Shown piece by piece: positions 1 to 64,000 of a stretch of 64,000 nucleotides of DNA; position 1 is the first letter of the stretch; every line of letters starts with the position of its first letter. The position numbers were made by a program, and so were the translations under genes. The DNA lies in NCBI GenBank assembly GCA_021464415.1, contig CM038468.1:34274969-34338968 (forward strand), in the 5' to 3' direction. The stretch is from Lonicera japonica (taxonomy: Eukaryota > Streptophyta > Magnoliopsida > Dipsacales > Caprifoliaceae). The notes beneath the pieces are model-generated. The model was not told the origin of the DNA. It did no database searches and saw only the letters and a program-made list of their open reading frames with translations.

Positions 1-1560
1 GCGATAAAAGGTGAAATTTTGGTCATCCTCTTGCATGTTCAGCTCATCTCCAAATGCTAAAATCTCATAACCTTCATTAAATAATTTGTGAAAATAGTTC
101 TTCCATCTCTCTTGTATGTCTTGTTCTTTAACCAGGACATTACCTTCTTCGTCCTTGATGCATCTCACTTGATCCAAGTCGTTTGTCTTCCTTTCTCGAC
201 CCTTAGCAAGTCGGTAAATAGCTTTTTCTCCAGCTTTGGTGCCTAAAGATTGGTATAATCCATCAAAAGCTTTAGTCCTCGACTCACTCACCGCCTTCTT
301 AGTCTCTTTCTTTGCTTCTTTGTAAGATTCCCAATTTTCCGCATTCTTACATAGAGACCAAGCTTTAAAGCATTTCCTTTTTACCTTAACTTTATCTTGT
401 ACACTATCATCCCACCACCAAGATTCTTTATCCCTAGGTCCACATCCTCTTGATTCACCCAGCGTCTCTTTAGCTATCTTCCTGATCCCCTCGGCCGCCT
501 TGTCCCACATATCATTTGCGCTTCCGTTTGCCTCCCAAAACCCTCCCTCCAGCACCTTGTGTTGGAAGATCCTTTGTTTTTCACCCTTCAAATGCCACCA
601 TCTAATCCTTGAAACCTTACCTTGGCCCCTTCTCTTCACTTTCCCCTTAACTCGTATATCCATCACAAGGACTCTATGTTGGGTAGTCAAGCTCTCTCCA
701 GGTATGACTTTACAGTCCATACAACTCTTTCGATCTCCTTTCCTAAAGAGGAAGAAATCGATCTGAGAGCATGTTGCCCCACTCTTGTATGTGATGAGGT
801 GCTCCTCCCGCTTCTTAAAACATGTATTAGCAACCATAAGATCATAAGCAGACGAGAAATCAAGGATGGATTTTCCCTCGGTATTTACCACCCCAATGCC
901 ATAACCTCCATGCACCCCCCTATAGTTTTCAGAAGAGCTCCCTACATGCCCATTCAGATCCCCTCCTAGGAAAATCTTTTCTCTAAGTGGTATATCATGG
1001 ATCAAGCCTTCTAAGTCTTCCCAAAATTTTATCTTGAGGTGTTCTTCACACCCGACTTGAGGTGCATAAGCACTGATCACATTAAAAGTGTCCTGCTCCA
1101 CTACAAATTTTAAGGCTAGGATCCTATCTCTTACCCTCTTTACCTCTACAATGTCCTTCCACCATTTGTCGACAATTATACCCACTCCATTTCTCGATTT
1201 AACCTTGCCAGTGTACCAAAGCTTAAAACCCGAAGTGTCTAATTCCTTCGCCTTAGCTCCAACCCACTTAGTTTCTTGAAGGCACATGAAATTGATCCTC
1301 CTCCTGATCATAGTGTCAACTATTTCCATAGATTTTCCTGTGAGTGTGCCTATATTCCAAGTCCCAAAACGAATCCTCCTCTCATGAACTAGCTTCTTTA
1401 CCCGCACCCGTTCACAAAGATGCGGGAACCCTTGCTTATTTTTCACTACATTCAGGCGGCGATGTAGCGGCCCTTGCTCATTTGTCACTGGACTCGGACG
1501 ATCCAGCGCGTTGCTTCTAGGCAACGACCTAGCATTAACACTCTTATATCGTTTGTCCAT
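1..1560 (-). CDS. RTE-type LINE polyprotein, endonuclease and start of RT region (partial)
   Basis: Reading from ATG at 1560 down to base 1 gives 520 codons without a stop, so the frame continues past the window edge. Residues about 68-330 form an endonuclease/exonuclease/phosphatase domain. The visible motifs are GTWNIGTL, LQETKW, a GDLNGH block and a CSQIDFFL block, with the catalytic-histidine motif TTQHRVLVMD after them. Downstream is the linker found in plant RTE elements (WWWDDSVQDKVK, then RCIKDEEGNVL), which leads into reverse transcriptase beyond the window. In this family the enzyme nicks genomic DNA and primes reverse transcription of its own RNA. The ATG is the first one downstream of a conserved-looking 5' leader. 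Unlike the neighbouring L1 element, this stretch has no break, so it is young or still functional. The RTE clade is assigned from motif style, without a search. Confidence 0.88.
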   Translation of the reverse strand, partial: MDKRYKSVNARSLPRSNALDRPSPVTNEQGPLHRRLNVVKNKQGFPHLCERVRVKKLVHERRIRFGTWNIGTLTGKSMEIVDTMIRRRINFMCLQETKWVGAKAKELDTSGFKLWYTGKVKSRNGVGIIVDKWWKDIVEVKRVRDRILALKFVVEQDTFNVISAYAPQVGCEEHLKIKFWEDLEGLIHDIPLREKIFLGGDLNGHVGSSSENYRGVHGGYGIGVVNTEGKSILDFSSAYDLMVANTCFKKREEHLITYKSGATCSQIDFFLFRKGDRKSCMDCKVIPGESLTTQHRVLVMDIRVKGKVKRRGQGKVSRIRWWHLKGEKQRIFQHKVLEGGFWEANGSANDMWDKAAEGIRKIAKETLGESRGCGPRDKESWWWDDSVQDKVKVKRKCFKAWSLCKNAENWESYKEAKKETKKAVSESRTKAFDGLYQSLGTKAGEKAIYRLAKGRERKTNDLDQVRCIKDEEGNVLVKEQDIQERWKNYFHKLFNEGYEILAFGDELNMQEDDQNFTFYR

Positions 1561-1692
1561 GTCATAAAGATTCGACTAAGTTTTACGTTGGCTGCCGACT
1601 GCCTAACACAACCCTCCTCCTTTATCCGGGCTTGGGACCGGCAGCATTAAAGTAACACTGGCGGAGTTGATTGCGCCAAAACACTAATAGGG
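1561..1692 (-). mobile_element. 5' leader of the RTE LINE
   Basis: Read on the minus strand, this stretch goes from a GC-rich leader (CTCCGCCAGTGTTAC, then GGTCCCAAGCCCGGA) to the ATG at 1560. Its style matches leaders I associate with plant RTE LINEs. The exact 5' end of the element is not marked by a target duplication that I can see, because the 3' end lies outside the window. The outer boundary is a guess within a few tens of bases. Confidence 0.6.
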
Positions 1693-2097
1693 AAAAATGC
1701 CAAGTCTCACACTAACAAGTTTTCTTCACTTGGCTCCATGTTCTTATGACAGCAGGAGGAGGAACAACCAAATTTAGCAGACGAATCAGAAATCAAGAAA
1801 GCCGGTACTAGTGGAACTGCAAGTTTTTTTCTCACATATCTTTGTTGTAGAATTTGCTTTAAATGTTGACGATCAATTTTCAATATTATGACTTCCTTTC
1901 ATGTATTACATTTCAACATAGAATTGGACAATATTCTGAATTTGGGGTTGATTTAATGTTTTTAGTTTAACCTTGTGTTTGTATTTAATTATAAACGGGG
2001 CCATTGGGTTCATAAATCTGAAATTAGAATTAAATGTTGTTGCCTTGGTCATTATATGCACAAATATCTTTTCCGGTTATATTATAGGTTTTGGTAA
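1693..2097. other. Unassigned flank with one exon-like stretch
   Basis: This stretch is mostly AT-rich with no convincing gene. At about 1752-1825 a short open stretch follows a CAG and encodes an acidic, glutamine-rich peptide (QEEEQPNLADESEIKK). Its composition resembles the acidic repeat exons at 9648-10123. It may be a distant exon of the same broken host gene, but this is only a hint. Confidence 0.25.
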
Positions 2098-2290
2098 AGT
2101 AACTTTGTAGATACCTTCTATCTTTAACTCAGGAAATGTTATTGACATTTTCAGGCGGTTATTTCTGTGCCGAAGAATTGTAACATGCACATTGACTTGA
2201 CACCTAGAAACACTAGCAAAGTAGTTGTATGCTTGTTTGGAAAGCTCTAAGAGTGTGTTTGGTTGTACTTCATTACCATGAGAAATGCCC
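2098..2290. repeat. Diverged direct repeat, copy A
   Basis: This segment aligns by eye in the same orientation with about 8940-9110. Shared blocks include TTCAGGC(A/G)GTTA, ATGCCGAAGA-like text, TGACTTGACACCTA, AAACAC and CTAAGAGTGTGTT. Identity is roughly 70-80 percent with small indels. The two copies bracket the L1 LINE at 2312-7960. They may be an older duplicated unit in the host DNA into which the LINE inserted. No protein is recognised. Confidence 0.6.
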
Positions 2291-2341
2291 AATATCCCTT
2301 ATTTTCCTATCTTTTTTTTTTGAAAGCAACACAACCAACAA

Positions 2342-5300
2342 CTAGCATAAATCACGCAAAACAAAATCCGAAAGCCAAACCGGGACATCAGACCCCCAAG
2401 AAAGGCGAGAATCAGCACGAATAGCAAAAGCAGCTAACGAATTGGCCGCCTCATTCGCGGATCGTAAAACATGAGAACAAGACACCTCAGAAAAGGATTT
2501 AGCAAGATCTAAGAAGTCTAGAATAAACACCCCTACATCCGACTTCGGCGGAATCTTAGACAGAACCATATTCACCACCTGCAGAGAATCACTGTTAATT
2601 TCGACAGACCGCAAACCCAACAGAGAGGCAAAACGCAGCCCCTCTAAGAGTGCAAGGGCCTCTGCCTCTACCGCCCCTAAACAGGCTGGAACTGGAATCG
2701 CCGTAGCACCAATAACTCCTCCCCTCTCATCCCAACAAATCACCTCCACCCCAAACCGACTGGAGATTGGATTAAACGCTGCGTCCACATTAATTTTCAC
2801 ACAACCCACTGCCGGTTTTACCCACGCTGCCACAATCAAAACTGGAGTAGAAACCCTTGATCTAATCGCCTTTAAGAAAGACTGAAGGTAGACTTCGGCC
2901 GCAGCAAGTAAAGCATCACCAGATCTGTCCAACCGACCCCGTACTCTCTCATTTCGGTCCGACCAAATATACCATGCCAATAGCGCGAAAAAACCCATCT
3001 TGCTGCTACCCCTGGACTGATGCAACTCCGAACAAAGATCCCCAAAGTTACCCCACCTGATCTCTGAATTGTATCCATCAACAAATCTTCACTTAGCCCA
3101 AATCTCCCGTACCATCGGACACGCCCACAACGCATGAAATACAGTTTCGCGGCCATTCCTACACCGAATGCAAAGGGTATTAGATACCACCCTCTTCCTG
3201 AACAGGGCCATGTTAGTAAGTAAAAGGTCCAAGGATGCACGCCACAAAAATACCCGAACTTTATTCGGTACCTGAAGATTCCACAATGCTTTCCACCACA
3301 ACCTGAGAGGGACCGAGGAACCAGAGCTCGTATTTGGCGCCAAACGAGCAACCCGATAGCCACTGCGAACTGAATATTCCCCCGATGAATTGAAATGCCA
3401 AACCCGGATGTCCTCCCTCACACTAGACCCCACCGGGATACGTAGGATGTCAGGGACTTCCACTTCTAGGAACCATGAGCGCACCTTTTGCGAATCCCAA
3501 ACGCCAGTAGGAAGGATTAAATCACTCACCAGGGCATCACAATGCATATCCCCCGGTGACCATGCTTAAAAGACCAAGGACGGGGAACCCATCGGTCATG
3601 AAACACTCGAATATTGTTACCGTTCCCCACTCGCCACCTAATACCCTTCAGGAGGTGGGACCGACCCCACCAGATCCCCCGCCACATAAGCGATCCATTC
3701 TTCCGAATCTCGTTCTCAAGAAAGTCACATGAGGGAAAGTATTTCTTCTTCAGGAACTGAGCCAAAAAAGACTCCGGCTCTCGCATGATACGCCACCCAA
3801 CTTTCGCCAACATAGCCCTATTGAAAGCACCTAAATCCTTGAATCCCATACCTCCCTCCCCCTTCAGAGCACACATTCTCTCCCACGAAGCCCATAACCT
3901 CACCAGATGACCCCACCAGAATCTGGCACAGAGAGATTGAATCTCCTTGCACAAAGACTCGGGGAACCGGATGCAGGACATGAAATAGTTTGGGATAGCT
4001 TGCAGAACAGCCTTAATCAGGATCTCCTTACCCCCCTCGAGAAAAATCGCCTCGGCCCCAGCCTCTGATCTTTTTCAGAACCCTCTCCTTAATCTTTCTC
4101 GACACCTCCCTTTTACTTCTACCCAAACATAAAGGCATTCCCAAGTATTTAGAGAATCGATCAATCAACTCCATCCCTGCCACCCTCGAGCATGCTCTAC
4201 GCTTCCTAAGGCTGAGATTTGGGCTACACGTTAGGCTAGATTTATCAAAGTTAACCCGCTGTCCCAAAGCCTCCTTATATCTACACTGTCCCGAAACATC
4301 CGACACTGCCGCGGACCCCCTTCCAGAAGATCATACTATCATCGGCAAGGAAGAGGTGCGACAAATTAACTCCCCCATGAACCACGGCAAACCCCGCCAA
4401 TACTCGGGAATTGATTGCCTCCCTGATCAGACTGTCTAACCCTTCCGAACATAGTAAAAACAGATGCAGCGAGAGCGGATCCCCTTGTTGAATGCCCCTC
4501 TGAGGCCTAGCCGAGCCAGAACGGGCACCATCAGAATGGACGAATATGAAACTGAAGAAACGCGCTCCATCATCCAAGCAATCCATGTATCACTAAAGCC
4601 CAATTGAGTCATAATAGCCTGTAAAAAACCCCACTTGACCCTATCATAGGCTTTACTCATATCGAGCTTAGCCGCCATCAGACCCTCCACACCAGTTTTT
4701 TTTTATACAGGTAATTCAGAGATTCAAAAGCCATGACAACATTATCAATGATCAGACGCCCCTGAACAAAAGCACTCTGATTCGGGGAGATAATACTCGG
4801 GAGAATCTGCCTCAATCTATTAGATAAGACCTTAGAAATAATTTTGTACGTCACATTACATAAACTGATAGGCCGAAAGTCAGATAATCGCATTGGCTTA
4901 GGAATTTTAGGAATCAACACAATATTCGTAGCATTAATAGCCGCAAGGGATATACCTGAGAAGAGAAAATCCCTGCACATCCTTAAAAGATTATGCTTCA
5001 CCACATCCCAATATTTCTGAAAGAACAGCGGGGGGAACCCATCCGGCTTTGGAGATTTTGTCGGACCCATCTGAAACAATGCCACCCTAACCTCCTCTTC
5101 CAAAACCTCCGCACATAGCCTTGCATTCATCTCATCCGAAACCCTAGGGGCCACACACCTGGTAACCCGCTCCATGGATGCTACAGACGCGAATGATAAT
5201 GAAAAAAGACTCCCAAAATACTCCTTCATCACCCTCATCATTCCCTCAAGGGAAGTATGAAGAACCCCGTTCTGATCCTGGAGGCCCTCAATAAAATTCT

Positions 5301-6430
5301 TACGCCTTCTACGGGACGCGCGCTGATGGAAATACTTTGTGTTACGGTTCCCATCCTTCAACCACTCCGCTTTACCACGCTGACGCCAATACACCTCCTC
5401 TTGGTCCAACAAGTCCGTAACTTCCTTTTCAAGGTTCTTGACTCTAACAAAAAACTCATCATTAATAGGGCGTGACCAGGCCTCTTCGAGCAGCGCCTGT
5501 TTCTGCCGTAACCGAGATGAAAAACCACGAAAGACTTGGTGATTCCAATTCGTCAACTCCCTAGTACATTTACCCAAAGCCTCTTGCACACAACCAATCG
5601 CAGATTGACCCGAAACCCTCCCTCGGCCCCACGTCGAGGCGACTAAACTATCACAAGCCTCATATCTCGACTAAGCTTGCTCGAAGAAAAACCGCTTGGG
5701 ACTCCTGAATCGCGAATTAGATCGATCCCAACCTTCGTCTGCAAAGATATCTCAACCATCCAGTGGTCAGAAAAACCAAAGCCCAAATGGTTAACCACGC
5801 CGTGAGGGAACAGATTCCTCCAGCTAGTCGAACAAACACCCCTATCTAATCTCTCTGCCAACGACTGATCACCGACCCCTCGTTTCCATGTGAACTTTGG
5901 CCCATGAAAACCCATATCCAGCAAGGAACAATCTGCCAAAGCCTCTGAAAAAAGAGACATCTGTTGGAAAGGCCTATCATTGCCTCCCCGCTTCTCCGCC
6001 CGCACAGAATCTCGTTAAAATCACCCACACAAAGCCACAGAAGCGAACTCTGAAAACTAAGTCGACGAAGCAATTCCCAAGATAAGTGCCGCAAATGAGT
6101 AACTGGCTGCCCATAAAAACCCATGAATCTCCAAGAGACCCCATCCTCTGCACTAATAACCGCATCAATGTGGGACGACGAGAATGACCGAATATCCACC
6201 GACAGACCATCTCTCCAAAATAAGGCTAGATCGCCAGCAAAACCAACCCAACTAACACCGAAACAATAATGAAACTGAAGCCGAACACGAAATATCTCCA
6301 GTTGATTCACCAACATCTTAGTCTCCATGAGGAAAACTAAGTCGGGAGCTTTAGAAGACAGCACTTTACAAAGTGATGCGAATGCCTGAGGGTTCCCAAG
6401 CCCTCGGACGTTCCAGCTTAGAAGATTCAT
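2342..6430 (-). pseudogene. LINE ORF2: endonuclease, reverse transcriptase, RNase H, multiply frameshifted
   Basis: In order from 6430 the visible parts are: EEP endonuclease (MNLLSWNVRGLGNP, FLMETKM, LCVGDFNEIL); reverse transcriptase at about 5000-4300 (FRPISLCNVTYKIISKVL, AKLDMSKAYDRVKW, GIQQGDPLS, and LADD where FADD is usual); a zf-RVT block at about 3300-3090 (PNKVRVFLWRA, CIRCRNGRETVFHALWACP); and a plant-type RNase H (KINVDAAF, INSDSLQVV) ending at 2342. At least six frame changes separate these pieces, and a TGA at 3090-3088 splits zf-RVT from RNase H. The family performs target-primed reverse transcription. This copy cannot make the enzyme. Confidence 0.88.
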
Positions 6431-7763
6431 GGCGCCCGGCGGGGCTGCACTCCAGCTGCCACCGATGAATCCATCCCTCCGACAACCTGCCCCTTATCTG
6501 CACCCCCAATGGTTCCCCTAGACCGCTTAGTCGTCGTCACATCATCCGACTTATCACCCCTCCTTTTAGCCCCTACTTGAGGCCCGTTCTCCATTATCAT
6601 CAAATCCCTCCCCCGTTCAATCTTTTTTCTAGTCCAGACCCGCTTAGGGGAGGAGGAAGAAGTATGTACCGGCTTCTTCTTCTTCGAACCTGTCCTAACA
6701 CCCACCAGCCTCACCCCCACATCTCCCTCTTCCACTGCCGTCACCTCCTTTTCCCCACCAGCCGTTAACCCACCCGACAAGCCCATTGGCAGTGCAACCA
6801 ATTCACGTAGTGCATGCTCTTCCGACCCTGTACTAGGAGCCTCACCATGCAGGTCATACCCCACCACATCAGAACCAATCGGAACGTCAGTGAGTCCTTG
6901 CATATCTGCATTAACGGTGCCAAATTACTCTCATTAGCGCCGGACCGAGACGCCGAAGAACTGCCAGAACCCGACGAAGCCTTACTCCCACGCCTGTTTA
7001 TGACCTCTTCCCGAGTTACAGACACACCACCACCACGGAGCCACATACGGTAAGGTCTTGTCCCATCACGCTCTGTCGGTGATAAACTGATATACTTAGT
7101 ACAATCTTTGAAACCGTGGCCAATACATCCACATTCGAAGCAAAAATTCGGCAATGGTTCATATGACACAGGAACCCACACCGGCGACGTACCAACTTGT
7201 AATCCAACCATCACCCCACGCTTGAGGGGTTTAGTTATATCCATCAGAATCCTAACCCGTACAAACTTCCCTAGACCGTCATTATTCATCCCCACATCTA
7301 CGTCCTCCACTACTCCTATCTTGCCACCAGTCACCGTCGCAACCTCTCGTGAGTGACAGAGGAGCGGAAGATTGTACAAACGCACCCAAAATCTCTCATG
7401 TGAAAACTGCATAGTTGATGGTTGAACAGTGCCATCCACACGTTGAATACAAACCAACAAATGCTCAAAGTTCCAGGGACCTTTGCGGAGAACCCACGCA
7501 ACATCATCAGCCCGAGCGAAGGTTAAAGAGAAAGTATTACGGCCTGCTTCTGTAAGAGAGAACTCGAGTCCCCAAGCCTTCCTCATAGCAGCGCGAAATC
7601 CCTCTCGGTTGATCTGCTTGGCCGTAAAAACCCTCCCCATCAGAACCAGTTCTTCTAATCCTCTATACTTACATAACAATTCATCACCAACCATTGCAGC
7701 GTCTCGCTCCTCTTCTGTTAAGGAAACGACCCTCATCATGGCCTCTAAATCATGATCGTCCAT
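6427..7763 (-). pseudogene. LINE ORF1: DUF4283 / CCHC nucleic-acid-binding protein, frameshifted
   Basis: Starting at ATG 7763, the N-terminal about 190 residues match the DUF4283 type found in plant L1 ORF1 (FRAAMRKAWG, LRKGPWNFEHLLVCIQR, RFWVRLYNLPLLC). A zinc knuckle follows, CFECGCIGHGFKDC, and then a serine-rich tail. Near 6900 the frame is lost. The downstream frame, a basic tail with SKKKKP and KRSRG, continues to a TGA at 6429-6427. ORF1 proteins of this family bind the element RNA. The stop overlaps the ATG of ORF2 as ATGA. The upstream in-frame TTG at 7799 is not used here, because ATG at 7763 begins the conserved region. Confidence 0.82.
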
Positions 7764-7960
7764 CACAGCCACGGAGAAACAATAAACAAAACAAAACAAA
7801 CGGCAGCCTAACCACAGAATCTTCCAACGCCCTACCAGACAAGAGCACTCCGTAGGGGAGAAATCCTAGGAACGAACCTAGAAAGAAAACCCTAGACACG
7901 CTAGAGAGAGAAAGTTCTCATAGGAAACCCTAGAGAGAGACATCATCTCTCCGTATTCAA

Positions 7961-8939
7961 AACCACAAGTATGATGATAAAATTCCCTTTTTATCTATTA
8001 TATTTTTTTAGATACTTTAAAATTATTCGCTTTTACTACCTCTTATTTTCCATCTTTAGTTCTATTTGATTGCATTAGTTATAAAAGGGAACATTCTTCC
8101 TTGGTCCCAGCTGTTGTAACCTAATTATTTTCTATCCTATAGAGTCCATAAACCGCTCGCCCTGAACTTCGGGTTTTTATGAAGTCTTTTTTGATATAAA
8201 ACAATTCCAAGGAATTTAGTTGTTTCTGATGTTTGCCAATCAAATGCAACTTATTTCGTTACCATTTCCTTTGTTAATTCCATTAAGGTACGATTAGTTT
8301 TGGTTTATTCTCAGTCCAAATAATTGAGTTCCTTGGAACTGTTTTACACAGAAAATGAAAACTAGGGCCGGGAGACGGGGTTTTGGATTCGATAGAAAAG
8401 AAAAGAATATTGCTTTAAACAAGTTATACCATGATAATTGATTCCTTGGGAAATTTGAGCAATTAAACATCACATAAGTTGAAAATATGAATTATTGAGT
8501 GTTTTCTATGGAATACGACAATCAAATGCACCCCTAAAAAGCATCATGGAACTTGAGTGTGCAAGTTTAGATGACCTGGACTGCCAGCACTCCTCATTCG
8601 AATGATTGTAACATGTGAAAATGCTCAGCATTAAATGGTAGCACAATTTGAAAGAAACAAAAAGATAAGTGATCATTTGCATTTCCTATTTACCTTTCTT
8701 ATTTAGGGTTCTTAATTGCTTCTACAATATGCTTTTACGCTATATTAGATTTGGTGTTTTTGCGGGGATCATAGATATACAGTTGATATGCTATTTACGC
8801 TTTAGAAAAGGGGAATGTAAAATAAAATATAGCAGTCTATCGTAAGCAAAATAGGATAAATGTTCAAACTTTGTGTTTAAAGTTTTGTATTTGGTGTTAC
8901 TTATGAGTTAATATTTGTAGACTTTGTTTTGTGGTTAAC
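7961..8939. other. AT-rich stretch without recognisable gene
   Basis: I see no open frame with family features, no terminal repeats and no RNA gene here. The text is intron-like or intergenic, with T-rich runs. It separates the LINE 5' end from copy B of the diverged repeat. Confidence 0.5.
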
Positions 8940-9110
8940 TTATCAATTATTATTGACCTTTCAGGCAGTTAACTCCATGCCGAAGACTTGTTTGATGTGC
9001 ACTGACTTGACACCTACAAACACCATCAAATAATTATATACTTCTTTATAAAGCTTTAAGAGTGTGTTCCATTGCACTTCGTTTCCTTGGGAAAAGCACG
9101 AAGTTTCAAA
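8940..9110. repeat. Diverged direct repeat, copy B
   Basis: This is the partner of 2098-2290 in the same orientation. It shares TTCAGGCAGTTA, ATGCCGAAGACTTG, TGACTTGACACCTA and TTTAAGAGTGTGTTCC. The two copies are about 6.8 kb apart, and most of that distance is the LINE insertion. Without the LINE they would have been about 1.2 kb apart, which would fit a local duplication. Confidence 0.6.
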
Positions 9111-9647
9111 TTGTCCATCTTTATGGTGTTTGGTGGCATTAAATTTCCACGAAATCATTTTCATGCCTACAACTTGTTTTAACCTATGTTTTTTCTGTCG
9201 TATCCATTGAATCCATCCAAGGAATTCAATTTTTCTATCAGGTTAACCAATCAAATTAACTTCTCAATTCATTCCCTTAAGGTGTGCCCGATTGCCTGCT
9301 TTCGGTTTACACTGGACACAATTGAATTCTGTGGAGTTGTTTACATGGTAAAAAAATGCTCTGAAAATGTAGTGGGTGGTGAAATTATAGTGGCTGGTGA
9401 GAGTGCAATTTGTTTGGACCATGGCTGGTGAAATCAATGAAAACAAAGGCAGCTAACATAATAACATATATTGATGATGACAAAATGGCCACTCTTTCGG
9501 CGCAATAAAACCAACCAATTGAGAAAGTTGTTCTCTTGATTCTTTTGGCTATTTAAAAGAGGAAAAATGAAGGGAAACTATTTTGGCTACTAGTTCTTTT
9601 GTTTTGTGCATATTTATTTTTTTGATTGGCTCCTCTGATTCTTGCAG

Positions 9648-10123
9648 GAGCAACAGGGGCAGGAAGAAGAACCATCAAAGTCTGGCAACTCAGAAAATGA
9701 ATTCGAAACTGCACATCAACACTATTTGAGGAAGGGAAATGCTGCCGTAACTGATACCTCCTCGTCGGAGCAACATCAGGAGCAGGTGCAAGAAGCACGA
9801 AAGTCTGGCAACTCAGAATAAAAGTCCCAAAAAGCAGCAATAAATTTGAATCTGAAAGTGCACATGAACGTTATCTGATGAAGGGAAAAGTAGTCGTAAC
9901 CGACCCCTCATCTAAGCAACATCAAGAGAAGGATTGTGTGGAACCCCGCAGAGTCAATTGATGCAATTACTACTGATCAATTGATGCCATCTGAGGAAGT
10001 TGACCGTATGAATGAAATTGCCGCTGCTCAATTGATACTATCTGAGGAAGTTGACCTTCTCCCAGACAAATTCAAAAACCTTAAACACCAAGCCCTAGAC
10101 GTATCCAAGGAGCCAATAAAATA
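9648..10123 (+). pseudogene. Exon-like acidic tandem-repeat coding sequence, product unknown
   Basis: A pyrimidine-rich stretch ending in TTCTTGCAG (acceptor-like) precedes 9648. From there a frame reads EQQGQEEEPSKSGNSENEFE, and after about 140 bp a second copy of the KSGNSE unit appears, followed by an in-frame stop (SGNSE then TAA). A second diverged copy of the HxxYLxKG..VTD..S unit lies at about 9850-9930. Another internal repeat, DQLMPSEEVD then AQLILSEEVD, lies at 9975-10055 and ends at TAA near 10122. The peptide is acidic and glutamine-rich. I do not recognise the family. The internal stops and frame changes suggest a broken or duplicated exon of a host gene. Confidence 0.45.
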
Positions 10124-10177
10124 AGAGGAGGCATTTTTTTTAATTTTTTTTTTGTATTGGCCTTTATGTGTATGTAT

Positions 10178-10612
10178 ATATATATATATATATGGGTGCA
10201 TTTCAAGTGGGGACCTTAACTTAAGAACCTTATTTACGGACCGGGCCATTTGGCATGCTTCCCGATGAATTTTTTTGATGAAATTTGGTGGGGATGTTCT
10301 TCATCATGTGTAGAACAACTCTACAAAATTTTATAAAAAAATTAATCCGAAAAATGGGTTAGCTATAGGATTGAAAAAATATTGGATTTTATATATCTAT
10401 TTTTGGACCAATATTATTTAATCTTGTAGTTAACCTACTTTCCGGTTGAATATTTTGATGAAATTTGGTGGAGATGTTCTAAACATGATGAATAACATCT
10501 CCACCAAATTTCATCAAAAAATTCCATCGGGAAGCATGCCAAATGGCCCAATCTGTAAATAAGGTCCTTAAGTTAATGTCCTTACTTGAAATTTTTCCTA
10601 TATATATATATC
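10178..10612. mobile_element. MITE-like element with about 110-bp terminal inverted repeats
   Basis: The left arm (10190-10301) and right arm (10488-10600) are inverted copies. They share TTTCAAGT, GACCTTAACTTAAG, GGCCATTTGGCATGCTTCCC and GATGAAATTTGGTGG. The inner part contains a second small hairpin (10459-10517) made from the same GATGAAATTTGGTGGAGATG unit. Both ends abut (TA)n runs, as in MITE families that insert into TA microsatellites. No transposase is present. The superfamily cannot be assigned. Confidence 0.75.
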
Positions 10613-12059
10613 ATATAAGGTGTCGGCAAAGGGATCTACTCGTGTTACAAATGCAAAATAATATGTGTAGTACTTCTATTGACTTTATTGCTTATTCTTG
10701 CAGCGAGCACAATCGTGTCCTAATATGGTAGTCAAATGGTATAGACAGGGATAACTAATACAATTGAGCCTCGAAGACTTTTCTTTAGGAATTTAGACAT
10801 AGCTGATAAAGTTAACCGTCTTCAATCTTATGTTGAGGACCTCCAACCCTAGTCACCTACCTCCAATCTCAACTAAAAACTGTAACTCTCTCTCTCTATA
10901 TATATATATGAACAATCTATCTCTCTTTATATATATATATATGTATGTATGTAAGTGTCTTTGTTGCGGAATTTGCCAAAATGCAGGAACATGCACACAA
11001 AAATAAATAGGCATGCACATGAGATGACCTATCCATACTTTGTTTGATTGATAGCTAAGAAAAATTGTAGGAAAAGAAACAATCACAACCTCTGCTGAGA
11101 TGGAGTAGTATTTAGTTTCTAGCTTTAAAGCCCAGTGGAACTTTTAGTCACTTCAATAGTCTTTCGGCACTCGCTGTTCTTTCCATTTATTGAGTTTTTT
11201 TAGGCTGCCCATTGGCTCCATGTAGAGAAACTTTTCTTTCCATTTACCAGTCTTTCTTTCTCTCTCTCCCTCTCTCTCTCTTGCACACGCATGCACGCAC
11301 CCACACATACACACCTTTAACTTTATGTTTTGATTGGCAACGTTCTAGCAGTTGGAGACATGAATACTTCAAGCAATCTGGAAGGTCAAGTCCACCATTT
11401 AGAAAAGTACGTGAAACTTTGTAGTAAGCCGGCATTCCTTTTTGAAACTTGAACACTTTCATTTCAATCATATCTATAGAACTAGAAGTTTGATGGGACA
11501 AATTTATACTTAGTTGGGATAACATTTTCCTAAGCAAATTCTATAATGGCAAAAGCTTATTATGTGATGTAAGGAGAAAGATAGCTTAAAGATGTTAATG
11601 TGTGGCCATTTTAGATTAGTTATATTTTAGTTTGATGGTGTTTTGCTTTAGTTATTACTGTAAATATGCATTTTCTGTGTTGCTGACAATAGGTAGATAG
11701 AACCATTTAACATTGCTTTGAAAGTTTAGGAGATGAGAGATTGAGAATTGAAAAGAACAAAAAATGATTATCTTTAGCAATTTATACGAGAAATCTAATT
11801 TGCAAATCTAAAACTTCATTTTTGTTTGAGATACACATGCGGTTTAAGATTTTAAGGAATGCGATGAGGGTGGGGGATTGAACCATTGGGCTCATAATAC
11901 TACAGGTGGAAGAAGTACAATTTGAGTTACGTTGCATTGATGGTCTGTGATTCTATTAGTTACATTGCCCTTGCGAAAACCTTTTGAATTGATTTTTGTT
12001 ACATAATGTGCACAAAAAGTTTGCATGCATATGATGTGTCAAATATGTAATTGGACAAG
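10613..12059. repeat. Gene-free stretch with TA, CT and CA microsatellites
   Basis: Short simple repeats lie at 10888-10945 (CT then TA runs) and 11256-11310 (CT then CACACA-type). A TTCTTGCAG acceptor-like site at 10694-10702 is followed by a short open stretch that soon ends. This is possibly another decayed exon of the unknown gene upstream. Otherwise I find nothing to annotate. Confidence 0.45.
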
Positions 12060-12129
12060 TGCATTGGTAGAACCCACCACTTTTTATATAGACGTGTCCT
12101 AAAATCCAACCAATCGGCATTCATGTAGC

Positions 12130-12192
12130 TGACACGTCATTTTTGTGTACATTTTATATCTTTGAATCATTCTTTTCATATATATATATACA
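12130..12192 (+). promoter_or_regulatory. Promoter-like region of the endogenous pararetrovirus
   Basis: TGACACGTCA (12130-12139) is an ACGT-core element of the kind bound by bZIP factors. It lies about 45 bp upstream of a TATA-like run at 12177-12189. The primer-binding site follows about 70 bp downstream, and the first viral ATG lies about 700 bp downstream. That spacing fits a caulimovirid pregenomic RNA promoter with a long leader. The assignment comes from position and motif only. Confidence 0.45.
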
Positions 12193-12257
12193 AGTTTTGA
12201 GTGTGTCTCTCCCCCGGTATAGTGTATTTTCTTCAATACATATCCCCTCCTAAATAT

Positions 12258-12269
12258 TGGTATTAGAGC
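12258..12269 (+). other. Primer-binding site, initiator tRNA-Met type
   Basis: TGGTATTAGAGC differs at one position from TGGTATCAGAGC, the complement of the 3' end of plant initiator tRNA-Met, which primes minus-strand synthesis in Caulimoviridae. It sits between the TATA-like run and the first large viral frame, as expected. Copia elements use the same site, but the downstream genes are viral. Confidence 0.75.
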
Positions 12270-12886
12270 GTGTACCTATGTCCTCTTGTAAGTAGTCAGT
12301 TTTGGGATTAACTTGTTCCTCCAAGGTTTTGAGATATAAGGAATTCCTTTTTGATATTTTGATAAAATATTTTTCTGTTATAAGAAGTAAAATATTTTCA
12401 GTGATATTTATACTTTGATTAGTATGAAAATCTGAAGAATGTTTAGTATGCTCTACAGCTGCCAGTTAACATCTTCTTCTGATTTTAGTATGCTCTGTGA
12501 CTGCCATTTCATATGGATCTCTCACATCAGAAAACTCAGAGAATTTGTATGGATCTCCTGTATCAGAACCCATTCGTTCTCCTTTTCAGAACACTGGTAT
12601 AAATCTTTTGGTTACACAAATTGTTATACTCTCATATATGGACAGGTGTTGAGCGCTGGGTTTTAAGGCGATGGACAGCCGTGTGTATGCCCAATAAATG
12701 CTCCTGATTGTGGTCAAATATGAGATTATAGACTTTGTTGTAGCAAAAGGTAGTCGAGGATCTTTAGGTCTATTGATTTTATGTTTACTTTCAACAATAT
12801 AGAAAAATCTTTCTTGAAAATATGATAAAGGCATGACTTATCTCTGAAATACCTTGGTGGCATAAGTTTTCCCTTCTTCCTTCAAA

Positions 12887-14629
12887 ATGTTTTCTAAATC
12901 CAAGTCTATGTCCGCGTCGTCTTCTAAAACTCTTACTCCCACTGAGTCTTTTAGGTCTAGTACTTCCAGTAAAGATAAGATCAAGTCTTTATATGAAATT
13001 ACCCATTTACCTGTAGAACAGATTCCAGAAACCAGGTTAACCATCACAAACCCTTATCATGTGTTCCAAAAACCCTCTTCAGAGTCTTATTTTAAAAGAG
13101 TCAGACAGTTGGTCTCATTAGACAAATCTAAACTTCCAGTTCGTGAATTTGTTTAGTGTACCCTTTTTGATTCTTTGTTTGTTAAATCCGGCCATGACGA
13201 ACAGTTTTTTACTGTTCCCTTCTCTACAGAAATACCCCGCATAGCCTTATCCCAAGGTTATACCCATATGCATTTTGGAGCCATCCGATTTGCTATCACT
13301 TTCCATGGACGAAAAGGATTAGAAGCAGTTGCCAGAATTGCCCTTGTTGACTCCAGGCTCACAAATTATCAACAGGCTATTCTTGGAAATGTCCAAGCTA
13401 CGTTAAATGCAGGAACGGTGTTCTTTACACTGTATCCCAATTTTAATGTTCCTCTCAATGATCCATTCGTCTGTTCAGCATTAAAAATCCAGGTTCAAAT
13501 CACTGGTGTTTCAATGGTCCCAGGCACAGCAGCAGCTACCATCCATCAGCAGTTGGTCTACCGTGTACAAAATTATTCCTATGATTTATGTATACCCGGA
13601 TCTTCTACATCCGAAGCTCTCATGCTCACCATTGATTCTGATGCATCTCATACAGCTAAATATGTCCCCAGACAGCTTACTCGTCCTGAACTTGTTAAGT
13701 TGTTACCAGAAGTATGGGTTACTTCCTATGAAAAGCTCCAAGAACAAATTAATACGGAACCTTTTCAGCAAACAAACCCTACTTACCTCCGCAGAGCTGA
13801 CAAGCAGATAGAGATGAGATTCAATAGTCCCCGAGTCTCTTCATCTTCCCCAGAGCGGAACCCCTTTCAAACTGAGCTGAATATGATGCACGAAATCCGT
13901 CGTTTGCCTACGGATCCTGTTTTCCAAGCAGATCCATTGGTTATTCTTTACTTTGACAAGTATGGAAAACCTGCATATCAAGGCAAAAATGAAAAAGGTC
14001 ACATATGGTACGATGTGTGCTATTGTGATGACTGTGAAGAATTAGCCTATGAGGCAGAGCTAGATCCCAAGGAATTAAAGCTATATAGACAAAAGAAGGC
14101 TGGCAAGGCCTTAAATTCTCAGCAAATCCTTGAAGAACGGTATCGACCAGGTGATAATACCGTTGGTCTCTTAGGAGAACCAAGTGGCAAGTTTGATTAC
14201 TATGTCATTTATGGTGAAAAACCCCTACCCATACCTTCTCCAGAAACCACTCCTTGTGCTCCATCACCACCTCTAAATAACCCAAAACCCCCTGAACCTA
14301 CACCCCAACGCCTTTCTCCTTATACCCAAAAGGCCCTCAAGGCTCTTGGCAGACCATACCGTCAACCATTCCCATCTCAGCCACAACCAGCTCCTGTTCC
14401 CCGACCAAAACCAATTTCTTGTTACCTCATGTCCCAAGAAACTCCTAATCATGATTTTCCTCCACAAGAAGATTTTGATAACCTTTCTACCCAAACCACC
14501 CATAAATGGAAGATACAAAACCCCACTTCCATTGGATCTGATGGACAAGTCAAAAAACTCTCAGCAGCAGAAGCGGCCCTCAATTGGCAAGCAGAAAATG
14601 CTATTGCCCAGAATAAACTCCTTGCTTAA
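12887..14629 (+). pseudogene. Viral movement protein (30K type) and following linker, with in-frame stops
   Basis: The ATG at 12887 opens a frame that stops at TAG 13154-13156 and resumes in the same frame to a TAA at 14627-14629. The 30K movement-protein core lies at about 13240-13510 (HMHFGAIRFAITF, IALVDSRLTNYQ, FFTLYPNFNVPLNDP). Such proteins widen plasmodesmata for cell-to-cell spread. A cysteine motif (CYCDDCEE, about 14016) and a proline-rich stretch follow. The last part (EAALNWQAENAIAQNK) begins a coiled coil that continues beyond the stop. The TAA at 14627 is also present in the inverted copy, so it predates that duplication or belongs to the original viral layout. Confidence 0.8.
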
Positions 14630-15151
14630 ATTGCTTCCCAGACAAAGCATATCAGTTCACGTGTTTCTTCTCTAACTACTATTGAAGAAGCCTTTGCAGA
14701 TATCAAAATGAGAATTAAAGTTCTCAATGATCAAATGCGTACTGTGGCTAGTACTGTTAGCGATTTTGCTCGCACAGCTGACTTCTTCAGAGATTCTGAA
14801 AGTGAAATTCGATCTCTCAAAGTTCAACTTGAATCCCTTGAAAGAAGTGAAGCCATCAAACAAGCTGCTATTCATCAACCTCCCCAGCCAGTACACCCTC
14901 AGTCCGACTTTCCAAACTATTCGGTGTTTTACCCCCCAGAAAGACCTGTTACTACTTCCTATAACCCAGCAGAATATTCTCTTTCTGGAAAAACCCAAAC
15001 TCAATCCATAAACCTTTGGGATGAACCACCCAAAAGAAGGTTACCTCATTGGTCGACTTCTCCTCCCAAACCAAAACCAAAGTTTGTCCAACCCAAATCC
15101 AATTATACCTATAAAACCAAACACCCAGACCAAGTTGATTTTTCAAAACCC
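13529..15151 (+). repeat. Viral inverted repeat, left arm
   Basis: These 1623 bases are the inverse of 18563-20185, which has exactly the same length. Comparison of the translated arms shows about ten amino-acid differences over 541 codons (for example H/Y, Y/H, C/F and R/Q near the start), so nucleotide identity is very high. The arm runs from the middle of the movement protein into the coat-region linker, and both arms carry the TAA at the position of 14627. Confidence 0.93.
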
Positions 15152-16027
15152 TTTCGAGCAGTTACTCCTCCACCACCAGCCAGACAAGCCAGAGGAATTG
15201 TTCTCCATGAACAAAATCCAACTCCCCTACAAACTGTCTCCCCTCCGTCACAGCCACCACAGTTTGTCTCCCATACCACTCCTAAAACTACCCCTTCAGC
15301 CTATACCCCTCCAGCTGAACCACCTGATGTTATCCAAGGTTTTTCCTCCAAACCTTTGGATATGTTTACTATGGAAGCCTTTAAAAATCATTCTGTCAAT
15401 CAGATAGGATCTTTTCTCAAGGCTCTCACTCTCCCAGACCGTGAACCTGTTAAAACTGATTCAAATGACTTATTCCAAGCCTTTGATCAGATTTATTCCA
15501 CTCAACCCACACCACAACCTGAACAACCGCAAGAACCCATGGTTGAGGATCCACCCGACCCAGTAAATGTCCCTCTTAACCAACCACCGCCTCAAGCAAA
15601 CCATGCTCATGATAATCATGTCCGTTTCACCCTTGATGATCTAAAGCCAAATCAATGGCGTGACCGATTTTTTCAGTTCAAAGCATGGATGCTTGCTGAC
15701 AATGAGCTCTATGATCTACGTTCCGTGATAAAAAGATTTTTAGCTTGCGTTGTTGGTCGATTACATGATTGGTATGATGCACTTGGCCCCTACAGACAAT
15801 TGCAGTTTCAGCAACTCTCTTCAATTGATCTTTTCCTTGGAAACATTTACAATGAATTTCTTGGAAATCCCAGCAAATTTTCTGATATTGCCCGTACTGA
15901 ATTCATGGGAATGAAGTGTTGCTCCTTGCAAGAAAAGGATTTAGAACGTCATTATGATAGAATGTCAAAAAGATTCTATACTATTGGCGGTCTAGATGAC
16001 CTCAATCTGAAACAAATCTTCTTCTAA
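14708..16027 (+). pseudogene. Viral coat-protein region
   Basis: This continues the same frame as the movement-protein part. It begins with a coiled coil (about 14710-14850) and a proline-rich, low-complexity linker. The segment from about 15620 to 16020 (VRFTLDDLKPNQWRDRFFQF, FLGNIYNEFLG) resembles the capsid core of petuvirus-like polyproteins. A TAA at 16025-16027 breaks the frame, and coding similarity resumes in the same frame at once. The capsid assignment rests on order and style, so it is less sure than the movement protein or RT. Confidence 0.68.
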
Positions 16028-16072
16028 TCTTTCCCAGATGCTTTAGTTACTGAAGCACAGAAAACCCTGAAG

Positions 16073-16900
16073 ATGCAGAACATTGAGCTTAAAGATCTCT
16101 CTGTTGGTCCTATTTATGAGCACTTGCTAGATTCTGTTGAACGCATTTGCAATCACAAGAAACTTATGGATGATATGGAAAAAACCAACAAGATGCTCAA
16201 ATCCGCCTGCAACAAAGATCATTGGAAGATCAAGTGTAAGAACAAAGAAAGCTGTGATTGTTCTCAACACAAGAAAGCCTACAAGAAGAAATATCAGAAC
16301 CATTCCTCTCGTCGCAACAAACATGTTGATGATACTTTTGTCAAACCATTCAAAAGACAGAAGTTCAAACGCAAGAAGTTCAAGAAGTTCAAGTTTGTCA
16401 AAAAACGAAACTTCAGAGGAAAAAAATCTGATAAATGTTTCTTATGCCACAAGCCAGGCCACTTTGCAAAGAACTGCCCTGATTCTACAAAGAAGACACA
16501 ATTCATGAATCTTCTCCATCAACTTGCACCTGAAATTGCAGAATCAGATGTTGAATCAGTTCTCTCAACCCAAGATGAAGCCTCCCAAGGATGTCTCATG
16601 CAACTAGCCTTCACTGAATCTGAAGCCTCAGATGTTGAATCCAGTACTCCAAGTGAAGCAGAAAGTTCAGAAATCTCCACTGATAATGAGCACCAAGAAG
16701 CAGTCCGTTCTTTACAACAGCTTGCTTATACCCAAGAAGAATGTTTCATTGTCAATTCCCCTCATGCCACTGTGAAAATATTCCCTGAACCATATTCTAA
16801 ACCAATAATTGTTCTAGCCCTCTTTGACACTGGTTCTACTAGAACCGTGATTAACCTCAGTTTACTCCCTTCGGAAATATGGAAGCCATGCCATATATAG
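16073..16900 (+). pseudogene. Viral capsid C-terminus, zinc knuckle and start of protease
   Basis: A very basic stretch (about 16330-16420, many KK and KF pairs) is followed by a CCHC knuckle, CFLCHKPGHFAKNCP (16435-16479), which binds RNA in this family. An acidic serine/glutamate-rich linker follows, then an aspartic protease active site, LFDTGSTRTV (16830-16859). The frame is lost at about 16880 and continues in another frame. The protease would release the structural and replication proteins from the polyprotein. Confidence 0.82.
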
Positions 16901-18020
16901 CCTTTCAAGTTGCTAATGGTGAAATCCTCTATGTTGACAAAGTCAGTAAACCAATCCTTATACAGTTATTTCCTGGCCTTCGAATTAAACACTCAGTATA
17001 TGGCAGTAATGTTACCCAAAAGGAACTAATGATAGGATGGGACCTTATCAAGAAAATACCAGTCCAATTTGCTGATAAAGGACTCAGGTACAAAAAGCAG
17101 TTCCTCCCATGGCATGATCCAGATGCAGCTTTCATGATCTATCAAGCTGCTCCCGCATATCCAATTGATCCAGGGATATCATTGGATATTTTAAGAAGAA
17201 ATCTTGTCACAATGTCATGTGCAGAATCACATGTGGATTTCCTCACCAAATGTCAGAACCCGCTTTGGCGAAATAGCAAGTTCTTCGTCACACTTCCCTT
17301 CAAACTCAATGAAGATGTAAATCCGACAAAAGCATCTCATTCTGGAATGAACCCAGAACACCAGTCCCTTGCTCTTCAAGAGTTAATTTCTCTTAAACAA
17401 CAGCAGTTTATTGAAGAAACAACTTCTCCATGGGCGTATGAAACATTTTATGTGAATAAGCGATCTGAACAAATCAGAGGAAAAATGAGGCTAGTGATCA
17501 ACTACCAACCGTTAAACTATTTTCTAGCCAGTGACAAATTCCCATTACCCCAGAAACACTCCCTGTTTAGCCACCTTTCAAATGCAAACATATTCTCCAA
17601 ATTTGATTTGAAAGCTGGATTTTGGCAGTTAGGCATCACCCCCACTGATCGCCCAAAGACAGCATTTTGCATTCCAGGTTTTCGCTATCAATGGACAGTA
17701 ATGCCCTTTGGATTGAAAAATGCCCCGTCTGTTTTCCAAAAAACCATGATGTCTATCTTTGAACCTATAGCAGCAAATGCATTAATTTACATTGATGACA
17801 TTTTTTTCTTTAGCCCGAATGAAGCAGAACATCTCAAGCTCCTTCACCATTTCCATCACATAGTCCTATCTCATGGAATTCTGAAAAGAAGATGGTTATT
17901 GGTACTCCAGAAATTGAGTTCCTTGGAATGATGATCAAAAATGGCAAGTTCCAGCTCCAACCTCACATTTATAAGGATTTACAGAAATTCCCAGACAAGC
18001 TAACAAACAAAACTAAATGG
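16879..18020 (+). pseudogene. Viral protease end and reverse transcriptase, truncated
   Basis: The frame from 16879 contains the remainder of the protease and then reverse transcriptase: LVINYQPLN (about 17494), FSKFDLKAGFWQLGI (17596-17640), MPFGLKNAPSVFQ, and the catalytic YIDD box at about 17788-17799. The frame changes near 17885, and the other frame continues with EFLGMMIKNGKFQLQPH to about 18015. There the family similarity ends abruptly. The RNase H domain that normally follows is absent, so the copy cannot replicate. Confidence 0.85.
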
Positions 18021-18039
18021 ACTACCAAGAAGATGAAAA

Positions 18040-18051
18040 TCATAAGGGGAT
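18040..18051. repeat. 12-bp direct repeat, left
   Basis: TCATAAGGGGAT is found here and again at 20197-20208. The pair brackets the spacer plus the inverted viral arm. It may be a target-type duplication made when that 2.1-kb segment was inserted, or a repair microhomology. Confidence 0.6.
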
Positions 18052-18562
18052 ATTATAAAACCTAAGTGTAAATCGGGATAGGATCGGGAGAACATAGTAC
18101 ATATAAAAGAGAACAGGCATGCTTAATAATAACTAAACACAAACCAGTACCAAGGAAGAAGAAGAGACTCAAAATTAGATAAAATAAGATTGGCATCTTA
18201 TTATATTATAAAAGACTCTCATGGAGAGAGACTTGGTACAACACTCGAATTTCTCACACTAGAAACTTACTTACTTCACACCTCACAGATCTCCTGCTTA
18301 GAAATGAAAATGCTTGCTCCTTTTATTAGGGAAGGGCTAAGCAACACGATAAACAAAGGACAACAGCTGTCCGACATCTTAAAAGCAAAAGTTTTAAAGA
18401 TTCTAATTTACTTTTACAAAAGTGACATAAAGCTGAAGAGCACTCAAAATAAAGCTAAATCACTTAAAACAAAAGTGACATAAAGTGAAAGCACTCAAAA
18501 TAAAGACACCGAAAGTAGATTCTTCACATGCAGCTTGTCTGGGGAGTGGAGAATGACATCAT
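18052..18562. other. Spacer inside the viral inverted repeat, possibly viral intergenic DNA in reverse
   Basis: No protein similarity is visible. Read on the minus strand, it has a TAATAAAAGG box (about 18340) and repeated units TTTATGTCACTTTTG and TTTTGAGTGCT (about 18415-18510). Such features could belong to a pararetroviral intergenic promoter. It does not visibly match the leader at 12060-12880, so the viral origin is an inference from position only. Confidence 0.35.
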
Positions 18563-20185
18563 GGGTTTTGAAAAATCAACTTGGTCTGGGTGTTTGGTTT
18601 TATAGGTATAATTGGATTTGGGTTGGACAAACTTTGGTTTTGGTTTGGGAGGAGAAGTCGACCAAGGAGGTAACCTTCTTTTGGGTGGTTCATCCCAAAG
18701 GTTTATGGATTGAGTTTGGGTTTTTCTAGAAAGAGAATATTCTGCTGGGTTATAGGAAGTAGTAACAGGTCTTTCTGGGGGGTAAAACACCGAATAGTTT
18801 GGAAAGTCGGACTGAGGGTGTACTGGCTGGGGAGGTTGATGAATAGCAGCTTGTTTGATGGCTTCACTTCTTTCAAGGGATTCAAGTTGAACTTTGAGAG
18901 ATCGAATTTCACTTTCAGAATCTCTGAAGAAGTCAGCTGTGCGAGCAAAATCGCTAACAGTACTAGCCACAGTACGCATTTGATCATTGAGAACTTTAAT
19001 TCTCATTTTGATATCTGCAATGGCTTCTTCAATAGTAGTTAGAGAAGAAACACGTGAACTGATATGCTTTGTCTGGGAAGCAATTTAAGCAAGGAGTTTA
19101 TTCTGGGCAATAGCATTTTCTGCTTGCCAATTGAGGGCCGCTTCTGCTGCTGAGAGTTTTTTGACTTGTCCATCAGATCCAATGGAAGTGGGGTTTTGTA
19201 TCTTCCATTTATGGGTGGTTTGGGTAGAAAGGTTATCAAAATCTTCTTGTGGAGGAAAATCATGATTAGGAGTTTCTTGGGACATGAGGTAACAAGAAAT
19301 TGGTTTTGGTCGGGGAACAGGAGCTGGTTGTGGCTGAGATGGGAATGGTTGACGGTATGGTCTGCCAAGAGCCTTGAGGGCCTTTTGGGTATAAGGAGAA
19401 AGGCGTTGGGGTGTAGGTTCAGGGGGTTCTGCGTTATTTAGAGGTGGTGATGGAGCACAAGGAGTGGTTTCTGGAGAAGGTATGGGTAGGGGTTTTTCAC
19501 CATAAGTGACATAGTAATCAAACTTGCCACTTGGTTCTCCTAAGAGACCAACGGTATTATCACCTGGTCGATACCGTTCTTCAAGGATTTGCTGAGAATT
19601 TAAGGCCTTGCCAGCCTTCTTTTGTCTATATAGCTTTAATTCCTTGGGATCTAGCTCTGCCTCATAGGCTAATTCTTCACAGTCATCACAATAGCACACA
19701 TCGTACCATATGTGACCTTTTTCATTTTTGCCTTGATATGCAGGTTTTCCATACTTGTCAAAGTAAAGAATAACCAATGGATCTGCTTGGAAAATAGGAT
19801 CCGTAGGCAAACGACGGATTTCGTGCATCATATTCAGCTCAGTTTGAAAGGGGTTCCGCTCTGGGGAAGATGAAGAGACTTGGGGACTATTGAATCTCAT
19901 CTCTATCTGCTTGTCAGCTCTGCGGAGGTAAGTAGGGTTTGTTTGCTGAAAAGGTTCCGTATTAATTTGTTCTTGGAGCTTTTCATAGGAAGTAACCCAT
20001 ACTTCTGGTAACAACTTAACAAGTTCAGGACGAGTAAGCTGTCTGGGGACATATTTAGCTGTATGAGATGCATCAGAATCAATGGTGAGCATGAGAGCTT
20101 CGGATGTAGAAGATCCGGGTATAAATAAATCATAGGAATGATTTTGTACACGGTAGACCAACTGCTGATAGATGGTAGCTGCTGC
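18563..20185 (-). repeat. Viral inverted repeat, right arm (movement protein/coat fragment)
   Basis: This is the reverse-orientation copy of 13529-15151. On the minus strand it reads through the movement-protein C-terminal part and linker to the shared TAA, then the coiled coil and proline-rich linker. It ends at the SKP of the coat region, where unrelated sequence follows. With the left arm and a 3411-bp spacer, a read-through transcript could fold into a long double-stranded RNA. Confidence 0.93.
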
Positions 20186-20196
20186 CCGTACTGAAT

Positions 20197-20208
20197 TCAT
20201 AAGGGGAT
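20197..20208. repeat. 12-bp direct repeat, right
   Basis: This is the second copy of TCATAAGGGGAT, 11 bp beyond the end of the inverted viral arm. Close by, TGCCCGTACTGA (20183-20194) and its exact inverse TCAGTACGGGCA (20248-20259) form a small 12-bp inverted repeat. This points to a complex join at this end. Confidence 0.6.
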
Positions 20209-20568
20209 GATGTGAAGGACGGGCATATATATATATGTCTCAATTTATCAGTACGGGCATATATACATTCGAATAATATATAATATATATATATATTATT
20301 GAAGCGATGATGTGTTGGTCCCTTTAAAAGAAAAAAAGGTAGAGAATGGATTTTAAATCTCGGTAGATCCTGTGATTAACCGCGCTCTCAACCACTGAAC
20401 CGAACTTAGATCTCTTGTATCGTCCATTTATAATAATACTAGAGTATTATAGGAGTGAACTTAATTATACTATTTTAAAGTAATAGTTGAATATGGGTGT
20501 TGAGGGGAGTCTTAGTCTTGGAAAAGTCAGAGCATCATGAAATTATTTGTTTATTGTAATTAAGATTA
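20209..20568. other. AT-rich junction DNA, no gene
   Basis: This stretch contains TA-rich runs (20222-20300) and short direct and inverted copies of GTACGGGCATATAT. No coding or RNA feature is visible up to the target duplication of the next element. Confidence 0.5.
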
Positions 20569-20573
20569 GTGAC

Positions 20574-21399
20574 TGATGGTGTCAAAATCTAGAAATAGAT
20601 AATTAACCAATCAATAAGCGAATATCGGTGAATAAAAAATAAATGCGGCACAATAATGAACACATGACTTTTTTTTAAGGTAGGTTCCCCCGGTAGCGCT
20701 TATGCTATTCCAGTGGTACGTCCTCCTTTTGTGTGTGCTTGTGTTGTATTAGCTCAAAGGCAATCAATTTGGATGATAATACAAGCTACCAACTTCTCTC
20801 TCTCTATAATTTCCTTAATTCTATTTATAAGTATAGAATTAGGATTACAAATATTTCAACATAATAAATAATAAACTGGGTATGAGAGAGAGTGTATAAG
20901 GGTTGTTGGTATTTTTTGGAGTATGAAAATAGAGAGTATAAGACCCTTCTATTTTTTGGGGTATGAAAATAGAGAGTATAAGACCCTTCTATTTTTGGGA
21001 GTATGAAAAGAGAGAGTATATGACTCCTCTATTTCTTCCCGAATTGGCTTGTATTTGTATTACCAATGGCTTTATATCTCTTAGAAGAGATAGATGGATA
21101 TTAAGAGAGAAAGAAGAGATGTTTTTGTTGTGTGTTGAATGAATGAATGGTGGGGGGGTATTTATAGGTAAATGGAGAATGGCAAAAACCGTAAATTTGA
21201 TAAAAATGAATGGCATAAGTTAATCTTTGGTGGAGGTAGGTGAGGTAGGTGAGATGTGGTAGGTGTGGTAGGTGAGGTGTGGTAGGTGAGGAGGTAAAAA
21301 CGAGATTTTACAGGGGGTAAAATTGGAATTTTACCGGAGGTAAAAAATGTTGAAAATTATTTTTGTAGGCCAATGGTAAATTAATATTTACCCCCATCA
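20574..21399 (-). repeat. LTR (3' LTR of the LBD-carrying element)
   Basis: It is 826 bp, against 840 bp for the other copy, with scattered substitutions and small indels (roughly 97 percent identical by eye). It contains a threefold short repeat around GAGTATGAAAATAGAGAG (about 20885-21030) and GGTAGGTGAG-type repeats (21230-21290). The length difference lies mostly in that second repeat block. Confidence 0.92.
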
Positions 21400-21417
21400 A
21401 TTGCCCCCTATCCTTAT
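21400..21417 (-). promoter_or_regulatory. Polypurine tract
   Basis: On the minus strand AAGGATAGGGGGCAAT lies directly before the LTR start TGATGGGGG. This is the expected place and composition for the plus-strand primer. It fixes the minus orientation of the element. Confidence 0.75.
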
Positions 21418-21419
21418 CA

Positions 21420-21870
21420 TTTAGCTCGGATGATCTGATTGGCGAGGATATCCTTCAATCCGGGAGCTAGTAGTAGCTCTGAGCTCTGATGCTTGAGATG
21501 TCTTAGGCCTGAATCCTTGACCGTAAGTTTGTGGAGCTTGGAACATTAATGTGTAAAGCTAGCTAGACTTTGATCATTAGTCTTAGAGTTTCAGAACATC
21601 ATTGTGTAAGGCTGGCTAGACGTTGATCTCGAGTCTTAGTTCAAGGACGTTAAATCTCGGATGCTAGTCATTGAGCTCAAAATATCAATGTGTAGAGCTT
21701 TTAGAGCTTCAGAACATCATTGTGTAAGGCTGGCTAGACGTTGATCTCGAGTCGTAGTCCAATGATGCTAGATCTCGGATGCTAGTCGTTGAGCTCGAAA
21801 CATCAATGTGTAGAACTCGTTAGACATTAGATGCAAGTCGTAGAGCTCGGAACATTAATATGTAAAGCTC
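21420..21870. repeat. Tandem repeats, about 118-bp unit
   Basis: TCAGAACATCATTGTGTAAG followed by GCTGGCTAGACGTTGATC occurs at 21591 and again at 21709. More diverged partial units lie before and after (GAACATTAATGTGTAAAGCT at 21541 and a near copy at 21850). Such arrays are common in the untranslated parts of Ty3 elements near the 3' LTR. Confidence 0.8.
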
Positions 21871-21944
21871 ACTATACTTTTGATCATAAATAATTTGATT
21901 CTACTCGGGCCTTTTTTCAACTCTTTATTTCATATACACATATA

Positions 21945-22250
21945 TATTTTTTCTTTTTCTTTTTCTTTTTTTTTTCGCCCGTCTTTTCTTTTCTTTTTTT
22001 CTCTTTTTTTTTGCACCTTTCTTTTCTTTTCTTTTTCTTTTGTCGGCCTCTTTCGGCCGTTTTTCGGTCCCTTTTTTTTTTCTGTCGGAGGCTCCTCTAT
22101 CTCTCTCTTATTCCCCTTCTCCCTTCTTCCTCTTCATCTTCTTCCCCCTCTTCATCTCCCTCTCCCTCTCACTCTCCTTCTTCGTATTCCTCTCACTCTC
22201 CTTCTTCGTCTTCCTCTCCCTCGAGACCCAACCCCTTTCTTCCATCACCA
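21945..22250 (+). repeat. Long polypyrimidine stretch upstream of the LBD frame
   Basis: Runs of CTTTT, TTTTTC and then CTCTCTCCCT units cover about 300 bp and end about 70 bp before the LBD ATG. Open frames here are products of low complexity and not genes. The stretch may act as leader or promoter-proximal DNA of the LBD gene. I see no clear TATA box. Confidence 0.6.
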
Positions 22251-22316
22251 TCCCTTTCCTCCAACGCCATTTTTCTCTTTTGTAATAAGTTTTTCTTACA
22301 AAAGTAAACAAAAATA

Positions 22317-23140
22317 ATGTCAAACACTCCATTTTTTTCAGGTCGTCCATGTGTGGCTTGTGCTCATAGCCCCAAGAGATGTCCTCTAGCTTGTGATTAT
22401 GCTAGAATTTTTCCAAATGTGATTGATCGTGAGGACTATCACACAATCTTCACTGTTTTCGGGGTGAGGAATGTTGCATCTTTTTTGCAACGTGTCCCCG
22501 AAGATCGACTTCTCGAGGCTCTTAGTTCGTATCTTCTTGAAGCCACGGCGAGGATTGAGAATCCCGCTAGAGGTTGTACTGCTCTCCTTGCTTCTTTTGA
22601 ACAGAAGGTGGAAGAGTTACAAGCATGGGTGACGGCATTAGAGGCTCGATTAGGAGGGGGTCTTCCTGTGTTAACCCGTTATGCTCCTTTGCTCCTCTTG
22701 GAGGTTCTTCGAGGTTCCCTTCGTCGGCCGAAAATAACGTGCCAAATGTTATTCCGACTGCCGTGAATCTTTCGGAACCTATTCCCGGAGGTTTTTTGAG
22801 GCTCCTTATGTCGGAAGAGGGTGTACAGAATATTCTTTCGACTACCACGAATCTTGTAGAAAATGGGGCTTCTCTGACTGAAGTGAATTTGCCGTCATTT
22901 CAGAATCCGTCCTATAACCAGGCTACCTTGGACTCCGTTTACCAGGCGGCCTCGGAAGGTTTTTTATCGCAATCTTCACTAGATGATTTTGTTGCAGATT
23001 TTGCTAAAACAGCGGGCCCTGATTGGACAGCTTCGGGGAATATCCGCCATGATTTTTTTGATTCTTCTTCTGATTTAAGTACTATTTTGAATTTTGATGC
23101 TGATGATCTTCAGATTCTTCAGCCTTTTTTGAGTGACTAG
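22317..23140 (+). CDS. LBD (LOB-domain) transcription factor carried by a retrotransposon, probable frameshift
   Basis: ATG at 22317 opens a 149-codon frame. Cysteines 12, 15, 22 and 26 give the C-X2-C-X6-C-X3-C zinc motif of plant LOB-domain proteins. A GAS-type block follows (FGVRNVASFLQRVP, about 48-61), then the NPARGC block and a leucine-zipper-like helix (FEQKVEELQAWVTALEARL). This is the complete order of a class I LOB domain. In this family it binds DNA and controls organ-boundary and root genes. After the domain the frame ends early (22766), while another frame from about 22660 to 23140 is open and continues in similar style (VQNILSTTTNLVENG, then an acidic C-terminus with SLDDFVADF). 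A one-base change in the G-run near 22655 is the likely break. It lies antisense to the host element. Confidence 0.8.
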
Positions 23141-23225
23141 ATAATGTGTATCTCTAGTGAGGGTTTTGTAAAAATGTTCCGGAGATGTTCCACTTGTAGC
23201 CCTTGTATGTTGATAGCAATTTTTC

Positions 23226-23480
23226 CAAAATCCTTAGTTTCTTAAAAGGAAAAATTGTTCTATTTGGCTAAGTCTTGAGTAGAGTCATGCTCACTTCTGA
23301 CTTAGGCAAATTCTGACAATTTTCTCATTTAAGTCCTTGGTTTCTTAAAAGGAAAATTTGTTGTTTTTGCTAAGTTTTGAGTAGAGTCTTGCTCCCTTCT
23401 AACTTTAGGTAAATTGCTAAGTTTTGAGTAGAGTCTTGATCCCTTCTAACTTTAGGCAAATTCTGACAATTTTTCTCAAT
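23226..23480. repeat. Tandem repeats downstream of the LBD frame
   Basis: Units with TCTTAAAAGGAAAA, GCTAAGTTTTGAGTAGAGTC and TTGCTCCCTTCTAACTTTAGG occur three times with partial truncation. No coding potential is seen. Confidence 0.75.
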
Positions 23481-23860
23481 TATTACCAGGGAACGTCAAA
23501 ATCTTGGTCTCTGACCAGTGGTACAGCAATAGATGATCATTCTCAGCCAGGTCTCTTTGGGTTGAGGTGGTCCTGCTGTTGTCTGATAGACTTCAAAATT
23601 GCATTCGGCTTTGTGGAAGTTTGATATCCGCTGAAAATTTCTTCAATTTATTTCTTGTGATTTTTCGGATGAACTTGATAAGAATTACATTCAGGAAGTA
23701 ATCTTTTGAAAGCTCATCAATTTTTTCTACAATAAAAATTATTGATCGTAAGAAAATGATACGACTTTAGATATATTAAAACAAAGATAAAAAATCATAT
23801 ATGAGTTATCAAAAAATAACTTATCTCTTTTTTGGATTTTATCCCCTTGGGTAACCGGAT

Positions 23861-24310
23861 TTTTGAATGATTATGCGCCTGTAAATATTGAGTTAGCATA
23901 AGCCTGTCGGATTTTTGCATTTTTTATCGCAGTGCCTTTGTATCCCGGTTTTGGACCCCGAGATGGCCAAATTTGAAAACGGATTGAACTGGAAAGTTGT
24001 AGATCTTGAAATTTTCTTCAAAATGGACTCCAGAATCACATGATTCGGAGTTTTGAACACAAAATTACGCGCCTGGTAATATTGAGTCACCGTAGGCCCG
24101 CGAGATTTCGTTCTAGAAAGTTTGTATCGAAGTTTTGAACCCCGAGATGGACGAATTTGAGAAACTCTTGAACTGAAAAGTTGTATCTCTTGAAATTTTA
24201 TTCAAAATGGACTCCAGAATTACATGATTTGGAGTTCTGAGCATAAAGTTATGCCCCCGAGAATATTGAGCTACGTAGTCCCGCGGGATTTCGAGCTTTT
24301 CACCGAAAAT
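23861..24310. repeat. Tandem repeats, about 183-bp unit
   Basis: CCCCGAGATGG(C/A)C(A/G)AATTTG occurs at about 23957 and 24140, and CAAAATGGACTCCAGAAT is repeated likewise. A third partial unit precedes the PBS. This is untranslated leader DNA of the retroelement in its own orientation. Confidence 0.78.
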
Positions 24311-24354
24311 TCACTTGTAATTTCTAAAGAACGAGAGCTTTAGAGAGCTTGTCG

Positions 24355-24372
24355 TTCCCACAGACGGCGCCA
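24355..24372 (-). other. Retrotransposon primer-binding-site motif
   Basis: TGGCGCCGTCTGTGGGAA on the minus strand starts two bases after the LTR end. This motif is typical of the start of the internal region in plant Ty3/gypsy elements. I do not assign the tRNA. Confidence 0.8.
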
Positions 24373-24374
24373 AC

Positions 24375-25214
24375 TGATGGTGTCAAAATCTAGAAATAGA
24401 TAATTAACCAATAAATAAGCGAATATCGGTGAATAAAAAATAAATGCGGCGCAATAATGAACACATGACTTTTTTTCTAAGGTAGGTTCCCCTGGCAGCG
24501 CTTATGCTATTCCAGTGGTACGTCCTCCTTTTGTGTGTGCTTGTGTTGTATTAGCTCAAAATCAATCAATTTGGATGATAATACAAGCTACCAACTTCTC
24601 TCTCTCTATAATTTCCTTAATTCTATTTATAAGTATAGAATTAGGATTACAAATATTTCAACAAAATAAATAATAAACTGGGTATGAGAGAGAGTGTATA
24701 AGGGTTGTTGGTATTTTTTGGAGTATGAAAATAGAGAGTATAAGACCCTTCTATTTTTTGGGGTATGAAAATAGAGAGTATAAGACCCTTCTATTTTTGG
24801 GAGTATGAAAAGAGAGAGTATATGACTCCTCTATTTCTTCCCGAATTGGCTTGTATTTGTATTGCCAATGGATTTATATCTCTTAAAAGAGATAGATGGA
24901 TATTAAGAGAGAAAGGAGAGATGTTTTTGTTGTGTGTTGAATGAATGAATGGTGGGGGGTATTTATAGGTAAATGGAGAATGGCAAAAACCGTAAATTTG
25001 ATAAAAATGAATGGCATAAGTTAATCTTTGGTGGAGGTAGGTGAGATGTGGTAGGTGTGGTAGGTGAGATGTGGTAGGTGAGGAGGTAAAAATGAGATTT
25101 TACCGGGGATAAAAACGAGATTTTACCGGGGGTAAAATTGGAATTTTACCGGAGGTAAAAAATGTTGAAAATTATTTTTGTAGGCCAATGGTAAATTAAT
25201 ATTTACCCCCATCA
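24375..25214 (-). repeat. LTR (5' LTR of the LBD-carrying element)
   Basis: It is 840 bp, a direct repeat of 20574-21399. It has one extra partial unit around 25090-25125 (GAGATTTTACCGGGG repeated). It is followed by the GTGAC target duplication at 25215. Confidence 0.92.
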
Positions 25215-25219
25215 GTGAC

Positions 25220-26250
25220 CTTTTCTCATGTGGAAGTTAATGTAGCCTTTGAGAACATACACAATAGTTAAAGTAAATAGAATAAAATTACTCTACACGG
25301 ATGGAAGAGTAACAAGTTAAGATGAAAATAATAATTATAAATTTCACATACTCTCGGTTCAATATAAATTACTCAACACACAAATTCACGTAAAAGGGAG
25401 ATTTTGATACTTTATGGAGGTGGTATATTTTGTGGGTGATGACGTGGATGTAAAGTACGAATGAAAGTGTGGAATCAATGTTACAGTTTAGTATTATGCT
25501 TAATTTATAATTTGTAAAACGCGAAGTGAGAAAAGAGACGAACTTTAAGAGTGTATGTAAAAGATCAATTGAACATACAAATGAATGTCCATATGTTGTT
25601 GGCATTTATTGAACCTTTTTGATGGTGATCCTTCCACACCATTTATACATTAAAATAAAAAAAAAATTACCAAATAATTCATTTTATTTTCTTAGGTTTA
25701 ATGAATATTAGTTGATTAAATTTGGAATTACTTTTCGACTTTATCATCATGCTTCAAAAATGACCATAATAATATCTAGAATTCTAAACCATCATAAATA
25801 TTGTTGAATGCCCTCTTCATCTCGCATTAGGAGTTAAAACTTTTTAAGGATACATTAGATTTAATGAAATTAATGCCTGAATAAAATAATTAATTATTAT
25901 TAGATTTTGTACATTGAATATGTCTTGAAAAAAATAAATATATAATCCTTTAATATAAATTTCGAAAAGAAAGAGAAGGGAGAGTTGTTCATCGATCAAT
26001 TGATATGTGAGGGAGAAAAAGTGTTAAGAGACAAGGAAATTTTAGAGAGAAAAATGCAAACACCACCAAGAAAATTAGTTAAAAGAAAATAAACTAATTA
26101 CACTAACATGTCTTAAACTAGTTGAAGATTTAGTTTGCACTTTAAACAAATTTTTCAAACAATTTGCACCCTATACATTTAATTTGCTGAAATCAACTCT
26201 AATAGGTAATTTTCTACAAAATTTTTGACTAGCTACCACTGTGAGCATTT
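25220..26250. other. AT-rich DNA without recognisable feature
   Basis: I see no convincing gene, terminal repeat or RNA gene here. The open frames are short and of biased composition. Confidence 0.5.
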
Positions 26251-26736
26251 GACATGTGTCTTTTTAATATGAAAAACAAACACCACCCTCATTTAATACT
26301 AGAAAATCTCCATTTACGCTTAAATCTTAAGAAACAAATCTTCTATTTCAGTATGTGTTATCCCAAAATTATGCTGAAAAAAACAAATGTAAGATGCTTG
26401 GGGTGGATGCCAGTTAGAAATTTTGCTGGAGTTGGCTGCAACAAATTGAGTGTATAGGGTGCTAAAGGTCCCCAAAAATTGTAACTTCACATATAAAGCA
26501 TAAATTTCGTTGACCCATGATTCAACTTCTTGACACGAATTATAAAAAAGTTCTAGTGTGAATTTACTAATCGAGGACCCTTTATATAGGGTTGAGTAAG
26601 GATACAAAAAAGGAAATATATATTAAAAAAATAAAAATCCTATATGACTTTACAATAATCAACGGATTTGGGAGTAATTAATTATGGAGAAATCTTCCAA
26701 AGGTCAACTATACGATATTATTAGAATATTCTAACA
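26250..26736 (-). repeat. Copia 3' LTR remnant
   Basis: On the minus strand it starts TGTTAGAATATTC at 26736, directly after a purine-rich GCTAGGGGA. A TATA box, CCCTATATAAAGGG, lies at 26578-26591. This is the usual layout of plant Copia LTRs. The far end is not resolved, because the matching 5' LTR is absent from the window. Confidence 0.6.
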
Positions 26737-26902
26737 TCCCCTAGCAAATTCAAGGTGGTAAATGAGAAACTAGCTTGAGTTTGAAAAGCAAATCCTTAAA
26801 GTGGCTTGGCAAATGAGCTTAGTGAAGAAGTCAGCCTGTTTATCCATGGAGAAAATGGAGATGAGGCAAGTAGAACTGGTAGAGACATGCTGACGAAAAA
26901 AA
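26737..26902 (-). pseudogene. Copia polyprotein C-terminus (after CACTA insertion)
   Basis: On the minus strand the text reads RQHV, then DKQADFFTKL, which is the end of Copia RNase H (usual form QLADIFTK). Together with 32280-32562 it forms one domain split by the CACTA element. The join falls between the HIEIDSHF motif and RQHV. Confidence 0.75.
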
Positions 26903-27059
26903 ACCTACACCATTTCTCGCTAACTAGCACGCTAATTTGGCACGGTTGTTTACCGTGCCAAATTTTGGCTGGTCTTGACACGCATTTGGCATGGATTAAA
27001 GCTGTACTAATTTGGTACTGCTCATTATAGTGGCAAAAGCGTACCGATCTGCATCTTCT

Positions 27060-29330
27060 CTTTCCAACCCTTTGACCAAATTTCCCACCCACTTGAAAAG
27101 TTAATTTTGAATTATTTGAAGCTTCCCGCCATAATTTTGTAAACTTTTTGAAAAAAAATTAAAATTCAATCCAACTTTTTTAAAAAAGAAAAATCATATG
27201 GAAATAAATTATTTTTTATTTTTTTACTTTCTATGAAAAAAATTGAAATTTAAATGAAAATTATGTCTAGTACCTAGATCCCCTTTTTCTCGAAATAATT
27301 ATATTTTGACTCTTATGTATTATTATTTTGAAAAATTTTTATGTTATATTATATTTTATTTTAAATATACTACTTTCATTTTGGAAACATGTACAATTAA
27401 ACCTTTTGATAACTAATATTCAATAACTTAATGATTCTACTATTAATTTATTTTTTTTAAGGAACAAAGTACGTAATGGATATTTTTAAAATTTGTAATT
27501 ATAATTTTCAAAAATGCTATTTTATAATACTCATTATTATACTAAAATTAAATTTAATACTAGTTATAATACAACACGAAAACTTTTTAGCTTGTACAAT
27601 TGAAATAGATAAGTAAAGCAATTCTATCTTACCTATATCTTTAATTTATAGCAAAATAGTAATAATTAGTCACATAGAGTCACCAATGCAGCTAAAATAA
27701 ATAATTGTATATCTTTTAGCGGGAAAATACATAATTGTAATCTTAATAGCAGCACATGGTGTACCCTTGGTGCGAGTCTATTGTTAATCTAGCATTGAAA
27801 ATTACTACAAAATGATGTTAATTGAGAGATATGAAGAACACATTCATTAACCACCGTACCAAATGCATCTTCTTAATCTAAGTAATTACTAAGAATCATA
27901 TTACACGTATATAGAGTGTGTCACTAGACTAATATCTATACTTACTAAATATTAAACATCTCTAGGATTTTTGGTATGTACACACTGCACAAAATTATCA
28001 AAATCTCGTGCTAAAATTGCTATAAAATAATATAACATATATATTTATTATATATAAATTTTTGTGCCTTCGAACCGAACCGACCGATTAGTATAAAATA
28101 ATAATAAATTTTATTATATATATTTATATAACTAATTTTTTTTGTGTCTATATATAACTAATTAGGTGTATAAGTTTATTTATATAAATTATAAAATATT
28201 GTACTAAACTAATGTCTAATTACTAAACCCCCAGCCCAAGGAGAACTATAGGGGATTTCGTGGTTATAACTTGAGATATTGCTCGTATAAAAACTAGGAG
28301 TGTGCGTAATCCAATCAAATACGCTCAAACTGACTGATCCAATCTAATCAAATTTTGATTGGATTCGGTGAAACTAGTGGATTGGAATATTGGATTAGTT
28401 TGCGCTTTAGAAAACCAAGCAACCATTGGATCGGTTTGGTTATCACCTTGGCGAAACCAATGTCAAACCGATCCAATCTAACCTTAACTAAAAATGACAC
28501 TTGGATTAATTAGTGAATTGTAATAAATATATTGGTTTCAAAGCGACACATACCCCTAATAACAACAAGATATTAGCATCTTATTAGCTCATTAGATCTT
28601 AAAGTTAATAAATTCTTTAAAACGAAATACCGTAAAAATCTTTAATGATATTCTATAAAACCTCCATTTAGTTATAAAAAAAATAAGAAATCGGCCTTAA
28701 CTTGGGCCAATTATATAATTAATATAGTAATAACCTCTACACTGTAGTAAATTATAGATATGGTTGCTTGTAGGGATGTTACGGTCAATTTAAAAATTGA
28801 TAGACCTGACTAAACCGATCTATAAATTCCTGGAAGAAAAAAACCAAAAATAAATAAACTGCAACTGAATGATTCGATCCAGGTTCAGGACTAGCTTGTT
28901 TTCTCAACTAAAATATAAAAATAGACACAAAATCACGTCATTTTAGAGTGTGAAGTGGTGTTTGGTTAAAATTTTAAAATTAATTTTTTGAAAATTTTAC
29001 AAAAAGTCAACTTTACTTCACACTTTTTAAAATTCACATCACTTTATTTTTTCTCTCATAAAATTTTTAAAACACCATAAATTTAAATTCAAAAATTAGA
29101 ATTAGATAAAAAAATATATATTTGAAATCTACTCATTGAGATCTAAAAATAAGATTCATTGCGACTATTTTTTGAATTTTTTTTATAATTTTTTTAAAAT
29201 TGGTTGAAAAAACTCCAAAAAAATTCAATTCATTTTTCAACATATTTTCACACTTCCAAAAAAAATTATTTAAAAAACATATTTTAAAATATCAACCAAA
29301 CCAAACAAACCTTATATTTTTTTTTTTACT
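27060..29330. other. AT-rich interior of the CACTA element
   Basis: This is long AT-rich text with no open frame above about 60 codons. Around 28300-28500 GATTGG- and TTGGATT-type words recur. I find no recognisable gene or other element inside. Confidence 0.5.
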
Positions 29331-29369
29331 TTTTTTCTTTCTCTGAGACTAGTTTTAACCCTAACTCAA

Positions 29370-31740
29370 CAATACTTCTCAGACTCCCCTTTTTTATCTC
29401 TTCCGCCGTTTCTCTCTCCCTCTCTCTACTCTACCCCCAAATCGACTTGATGTCTCGTACTCTCATCGCCGATCACCTTCCGCCGACCACCGACACACTC
29501 ACACACAGGTCAATCTTCTCTCTCCATATAGCAATGTGTTGTCCCGTACTCCCGTAGTTTCATATCTATATATATATATATATGCACGCCGTTACTCATA
29601 TTTTGGATTGTAGGTCTTTGATTTAGTTGTTGTTTTCGGCCTCTCTCTGTCAAAGGCACCCAAATGAACGAACGCCAAGCGCTAGAGCCTGTGGCTGCCT
29701 TTTAATCAGGTATATGTCCCTTCTTTAGTCTCCTCTCTTCCTTCATTCTTTGAGGTTTCACCTAGGGCTTTATTTTATCTTTATTCTTGGCTTTCTTGCT
29801 TTTGGGGTGATTAATCATGGGGGTTTTAGTGCTTTTTAGGATTTTTGAATAGAAAGGGTTTTCTATATTTTAGGCATGGATTTTAGAAAATAAGAAGAAC
29901 ATTGAATGATTTTTTTTATTTTTTTTATAACTAACTAGAATAAAAAAGAAAATAAAGAAGTCATGTTAAAGAGATTAATAACGAAAACTAATCATACAAG
30001 CAGAACATGGGTTTTTTTATTGAATGTTTGAACTTTAGTAGTTTTTGATTTTGTTTTGTTCATCAGAGGCTTTAACATGGAGGTATTATAGTCTTCTTTA
30101 TCCGGTAACAAGTGGTTCGAGAAAGGAGATGAGGCCGCGGGGGTCTAACCTCAATGCCTGGGAATATCCACTATTTCCTTTTTCTTTCTTTTTTTAATCC
30201 TTCACTTTCTTTTTCATGGAAAATTTGAATTTTGTTGAATTTTCTTGTGCATAATTACTACAGTTGGTAAGAAGCTTGATTTAAATGTTACTCAAAATGT
30301 CTTTCGGTAATGCAAAATTCATGTGTTCAGGTACTTAATCTCATTATCTTTTGTTTTGAGTATATGGGTTTCAAACTTGATTTATCTGTCATTAAAATTT
30401 ATGAGTTTGTGATTAGGTTGTATTAAGAAAACTTGGATATATGTAGTATTATATCTGAATTTCGTGTATTATGTGATTACGAGTTACACAAGCTATCCTT
30501 AGGAATATCCTCACACACGCATTGAAATAGGACTAATCCCAGTTTAGGTTGTTGGCTGTGCTTGGCCATAAAAGCTTCCAAATTCAACTTTTGTGGCTAT
30601 GAGTTGCACCACAGTGCCTTTGGCGTGGACAATATCTAGTATTATATATAGCTGGATGTCAATATCTCTTAACTTGTTTCAGTGTGTTTTTGTGATTGAA
30701 TTACAATGTGTGGTTTAATCTAATACACTTGACAGGATCTAATGCATTGAACAAGTCAAGCTCATGTAGGGAAAAAAAGGATCTATGTTAGAAGTCCTTT
30801 CAGTGGTAGGCTCCGCTAATATAATTTGTTAATCTTAGCATATCTGTTTCCATGTTGGTTTTTACACCCTCTTAATTCAAAATATCCAGTCTTTGAAATG
30901 TAGAGAGGCGAAAATTGAATCACACCGGCTCAAAGGATAATTGGCAAGGCACAATCTATACATTTTTTGAATTCTACATCCCTTATTTACTTTAGTTAGT
31001 AGATTTACGAACAACCTACATAAAAAATTGTAGGTTAGTTTTCATATTCATAGTTTAGTTTATTGAAGCTACACATTCTTCAGATGCTCTATATTCTAAG
31101 GCATCAGAGAACTTTTTAACTGACATTGAGAAATTCATAGTGCTTAGGCATTCAATATATTTCTTGTTATTTTCTTGAATTGGTGTGCATATTGTCTTTG
31201 TATCCAGATCACAACGTTCCATTTAACTATGTATAACCCATATATGCTAGTAGTTTTTGCTTTGTAGTAATTGTATTTATTCCTTGGTTGCCATTTTTGT
31301 TTACCTTTTTACTTGCTACTTTCCTCTCTTACAGTTAGCATATCTTGATTTGTAATTTTTATTCCATGTTTATAAAGGTGACGAGATCCCAAGCATCCCC
31401 TGGCGATGACATATATCAAAGTGGCAATTTTTCAATTTGAGGTACATATTTTTTCCGGCTTTTGAACAAATTTTATAGGGCTCATGTTCATCCAGAATGT
31501 ATTTCAGTTGTCATAACAATCAATTGTTCTCTTAATCTCTGATTAATTTTTTCTTATAAATTTCATACAGTTTTTAAATTGAACTTATATACCACTGCTT
31601 ATCTTCTCTTCTCTTCTTATCTTATTTTTTTTTATTCTTTCTTTTTCAGGGCATGATGTGTCTTGTATTATACCATTTTGCCCAGGGGAGTGTAATATTG
31701 TAAGAAGTGCTCAAGGAAGGCACTCTAAAGATCATCAATA
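29370..31740 (+). other. Exon-like, possibly captured transcript inside the CACTA element
   Basis: A CTCTCTCC-rich leader at 29400-29440 resembles plant 5' UTRs. Then come candidate exon ends: AATCAG followed by GTATATGTCC at 29706-29710, CAATTTGAG then GTACATATTT at about 31441, and a TTTTTCAG acceptor at 31643-31650 before GGCATGATG. Coding in the pieces is very short. I cannot tell whether this is a captured noncoding host transcript or a chance arrangement. Confidence 0.3.
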
Positions 31741-32279
31741 ATTTATATTTTTAATAGATATCTTGTAAAATATTTATTTCTTAATTGTTGTGATACATTT
31801 ACATGACTTAATTTATTCTTATTTAAATTTCTAATGGGATTGAATTGTATGAAATGGTTTGTTTTTTCCAATTGGTAAATGGTTGCTTTGCATTGTTTCA
31901 TATACAATTTATATGCGTACTGCAAATATATAAATGTATTTTTTTTATTAAATTATGTAGTTTGACACGGTATAAAACAGTGCAAAAAACGTGCCAAAGT
32001 TGTGCCAAAGTTCAAACTAAATCGGCCCGTGCGGTGAAACATGTTTGAACTAGGGCGAGCCACGTGTCTCACAATTGGCACGGTTGGCAGCCGTGCTTGA
32101 TGAGTGCCAAGTTCTGTGAATTTGGTACCCTTTGACCAAAATATTGCACACTTTTAGCATGGTGCAGAGCCGTACTAATATATTTGGTACGCCAGTATTT
32201 AGCACGGCTTGGAGCCGTGCCAATCTCGGTCAGCCACGGCGTAGAACCGTGCCAATTAGCGAATTTCGGTGTAGTGAAA

Positions 32280-32562
32280 TGAGAGTCAATTTCAATATGC
32301 TTTGTTCATTCATGGAAAACATTGTTGTGAGCAATTTGAATAGTACTCTTATTATATCAACCAATAGTGGTCGGAAGATATTGAGGGACTCCCATGTCTT
32401 GGAAAAGCCAGCGTACCCAGATGAGTTCCTTGGTGGTGCCGACAAGAGCATGGTATATACTCTACTTTGGTACTTGAGCAAGAAACAAGCGATTGTTTCT
32501 TGCAACGCCAAGAAATGAGTAAATCTCCAACGAAATATAGTAACTTGTAGTAGATCATATAT
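32280..32562 (-). pseudogene. Copia RNase H fragment (before CACTA insertion)
   Basis: On the minus strand the motifs are DLLISWRCKKQSLVSCSSTKVEY, here interrupted for length at SLVS, then a QDMG-like block and a NNVFHE..KHIEID block. Two or more frame changes separate them. This is the Copia RNase H order, truncated upstream at about 32562. Confidence 0.75.
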
Positions 32563-33344
32563 TAGTTGGACCTCCCACCTAATTGAAATGAGAGTAGGCA
32601 TCGAGCTCATGGGAAAATGTGGATGGAAAGGGAGAAAATAAAACACCTCCCATCCAAACCAACAACCAACCCTCCAACCACCCATAACCACCAGCACCAC
32701 TACCACTGCCAGTTTTCTAGCAAGCCACCACATTTTCGCCACCCATTTTGGCTCGCAATCAAACCCATAGTCTCGTCTTCTCTTTTTGGAAACACTTTGC
32801 AAACATGTTTATATATATATACACAGAGAGATTAAGGGGCAAAATACAGTGTTAGTGTATCTCGTAGGCCACCTTTGGCTAAAATGGATATATAAAAATG
32901 GTGATAGAAACTGACTTGGTCCATTTAAAGCGACTATTATTTTTATGTGTATAATTGATATGCGATTGTGCTTTTGGGTTATTTCAACAAATTATAAGTT
33001 TAATCATATTTATTGATAAAAACACATATGATCATTTTTGAGTTATGCAAAGTTAAGTTTGTATTCTTGATTTTTTTTAATATATTATTATTATTATTAT
33101 GTATTGGGATTTATTTGACATTAATTTATAATTACATTAGTTATAAAAATGTACTTATCAAAATATAAAAACACATCGCAAAAAACAAATTTGCACTCAG
33201 TTTTTTAGATTGCAAAGTTAAGTTCACACAAAACACAATTTTAATCAAGGCTCTTATTTTAAAACATAATGTTAGTTAAAATCCTTATTTTGAAACACAA
33301 TTTTTAAACAAGAAGTTTATGCTAATAAGATTAAAAAATATGCT
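32563..33344. repeat. AT-rich stretch with a member of the 42-kb repeat family
   Basis: From about 32985 to 33175 the text resembles the left arm of the inverted repeat at 42085-42318. Shared words include TTATGCAAAGTTAAGTTTG, TATTATTATGTATT and TTATTTGAC. The rest holds no gene. A TA microsatellite lies at about 32810. Confidence 0.5.
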
Positions 33345-33600
33345 TGTTGACCTAAGGTCTTAATCTTATTTTGATTATAACAATAAATCAATCATGTGTA
33401 ATTTGGGAGCATATTTTTCATTTACATTTATATGCTATTTATGCTTATTATTGTTAACACACATTAATTTATTGTCATCATAAAAAAGGGGGAGATTGTT
33501 GACCTAAGGTCATAATCTTATTTTGATAATAACAATAAATTAATCTTGTGTAATTTAACATGTTTCTTGAAATAAGTATACAATTCATTTACTTGAAAAA
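33345..33600 (+). mobile_element. SIRE/Maximus-like Copia 3' end with LTR start
   Basis: A tract TAAAAAAGGGGGAGAT (33481-33496) directly precedes TGTTGACCTAAGGTC (33497), the classic PPT and LTR start of this Copia lineage. A near copy of the LTR start lies 152 bp upstream at 33345. The LTR end cannot be placed without a second copy. It probably extends well beyond 33600. Confidence 0.55.
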
Positions 33601-36600
33601 TTTAAGAAAAATATGACAATGATCAATCTTTCACTATTCGATCATTGGACAAGACAAGGAAGATCAAATCTCTCAATGCAAATCATGAAGTACAAAGGAT
33701 CAAAAGGCTATATGAAAAGCTTCAAGGAAAAAGCTTCAAATGAATATCAATTCGAAGAAACAAATCAAAGCATTCGAAGACTTGTTAATTCAGTAATTGA
33801 GTGAGTGCTTAAGATTTATGTAAAGTTATTTATTAATAAAATCCCTATAGCTCAAATGTATTCATGCATATTTTAAAGATTGATTCAAACAAGCTTGAAA
33901 TTGAATTTATTTGAAAAACATCATTTTACAAAGACCGAGTTTCAAAATAAATTCATATTAATTTTAAATGATCATATTTTAAGCTCTAATAAAAATAGGT
34001 ATCTTAGAAAAACATATCTTTGAGGTTCAAAAATCATTAGAATTTTATTTGGAACTAAATTGTTAAATTGCAAAAATATTTTTATTTTACATTTAAAATT
34101 CGCTCAATTTTCGCCAAGTTTTGATCTAATGGTAAGATGGTGGCCTTCCCAAACTCCGATCATTTTAAAATTTTTACAGTAGTTAGACAACTTCTCTTGG
34201 CACTTTTGACTAAAATTTGAGCATGATCCAATGGTCTAATTGGGAGAAATTATCAAAACAAATTTGAATTGTTTTGTCAAAACTAGTTGTTGAAAAGTTT
34301 GAAAATGTATACCTTTGACCCAAAACCTCTCTTAATCATCCCCAACGGACATATGATTTTTCAAGCTATATATATGAGGTCCTAGACATGTTTTAACACA
34401 CTTGAATCATTCTATAAACTCATTTTACATATATACAAAGTTATTCAAGTATTCAATTCACTTCATTGATCATATTCTTTATTTTTGAGCTATATATTTT
34501 GATCAATCTTGATAACTCTAGTGTGAGCTTTATTTGTAATTTTCAAATACACTTTAGAGTTATTGTATTAGTGTGTATCACCATAAATAATTCATTCTTA
34601 ATTTCAAAAGAGAGCATATCTTGTGAGAAGTGTAGTGTGTATAGTTACATTGTGAGTGTTGTGTGCATAGCAACATTTGTATTGAGGTTTGATCTTCACC
34701 TGAAGAATATTGAATAGTGAAAATTCTCGGAGAACTAACCGAGCGCGGACTATGGTTTAGTAAACCAAAACCATGTGGACAAAAAGCCTTTTATACAAGA
34801 TCCTTGTAGAGACAAAGTTGATATGACACCTTAATCTATCAAGATTGGATCTATCAAGCTTTTTGCTAGATTAATCAAGGAATTTTTCCCATCACTTGGA
34901 TCCATCTAGCTCAAGCCAAAATTAATCTAGATGGCTTGCTTTGTCTTTTATGACACCTCCCCTATATTGATAGCTAGCTTGGAGACTAAATAGTGGCTCA
35001 AATCACTATCTCCTAGAATATTGTATTTTATACAAGAGTGGCTATTTTCCAATGGACAAAGGGGATAGTTTCTCTTGGATCTTTAGTAGAGAAAGGAGAA
35101 GGAGACAGCACACTCTTGAAATATATAGTCCCCATTATTGTATTGAAAAGAGGGAGTTAGACTCTTGGATTATTAATAGTTTTATTTTATTGTCTTGAAT
35201 ATCACTCTCTCTCTCTAGAATTTGTAATTTATTATCTTCATTGGAGAGAAATGGAATACACTTTTATAATTCTTGTCTCTACATTTATTATGGAGTAAAT
35301 TTCTTTGCTAAGGCTAAAGGATGAAGTTTGTAATGCATTAATTATGTAAGTTCATTTCTCATTTCATTGTCAGTATTGTTAAATACTTGTTGAATCCTTC
35401 ATCTTCTCCATTTAATCAATCATCCATAAGCTAGTAAGATAATCTTCATAAGATGATTTGACTTTGTATGCCTTGTATACATAGTGCTCAAGCATTAATG
35501 AAGAGATGATGCACTTGTGTATTTCTTACTAGCCTATGTTCATTCCTTCTATGGATGAGATACTTTTCATTGCCAAGCATGATTAGTCTTTGATATTCAT
35601 GGAAACACCATAAATTTGAGATTCCAATCCTTAAATACTTTAATGATATGTTGAGTGCTTTCTACACTTTATGTGATTTTGAGACTCAATATTTTTTTAG
35701 TTAAGGTGTTGCCAAAGAGGATCTCTTAAGTTTATGTCATAAACAACTCCACTAATCACCCTAATGATTCAATTTGTATTTATCAAATATGTCTATACCG
35801 GACGGTTTATCCACCACCTAGACCTCCCAATCTTAGGCAAAGGAAATGTTATGATTTATTGTGCTTAACTCTTTAAGTGTCTAATTTCATAATCAAGTCA
35901 ATTGCCTAGGGAAAACTAACAATGAGTTCTCAAATGCCTAGTTTAAATTTATGCCTTTTATTTTGGTGTATCTTAAATTTGTATCTTGGTTGAGCATTAT
36001 ATGGGAATGGGTTGCCTTGCTTCACACCCTTTGATTAAAAGATACAAAGGAGAGATACAATTGTGTTAAGTTTTTCTTACACTCTTTCTTTATATGGCAT
36101 TTATATAGGAATGGATTGCTTTTGCTTCGCACCTTTTTGCTTAGAAAAATGTAAGATACCTGACACTTAGGAATTGCATTGAGAACTTTGAATGAGATTG
36201 ATTCTACATAATGTTGCAAAGCAAATGAATTCTATAATGCCTTAGCCTTTTCTCATCATTTGATACATCACTTTAATTTTTAATTGTATAACTTTAAAAA
36301 TCAACAATTAAAATCAACCAATCCACTTCTTTAAACAAAGCCTTAGACTCGTAATCGCTTCATCGTCTTTCCGACTATCCTTGTGGTTCGACACTTGGAC
36401 TTACCAAGTATTATAACTTGACAACCTACTCTTGGGTTCATAAGCGCGGAAGTATTTCGGCCACGTTAGTACGCAATGACATCATCAAGTACATGACAAG
36501 ATATTAATTTTAAAACAACCGAACATAAAATAATAAACAAGTTCTATAATTAAAATATAATCTTCTTTGAATTTTCTTGAACAAGCTCTTGTAATTGGAC

Positions 36601-36828
36601 CCATGAGAACTTAAATTAGGCATGTGTACGATTCAATCCACGTGCTTGAGCATGTGCTAGCCTTGTCCACATCATAATTGGGAGAAAACCACTAATCAAA
36701 TCGCCAATAAAAACATGTATCATATATGCACAAAATTAACATATTTTTCATAACAAATGAATATGCAATAATTTTATATTGTCTCTTAATTTAAACTGTC
36801 AATAAAACTCCCTTCCCACAAAGTCACT
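33601..36828. other. Probable LTR remainder and decayed element DNA, no gene
   Basis: This stretch has no coding domain. Part may be the long Copia LTR begun at 33497. Around 36360-36480 the text (CCGACTATCCTTGTGGTTCG, then ACTTGGACTTACCAAG) has the style of the 3' end of another plant LTR, but I cannot prove this. Confidence 0.4.
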
Positions 36829-39800
36829 ACACATGTGACGCCCCGAATCCCGTTAAGAGGATTATACCTCCGGGACTTGGTTAATCACGGTGCCGTACAC
36901 TAATGGCGGGTGAAAAGTTACAAAAAATGAACATATATCATGTTTTGAAGACCTCATTTATAAATTTTTCGGCATGTGGAGTTCGTAGAATCAATAAACC
37001 AACCTGTAATAATTAAAACTATTTTCAACCATATAAAATTCACATTCAAACGAGTAACGAAAGAACACTCCACGTACATATAAAAACATTTATACAAGTT
37101 TGCTTTAAATACAACTTATACATCAAAACCAAAGTCCAGTTCTTAAACGAAAGTTGATATACAATACTAAAAAACCAAAAACAATTATAAAACATAATCT
37201 TCCTCATAAAGGACTAGAAAACGGTATGTGGATATCATAGGCTTCTAGAAATAAGAACCACGTGCCACCTGAGATGCTAACCCTGCAAGACTGATGAAAA
37301 AGGAAATGAGCCAAATCCGGGTTCAGTGGGAACTATATAAGTTTTATAGAAAAATACACATTGCAATCAAATATACGTGTGAATTGCAATAAAACATTAT
37401 TTATACTTTGAATAATGACCATAGTGCAAATGCAAATCACCCGTAATATGCCGAACCTAATCACTAGGATACCTATCCTATTACCTGAAGTTACTCGAAC
37501 CAACTACGCTAGTCCTACCTCTTAATCCTGACTATGAATTATATCAAACGATCTCATAGCTTAGCGATGTAATCTATCTAAAGGGTTTTACTTAATTAAT
37601 ATCATTCACTTCTTAAGGTTCGTAATGCTAAGGTACTCATTATTTTCCATTTTGATTATAATTCGTTATGAAATCCATCAATTCGCACATGACTACAAAG
37701 CTTCCCACTTAGTATTTTAATATGAATATTTGCACATTATGAGAATCGGTCATGCACCCACAACCTAGTGGATATCTTGATGCACATGTTTTATACTTCC
37801 ACATTAATCGTTAATGCTTTATGTATGTTATAAATCTGACATTTGTAGTCAATTTTCACATGTATATTTCATATAATAATCCCACGTAATCACATAAGTA
37901 ACGATAATAACAACAAGAGATATGATACAATCAACCATAAAAGTAATAAGCATATAAAGATCAATCTGTCATATCTCTTGTATAAAGAATCAAGCTTACA
38001 CTCCGCGGTCACTAGGCTTAAAGCATCGGTTCCCGAAGGACCCCAAGTTCTAAACTAATCATGTCTCCTTTAAGTGAGCGAACTGTCCCTGGACTTGGTC
38101 TTAACATGTAATTCATTTGGAGTTAAATATATACAAGAGATTTTCCCAGTGACTACGCTCTAAATAGTTAACAAGAAGAACACCCGTACAAGCAAGTTCT
38201 TCCAAGGACGGAACTACCTTAGGATCTTTCATTTAAGTGTAGGGCTATTACTTCCAGGAACACATAGTCCCGTTGATAAAGCAACATGAATTGATCCGCA
38301 AGTCAGGGAAGCTGTTAAATGCCAGACTATGAATATTCATCCACTAGAAGGCAATATGTATCAATATGATAACATAAACAGGTGGCTACAACCACACATA
38401 GGTTTACAACCCTGAATCAGTTGGGGCTCTAAACCACAGCTAGTACCAATACTCAATCATATTAGCTACAACCGCACTCAATGGGCTACAACCCAATCAT
38501 ATGATAGGGTACAAACCTCCTCGGTAAGGCTACAACCTTACAATCAATGTCCACATAGATAATTGGCCAAAAACATCAATCAACAACACATGTATACAAC
38601 ATAGATGTCACAACGTCATTATCAATACATATAAAGCCCAAACAACCAATCACACATATGTAATCAACGCATATAGCTCATACACTAGGTCAACAAAGTA
38701 AATCATAACTATAATCTCATCAATCGAGGTACCCATTCTATGACAACTTTCAACTTTCCCTCTATTTTTGTGCCTTTAGTGGGCCTAGTATTTTTGGCAA
38801 TTGCAATGGCTTCTTTATCTCTTCATGTTCAAAAAAATAAGATTGTTTAGATCTGGTAGGACAAAATCTCATCCATTTTTTTTTCAAAACTTAGACTCGT
38901 ATCATAATACGCTATTATTCTTATTCAATGGCCAATTATGCACTATTGGTGTTATACAGCTTAAAGCATGTGTTGTGCATAACATTAAGGCCCACAAGTA
39001 TTTTTCATGCATAAATTTTATCCTACAAGTCAAAGTGTATTTTTCCCTTATATTCGGTGTAATCACGATATACTAATCTCCTTCAATTACTATTACGGCA
39101 ACCCACTTCCCAACAATTTGGATTATAACACGTCTAGGGTGTATCTCCAACATATTAAGTACAATTTATCATCTCAAGTATGTATATACACTAGTGAATC
39201 TAAAATTAGTTAAGACTAGTTTACGTATTTGGAAATTTTTAGCAAAAACTCCATATATAGCCATGCGTATGTATCTACTTAAATCATGTATATTAAGTGG
39301 TTCTAAAGCATAATCCATCAATAATTAAGTGTAAATATTAAAATCCCCAATTCCTAGGTCATACACTCATTATATATTGAGTTTAGTATGAATCTTCAAT
39401 TATATAAGCTAACCCATGAAATTAATTGTTCAATCATGTAAATAAAGTGATAGTAAACTAGTATCAACCACCAAATGAAGATTAGACTAGCCTAACCCAC
39501 ATGTATACAAGCCAACCTTAGGTTTTCATGAAAATCCCCCACTTTGATATAAATCTATAAGGCAACAAGCAAAAGTTGAAATCAAAGTTCTAGTATTAGT
39601 GTTTCCACCTCAATGAAGCTCTATCAACTCAATTTAAGCCTTGTTGAAGGTGAATCAAGGAATTACTCTTTGAACCCTAGATGTCTTAAAGATTGATTGG
39701 AGCTCTAATGGTGGATTTCAAGGAAGGACAATGGTGGAGGAAGGTCTATGGTTGGTTAATTTCAAGTGGGGATGGTGATTATCTCTAAAATCTCTCAAAA

Positions 39801-40509
39801 TGGCCCCATCTCTCTCTATCTCTATCGACGCTCTAGTGTGGATATGTGAAAATGAAGAGAAAAGAGGAAGAAAGGAAATAAATATCTGATGCCCAGGGAC
39901 AATCCCCACAACCTTATTTGGGCATCTTCAATAGTAGGCTGTTCTGGAAAATAACATGCTAACTTTAGCTACTGCGTTGACCTTAAAGATGTAAGAATTT
40001 GGACTCAAACCAAAAGAAAGTTGTAGATAATCCAATTACCTTTCCAATGGCACAAACGTGGTCCATTTGGACATCGAATGAAGAAGGTATGACCAAAATA
40101 CTGCAGTTGTGTCGGAATTCTAAAGAACTAACAATGGGGCTAGATTTGCGATTGTTCTTCCAAACTTGATCCAAGGCTTTGGCAAAGTATTGGGACATAA
40201 AATAGAGAGATATAAGGAGGTGTAAATGACTACATGAAGGACCACAATACAATAGTTAAGGTTCTAAATCGAACAAATGGATTTCGAACTTCAAAATCTC
40301 CAATTCTTGTTGTTAGCACGCCAAACTTTGCTACGGCTACTTGAAGTGAATTTCGAACCTACACACGTGTGTAATATGATTAACATGACTTGCACGAAGT
40401 GTCTGAAAGCATTCAAAATCAAAGAAGACCACTCAAAGTTAGAATTTGACTTAAGCGCAATTAAAGAACGTGATTAACATCGAATTAACCAATTGGGTAT
40501 TACAACACA
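36829..40509 (-). mobile_element. Solo LTR, Tekay/Del-like, 3671 bp
   Basis: The LTR runs from TGTGACGCCCCG (36834) to GGGTATTACA (ends 40504). It is flanked on both sides by a perfect 5-bp duplication, ACACA (36829-36833 and 40505-40509). No internal coding domain is present, so two LTRs have probably recombined to leave one. Read on the minus strand it starts TGTAATACCC and ends GGGGCGTCACA, as is usual for large chromovirus LTRs of the Tekay/Del type. The open frames inside are short and are not genes. Confidence 0.85.
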
Positions 40510-42006
40510 TATCGGCAGAAAATATACACAATAAATTATATATAAATCTCAAAAACCATCATCACGAAAAATGCTTAAGAGATTAAATTAATTATACTAA
40601 TTGCAGTTAAATAATATTTCGAGAAAAATTGTTTTTCTACTATGTAAATGAGTATCACATGCAATAATGCCAAGTTTGTTTCGAGTTTTTGTTCGTTTCT
40701 AAAATTCAAAATAAAAATTTCACATAAAAATTTTGAATTTTAGTGTGAATTGTATTTACAATTTTAGAATTTCAAGAATGAAGCAAAATTTGAACCGAAG
40801 GAGCACCATAAACTATTCTTTCTAACTTTAACAAAATTTTATATTTTGCTATAGTTTTTGTCCTTTATTCCTTTACTTTTTATCTTTGAACCATAAATGT
40901 AGGCAACCGTATCATTCAATCTATTATTCAAGGCAATTTTTTATAAGGTATAGTTATTACCTTATCAAATAATTTAGCACTTAAAATGATTAGCAAGTAT
41001 CAGCAAACAGCTGAAAAGTTCATTGGAAAGTGTCCCTAAGTATTATTTCTCATCAAAAAGTTTGAATGCACATTTTTCCTTGACATTTGGCTACTAGTTT
41101 TAGATATAATCAAGAGATTTTATAATTGTAATTGAAATTAATAAATTCACCAGAGATTCTAACTGCAAATATTTAAAATTGTAATATTAAAAATCGCAAT
41201 TCAATGTACACAGACACACCCTTGGTATTGATTATATTATTTCCTTGGGTGTAGTTCTCTACTAACGTGCGAAAGAGAAATCTTTCATTCAATAATATGA
41301 GTCTAATTTTGTAGTATCACGGGTTCCATTAAATTAGAAAATGACGTTGTGAAGTAAAAAAATAAATATAATTGATGTAGCGGAAAGTTATGAAATTGAC
41401 AAATCTTGGTTAACAAGCAATAAACACTCAATATAAATAAAAACACATTATTTTATTCAATAGTAGTCTACCTTAATGATTACAAAGAAACCCTCTTATA
41501 TGTAACATAATTGCAAGCAAGGAAATAAATTCAAAATAACTCCCAAAAATAAAAAATCAGAAAGATTGTGGGATAATCATGCCAGATTTGACCGAAGTCA
41601 AATATGACATTCATAACTGAGCTTATTAGCAAATTCAAACATGTTGCAAACAATAAATTTGCGGATTAATATGCCTAAATGAAGGAATTTGGCCAAAAAA
41701 TAGTGTCCATCGGCAGTGACATGAATTATTTAGGCTATTTTAGGTTAAAACATTGTGGTCCACGTGATTCTGGCATCGTCACTTTATTGGTCTTGGCGTG
41801 CTTGCAATAGTCTATTGTGGCCCACAAATAGGCTTCAGCTACCTGTTTTAAAATATATATATATATAATAATAATAATTTGATGAAGTGACAAATATTTC
41901 GGGATATTGAAAAATAAAGCTTGTTTGAAAAAGTTTTATGTAAAGGAATCAGGGAATAATATTTTTGTAAATTAAGGGACTATATTTGACCAAACTCCAA
42001 AATGAG
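40510..42006. other. AT-rich DNA without recognisable feature
   Basis: I see no gene or terminal repeats. A (TA)n and (AAT)n run lies at 41855-41877. Confidence 0.45.
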
Positions 42007-42770
42007 TGCAAAGTTAACTTTGCAGTATATTTTTAAATTGTATTTTCTTTTATGTAATCGTACAAAATTAAATTTGCACTATATGTTTTTTGGCATATTA
42101 TTATAAATAAGTGTTTTATTGAGGGTGCTTTATTATAATTTTAACAAATTACATATTCAAAACCTATTTATTAATAGTTAATATTTTTTTTCGAAATTAT
42201 GCAAAGTTAAGTTTGCACTATTTATTTTGTAAAATATTATTATGTATTTGTAATTATTTGACGTTGTTTTAAAGTTTTATGAATGAAACATAAGAATATA
42301 CTTATTAAAAAAATAATGGAAAAATTGATAAAAGGTCTCGCGTGACAATATTTTTTACAAAAAATCCAACGAATAATCTTTTTAAGAAATAAGGGCCTAG
42401 ATATCTTTATCATTCTAAAATAAGGGCTTGTTTATCAATTGTGTTTTAAAATAAAGGTTTTGACTAAGTGAAAACTTAATTTTGCAATAAAAAAAAATTA
42501 ATGCAAATCTGTTTTGCATGATATGTTTATATTTTTTAACAAGTATATTCTTATCTTTTATTCAAAAAACTTTAAAACAAAGTCAAATAAATACAAATAC
42601 AAAATAACGTTTTAGAAATTAAGAAGTGCAAACTTAACTTTGCATAATTCCAAAAAATTACTATATTCATTTTATTAATAAATAGGTTTTGAAGATGCAA
42701 TTCGTTAAAATTATTCTAAAGTATTGTCAATTAAACACTTATGTATAATAATATTAAAAAAAAGGGCTCA
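42007..42770. repeat. Large inverted repeat, MITE-like
   Basis: The left arm (42085-42318) and right arm (42528-42765) are inverted copies sharing AAGTGTTT, AAAACCTATTTATTAATA, TTATGCAAAGTTAAGTTTGC and AAGAATATACTT. The spacer is about 210 bp. A perfect 18-bp palindrome, TGCAAAGTTAACTTTGCA (42007-42024), precedes it. A related single arm lies at 32985-33175. No transposase is present and the element ends are not clear. Confidence 0.7.
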
Positions 42771-42928
42771 TTAGAGAAAGATTTTCACACTAAAGCCAAA
42801 TAATAATATTTTTAAATAAAGGGCCTATTTTTTATTTTATTGATAATATGACATTGTCTTTTTTTTTTCATTGTAAAATAACATCATAACCCTTAAAATA
42901 AACTCAAAAATACCAATACGCATTAAAA

Positions 42929-43160
42929 TATGGACTGCAATATGAACTTTGCAGTCTATATTTCACTGCAATATGAACTTTGCAGTCCATATTTTACTGT
43001 AATATGAACTTTGCAGTCTATATTTTTGGTGCAAAGTTCATCTTGCAGTCCATATTTTTAGTGCAAGGATCATATTGTAGTCCATATTTCACTGCAATAT
43101 CAACTTTGCAGTCCATATTTCACTGCAATATCAACTTTGCAGTTCATATTTTTGTGCAAA
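42929..43160. repeat. Tandem array, about 35-bp unit
   Basis: CACTGCAATATGAACTTTGC followed by AGTCCATATTTT is repeated six to seven times with changes (TATCAAC, GTGCAAAGTTC). The core AACTTTGCA is the half of the palindrome at 42007. It lies 320 bp beyond the 3' end of the NLR gene. Confidence 0.85.
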
Positions 43161-43477
43161 TTTCATAAAGAGGGTAATTTAGGTAATATATAACATGTTT
43201 TTATTAATTAAATAATATTTAAATTTATTCAAATACCTTCATTTAAAATATAAAATAAAATAGGATTCTTACACTAATTACCAATTAAAAATAGGCCCTT
43301 CATTCAAAAAAAATATTATTCATTAGATTTTTGGTAAAAATCAATGTGTAATAAGACATTCTACCTAATTTTTAGAATTATTATAGACCTTTTAGCTTAA
43401 ACTTTCTACCTTATTTCCAAAATATATTTACTAGATAATTAGGAAATGTAGTACCTGGTTCTTGCCTCTCCAATTCA

Positions 43478-46400
43478 TCAATCTCGCTCCAACAAGATTT
43501 GGACGGAAGGCACGTGCCGGATTATGTAAGAGTCATCTCCTCGAACTTTATCTCCAAATGCCTTGGGCATACATTCAATCCTCAATGTTTGGAGTTTAGT
43601 GAGAAATTCCAGTCCTTCAGGAAGCCACTTCATTTTTTTGCAGTCCAAAATATTTAAAAAAGAAAGAACGGGTAAAGCTCCTTCATCCACTCGCCAATTC
43701 TCTAATTTCCTCAAGCACCCCAAATATAGACTTTTAAGTTGAGGAAAACCCCTAGCAGAACAAACCATTTCGTTTCCAACATATGCTTCAACCACTAATC
43801 TAAGAGATTTCAACTTCGGGAGCTTCTCTAGTGTTGTCATTGGGTCTTCCGTAAGTCCAGAGCTGTGTAAGGATATTTCGGTGAGGCTCATGGAGAAATG
43901 GTACTGACGATATTCTGGTATTTCGGTGAGGCTCATGGAGAAATGGTACTGACGATATTCTGGTAAGTTACCTATTTTCCCCTCTAGCTCCAGCCTCTCA
44001 AGACTATGGATCGTAAACACTTTTCTTGAGACAAGAAAGGGCTCTTCTTCCTCAAAATCAAGTATAATACGAAGGTATGTACATTGTAATTGGTGTGAAG
44101 TAACATTTAGATAGTTGACGATTCTTTCCATGTCCTCCTTACACCCCACCCTAACTGTTGCGTTCAAATTTCGTAATTTGGGCAACGTAAAGAGATCTCT
44201 CAGGACATTGTACTTACTTGTATCAAAATTCTTCAATATCTCTAGACGGCTCAATCCTTCTAATGTTAATTTTTCATTTATGTCATCAGGAAGATATAGA
44301 TGTCTTAGGCTTTCCAACTTCCACAATACATTCGGTATAGAAATATCTCCACCACGTATATCAAGGATTTGCAAGAATTGCAAGTTGCCTATTGATGATG
44401 GCAACTTCACATCCCAGCAGTTTCTGAAACTCAAGTACTTCAAGTGGATTAGTTTCCCGATTCCCTCTGGTATACTCTCCCCATCAAAGTCAAACCCCTC
44501 AAAATCTAAAACTCTAAGCAATTTGAATTCCTTGAGATGGGGTATATCTATTCGCAATCCGAAATAAATTGCAAGTTTACGTGTTTTAGTGATACCCGTT
44601 GATGAAGAAGATGAATCATGTACATTTCCATGTGATTGAGAATCTTCCCCCTTTCTCTTTGAGAGGCATAGTTCTCGCATGAGGTCATGAAGACGACAAG
44701 TTCCCCCTCGTTCCGATATTTTCCTCCACCATTCTTCATTTGATAATTTAACTTGGACCATGCTCCTTTGTGCTAGTTCCCCCAAATAGCGTTCAGCTAC
44801 ATCCATCATTGTTTCTCCTTCTCCTTTCTCTTTAGGATCTACCATTCCTTCAGCAATCCATAAAAGACATAGTTTTTCGATCCTCACATTATAATCTTCT
44901 CGAAAATTCCCCATATAAAGAAAGCAAGACTTTAATTGATATGGCAAGTCGTCATAACTTAAAGTAAGCACTTGTTTAATTCTTTGGTCTGGCGTATCTA
45001 TGCCTTCCCCCATCAAATACCGACCAAGACTATCATGCACACTCTTCCACTCTTTTAAGTCACGTCTATTGGCCAATAGTCCCCCGAGCACAATGATAGC
45101 AAGTGGTACACCCCCGCATGATCGTAGCATTTCCCTTCCTTTTTTCTCCATCTGAGTTTCAACTCTAGGCTCTGGATAACAAGAATAAATGACAACTTAA
45201 GAATAAAATTGATGCATATTGTTTGTTTGTTAGGCAACTAATGAGAATTCGAGGTGATCGTAACCAATTACTTACGAAAAATGTTTTAGGGAATGTTTGT
45301 TTTTTTAACCTCTGGATGTTGAAAGCTGAATTACTTTGCATTCTTAATAGTGAACAAAACTTTGATAGAAGAAATATGTTTGACTTTATTTGGGTCTGAA
45401 GGTTGAATAGATCACATTTTATGATTTAAACCTTATCATTACGGTATACATCAATAATTGACGAATAGAAAGAACACGGGCAACATTAGGAAAAAAATAA
45501 TCATTAAAGTAAAAATTAAGCATTCAACGCATGGCTTGCTTCTTAATGTTGAATGGTAAATTTTAATTCAATTAAGCATTAAGAGGTGAGAAAACAAACA
45601 CCAGTTTTACCATTTAATGCTGAATAGACTTCCATTGAGTATTAGACCGTCTCCAATGGTATAGACTAAAGTGTAAGTTAATAGTGTAAATTTAGCCTAT
45701 CAATAAAGGGAGAGCCATAGCGCGTAAAATGTAAAAACCACCCGCATGACATTTCTTATGTTGTGGCAATTTGAAGCAGCCATGTGTCGTTTCAGTGGTA
45801 ATTTCAGTGGAGATTTGAAGCAGCCACAGTAATTTTAGTGGATATTTGAAGCAGCCATCAGTGGATATTTGAAACAGCCATATGACATTTGTTACGTCGT
45901 GGCAATTTGAAGCAGCCATACGACATTTCTTATGTCGTGAGAGAGGGATTTTTTCACCCCATGACACATCATGTATCGTGGAAGTGCTCCATTCCTGCCC
46001 CGATATATGATACATCGTCTATTGTAAAATTTTGTTGACCTGCAAATTTAGCTTTCGTTTACACTACCAAATGGGGCAACTAGAAGTGGAAATTTCCACT
46101 TTTACCTCTTGCACTGCAAATGGTCTTTTAGGAGGTATAAACCAAAACTACCTTAAACTAATATTTTAACGGGATTATAAAAGTGTTACAAAAGGCGGTG
46201 CCCAAGCGGCACCTAGGCTCTAGACTGTGCTTAGGCACTTGATTAATCTCTGGATGAATTAGGCGGATTTAGGTGGCCGCTTAATCGTGTTTGGCAGGCT
46301 ACACAGATAAACGAGTTTCTTTTCTTTTTCTCTCTTTATTTTAAGAGCAACCATTTTTTTTTTTGTTAAAAAAAACCATTGTGATTTAAGAGAACGGAAG

Positions 46401-47760
46401 GGAATAAACATTATTTGCTCAACCTTATCTTGAACTTTCTTCCTCTTTTCTTTCTATTGTAGCTTCATTCTTTCTTTCTTATTTTTTTCACAGGCTTTTT
46501 TATCGTTGCTCGAAATATTGATAGTTTCGAATGAATGGGAACCTTTGCTCCAATCTTGTTTTATTTAGTGAATTGAACTTAATGAGTATGTTTCATCTGA
46601 TTTTGCATTACACTAGTATTATCTATATATATATAATTCAAAAAAATGAGCGCCTAGTGCCTAGACGCTCAAATGCTCAATGGCCGCCCTAGGTTCACCT
46701 ATTGCCTTTTAGAAACATTGGGTTATGAACTTACTGTACCTCTTCTTCCTGGGAATGCTTTTTTCACTAGCAACTGCCAACTCTCTTCGCTGTTTAGGAA
46801 CCCCAGTCGATGTGGAAAAGCATTTGGATCAATGTGGTAAGCCACTTCCTTCATACGCGTGGTGAGCAATATTCTGCTACCAGTGTATCTATTTGGGAAG
46901 GCTTGTCGTAAGGTGTTCCAAACATCATTGCTCCAAATGTCATCAAGAACCACCAAACATTTTTTCTGCTGTTGGATCTGACGAAGTTCCCTTGCTAATT
47001 CGTCTTCTGTCATTTCTTTGATCTCCGACTTCCATTCTGGGATAAGTTTGATTAGGATTCCTTTTAAAATATCCATCTTATCCCACTTCTGGGAGATAAA
47101 AACCCAAGCGAAACTATCAAAATGGCGTCTAACGTCGGGTTGATGATAAACTTTCGTAGCAAGAGTGGTCTTTCCCAAACCACCCATGCCAAAAATAGAA
47201 ACAACTCGACGATATGTGTCTTGGTTGACCAATTCCCCTACCAATGTCTTGATGTCTTTATCAAATCCCACAAAATCCTCTTCGATATAATCGGAATGAA
47301 TCCTTCTTACCAGATTTAGTCTTTCGTGACTAGAGCTCGGACCTTCTCCTCTATCCCTTACGGCTGTTATGCCAAAGTCTCGCAAACTTGCAGTGAGTTC
47401 GCTGATTTTGATTTTGATTCTGTCTATCTTTGAGCCAACCTTGTAGAGGGCGATTCCTTCGTTGAAGATGCAAGCAAATCTCAAGAGGACGTTTCTTCTC
47501 CTCCTGGACGAGACTTTGAAGGCGAAAAGTTCAAGCACGTCCTCAGCATCGTAAGCGACTTTCCTTATCTTTATCACCAAGTTTTGGAGAACCGCGCTCT
47601 CCTCTTGTCTTCCATCCACATCTTTTAAGAAGCAACGCATGTCCGTCAGTTTCTCTTGAACTTCTTTAAGTTGAACTCGCACTCTGCATGTGAATATTGC
47701 TTCTTCGATCAGCAGCTCTCCAAATCTTTCAACAACGAACGTAACAACATACTCGACCAT
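43478..47760 (-). CDS. CC-NBS-LRR immune receptor (RPP13/RPP8-like), two exons
   Basis: The exons are 47760-46740 and 45171-43478. The junction makes a GAG codon and the total is 904 residues, a normal length. Residues 1-20 fit a MADA-like first helix (MVEYVVTFVVERFGELL), and an EDVID-type motif is at 71-78 (DAEDVLEL). The NB-ARC domain has the P-loop GMGGLGKTT (191-199), kinase-2 LVVLDDIW (269-276), RNBS-B GSRILLTTR (294-302), GVPLA (361-365) and LHD in place of MHD (501-503). About ten leucine-rich repeats follow from about 530 to the end. Such proteins detect pathogen effectors and trigger cell death at the plasma membrane through resistosome formation. The 1568-bp intron splits NB-ARC before GLPL. 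The frame is intact throughout. A 45-bp tandem duplication adds 15 residues in the LRR. Confidence 0.92.
43875..43964 (-). repeat. 45-bp tandem duplication in the LRR of the NLR gene
   Basis: Two identical 45-bp units encode PEYRQYHFSMSLTEI twice in a row, keeping the frame. The identity of the copies shows a recent event. It lengthens one LRR turn in the part of the protein that usually determines recognition. Confidence 0.95.
45172..46739 (-). other. Intron of the NLR gene, with repeats
   Basis: It begins GTACAGTAAG and ends TTATCCAG. It contains a tandem group at 45765-45920 built on GATTTGAAGCAGCCA-like units, and GACATTTCTTATGTCGTG-type words that recur up to 46015. A palindrome AAGTGGAAATTTCCACTT lies at 46084-46101. 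Text at 45650 (CCGTCTCCAATGG) is a common end of plant MITEs. If retained, the intron gives a stop five codons into it. Confidence 0.8.
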
Positions 47761-48600
47761 TTTTCTTTTGAGAATTGAAATTATGATGAACTCTCAATTA
47801 TATTTGGTTTTGTTTCTTATCAAAAAAAAATTATATGCGATGCAATATATGAGGTAAGGAGCTTTATCTATATCATTTCTTAAGTAATAATATGATATGT
47901 TTCTTTACTTGAAAATTGACATCCCTCTCCTTTACATTTATTTACTTTTAGCTATTTCCTTGTTGTGTACGTGTTTTTCTCTCTCTGAAAGTTTCTGCGT
48001 ATGTAACACTTTTTTTCGTTCACATTTCAACAGATGAACAACTCTCACTTCACTTTTTTTCAGAATCTAAATTAAAGTTCCGTTTGATAGTAACATGAAA
48101 AATGAATAGAAAAATAATTAATTTAAGTGAGAAGATGGAAAATAAGTTGAAGGCTGTGGTGAGATTAACTCCTACTTTTTGCCTTTTTTCATGACAAAAT
48201 TTTCTTTGGGTGATGGTGGAGAAATTTTTTTCACAAAATATTAAAGCAGGATAGAGGACATATACTCACAAAAATAAGTATGAGATAGAGAGGATATCAC
48301 CATATGCCTCAACTTATTTTTCATCTTCTCATCTAAATTAGTTGTTTTTATTTTCATTTTCCATGTTGCTATCAAACGGAGCCTAAGAGTCTATATTTTT
48401 TTTTTTTTACAATATAATTGATATACAAAATCTCATGATAGTTAATTGTTTTGTTCAAACATTGATTTTATTAAAATTAATGTATCCTTAAAAAGTTTAA
48501 AATCATAATGTGAGACGAAGAGGGAATTTCAATGATTTTTAGGATGGTATAGATATTCTTATCGTTTTTTTGAAGTCACTTTTATTGTAAAGCCAGAAAA
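47761..48600 (-). promoter_or_regulatory. Upstream region of the NLR gene, duplicated elsewhere
   Basis: This is AT-rich 5' flanking DNA. It aligns over most of its length with 51811-52330 in the same orientation (ACATGTTTCTTTACTTGA-like, GATGAACAACTCTC, ATTTTATTAAAATTAATGTA). The promoter itself is not delimited, and no single TATA box stands out in the T- and A-rich text. Confidence 0.6.
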
Positions 48601-49620
48601 TAAAAAAAAAATATTCATGAAACCTTGAAAAATGAAATGAATTAGTTGGTAAAGAATATTAGGATTACTTTTTTTTATTATTCTATTGAATAAATCAGTT
48701 GTGGCCGAGCCGAGGATCATTCATTTGTATGGGTAATTGATATTTCACACTTTTGAAGTTGTCTAATTTTCTTCACTGCAGTCTTTACGGGTTACATTCG
48801 ATTCATTTTAGTACTCAAAGTTTGAGTCGCATATCACTTTCATCCAAAATTAGATTTCTCTCAACTTTTTGAACAGAAAATTCATGTGAGCAAAGGCGGA
48901 GGAATGGAAAATGCAAACTAAGGGAGCAATTGCCCCCCACCCCACAAAATTTTCAAAAATTTCTAATACTTTTAAAAATTACAATTATATGCAAACTAGT
49001 TAAGTTTGCATGCTTAAATTTTTAAAAGCTTACTGGTATAAATCATCCCTTTAATATTGAGTAAAAATAATATTAGTATTAAATTGTTTTATTAATCTTC
49101 TTCTTTGTTGCTCTGCCCCTGCATGTAGCCCATGGATATTTAGTTTAAATAATGAATATTTTGTTTGAAAAAGTGACGGGACCTTTAAAGTAAAAAGAAA
49201 GTGAAACGCAACTTAAATTTTAAATACTAAAATGAAACGAATCTAATTTTAAAAATTAAAATGAGAAAGCTAGGAAACTTTAAACAGTTAAAATGACAAT
49301 TACCCATTTGTAGGACGAAGTTGCTTCCTTGGTGTGTTCAACTTCAATTATTTAGATGCATTATTATTGTCTTGACTATCAGTGATGGACGTGGGTCCTT
49401 GACTACTGTTTGAACTTACCTCATGTTAAATCAGTGCATTATTTGAGGACCTTTCATGCGGGATATATTATTAGGTCCGACTTCATTTGTCTTTTGAATC
49501 TGATATTAAAATATAAAAGTCTTTTTTTTATTAACAAGTAATGATATTAGTCTTTTATAAAAAAAAATATTTTAAAATTTTAAAATTATTTTTAGTAACA
49601 AAAAATATTTAATAATTATA
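48601..49620. repeat. NLR-upstream repeat, copy 1
   Basis: It contains the words AATTGCCCCCCACC, AGTTAAGTTTGCATGC, TTTTTAAAAGCTTAC and AAAATAATATTAGTATTAAATT. These return at about 50580-50700, 51030-51150 and 52640-52830. No gene is seen. The series looks like decayed local duplications of the NLR 5' flank. Confidence 0.65.
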
Positions 49621-49637
49621 AGATATGTATAAATTAA

Positions 49638-49894
49638 TACTCCCTCCGTCCCAAATTGCTGGTCCCTTCTGGGGAATCCAACTTATTAAGGAGCCAACAT
49701 CATCATTACACTTTTTAACTTAATTTGCATAGGCTTTCCCTTTTTACCCTTTGCTTTATTCAAAACTTTTAATTTAAAAGTAAAAGTACAAAGGGGCAAA
49801 ATAGGTATGCATTTACCTTTTATGGAAAGTGGACATTTATTTTGAGACATTCAAAAAAAGAAAGAGGGACTAACAATTTGGGACGGAGGGAGTA
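49638..49894. mobile_element. Stowaway MITE 1
   Basis: Termini CTCCCTCCGTCCCAAATTG (49640) and its inverse (ends 49892) are flanked by TA on both sides. It is 253 bp with no coding. This matches the Tc1/mariner-type Stowaway family. Confidence 0.93.
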
Positions 49895-50111
49895 ATATTA
49901 ACATACACTTACTTAAAAACACAACATATGAAAAGTAGAAGCCTGCAAATTCTATGGCTCAGCATGGCTTTCTAAGTTTTTGTAGTGTTTTGTTTGGCTG
50001 CTTTTGATGTTTTTTTATGTTAAAGCTGATGGGTAAAGGCACATTTTGATTGTACATTATTCTATTCTCAAGTGTCAATGAATGGAAGCACTATATGTCT
50101 ATATTATATCA

Positions 50112-50399
50112 TACTCCCTCCGTCCTAATTTAATTGTCCATTATTCTATTTTTGGATGTCCCAAAATAGTTGTCCACTTTTTATATTTAGCAAGTCATTA
50201 ATTAGAACACTTTTTATTATTTTCAATATTACCCTTTAAGCTACCACCACTTTTTTTATTGTGGATCCCGCCACCTTTTTTGTTTGATGAAAAATAAATG
50301 TCATTTTTGAAAATAAGCATTTTCTTTTAGAGTAATCATTATGTCTCCTTAAGTTTTAGTTTTTCAAAATTGGACAATTAAATTGGGACGGAGGGAGTA
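50112..50399. mobile_element. Stowaway MITE 2
   Basis: It starts CTCCCTCCGTCCTAATTT at 50114 and ends with the inverse, AATTGGGACGGAGGGAG, at 50397, with TA flanks. It is 284 bp. It is related to the copy at 49640 only in the terminal repeats, so the two insertions are separate. Confidence 0.93.
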
Positions 50400-51756
50400 T
50401 ATAGTAATACTATATTTATTAACTTTATTTACTGAGTAGTCATACTGGATACATTAGTATATAGTTTGAATATTTCCAAAAGTTACAATTCCTTATATAT
50501 CTAGTATAATTATTCGATAAATAAAGCAGGTAAGAATATCCTTTTTATCATACCTAAACATTCACCATTATATTCAAAAAATTAAATGCAATTTAGTTAA
50601 GTTCGCCTCCCTTAAATTTTGAAAAGCTAACTACTACTATTTATCGTGTTCCTAATATTGAACAAAAATAATATTAGCACAAAATTGGTTTCTTTACTTT
50701 TGCCAAAAAGTGACTTTAGTAATTTAGTTTTAAACATGCCCTCTTTAAAAAATCTATAGCTCGGCTGAGGCATGTCGTACTTGGAGTCCAAAAATAAATT
50801 TTTCGTTAAAAAAAATGACGTAACATATAAGTCAAAAGGAAAAAGAGATGCAATTCAAATTTTGAGTATTAAAATAAAATGAACAGAATTTTAAACATTG
50901 AAATGAGAGTAATTAAAAGCTAGGTAAAATATAAATTACTCATTTGTCACATAGTGCCACTTGGTTCAACTTTATTTAGATACATTATTGTTCGACAATG
51001 TGTGAAAGTGTGACATCAAAAACATGCATATACTTGTTAAGTATGCATTCTTTAAGTTTTTAAAAGCTAACTATATACTAGTATTAATCATCCTCTCCCC
51101 ACCCCGAATATTGAATAAAAATAATATTAATACTAAATTTTCTTCTTTATTGCTCTGCTTTTGCGTGTGACACATGGATATTTAGTCGAAACTCGAAATA
51201 ATGTATTTTTTGTTCAAAAAAGTGACGGGATGGTTAAGTTAAAATGAAAGTGAGTAGCAACTCAAAGTTCGCGCAAAATACATTTTTAGCGAAAAATCTT
51301 AAGAATAATGATATTTGTAATTTACAAAAAGTATTCTAATACTTGAAAATTATTTTCAGTATCAAAAACATATGTAATAATTGTAAGATATATATAAATT
51401 TATAATATTAGCATACTCTTACTTAAAACAAACCTAGAAGTCTAAAAATTCTACTGCTCATAATATTGTTTCAACATCTCTAAACAACTGTATTTGATAA
51501 AATATACAACTTACTAATACACCCAGTATAATTGTTCTGTAAATAAAACTGATAAGAATATCCTTTTTAATATATAATAATGCCATACTTACCAACTTCA
51601 TTTATCATATAATAATATCAATGCATTAGTAGGTTGAATATTCTCGTAATACAAATTTGATTCTTTTAATTTGGTTGTGACATATGTCACTATTAATCTC
51701 TTTATATATCTACGTCCTTTGGTCTTTCTCCTCTCTCTCCTCTCTCTCCTTCTTTT
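50400..51756. repeat. NLR-upstream repeat, further partial copies
   Basis: Two partial copies are recognisable at 50520-50950 and 51010-51300. Shared words are GTAAGAATATCCTTTTTA or GATAAGAATATCCTTTTTA, AAAAGCTAACTA, ATTGAA(C/T)AAAAATAATATTA, and a coding-free remainder. The CTCTCTCC run at 51727-51750 directly precedes the NLR start remnant. Confidence 0.6.
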
Positions 51757-51810
51757 GATCAGGAGCTCACCAACTCTTTCAACAACAAACGTGACAATGT
51801 ACTAGGCCAT
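51757..51810 (-). pseudogene. NLR 5' coding remnant (first 18 codons)
   Basis: On the minus strand an ATG at 51810 opens a text closely matching the first 18 codons of the NLR at 47760. Codon 3 is TAG. The match ends abruptly at 51757. The upstream flank is duplicated with it. It marks a lost or never completed second NLR copy. Confidence 0.85.
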
Positions 51811-53170
51811 TTTTCTTTGTGAGAATTGAAATTATGAACTCTCAATTATATTTAATTAAATATTTGATGAGCTCTATCATTTCTTAGGCAATAATATGAC
51901 ATGTTTCTTTACTTGAGAAGACATCCCTCTCCTTAACCTTTATTTTAACTTTTAACTTATTTCCTTGCTGTCGTACGAGTTTTTCAATTCTCTCCGAAAG
52001 TTTCCACGTATTTAACACTTTTTTATCTTCACATTTTAATTGATGAACAACTCTCTCTCCACTTTCTTTCGAGAATCCAAATTAGGAGTGTTTTTTTTTT
52101 CTTTTGTGATATAATTAATATACAAAATTTTATAATAATTAATTATTTTATTTAAACATTAATTTTATTAAAATTAATGTATCTTACAAAAATTTAAACT
52201 CCTAATGTGAGGCTGACGAAGTAGGATTTTAGCAACAATTATGATTTATTATCATCTTTTTTGAAGTAACTTTTATGGTAAAGTGGGAAAATAATTCAAA
52301 AATAAAATAAAAATATTCATGAAATCTTAAAAAAAATGAAAATAAAATTAGTTGGGGTAAAGAATATTAGGATTATTTTTTATTATTTTATTGTATAAAT
52401 TAGTTCTAGCTGGCCAACATGAGTGATCATTCATTTGTACAGGTAATTAATCGTTGATCACACATTTGAAGATTGTCCTTTTATTTTTTTTCCTTTTCTT
52501 TTAAGTTCAGAGTAGTTTTAAAAATTAAATTTCACTCATTTTTGTAATCAAAGTTCGAGTCACATCACTTTCATTTAAAAAACAATTTTTTTGATTTTTT
52601 AAATAGAAAATTCAGGTGGGCAGTGGCGGAAGGAAAGGCAAACTAATTGACCAATTGCCCCCACCATCCTAAATATCCGAAAATTGCTATTTTACTATTA
52701 CAATTACTTTTAAAAATTACAAATTTATTTATATTAATTAGTTAAGTTTGCTTCAATTTTTTAAAAATTAACTAATAGTATTTACCATCCTTTTAATATT
52801 GAATAAAAATAATATTAATATTAAATTTATTTATTTTAATTTTTTTTTCTTTATAACTTTGCCCCTATACGTGGCACAAGATATTTAATCCGAATAATGG
52901 ATTTTTTGGTCCAAAAAAAGATAGGACATTTATATTAAATTGAAATTAAGACAACTTAAATTTTGAGTATTAAAAAGAAACTAATAGACTTTTAAAGATT
53001 GAAATAAGTGAACAAGGAAAATTTTTATAAAAATACAGGACAAAGGTGTTTAGTTGGTGGGTTTAAGTTTAATTATTTAGATGCATTATTGAACTTTATC
53101 CTTTTGACAACCGTTTCAACTTGCTTTATATTAAATAAGTGCATTATTGGACCTTATCTTTTTGACGATG
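51811..53170 (-). repeat. NLR-upstream repeat, longest duplicate
   Basis: It is collinear with 47761 to about 49400, including GGCGGA(A/G)G, the CAATTGCCCCC block and CTTTGCCCCT-type text. It diverges by substitutions and indels. It shows that the NLR duplication took at least 1.3 kb of 5' flank. Confidence 0.75.
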
Positions 53171-53882
53171 CACTACCCTCCAAATCTTCGGTCTTTTTTT
53201 ATTTTGTCTTTCCATCTTTCGAATATCAAATCATAAAATACATTTTTTATATTTATTTATTTATTCTTATTGTTTTAACTTTATGTTAATTCAGTGCATT
53301 ATTCGACCTTTATATTTTTGACGAGGCACTACGCTCGAAGTCTTTGGTCTTTCTTTATTTTGTCTTTCCGATATCAAATCATAAAATACGTTTTTTATTT
53401 ATTTATTTAAAGAAAAATTTTAATACTCGTTCACATAAAATTTTGGAAATACGATATGAAATAACAAATTTCTGCCAAAATAATTTCATGTTGATTTAAA
53501 AGCAATAAAGATAGTTGTTTTGCACCGATACAAAACTATTGCATTATGGAAATAGTATTTCTCAAAATATTATTGTTTTATTGGAATTTAGCATTTATAT
53601 CTAGAGGTGTAGAAAGAAATTAAGAGAGCTCTAATAATATTCTATTATTCTCGTACAACTCGTGTTATGCACTAGCGTATGCAAAATCTACCGTATTATG
53701 ATTTTATCAAAAACAGGGCGTACCAATATAAAAGTCTAAAAATTGTAGAAAACCATAGCATAATAATTTCCATATATAGCGTGATGATTGGCAGTTTCCG
53801 CCATAACTTAGTTATAGTATGTGGATACCTCTTTATTTAACATGTTTTGTTGTATTTAAGGGAAATAATCCGTGAAATATTG
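53171..53882. other. AT-rich DNA, no gene
   Basis: A diverged direct repeat is visible: GACGATGCACTACCCTCCAA at 53163 and GACGAGGCACTACGCTCGAA at 53321, each followed by TCTTTGGTCTTT-like text. There is nothing else to annotate before the Copia target duplication. Confidence 0.5.
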
Positions 53883-53887
53883 CTCTA

Positions 53888-54068
53888 TGTTGTAGGAATA
53901 ATTCTACTCAATTCTTTATTAGATTAGCCCTTTAAATAGGGTACAAATACAATAGTAAATAGGGTTTACAAAAAGCCCATTATGGCCCATGATACATAAT
54001 TTACACAGTAAATCCCTAATACATATTCTATCTAGGCGATAGCACACTATGTGTAATTTCCTTAAACA
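53888..54068 (-). repeat. Copia 3' LTR
   Basis: It is 181 bp, TGTTGTAGG...AAACA on the plus strand. It is identical to 60204-60384 except for one base. The purine tract lies immediately to its right at 54069-54080, read on the minus strand. Confidence 0.95.
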
Positions 54069-54103
54069 CTCCCCCTTATGCTGAGTCGAAGATAGAATGG
54101 TAC

Positions 54104-54530
54104 ATGTCTTGTTGCCTCATTAAAACCTTGTCAAGTAACAAAAACCCTGTGGGAAAAATAACCTTGATCAAAGGGAAAAGAGTACAACATTATGACAATC
54201 ATGTTAGACTTCTTTCATTGAGTCTATATTCTCATTTGATCCTTACTTCAATCAATAGAGTCTGCACGTATCGTTACCTCGTTAAAAACCTTACCAAGTA
54301 ACAAAACCCAGTGGGAAAAATAAATCTTGGTTTAAGGAAAAGAGTATAACGTAACGTCGTGTGGATGTTAGACTCCCCCTCAAGTCTATACCTCCCCCTG
54401 ATATTTACATTAATCAAGAAATTTGAAAAGCTTATGCATGTATCGTTACCTCGTTAAAAACCTTACCAAGTAACAAAACCCAGTGGGAAAAATAAACATT
54501 GGTCTAAGGAAAAGAGTACAACGTATGTGT
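54104..54530. repeat. Tandem repeats in the Copia 3' untranslated part
   Basis: Three units with a period of about 165 bp share ACCTCGTTAAAAACCTTACC, CAGTGGGAAAAATAA and GGAAAAGAGTACAACG. This text is common at the 3' ends of plant Copia elements. Confidence 0.85.
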
Positions 54531-54599
54531 GAAAATTTCATCATATTTCACACATTCCCTTGATCATTACTTCGATCATGAGAGTTGGAAATGTCTAAG

Positions 54600-57500
54600 C
54601 ACCCTTATATTTTTCACATGCTTTTCAAATATGGCCTTAGGAAAAGATTTGGTGAACTGGTTTGATATATTCTCCTTAGAGCTTTGTGTGGGCCAGAGAG
54701 ATGCCCAACATCAACAAAATCAATCAAGATTTTGTTTGAAATTTCAATGTAGGGGGTGGCTATTTTAGCATCATCATTTACTTTAGATGTTACTGTCGTA
54801 TACACCTTTTCTGTCTCTCTGTAGGGAAAGAACAATTTCAAGCCAATGGTTCTTTTTAGGCGTTCAATTTTGCTGCGTTGGCGCTAAGCTAAATCTAGCT
54901 AACAAGTTCAATGCGAATATTATGTCTAGTCGAGTATTTTGTGTTAAGTGCAATAATGCGCATATTGCATTTAGATAGGAAGTTTCATTTCCCAACACAT
55001 TTTCGTAATCTTCCTTTGTACGAAATTGATCTTTCCTTTGATCTAAACTTCGACCGATCATGGGAGTGCTAGCAGAATGCGTTTTGTCCAGGTTAAATTG
55101 CCTGATTATCTTTTGAACATACGCAAACTAGTGGATTAGTATTCCACAAGCTCGATATTCTAGATTAAGATCTAAACAAAATTCGAGCTTTCCCAAGATT
55201 CTTTATCTCAAATTTGGATTTCAAGTAGCTTGCGGTTTCTCTTATTTCATCAAGAGTACCTATTATGTTCATATCATCGACATATACAGCTACAATTACG
55301 AATCTAGAACTTGTTTTCTTTATGAATACGCATGGGCATAATTCATCGTTCTTATATCCCTTCCCAATCAAGTAGTCACTTAGACGGGTATACCACATCC
55401 GTCCGAATTATTTTAATCTGTAAAGTAAGCGTTTCAACCTAATTGCAAACGCACTCCGTGGTTTAGAGTCACTTGACTTGGGTAATGTAAGATCATCAGG
55501 CACTTTCGTATATATCTCTGAATCAAGATCCCCTTAGAGATATGCAGTAACCACATCCATGAGCTGCATTTTCAGTCCTTCGAAAACTACCTAAGTAGCG
55601 GAATGTTATAATGTTTAAGCAATTCCAAAGCATCTGTGTGGAACCTTGCGCCACAAGGTGAGCCTTTTACTTCAGAACTTCTTTTTTCTCATTTACGCTT
55701 TATGGCAAATAATTGTTTATGTCCTACAGGCTTTACACTTGGCGCGGTTAGCACTACCGGACCAAATACCTGTCTCGTTGCCATAGAATCTAATTCTATA
55801 TAGATTGCTTATTTTTATTTAGGCCAATTTTTGCCCTTTGTTGACATTTTGCAACAGAGCGAGGTTCGACATCATCGTGCTCTTTGACTTCTTGAGCAAC
55901 AATGTATCATTAATGCATCCATTAATTCATATGCCATCCCTTAACCCATTGAGATTTATTTATTCTCTGGAATCATTATAACTTCGGGGCGTCCCCCAGT
56001 ATTGATTCATGGACATAAATATAATCAGAGATAATCTCATAAAAGGGGCTTTTACATTAATGATTAATTGATTAATTTGTGCCTTACTCCACCTCTTCTT
56101 TGGTGTGAGTGTTTGTCGAACCAAATGGCCTCCTTTTATTCCTTTTAAGGAGCTATGGCCTCAACCACACCTCCACTAAGTGTAGTTGCATCGCCTCTTT
56201 CTGCGACACTGTGCCCTTATTGGGGACTTATAACCTTGCAGGCATATTGCAGCTGATATATTTGATCTCGTCACTTTTCAATATCATTAAATGTATCAGG
56301 CATCGAATCTGTTACATTTTCAAGATCGATTATTCTTTTTCACTTCACTATACATTGTGATGTGCGTGGGGATCAAGATGAGACATAGTGGAGACCACGA
56401 CAATTCCTGTCGTTCCCTTGAAAATTTCTTTTCTTATCTCCCCCTAACGACGGGAAGACTGTCTCATCAAAGTGACAATCCGCAATTCTTAACGGTAAAG
56501 AGATCACTTGACAAGGGTTTCAAATAGCGGATTATCGTTGAGAATTCATATCCAACGTTAATACTTAATTGTTTTAGCAAGCCCAGTTTGGTGCGCTGTG
56601 GGGGCGCAATCGGCACATATGCATAAAATATCAGGCTAATATCCAGTTACCAACTGGTATGCATATAATAGTTGTCTAATATTGGACTTTGAAACAAATA
56701 AGTAAAGCTGCATACAATATTGCATAAATCCCGGGCATACATAGGCAATACAGTGCGCATAACCAATGCCCTATCTACCATCTATATCCTTTTGATGGTT
56801 ATTTTTTTTGTGAGACCTTTTTGCGTATGCACATGAGAAACGGGGTTCTTTACTTCGATTTTATGCAATGATCATCAAGTACTTTTGATGTAAACCCTCC
56901 AGCTTTATCGAGTCTTATAGACATGGTACAATAATCAGGGTGGTGAACCCTTAAGCGTATAATATGTACTAAGAGGTTTGTAAATGCAGCATTTCTTGTA
57001 GACGATTATTCAACATGTGACCAGAATGTCGAATTATCCACCAGATCCATAAAGTACTTTAAATGGTTCCGCACTCTGGATGGATTTATCTACAAATATA
57101 TATTGTAAGAATGGTATATTTTATTTTGTATCTTTAGCATAAGAAGGTCTCGATCTTATTTTTGCTAAAGAGCAGGCTTTGAAAAATGGAATGTCCTTCC
57201 TTTGACATGGTCAATTAGGCATAATGGGAAAGGGGATATGGTTTTCAATACTTCGAAAATCAAGAATTACTTTGAGCAACACATTGCAATGTGTTGAAGT
57301 TTTGTCCCATTTATTTGTCACTCAAAAGAATGGATATCCGTGTGAATACTTTAACGCACGGTTTATCATGACCAAGGTGCACTAGGCAAGCATGCCAAAG
57401 CCTGTATGAGTCTATGTCCCACGGTACATTGTTAGTGACATCATAAGATTTGACAATTCTTATCTTAGTGGGGTACGTTCCACTAGAATAACTCATAAGT

Positions 57501-57900
57501 TTCTTTAAAATGCGTTTCTTTACACTTTTGTTTAAAAGTAAAATAAATATATTTTTATTCCATTCTTACATTTTATTTTTGTATGATTACTGTTGGTATA
57601 AATATCATTAACAAAGTCCGGGTCGCTCTATGTGCATATAGAGCGTATGTGACTGTAAACACCATTTTTGTAACAACATGGTTGAGCAGTTCGTCGCTCT
57701 TATGATGATTTAATCATCATAGTCACATAGGTATTATAGGTTATGAATTGCCTATTTCATTGTATGGCTATAGTGTTCTCACTATCAACCAATTATTAAA
57801 GTTATCATCGATTCATTTTTACAGTAATGAAATCGAGTATAAATTCCGAACTATGTAGTAATAAAACAAACAAATTCAATTACTTAAGAATATAATTCGA
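54600..57900 (-). pseudogene. Copia pol: integrase, reverse transcriptase, RNase H, many breaks
   Basis: Going down from 57500 on the minus strand: the pre-integrase zinc motif (DSYRLWHACLVHLGHD, about 57420-57370); integrase C-terminal text (APPQRTKLG..., VGYEFSTIIRYL) near 56620-56520; reverse transcriptase FVIVAVYVDDMNIIG (about 55290-55250), with the YVDD catalytic box intact, and KSKFEIKNLG; then TSYLNAICALLHLTQNTR and DIIFALNLLARFS (about 54990-54890); then decayed RNase H. At least eight frame changes or stops occur. The family copies RNA into DNA and integrates it. This copy cannot encode the full protein. Confidence 0.85.
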
Positions 57901-58048
57901 ATAAAACTAACAGTAATCAATCCAGTATCTTGTTTAGAAATCTAATCCATCAAATCAACATAAATTTTAAGACAAAATCATAGTCTAATTAAAAATTAGG
58001 CAATATGCCTGTTCAACTACTTCTGAAAAATAAAGTGAATAAAGTAGA

Positions 58049-59125
58049 TCAGTCAAAATCGGGTGCATCCATTGACTGAGCAAAGTCCTTCTTGCCACTA
58101 ATGTCTGCGATTGTAAAGTTGACATAAGCATCATTGTCTTCTTCATTCATAAAGTGAGATTCTTGTTCTTTAGATTCTCGGTATCTCTTGTAGCTGGCTG
58201 CTACTTTAGCGCTTGCATGGCAGTTCTTGTACCAATGCCCAGCAACTCCACACCTATAACATGACTCGTCGCCAACTCTTTCCTTTTTTGACCGGAGGAT
58301 TGTTAGGTGCATTTTTCACCTTGGTTTCTTGACCACTAGGTCCAATATTATCATTTATTCTCCATACTTTAGAAGAGCCTCCACGACCCTCACCATGACT
58401 CCCACGTCCCTTTTCACGTTGTGCCTTGTTGCTACGTGGGTAGGGATCAACACGTCCAACCCTCCTTGCATTGGGGTTCTTTCCACTGTTCATCTTACCG
58501 TAGTTAGCCTCAGGAATTTTCTTTGTCCCGACGGGCCTGACATTGTTATTCAAAAGAACCTCATCATGCCTTTCAGCCACTTGCAGTAAGTTGATCAGCT
58601 TATTGAATGTTGTGATTCATTTGTTATCATACTCGAGCCTATACTGGTTCGCTAGTATAAGTGCTGAAGTAGGAAAAGTGGAAAGTGTCTTTTGAGTCAT
58701 ATCATCTTCTGTGAGATTCTTTCCACAGAAGTTAAGACGTGCCTTTAGGCGCAGCATATCCTTGTTGAAGTCGTTAACCCTTTTATAGTCAAGTAAGCGG
58801 ATTTCATTCCACTGAACGGTCAATTCTGGGAGCAAAGTGTCATGAATGTTCCCAAAACATCCCTTAAGGACATCCCATAGTTCTTCATGTGTTTTCAACT
58901 GAAAGTACTCCCAACGTAGGCTGGGGTCAATATGTTTCCTTAGAAACATTAATGCATTTGCTTTCACCTTATCAGACGATCCGTTGTCTGTGGGGTCTTT
59001 GGGGTCAGTAAGTGTGGCAGAATATTCTTTAGCCACAAAGCGGTTTCTACATCATAAACCCACCGGTGGTACTCAAGTCCTTCTGAGTCCAAAATGTCAA
59101 ATTCGGGTTGAGTTGGGTCGGCCAT
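58049..59125 (-). pseudogene. Copia gag with CCHC zinc knuckle, frameshifted
   Basis: ATG at 59125 begins MADPTQPEFDILDSEG, then the frame shifts near 59037. The next frame carries the Copia gag core (FLRKHIDPSLRWEYFQ, ELWDVLKGCF) to a stop at 58617. A basic, glycine- and arginine-rich stretch follows in another frame, and a zinc knuckle CYRCGVAGHWYKNC lies at about 58256-58215. The gag protein packages element RNA. The remaining frame ends at 58049. Confidence 0.85.
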
Positions 59126-59462
59126 TTTAATGAATAATAAATAAAATTTTATACAGTTATGAGTACATCCATGTTAGTTATTTTTCAGGATTATGAATTA
59201 GATTTCAAAAATCAAGATCGATAATGGTCACATTTTTCGATACTATATGAAAATACTTTATCATAATAATTATAGTGCGCATGAACTTTCATCATCATGG
59301 CAACTGTTAAATTTATGACATACTAAATAAAACAATTAACAATTAAACTATACATATATATACAATCTATATATAATTACATGTAGATGAATCTCAATGA
59401 TAGATTTACAAAAATTGGTTCACATATATACATGGATTCTATAGGGCATAATTGGTAATTAA

Positions 59463-59640
59463 AACAAAAACTGTTTTTAAGATAAAATAAAAATTTAATT
59501 AAATAAAAACTGTTTTTAAGATAAAACAGAAATTTAATTAAATAAAAACTATTTTTAGAATAAAACAGAAATTTAATTAGATAAAAACTGTTTTTATGTA
59601 AAACGGAAAATTAATTAAATATAAAAACTGTTTTTATTTA
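59463..59640. repeat. Tandem repeats in the Copia 5' leader, about 45-bp unit
   Basis: TAAAAACTGTTTTTAAGATA followed by AAACAGAAATTTAATTA occurs about four times. Each unit has the self-complementary core AAAAACTGTTTTT. Confidence 0.85.
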
Positions 59641-60185
59641 ATTTATTTGAATATTAATCGGCAAATTATATAATTACAATCGGGAAATTATATATGTAAG
59701 CAGGGCAGGAGTAGCATCAAGTCAATTAAGGAACAATTAAGTAACAATCAACCATTACATAAATATAGTACAATCGGCAATTTTTTTTATTTTTTTTTTA
59801 GATCTGCCGAGAGAAAAAAAAATTATATACAAGCAGGTGACTTTATTAGAACTATGCACAAGCAGGTGACTTTATTCAAGCAATGAAAAATTATATATAT
59901 TTTATACGAGCACTGAACTATATATATAGATCTGCCGGAAAAAAAAAATTATATATATTATACGTGCACTATCTTCTCCTGCAAACAATTAATACAACAA
60001 ATAGCTATGGTGGTTTACATAATTGAATACATATTATATATATATATATAAGAGAAGGTAATGATGAGTACCTTGATTATGTATGCATACCATAATTTTT
60101 TTCTTGAAGGTTAGGCGACGAGAGAAGAGTCCAATGGTGATGGCAGCCGACGGCTAGGGTTTTCTTAGAATTAGGGTTGTTAGCT

Positions 60186-60203
60186 CTGAGCGTGCTGATA
60201 ACG
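60186..60203 (-). other. Copia primer-binding site
   Basis: CGTTATCAGCACGCTCAG on the minus strand directly follows the 5' LTR. The text GTTATCAGCACG is a recurrent start of the internal region in plant Copia elements. I do not assign the tRNA. Confidence 0.6.
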
Positions 60204-60384
60204 TGTTGGAGGAATAATTCTACTCAATTCTTTATTAGATTAGCCCTTTAAATAGGGTACAAATACAATAGTAAATAGGGTTTACAAAAAGCCCATTATG
60301 GCCCATGATACATAATTTACACAGTAAATCCCTAATACATATTCTATCTAGGCGATAGCACACTATGTGTAATTTCCTTAAACA
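60204..60384 (-). repeat. Copia 5' LTR
   Basis: It is 181 bp, one mismatch from 53888-54068. On the minus strand it ends next to the primer site. Confidence 0.95.
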
Positions 60385-60389
60385 CTCTA

Positions 60390-61699
60390 CTAAATATATC
60401 AAGAATGTTGAATATATATGATACTCTCTTGATGTTGTTACTAATATATAGTAAATAATAATGCATTATAACTTATTATTGGTACACATGCACACACTCA
60501 CTTAAACCTCTCAAATAACTTTAATAATTTATGACTAACTACTATTTATATTTAAATTTATATAATGCCACTACACGTGATTAATGCAATAAAATTTAGC
60601 CTTCCATCAATTTAATATGAACGGGCCACAAAATCCGGATTCATGATTGAGACTAGAATTCTCCCGGCTTCTTCGTATGGGTACAACACTCCCCATGGCT
60701 ATTTTTATAGAGAAAATCGGTCCTCGAGATATGCTAATAGCGTTGTTATCTATTCCTTAGGTGTCCTGCAACTATTTCATCACCGAGGATTGTTGTACTT
60801 GTATCGAATGGTGAACTTCTTCCATCGTTATAAAGACAGGCCTTCCTATAGTACCGGGCGTATTGTCTTGGCCCCGACATGCTGCTGGTACTGGTACTAC
60901 TCAAATTGATTTGACTATCTTGATTCTGATATATCATGCTAAAAATGGGGAGTCCCTTATGCATATTGTTCTGGCTGAGACACTAAATGGCTTATATGCT
61001 TATCATTAGGGGTCCTCGACTTTTCTTAAAGGAAGTCCACTTTCGCTGTACATGTGACTGCTAGAGCATTTTCGTTCGGTGGGTTTCAACTCTATATAGC
61101 TGGACAACCCTACTTACTTCTTTCATCATCCTATTTTCAGTGCCCTAACTATGTCTTATTTGGACCGGACGGCGTGGTTCTCAAAGAACTTTTATACACT
61201 TCGATGGCATATTCCTTGGTGGAAACATAGGCTGATGGTCGTTGAGGTTGGGGGAAAGAACTATATCCGAATCAGAGGTATATAGTTCACTTATTTTTAT
61301 TTTCCTAGGTGTCTTTTTCGGTATTTTAACATCCATCAGGACATACCATTAGTTCTAACAATTTCTCCTCTTAATCCAACTTTGTTACTCCTCATGTTTC
61401 TTTACCTATGGAGCATATGTGGCATGGACGACTGACTCAAAAATTCCATTATGCGAGGTTCGGCTTACTCAAGCCTTTTCAGGCTGACATTATTCATTCG
61501 ATCTCGTGACTAGTGGAAGAAGAAATGGTTGATATCCCTTATCAGATAGACTGGTTCCTGTCCATGGGTTCCGAGCCTACTAAAGTGGGTATTGTGTTGA
61601 TGTACTAGATCATGGATGAGGCTCAAGTTATATAGACTACTGAGGATCCGATTTGACTTCCTCCTAAGGTTTACGTATGGGTTGATTTAGCTAGGTAAC
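60390..61699. other. Unassigned, possibly decayed element DNA
   Basis: No domain is recognised in any frame. The text is less AT-rich than the DNA left of the Copia element and adjoins the Ty3 remnant. It may be that element's decayed 3' part or LTR, but no repeat partner is in the window. Confidence 0.4.
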
Positions 61700-64000
61700 A
61701 GTTGTCGTAACTTTTATCATAGTTTTTTTAACCAATGTTATGAAAGTTGAATAAAACTATTCTTTTATGAAAACAAACTAATCCTACTGTAGCTATTAAA
61801 TTGAGCCTGATGTAATTTCTTAGGTTGCCAACCTTCCCCGTTGTATTTATTCTTACAAACAAAAGCGAGTTAGAGCTCAGGTCTACGTAGTTCTTGGTTA
61901 TAGAAAATCTTGGTTTACTAATAATACTTCTGAAGACAATCTAAGTTGATTGACGAATGCAGTGATTGACCATCTAAGTCTGTGATTATGGTGGCTCACC
62001 CTATTTTGATTTCTTTGTCGATATACAACCCCGTCCATTTCTACTTAAGTTTTTTTTTCGGATCTTTGGCAGGCTCTCGGATTTCTTTCAAGAGTATATC
62101 ATTCTCATGAACACTTTAACTGTTTACTTTATGATTAAAGGCCCAAACGATTCTTGTCTAATAACCTTGGTGGTGATACGTAACTTCTCGTCTAGTTTGT
62201 ACCGGGCTTCAACCTATTCGATCTTGCTGGCTTGATTTTCTAATGCCACTCGGAGCGATGGAATCTCTAATTATATTGGGAGGTCAACTTCCATTCTATA
62301 AGTGAGAGAGAAAAGGTTGGCCCCTATGGAAACCCTCTATGCAATTTCTCTGGTCAATCTCGAGACCTGTTGGTCATTTTGCTCAAAATGTTCTTCATAT
62401 TTTTATTAGCAGACTTGACTACTCCATTGGTCTGCGTTTGTATGGAGAAGATTTATGCCTAGCGGTGTTGTATTCTTCCATAACTGTGTTTGCTGCTCCC
62501 TCGAATTGTGTATTATTATTCGAGACAATCTCGTAAAGGACTTCATAACGGTAGATGATATTCCTTCGGATGAACTAAGGCACCTTCTTAGCATTTAGGG
62601 TTTTAAAAGATTCTGCTTCGACCCATTTTGTGAAGTAATCTATATCCACTAATATAAATTCATGACCATTGTTGGCTTTGGGTGATATCTTCCCAGTAAT
62701 ATCTATCCCCTAGGTGGCGAAGGGTCATGGAGCTGTCACGTTGTATAATTCCCTTGAAGGGAGTTTTTGTGACTTAGAGTAAACTTTGCATTTGTGGTAG
62801 TGACGCATATTATCATTACAGTCGCTTTCTAGAGTAGACCAGTAGTACCCTTGTCTAATAATCTTACTAGCTAGCGTATGACCACTCATGTAGGATCCAC
62901 AATCTTCTCCTTGTACATTGTTCATCGTTTTAAGGGATTCTCCTTTTATGAGACACCAAAGATGGGTCATATTATAATTTCTCTTTTATAACCTCTCTGC
63001 ACAGAGTATGAATCTCGATGCTAGTCTTTAGAGTGTAATTCAGGTCTTTTTTTGTTCTGATCTGGATATTTATATTTCTTCAATAGGTTTTAGATGTAGT
63101 AAAACTAGGTGGACATGTCTAACACTTCTTTTTGCTCACACCTAAATGGCCACGCAATAGGCTAGGCTTGATATCTTCTTAACTAATAAAACAATTTATT
63201 TCATCCCTTCCAGGATTTTAATCATCAATACTAAAGTAGCCAATGCATCGGCAAAGCTATTATGAGAACGCTGGATGTAGTAAAACTTATGCCTTCAAAT
63301 TCCTCTGAGAATTCCTCTAGCCAAGTGAGGTTTTCGAAAAGTTGTTCCAAAAGCCTTTATTCTCTTAATACATATCTGAAGTGCGATCTCTAACTCGAAG
63401 ATGCAAGCTTCACATTCGGCCATGTTATTCATGCATAAAAAGTCTTTCTGGTAGAAAAATGGCAAGTGGGTCTAATTGGGAGAGATTAAAAAGATTCCTA
63501 TTCTATTGCCATTTTAATTAGCTTTCCTATTAAAATACATATTCCAGTATTCATCGATCTCGAGGTTCATAATGGCTTCATCTAGAAAATCGACTTTTTC
63601 TACGATGTCTCCCAACATCGGATTGTTAGCAAGATAGTCGGTAATTATCTTGCCCTTGACTGACTTCTGGGTCATATAAATGATGTCAAATTTAGAAAAC
63701 ATGAATAATCATTTTGCCATATGGTTCAAAAGAGCAAGCTTCTCAAATAGATACTTTTGTGGGTTGATCTTGAAGGCTAAAATAACTAAACAATGTCAGA
63801 GCTTTTGTGTTACCCAGACTAACGATGCGCATGATTCTTCCAATAGTGTGTAGTTCACCTTATAAGGCGAGAACTTTTTGCTAACATAGTAGATGGCCTG
63901 CTCATTATGAGTGGTGGTAAATGTTGAGCTAGCATTGCCTTAGCGGCTACTCCTATAATTGTTAAATATAATAATAGTAGGACCCCATGATGAGGTAGGT
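61700..64000 (-). pseudogene. Ty3/gypsy pol remnant: RNase H and integrase, decayed
   Basis: Reading down from 64000 on the minus strand: RNase H text (IYYVSKKFSPYKVNYTLLEE, about 63895-63836); the tether MFSKFDIIYMTQKSVKGK (63702-63650); the integrase zinc finger at about 62930-62770 (MSGHTLASKIIRQGYYW, then CNDNMRHYHKCKVY); the integrase core with FILVDIDYFTKWVEA (about 62665-62620); and SNNNTQFEG, where the catalytic Asp of the usual DNGTQF has become Asn. GANLFSLTYRMEVDLPI lies near 62315. Several stops interrupt it. The style is that of Tat/Athila-type elements without a chromodomain. The element continues past the window edge. Confidence 0.82.

Follow-up and report, generated by a model that had tools for sequence, protein, structure and literature searches.

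An LTR retrotransposon of Lonicera japonica without recognisable gag-pol carries an antisense LBD gene common to Tat-type relatives

We describe an LTR retrotransposon of Lonicera japonica that has an LBD (LOB-domain) gene on the strand opposite to its own sense. The sequence of this copy was examined for gag-pol, and no recognisable gag-pol was found in it. On balance we lean towards the following reading: the element is likely moved by Ty3/gypsy relatives of the Tat lineage, and the antisense LBD that it has in common with them likely regulates transcription of the elements in trans. The whole stretch of DNA that was analysed (64,000 nucleotides) is called the window below. The element and its surroundings in the window have the following features.

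20569..20573, target-site duplication (TSD), left copy, GTGAC
20574..21399, minus strand, LTR, 3' in the element's sense, 826 bp, TGATGG...CCATCA
21400..21413, minus strand, polypurine-tract-like (PPT) sequence adjoining the 3' LTR
21583..21817, tandem repeat of two 117-bp copies between the LBD leader and the 3' LTR
21941..21946, plus strand, TATA-box-like sequence, by consensus match only, upstream of the antisense LBD
21947..22316, plus strand, predicted pyrimidine-rich leader without ATG, upstream of the LBD ATG
22317..23140, plus strand, LBD gene on the strand opposite to the element; a frameshift breaks its frame
22347..22634, plus strand, LOB domain (PF03195; PDB 5ly0 by sequence, for the relative L015) with the CX2CX6CX3C zinc motif
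23245..23452, repeats of 59 bp following the LBD stop
23937..24270, pair of 150-bp repeats, 83% alike, with a spacing of 184 bp
24357..24374, minus strand, primer-binding-site-like (PBS) sequence adjoining the 5' LTR, CCCACAGACGGCGCCAAC on the plus strand
24375..25214, minus strand, LTR, 5' in the element's sense, 840 bp, TGATGG...CCATCA
25215..25219, target-site duplication, right copy, GTGAC

The element occupies the minus strand from 20574 to 25214, and its internal region (21400-24374) is 2975 bp long. It has the features expected of an LTR retrotransposon, i.e., LTRs that begin with TG and end with CA, a 5-bp TSD, and PBS-like and PPT-like sequences adjoining the LTRs. The LTRs are 98.3% identical (K2P 0.0173; both LTR starts were taken 3 nt early by a fuzzy match). 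A first-pass annotation had noted the LTRs, the GTGAC duplication, the PBS, the PPT and the 2975-bp interior, and the coordinates that it gave are exact to the base. It had also reported a LOB-domain protein encoded on the opposite strand. The LOB-domain frame is indeed present at 22317-23140, but a frameshift that had gone unmentioned breaks it: the frame is open only to 22766, and the result is two overlapping open frames. The frame is intact in relatives, e.g., in L015 (275 aa).

The LOB domain of the window copy matches PF03195 at residues 11-106 with an E-value of 6e-19 and a score of 68.9 bits, above the Pfam cut-off of 24.2; the LBDs of two further carriers, L067 and L068, score 83.9 and 81.3. 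The CX2CX6CX3C zinc motif of LBD/AS2 class I proteins is present, and all four cysteines are kept in 30 of 35 copies. Proteins of this class also have a coiled-coil motif, LX6LX3LX6L. The LBD alignment, read by eye, has this spacing with V at the third place. By sequence, the L015 protein resembles the LOB domain of Ramosa2 (PDB 5ly0; E 1.7e-13 over residues 8-109), whereas the C-terminal part of the element protein is its own. Its C-terminal end is acidic, of NFDADDLQIL type, in most of the 12 aligned proteins. An AlphaFold2 model of P0021 was poor (mean pLDDT 40.6) and was set aside. Upstream of the ATG, all seven copies aligned (a set without L012) have a TATA-like site at a distance of 305-431 nt, and the stretch from this site to the ATG is 80-84% pyrimidine in each of them.

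The LBD gene is not confined to the window. With the LBD DNA as a query, the frame was found nearly full length at an identity of at least 95% in all 40 places scored (of 1474 candidates, window included), and LTR sequence flanks the LBD on both sides at 23 of 30 loci, on one side at 4, and not within range at 3. Two LBD protein queries gave many open frames of at least 214 aa among the 150 places scored for each (of 1986 and of 2250 candidates). Thus the suggestion of the first-pass annotation that an LBD-like protein may be a standing component of the family is borne out, and a single capture unique to the window is rejected, as the LBD queries match many places.

The LBD lies beside LTR sequence in the same order at seven of the nine other LTR sites fetched, where the L015 stretch covers the right LTR only and L012 has an insertion; L013 and L014 are LTR sites without LBD. 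At five of these nine, distinct 5-bp duplications were read by eye (ACTTT, ACGTG, ATGAG, TTAAT and CGACT); at the remaining four, both ends could not be read. Because different copies have separate TSDs, a chance joint or misassembly is ruled out. The case in which the first-pass annotation would have been wrong, host DNA between two unrelated solo LTRs and no further copies, is rejected likewise. At L029 (as L051), an LBD fragment is flanked by repeats of another LTR type. No clear LTRs were found at L052.

A related element with gag-pol is present in L067 and the adjoining L071, two stretches that were read apart. It is 10.1 kb long, with LTRs that are 99.5% alike and the TSD ATAAT. Its gag-pol frame is open and encodes gag, protease, RT, RNase H, a second RNase H (RVT_3) and integrase, in this order. 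Passages of PMC6317226 name a second RNase H in gag-pol as a hallmark of the Tat lineage. Its place in L067, between RNase H and integrase, agrees with Tat elements (Ogre/Retand-type, Ty3/gypsy), the lineage to which the first-pass annotation had pointed. L067/L071 also has an intact antisense LBD, situated after pol and before the 3' LTR. The LBD is therefore not "in place of gag-pol", as had been written of the window copy; that copy is merely without gag-pol. With a query of L067 type, the LBD was found beside the pol end in all 40 places scored (of 2309 candidates, L067 included), in one piece at 9 and in two or more at 31, although this query contained the LBD and may favour such places. 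The window element and L067/L071 have PBS and PPT cores in common. In particular, the 14 PPT-like letters of the window are identical beside the left LTR of L067, and the PBS-like core is also present in L069 and L071. The window copy is tied to its Tat gag-pol relative by the likeness of LTR, PBS, PPT and LBD only.

The same gene also occurs in an element of another type, a point beyond the claims of the first-pass annotation. L068 is a Ty1/copia-type element that carries, again antisense, the LBD gene together with about 300 bp upstream of it. It has paired LTRs (K2P 0.0036), the 5-bp TSD ATATC, a copia-type gag (PF14223, E 2.9e-27) and an open LBD frame, and its PBS, with one mismatch to the pattern, is presumably of the tRNA-Met type; these features agree with Ty1/copia. 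No pol frame was found among its frames of at least 130 aa, nor was the order of integrase before RT. The element is non-autonomous. A copia-type query spanned LTR end, LBD and gag nearly full length in 16 of the 40 places scored (L068 included), and in the other 24 the gag side was found without LBD. The main stretch common to the carriers extends from 260-300 bp before the ATG to near the stop, and L067, L068 and L069 each have GTATAAAAAATC at 302-347 nt upstream. In each of the three types of carrier that were read, L067, L068 and the window element, the orientation of the LBD is antisense.

In a tree of LBD proteins (without L056, with four host proteins that are all LOB-type, and rooted on a long branch), the L068-type LBDs form one clade grouped with the Ty3 LBDs. 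The element LBDs are separated from the four sampled host proteins by this long branch. A protein search gave 2381 matches; among the 120 listed, those that are named are mostly LOB/LBD25-type.

Selection on the gene was assessed separately for the LOB domain and the rest. Three non-overlapping paths for the LOB domain (L067-L069, L068-L072 and L073-L074), chosen after the preceding omega results had been seen, sum to N 26 and S 27, whereas neutrality predicts a ratio of 2.21:1 (p 0.002). Taken singly, they give p 0.085, 0.0003 and 0.26, so one alone is significant; L072-L074 enter through the LBD alone. No constraint is seen on the region behind the LOB domain (omega 0.63-2.71 in a comparison without L058 and L009). 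For the window lineage, 47 copies on a tree gave no omega below 1 with support: on internal branches omega is 1.13 for the LOB domain and 1.03 for the rest, and on terminal branches it is 0.97 and 1.07, respectively. Singletons did not differ from shared changes among 35 copies of this lineage (p 0.28), and only 15 of the 35 have neither stop nor gap in the LBD frame (insertions dropped). Pairwise NG86 values (transitions uncorrected) were not used as a basis for these statements. For the LOB domain, lineages other than that of the window copy show a sign of constraint.

These results bear on whether the LBD does anything for the elements. A host LBD might have been captured once and multiplied by hitch-hiking, useless to the element, with broken and intact frames spreading equally. 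An omega of about 1 in the window lineage agrees with this, as does the amplification of the family in spite of broken frames in the window copy and others. It is nevertheless an unlikely account: the LOB-domain constraint summed over the three paths speaks against it, as do the regular place of the LBD beside pol (with the reservation on the query given above), the fact that this gene has also been amplified in an element of unrelated type, and the open LBD frames of L067 and L068, whose LTRs are at least 99% alike. Alternatively, the main effect could come from an antisense transcript through the element that lowers or times the sense RNA, rather than from the protein. The antisense orientation in L067, L068 and the window element, with a TATA-like site upstream, is compatible with such control. 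A transcript alone, however, gives no reason for stronger constraint on the LOB domain than on the remainder of the frame. We regard this reading as highly improbable.

We thus return to the protein as a trans-acting regulator of the elements. A host LBD gene would have been captured early and would have a TATA-type promoter of its own, from which it is transcribed in the direction opposite to the element. The protein may bind DNA, dimerise, act on promoters of elements or host genes, and favour expression. A Ty1 element would later have acquired the whole gene from a Ty3 element, and window-type copies would be mobilised in trans by Tat-lineage Ty3/gypsy relatives. Since the LBD would act in trans, non-autonomous copies can lose it and keep their mobility. 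Such loss without cost fits the relaxed evolution seen in the window lineage. LBD-type sites in the LTRs add little to the case for self-control. A GCGGC-like word, which we take to be such a site, is present at one place in 16 of 20 LTRs; this is a single inherited site, and when one LTR is shuffled a word of this kind turns up 12% of the time.

Members of the LBD family regulate development. The element protein might therefore act mainly on host genes, e.g., towards dividing, dedifferentiated cells in which retrotransposons are transcribed and inherited. Apart from the nature of the family, the retained zinc motif and LOB domain, the latter with its sign of constraint in some lineages, would agree with such manipulation of the host. 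The element LBDs are, however, distant from the four LOB-type host proteins sampled, and given this long branch their binding specificity may have changed; we doubt that host genes are the main target. More broadly, and tentatively, the LBD could be a portable accessory gene with its own promoter, selected in autonomous Ty3 elements and transferred, likewise antisense, into Ty1, which controls transcription of the element or of the host cell as HBZ does for HTLV-1.

An accessory gene common to Ty3 and Ty1 together with its upstream region would be an unusual passage between superfamilies. Since LBD proteins are a much-studied family of transcription factors whose fold has been solved, the question of what this antisense gene does is directly testable. 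For plant genomics there is also a warning: many predicted "LBD genes" in such genomes may be parts of retrotransposons.

Extra open reading frames are common in Tat elements. Steinbauerova and co-authors (Genetica) reportedly found likeness to host genes among extra frames of plant Ty3/gypsy elements in no other cases than LOGL4 in Athila and histone H3 in a chromovirus. Their frames resemble ours in occurring in Tat elements; unlike here, LBD is reportedly not among the host-like ones. In 97% of Retand clusters, according to Vicient 2025 (PMC11963269), the stretch from pol to the 3' LTR holds an antisense TRP28 frame; TRP28 is described there as without relatives outside transposable elements and without a known role. 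The present family resembles Retand elements in having an antisense frame at this place, tandem repeats in the same region and non-autonomous relatives, and its gag-pol member L067 has a second RNase H that follows RNase H and precedes integrase. It differs in the nature of the antisense gene, which is not TRP28 (PF04195) but an LBD, a gene of the plant transcription-factor type. The main text of PMC11963269 contains none of the words LOB, LBD and Lonicera, and among the titles listed in our literature searches none reports an LBD inside an LTR element. No TRP28 match was listed for the five frames scanned from L067, L068 and L070.

The antisense gene HBZ adjoins the 3' LTR of HTLV-1. HBZ and the antisense genes of related retroviruses are presented in passages of PMC11963269 as encoding nuclear regulators. 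The LBD is like HBZ in being an antisense gene by the 3' LTR and a putative nuclear regulator; this is a functional analogy, and homology is not claimed. Gene transduction by plant LTR retrotransposons, as treated in passages of PMC13317346, is similar in that host sequence is captured and amplified. Genes transduced by retroviruses usually lie in the sense of gag-pol, according to passages of PMC11963269. In contrast to such transduction, the LBD described here is antisense, keeps its upstream sequence, is fixed in a gag-pol-bearing family, and is found in two superfamilies.

The element in the window is an LTR retrotransposon that carries, in antisense orientation, a gene of the LBD (LOB-domain) type of plant transcription factors. 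The paired LTRs, the GTGAC duplication, the primer-binding site (PBS), the polypurine tract (PPT), the 2975-bp internal region and the antisense LOB frame of the first-pass annotation were all recovered at the same coordinates:

20574-25214, minus strand: LTR retrotransposon (window element)
20569-20573 and 25215-25219: target-site duplication (TSD) GTGAC on both flanks of the element
21400-24374: internal region, 2975 bp
24357-24374, minus strand: PBS-like sequence
21400-21413, minus strand: PPT-like sequence
22317-23140, plus strand, antisense to the element: LOB-domain frame (PF03195, E 6e-19)

The LTRs (826 and 840 bp) start with TGATGG, finish with CCATCA and are 98.3% identical (K2P 0.0173). 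The LBD frame is uninterrupted only to 22766; a frameshift leaves two overlapping open frames. Neither gag nor pol could be recognized in the element, and four further internal frames (65-110 aa) have no Pfam match at E 0.1.

The surrounding sequence contains other frames, recognized by eye. Two inverted pieces immediately left of the element (13157-17931, plus strand; 18524-20239, minus strand) resemble an endogenous plant pararetrovirus, with a zinc knuckle, protease and reverse transcriptase seen in translation only. LINE-type frames with endonuclease, reverse transcriptase and RNase H lie at 1-1575 and 2342-7865, and frames of a CC-NBS-LRR (NLR) resistance-type gene at 43478-45196 and 46723-47793, all on the minus strand.

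A relative with gag-pol is present in the same 886-Mb genome, on the stretch L067 and the adjoining L071:

C5:22266232-22276331, gag-pol frame on the minus strand: gag-pol-bearing element

Its LTRs are 99.5% alike, its TSD is ATAAT, and its gag-pol frame is open across both stretches, each read separately. The domains follow the order gag, protease, RT, RNase H, second RNase H (RVT_3), integrase; PMC6317226 gives a second RNase H in this position, after RNase H and before integrase, as the hallmark of Tat elements of angiosperms (Ogre or Retand). Between pol and the 3' LTR lies an LBD of about 230 aa, antisense and intact. Since this relative combines an LBD with the same PBS and PPT cores as the window element, the latter is most plausibly a relative without gag-pol that retains the LTR ends, PBS, PPT and antisense gene. 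A query joining the LBD and the pol end matched both, side by side, in all 40 scored places (2309 candidates; L067 included), as a single piece in nine and as two or more in 31; places without the LBD may rank lower, because the query contains it. In another Ty3 carrier, L070, the LBD adjoins decayed gag-pol pieces identified by eye through their likeness to L067, and a 620-aa gag-pol-like piece there has no Pfam match.

The first-pass annotation proposed a search for other copies with the LBD at the matching place, and seven of nine other LTR sites fetched do carry the LBD region in unchanged order (91-97%); it is absent from two. The 5-bp duplications of the window element and of five of the nine sites, judged by eye, are all different from one another, and therefore the LTRs and the LBD were mobilised as a single unit. 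An LBD DNA query gave 40 scored places (1474 candidates; the window copy counted), each matching over almost its full length at no less than 95%. Thirty of these were excised with 1.5 kb on each side and tallied manually for LTR pieces of at least 80 bp: 23 have such pieces on both flanks of the LBD, four on a single flank (L027, L035, L041, L045) and three on neither within range (L029, L032, L048). The LTR query of both comparisons extended 17 bases beyond the true LTR end. Two more distant copies keep the plan, one with an LTR pair at 89-91% and an LBD at 92% (L066), the other with an LBD at 82% and, on the left, an LTR at 77-91% (L065).

Two LBD protein queries yielded 150 scored places each. 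Those of the first have 72-100% identity, and they are biased towards copies that share the break, because the final ~20 residues of the query were read out of frame in the window copy; those of the second include many open frames of at least 214 aa. Nineteen of 20 protein relatives belong to Lonicera macranthoides (the best are 88-91% identical, with 77-92% of the query covered), which makes a honeysuckle the likely host. Three gene models of this species (P0036, P0038, P0052) fuse the element LBD to other domains (PF13839, PF03171, PF00005); they reflect either faulty annotation or chimeric genes produced by an insertion. Four relatives on short ENA/Logan contigs (P0018, P0053, P0055, P0061; 38-54% identical) may show the LBD gene family in other plants. 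Five LBD places on both strands within 20 kb (C8:18229587-18249327), two with open frames of more than 400 aa, are perhaps nested or clustered elements.

An LBD is also carried by a Ty1/copia-type element, L068, with 1.7-kb LTRs (K2P 0.0036) and the TSD ATATC. Its PBS is of the tRNA-Met type, with one mismatch to the usual pattern. A minus-strand frame encodes a copia gag (PF14223, E 2.9e-27). Between gag and the 3' LTR is an LBD (LOB E 8e-23) that is intact and antisense. With a 4.3-kb query across its interior, 16 of 40 scored places (7384 candidates; L068 included) cover nearly all of the query at 93-100%; the other 24 match the gag side only, starting about 60 bases beyond the LBD stop, and are thus without the LBD. 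By eye, the minus strand of L068 from 3769 onward, beyond the LBD stop, resembles the start of a copia pre-integrase region, and the layout looks as if pol were replaced by the LBD gene from this point on.

The main likeness between L068 and the Ty3 carriers extends from 260-300 bp upstream of the LBD ATG to near the stop and is interrupted by gaps 3' of the LOB domain; farther upstream there are a few short matches. L067, L068 and the stretch L069 share the 12-mer GTATAAAAAATC, which occurs 302-347 nt upstream. In a LOB tree rooted on the long branch to four host proteins, L068-type LBDs form a single clade (support 0.99) that groups with the Ty3-borne L070 and the protein P0009 (support 0.87). 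This shared stretch and the position of the clade beside Ty3 LBDs suggest that the gene and its upstream sequence most likely moved out of a Ty3 element into a Ty1 element, a direction we infer.

In the lineage of the window element, a tree of 47 copies shows no constraint along its internal branches (omega 1.13 for LOB, 1.03 for the rest), and singletons did not differ from shared changes among 35 copies (p 0.28). Among L067, L069, L068 and L072-L074 (three L068-type LBDs, covered here as LBD sequences), LOB omega is 0-0.59 with transitions weighted, and 0.30-0.72 once L070 is added; outside LOB it is 0.63-2.71. Three non-overlapping paths, chosen after the omega values were seen, have 26 nonsynonymous and 27 synonymous LOB changes against an expected 2.21:1 (p 0.002; individually 0.085, 0.0003 and 0.26). 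L015, an intact relative from the window's lineage, gives LOB omega of 0.67-1.08 against all seven other LBDs.

Judged from its sequence, the element LBD is gene-like in anatomy. Thirty of 35 copies have a complete zinc motif, and L015 matches the sequence of the solved Ramosa2 LOB domain 5ly0 (E 1.7e-13). In 7/7 aligned copies TATATA occurs 305-431 nt upstream of the ATG, and the interval has no ATG and 80-84% pyrimidines; this consensus match, which is not proof, makes TATATA a candidate promoter element. The antisense strand would supply an LBD protein acting in trans as a DNA-binding regulator, whose main targets may be the elements or host genes; gag-pol-bearing carriers would keep it, and non-autonomous carriers could dispense with it in cis.

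Among the literature matches listed, whose scope leaves out most subscription papers, no title reports an LBD within an LTR element, and the main text of PMC11963269, on Retand elements, does not mention LOB, LBD or Lonicera. The antisense frames which that text describes in Retand elements lie between pol and the 3' LTR, with TRP28 in 97% of clusters, and a regulatory role is proposed for them.
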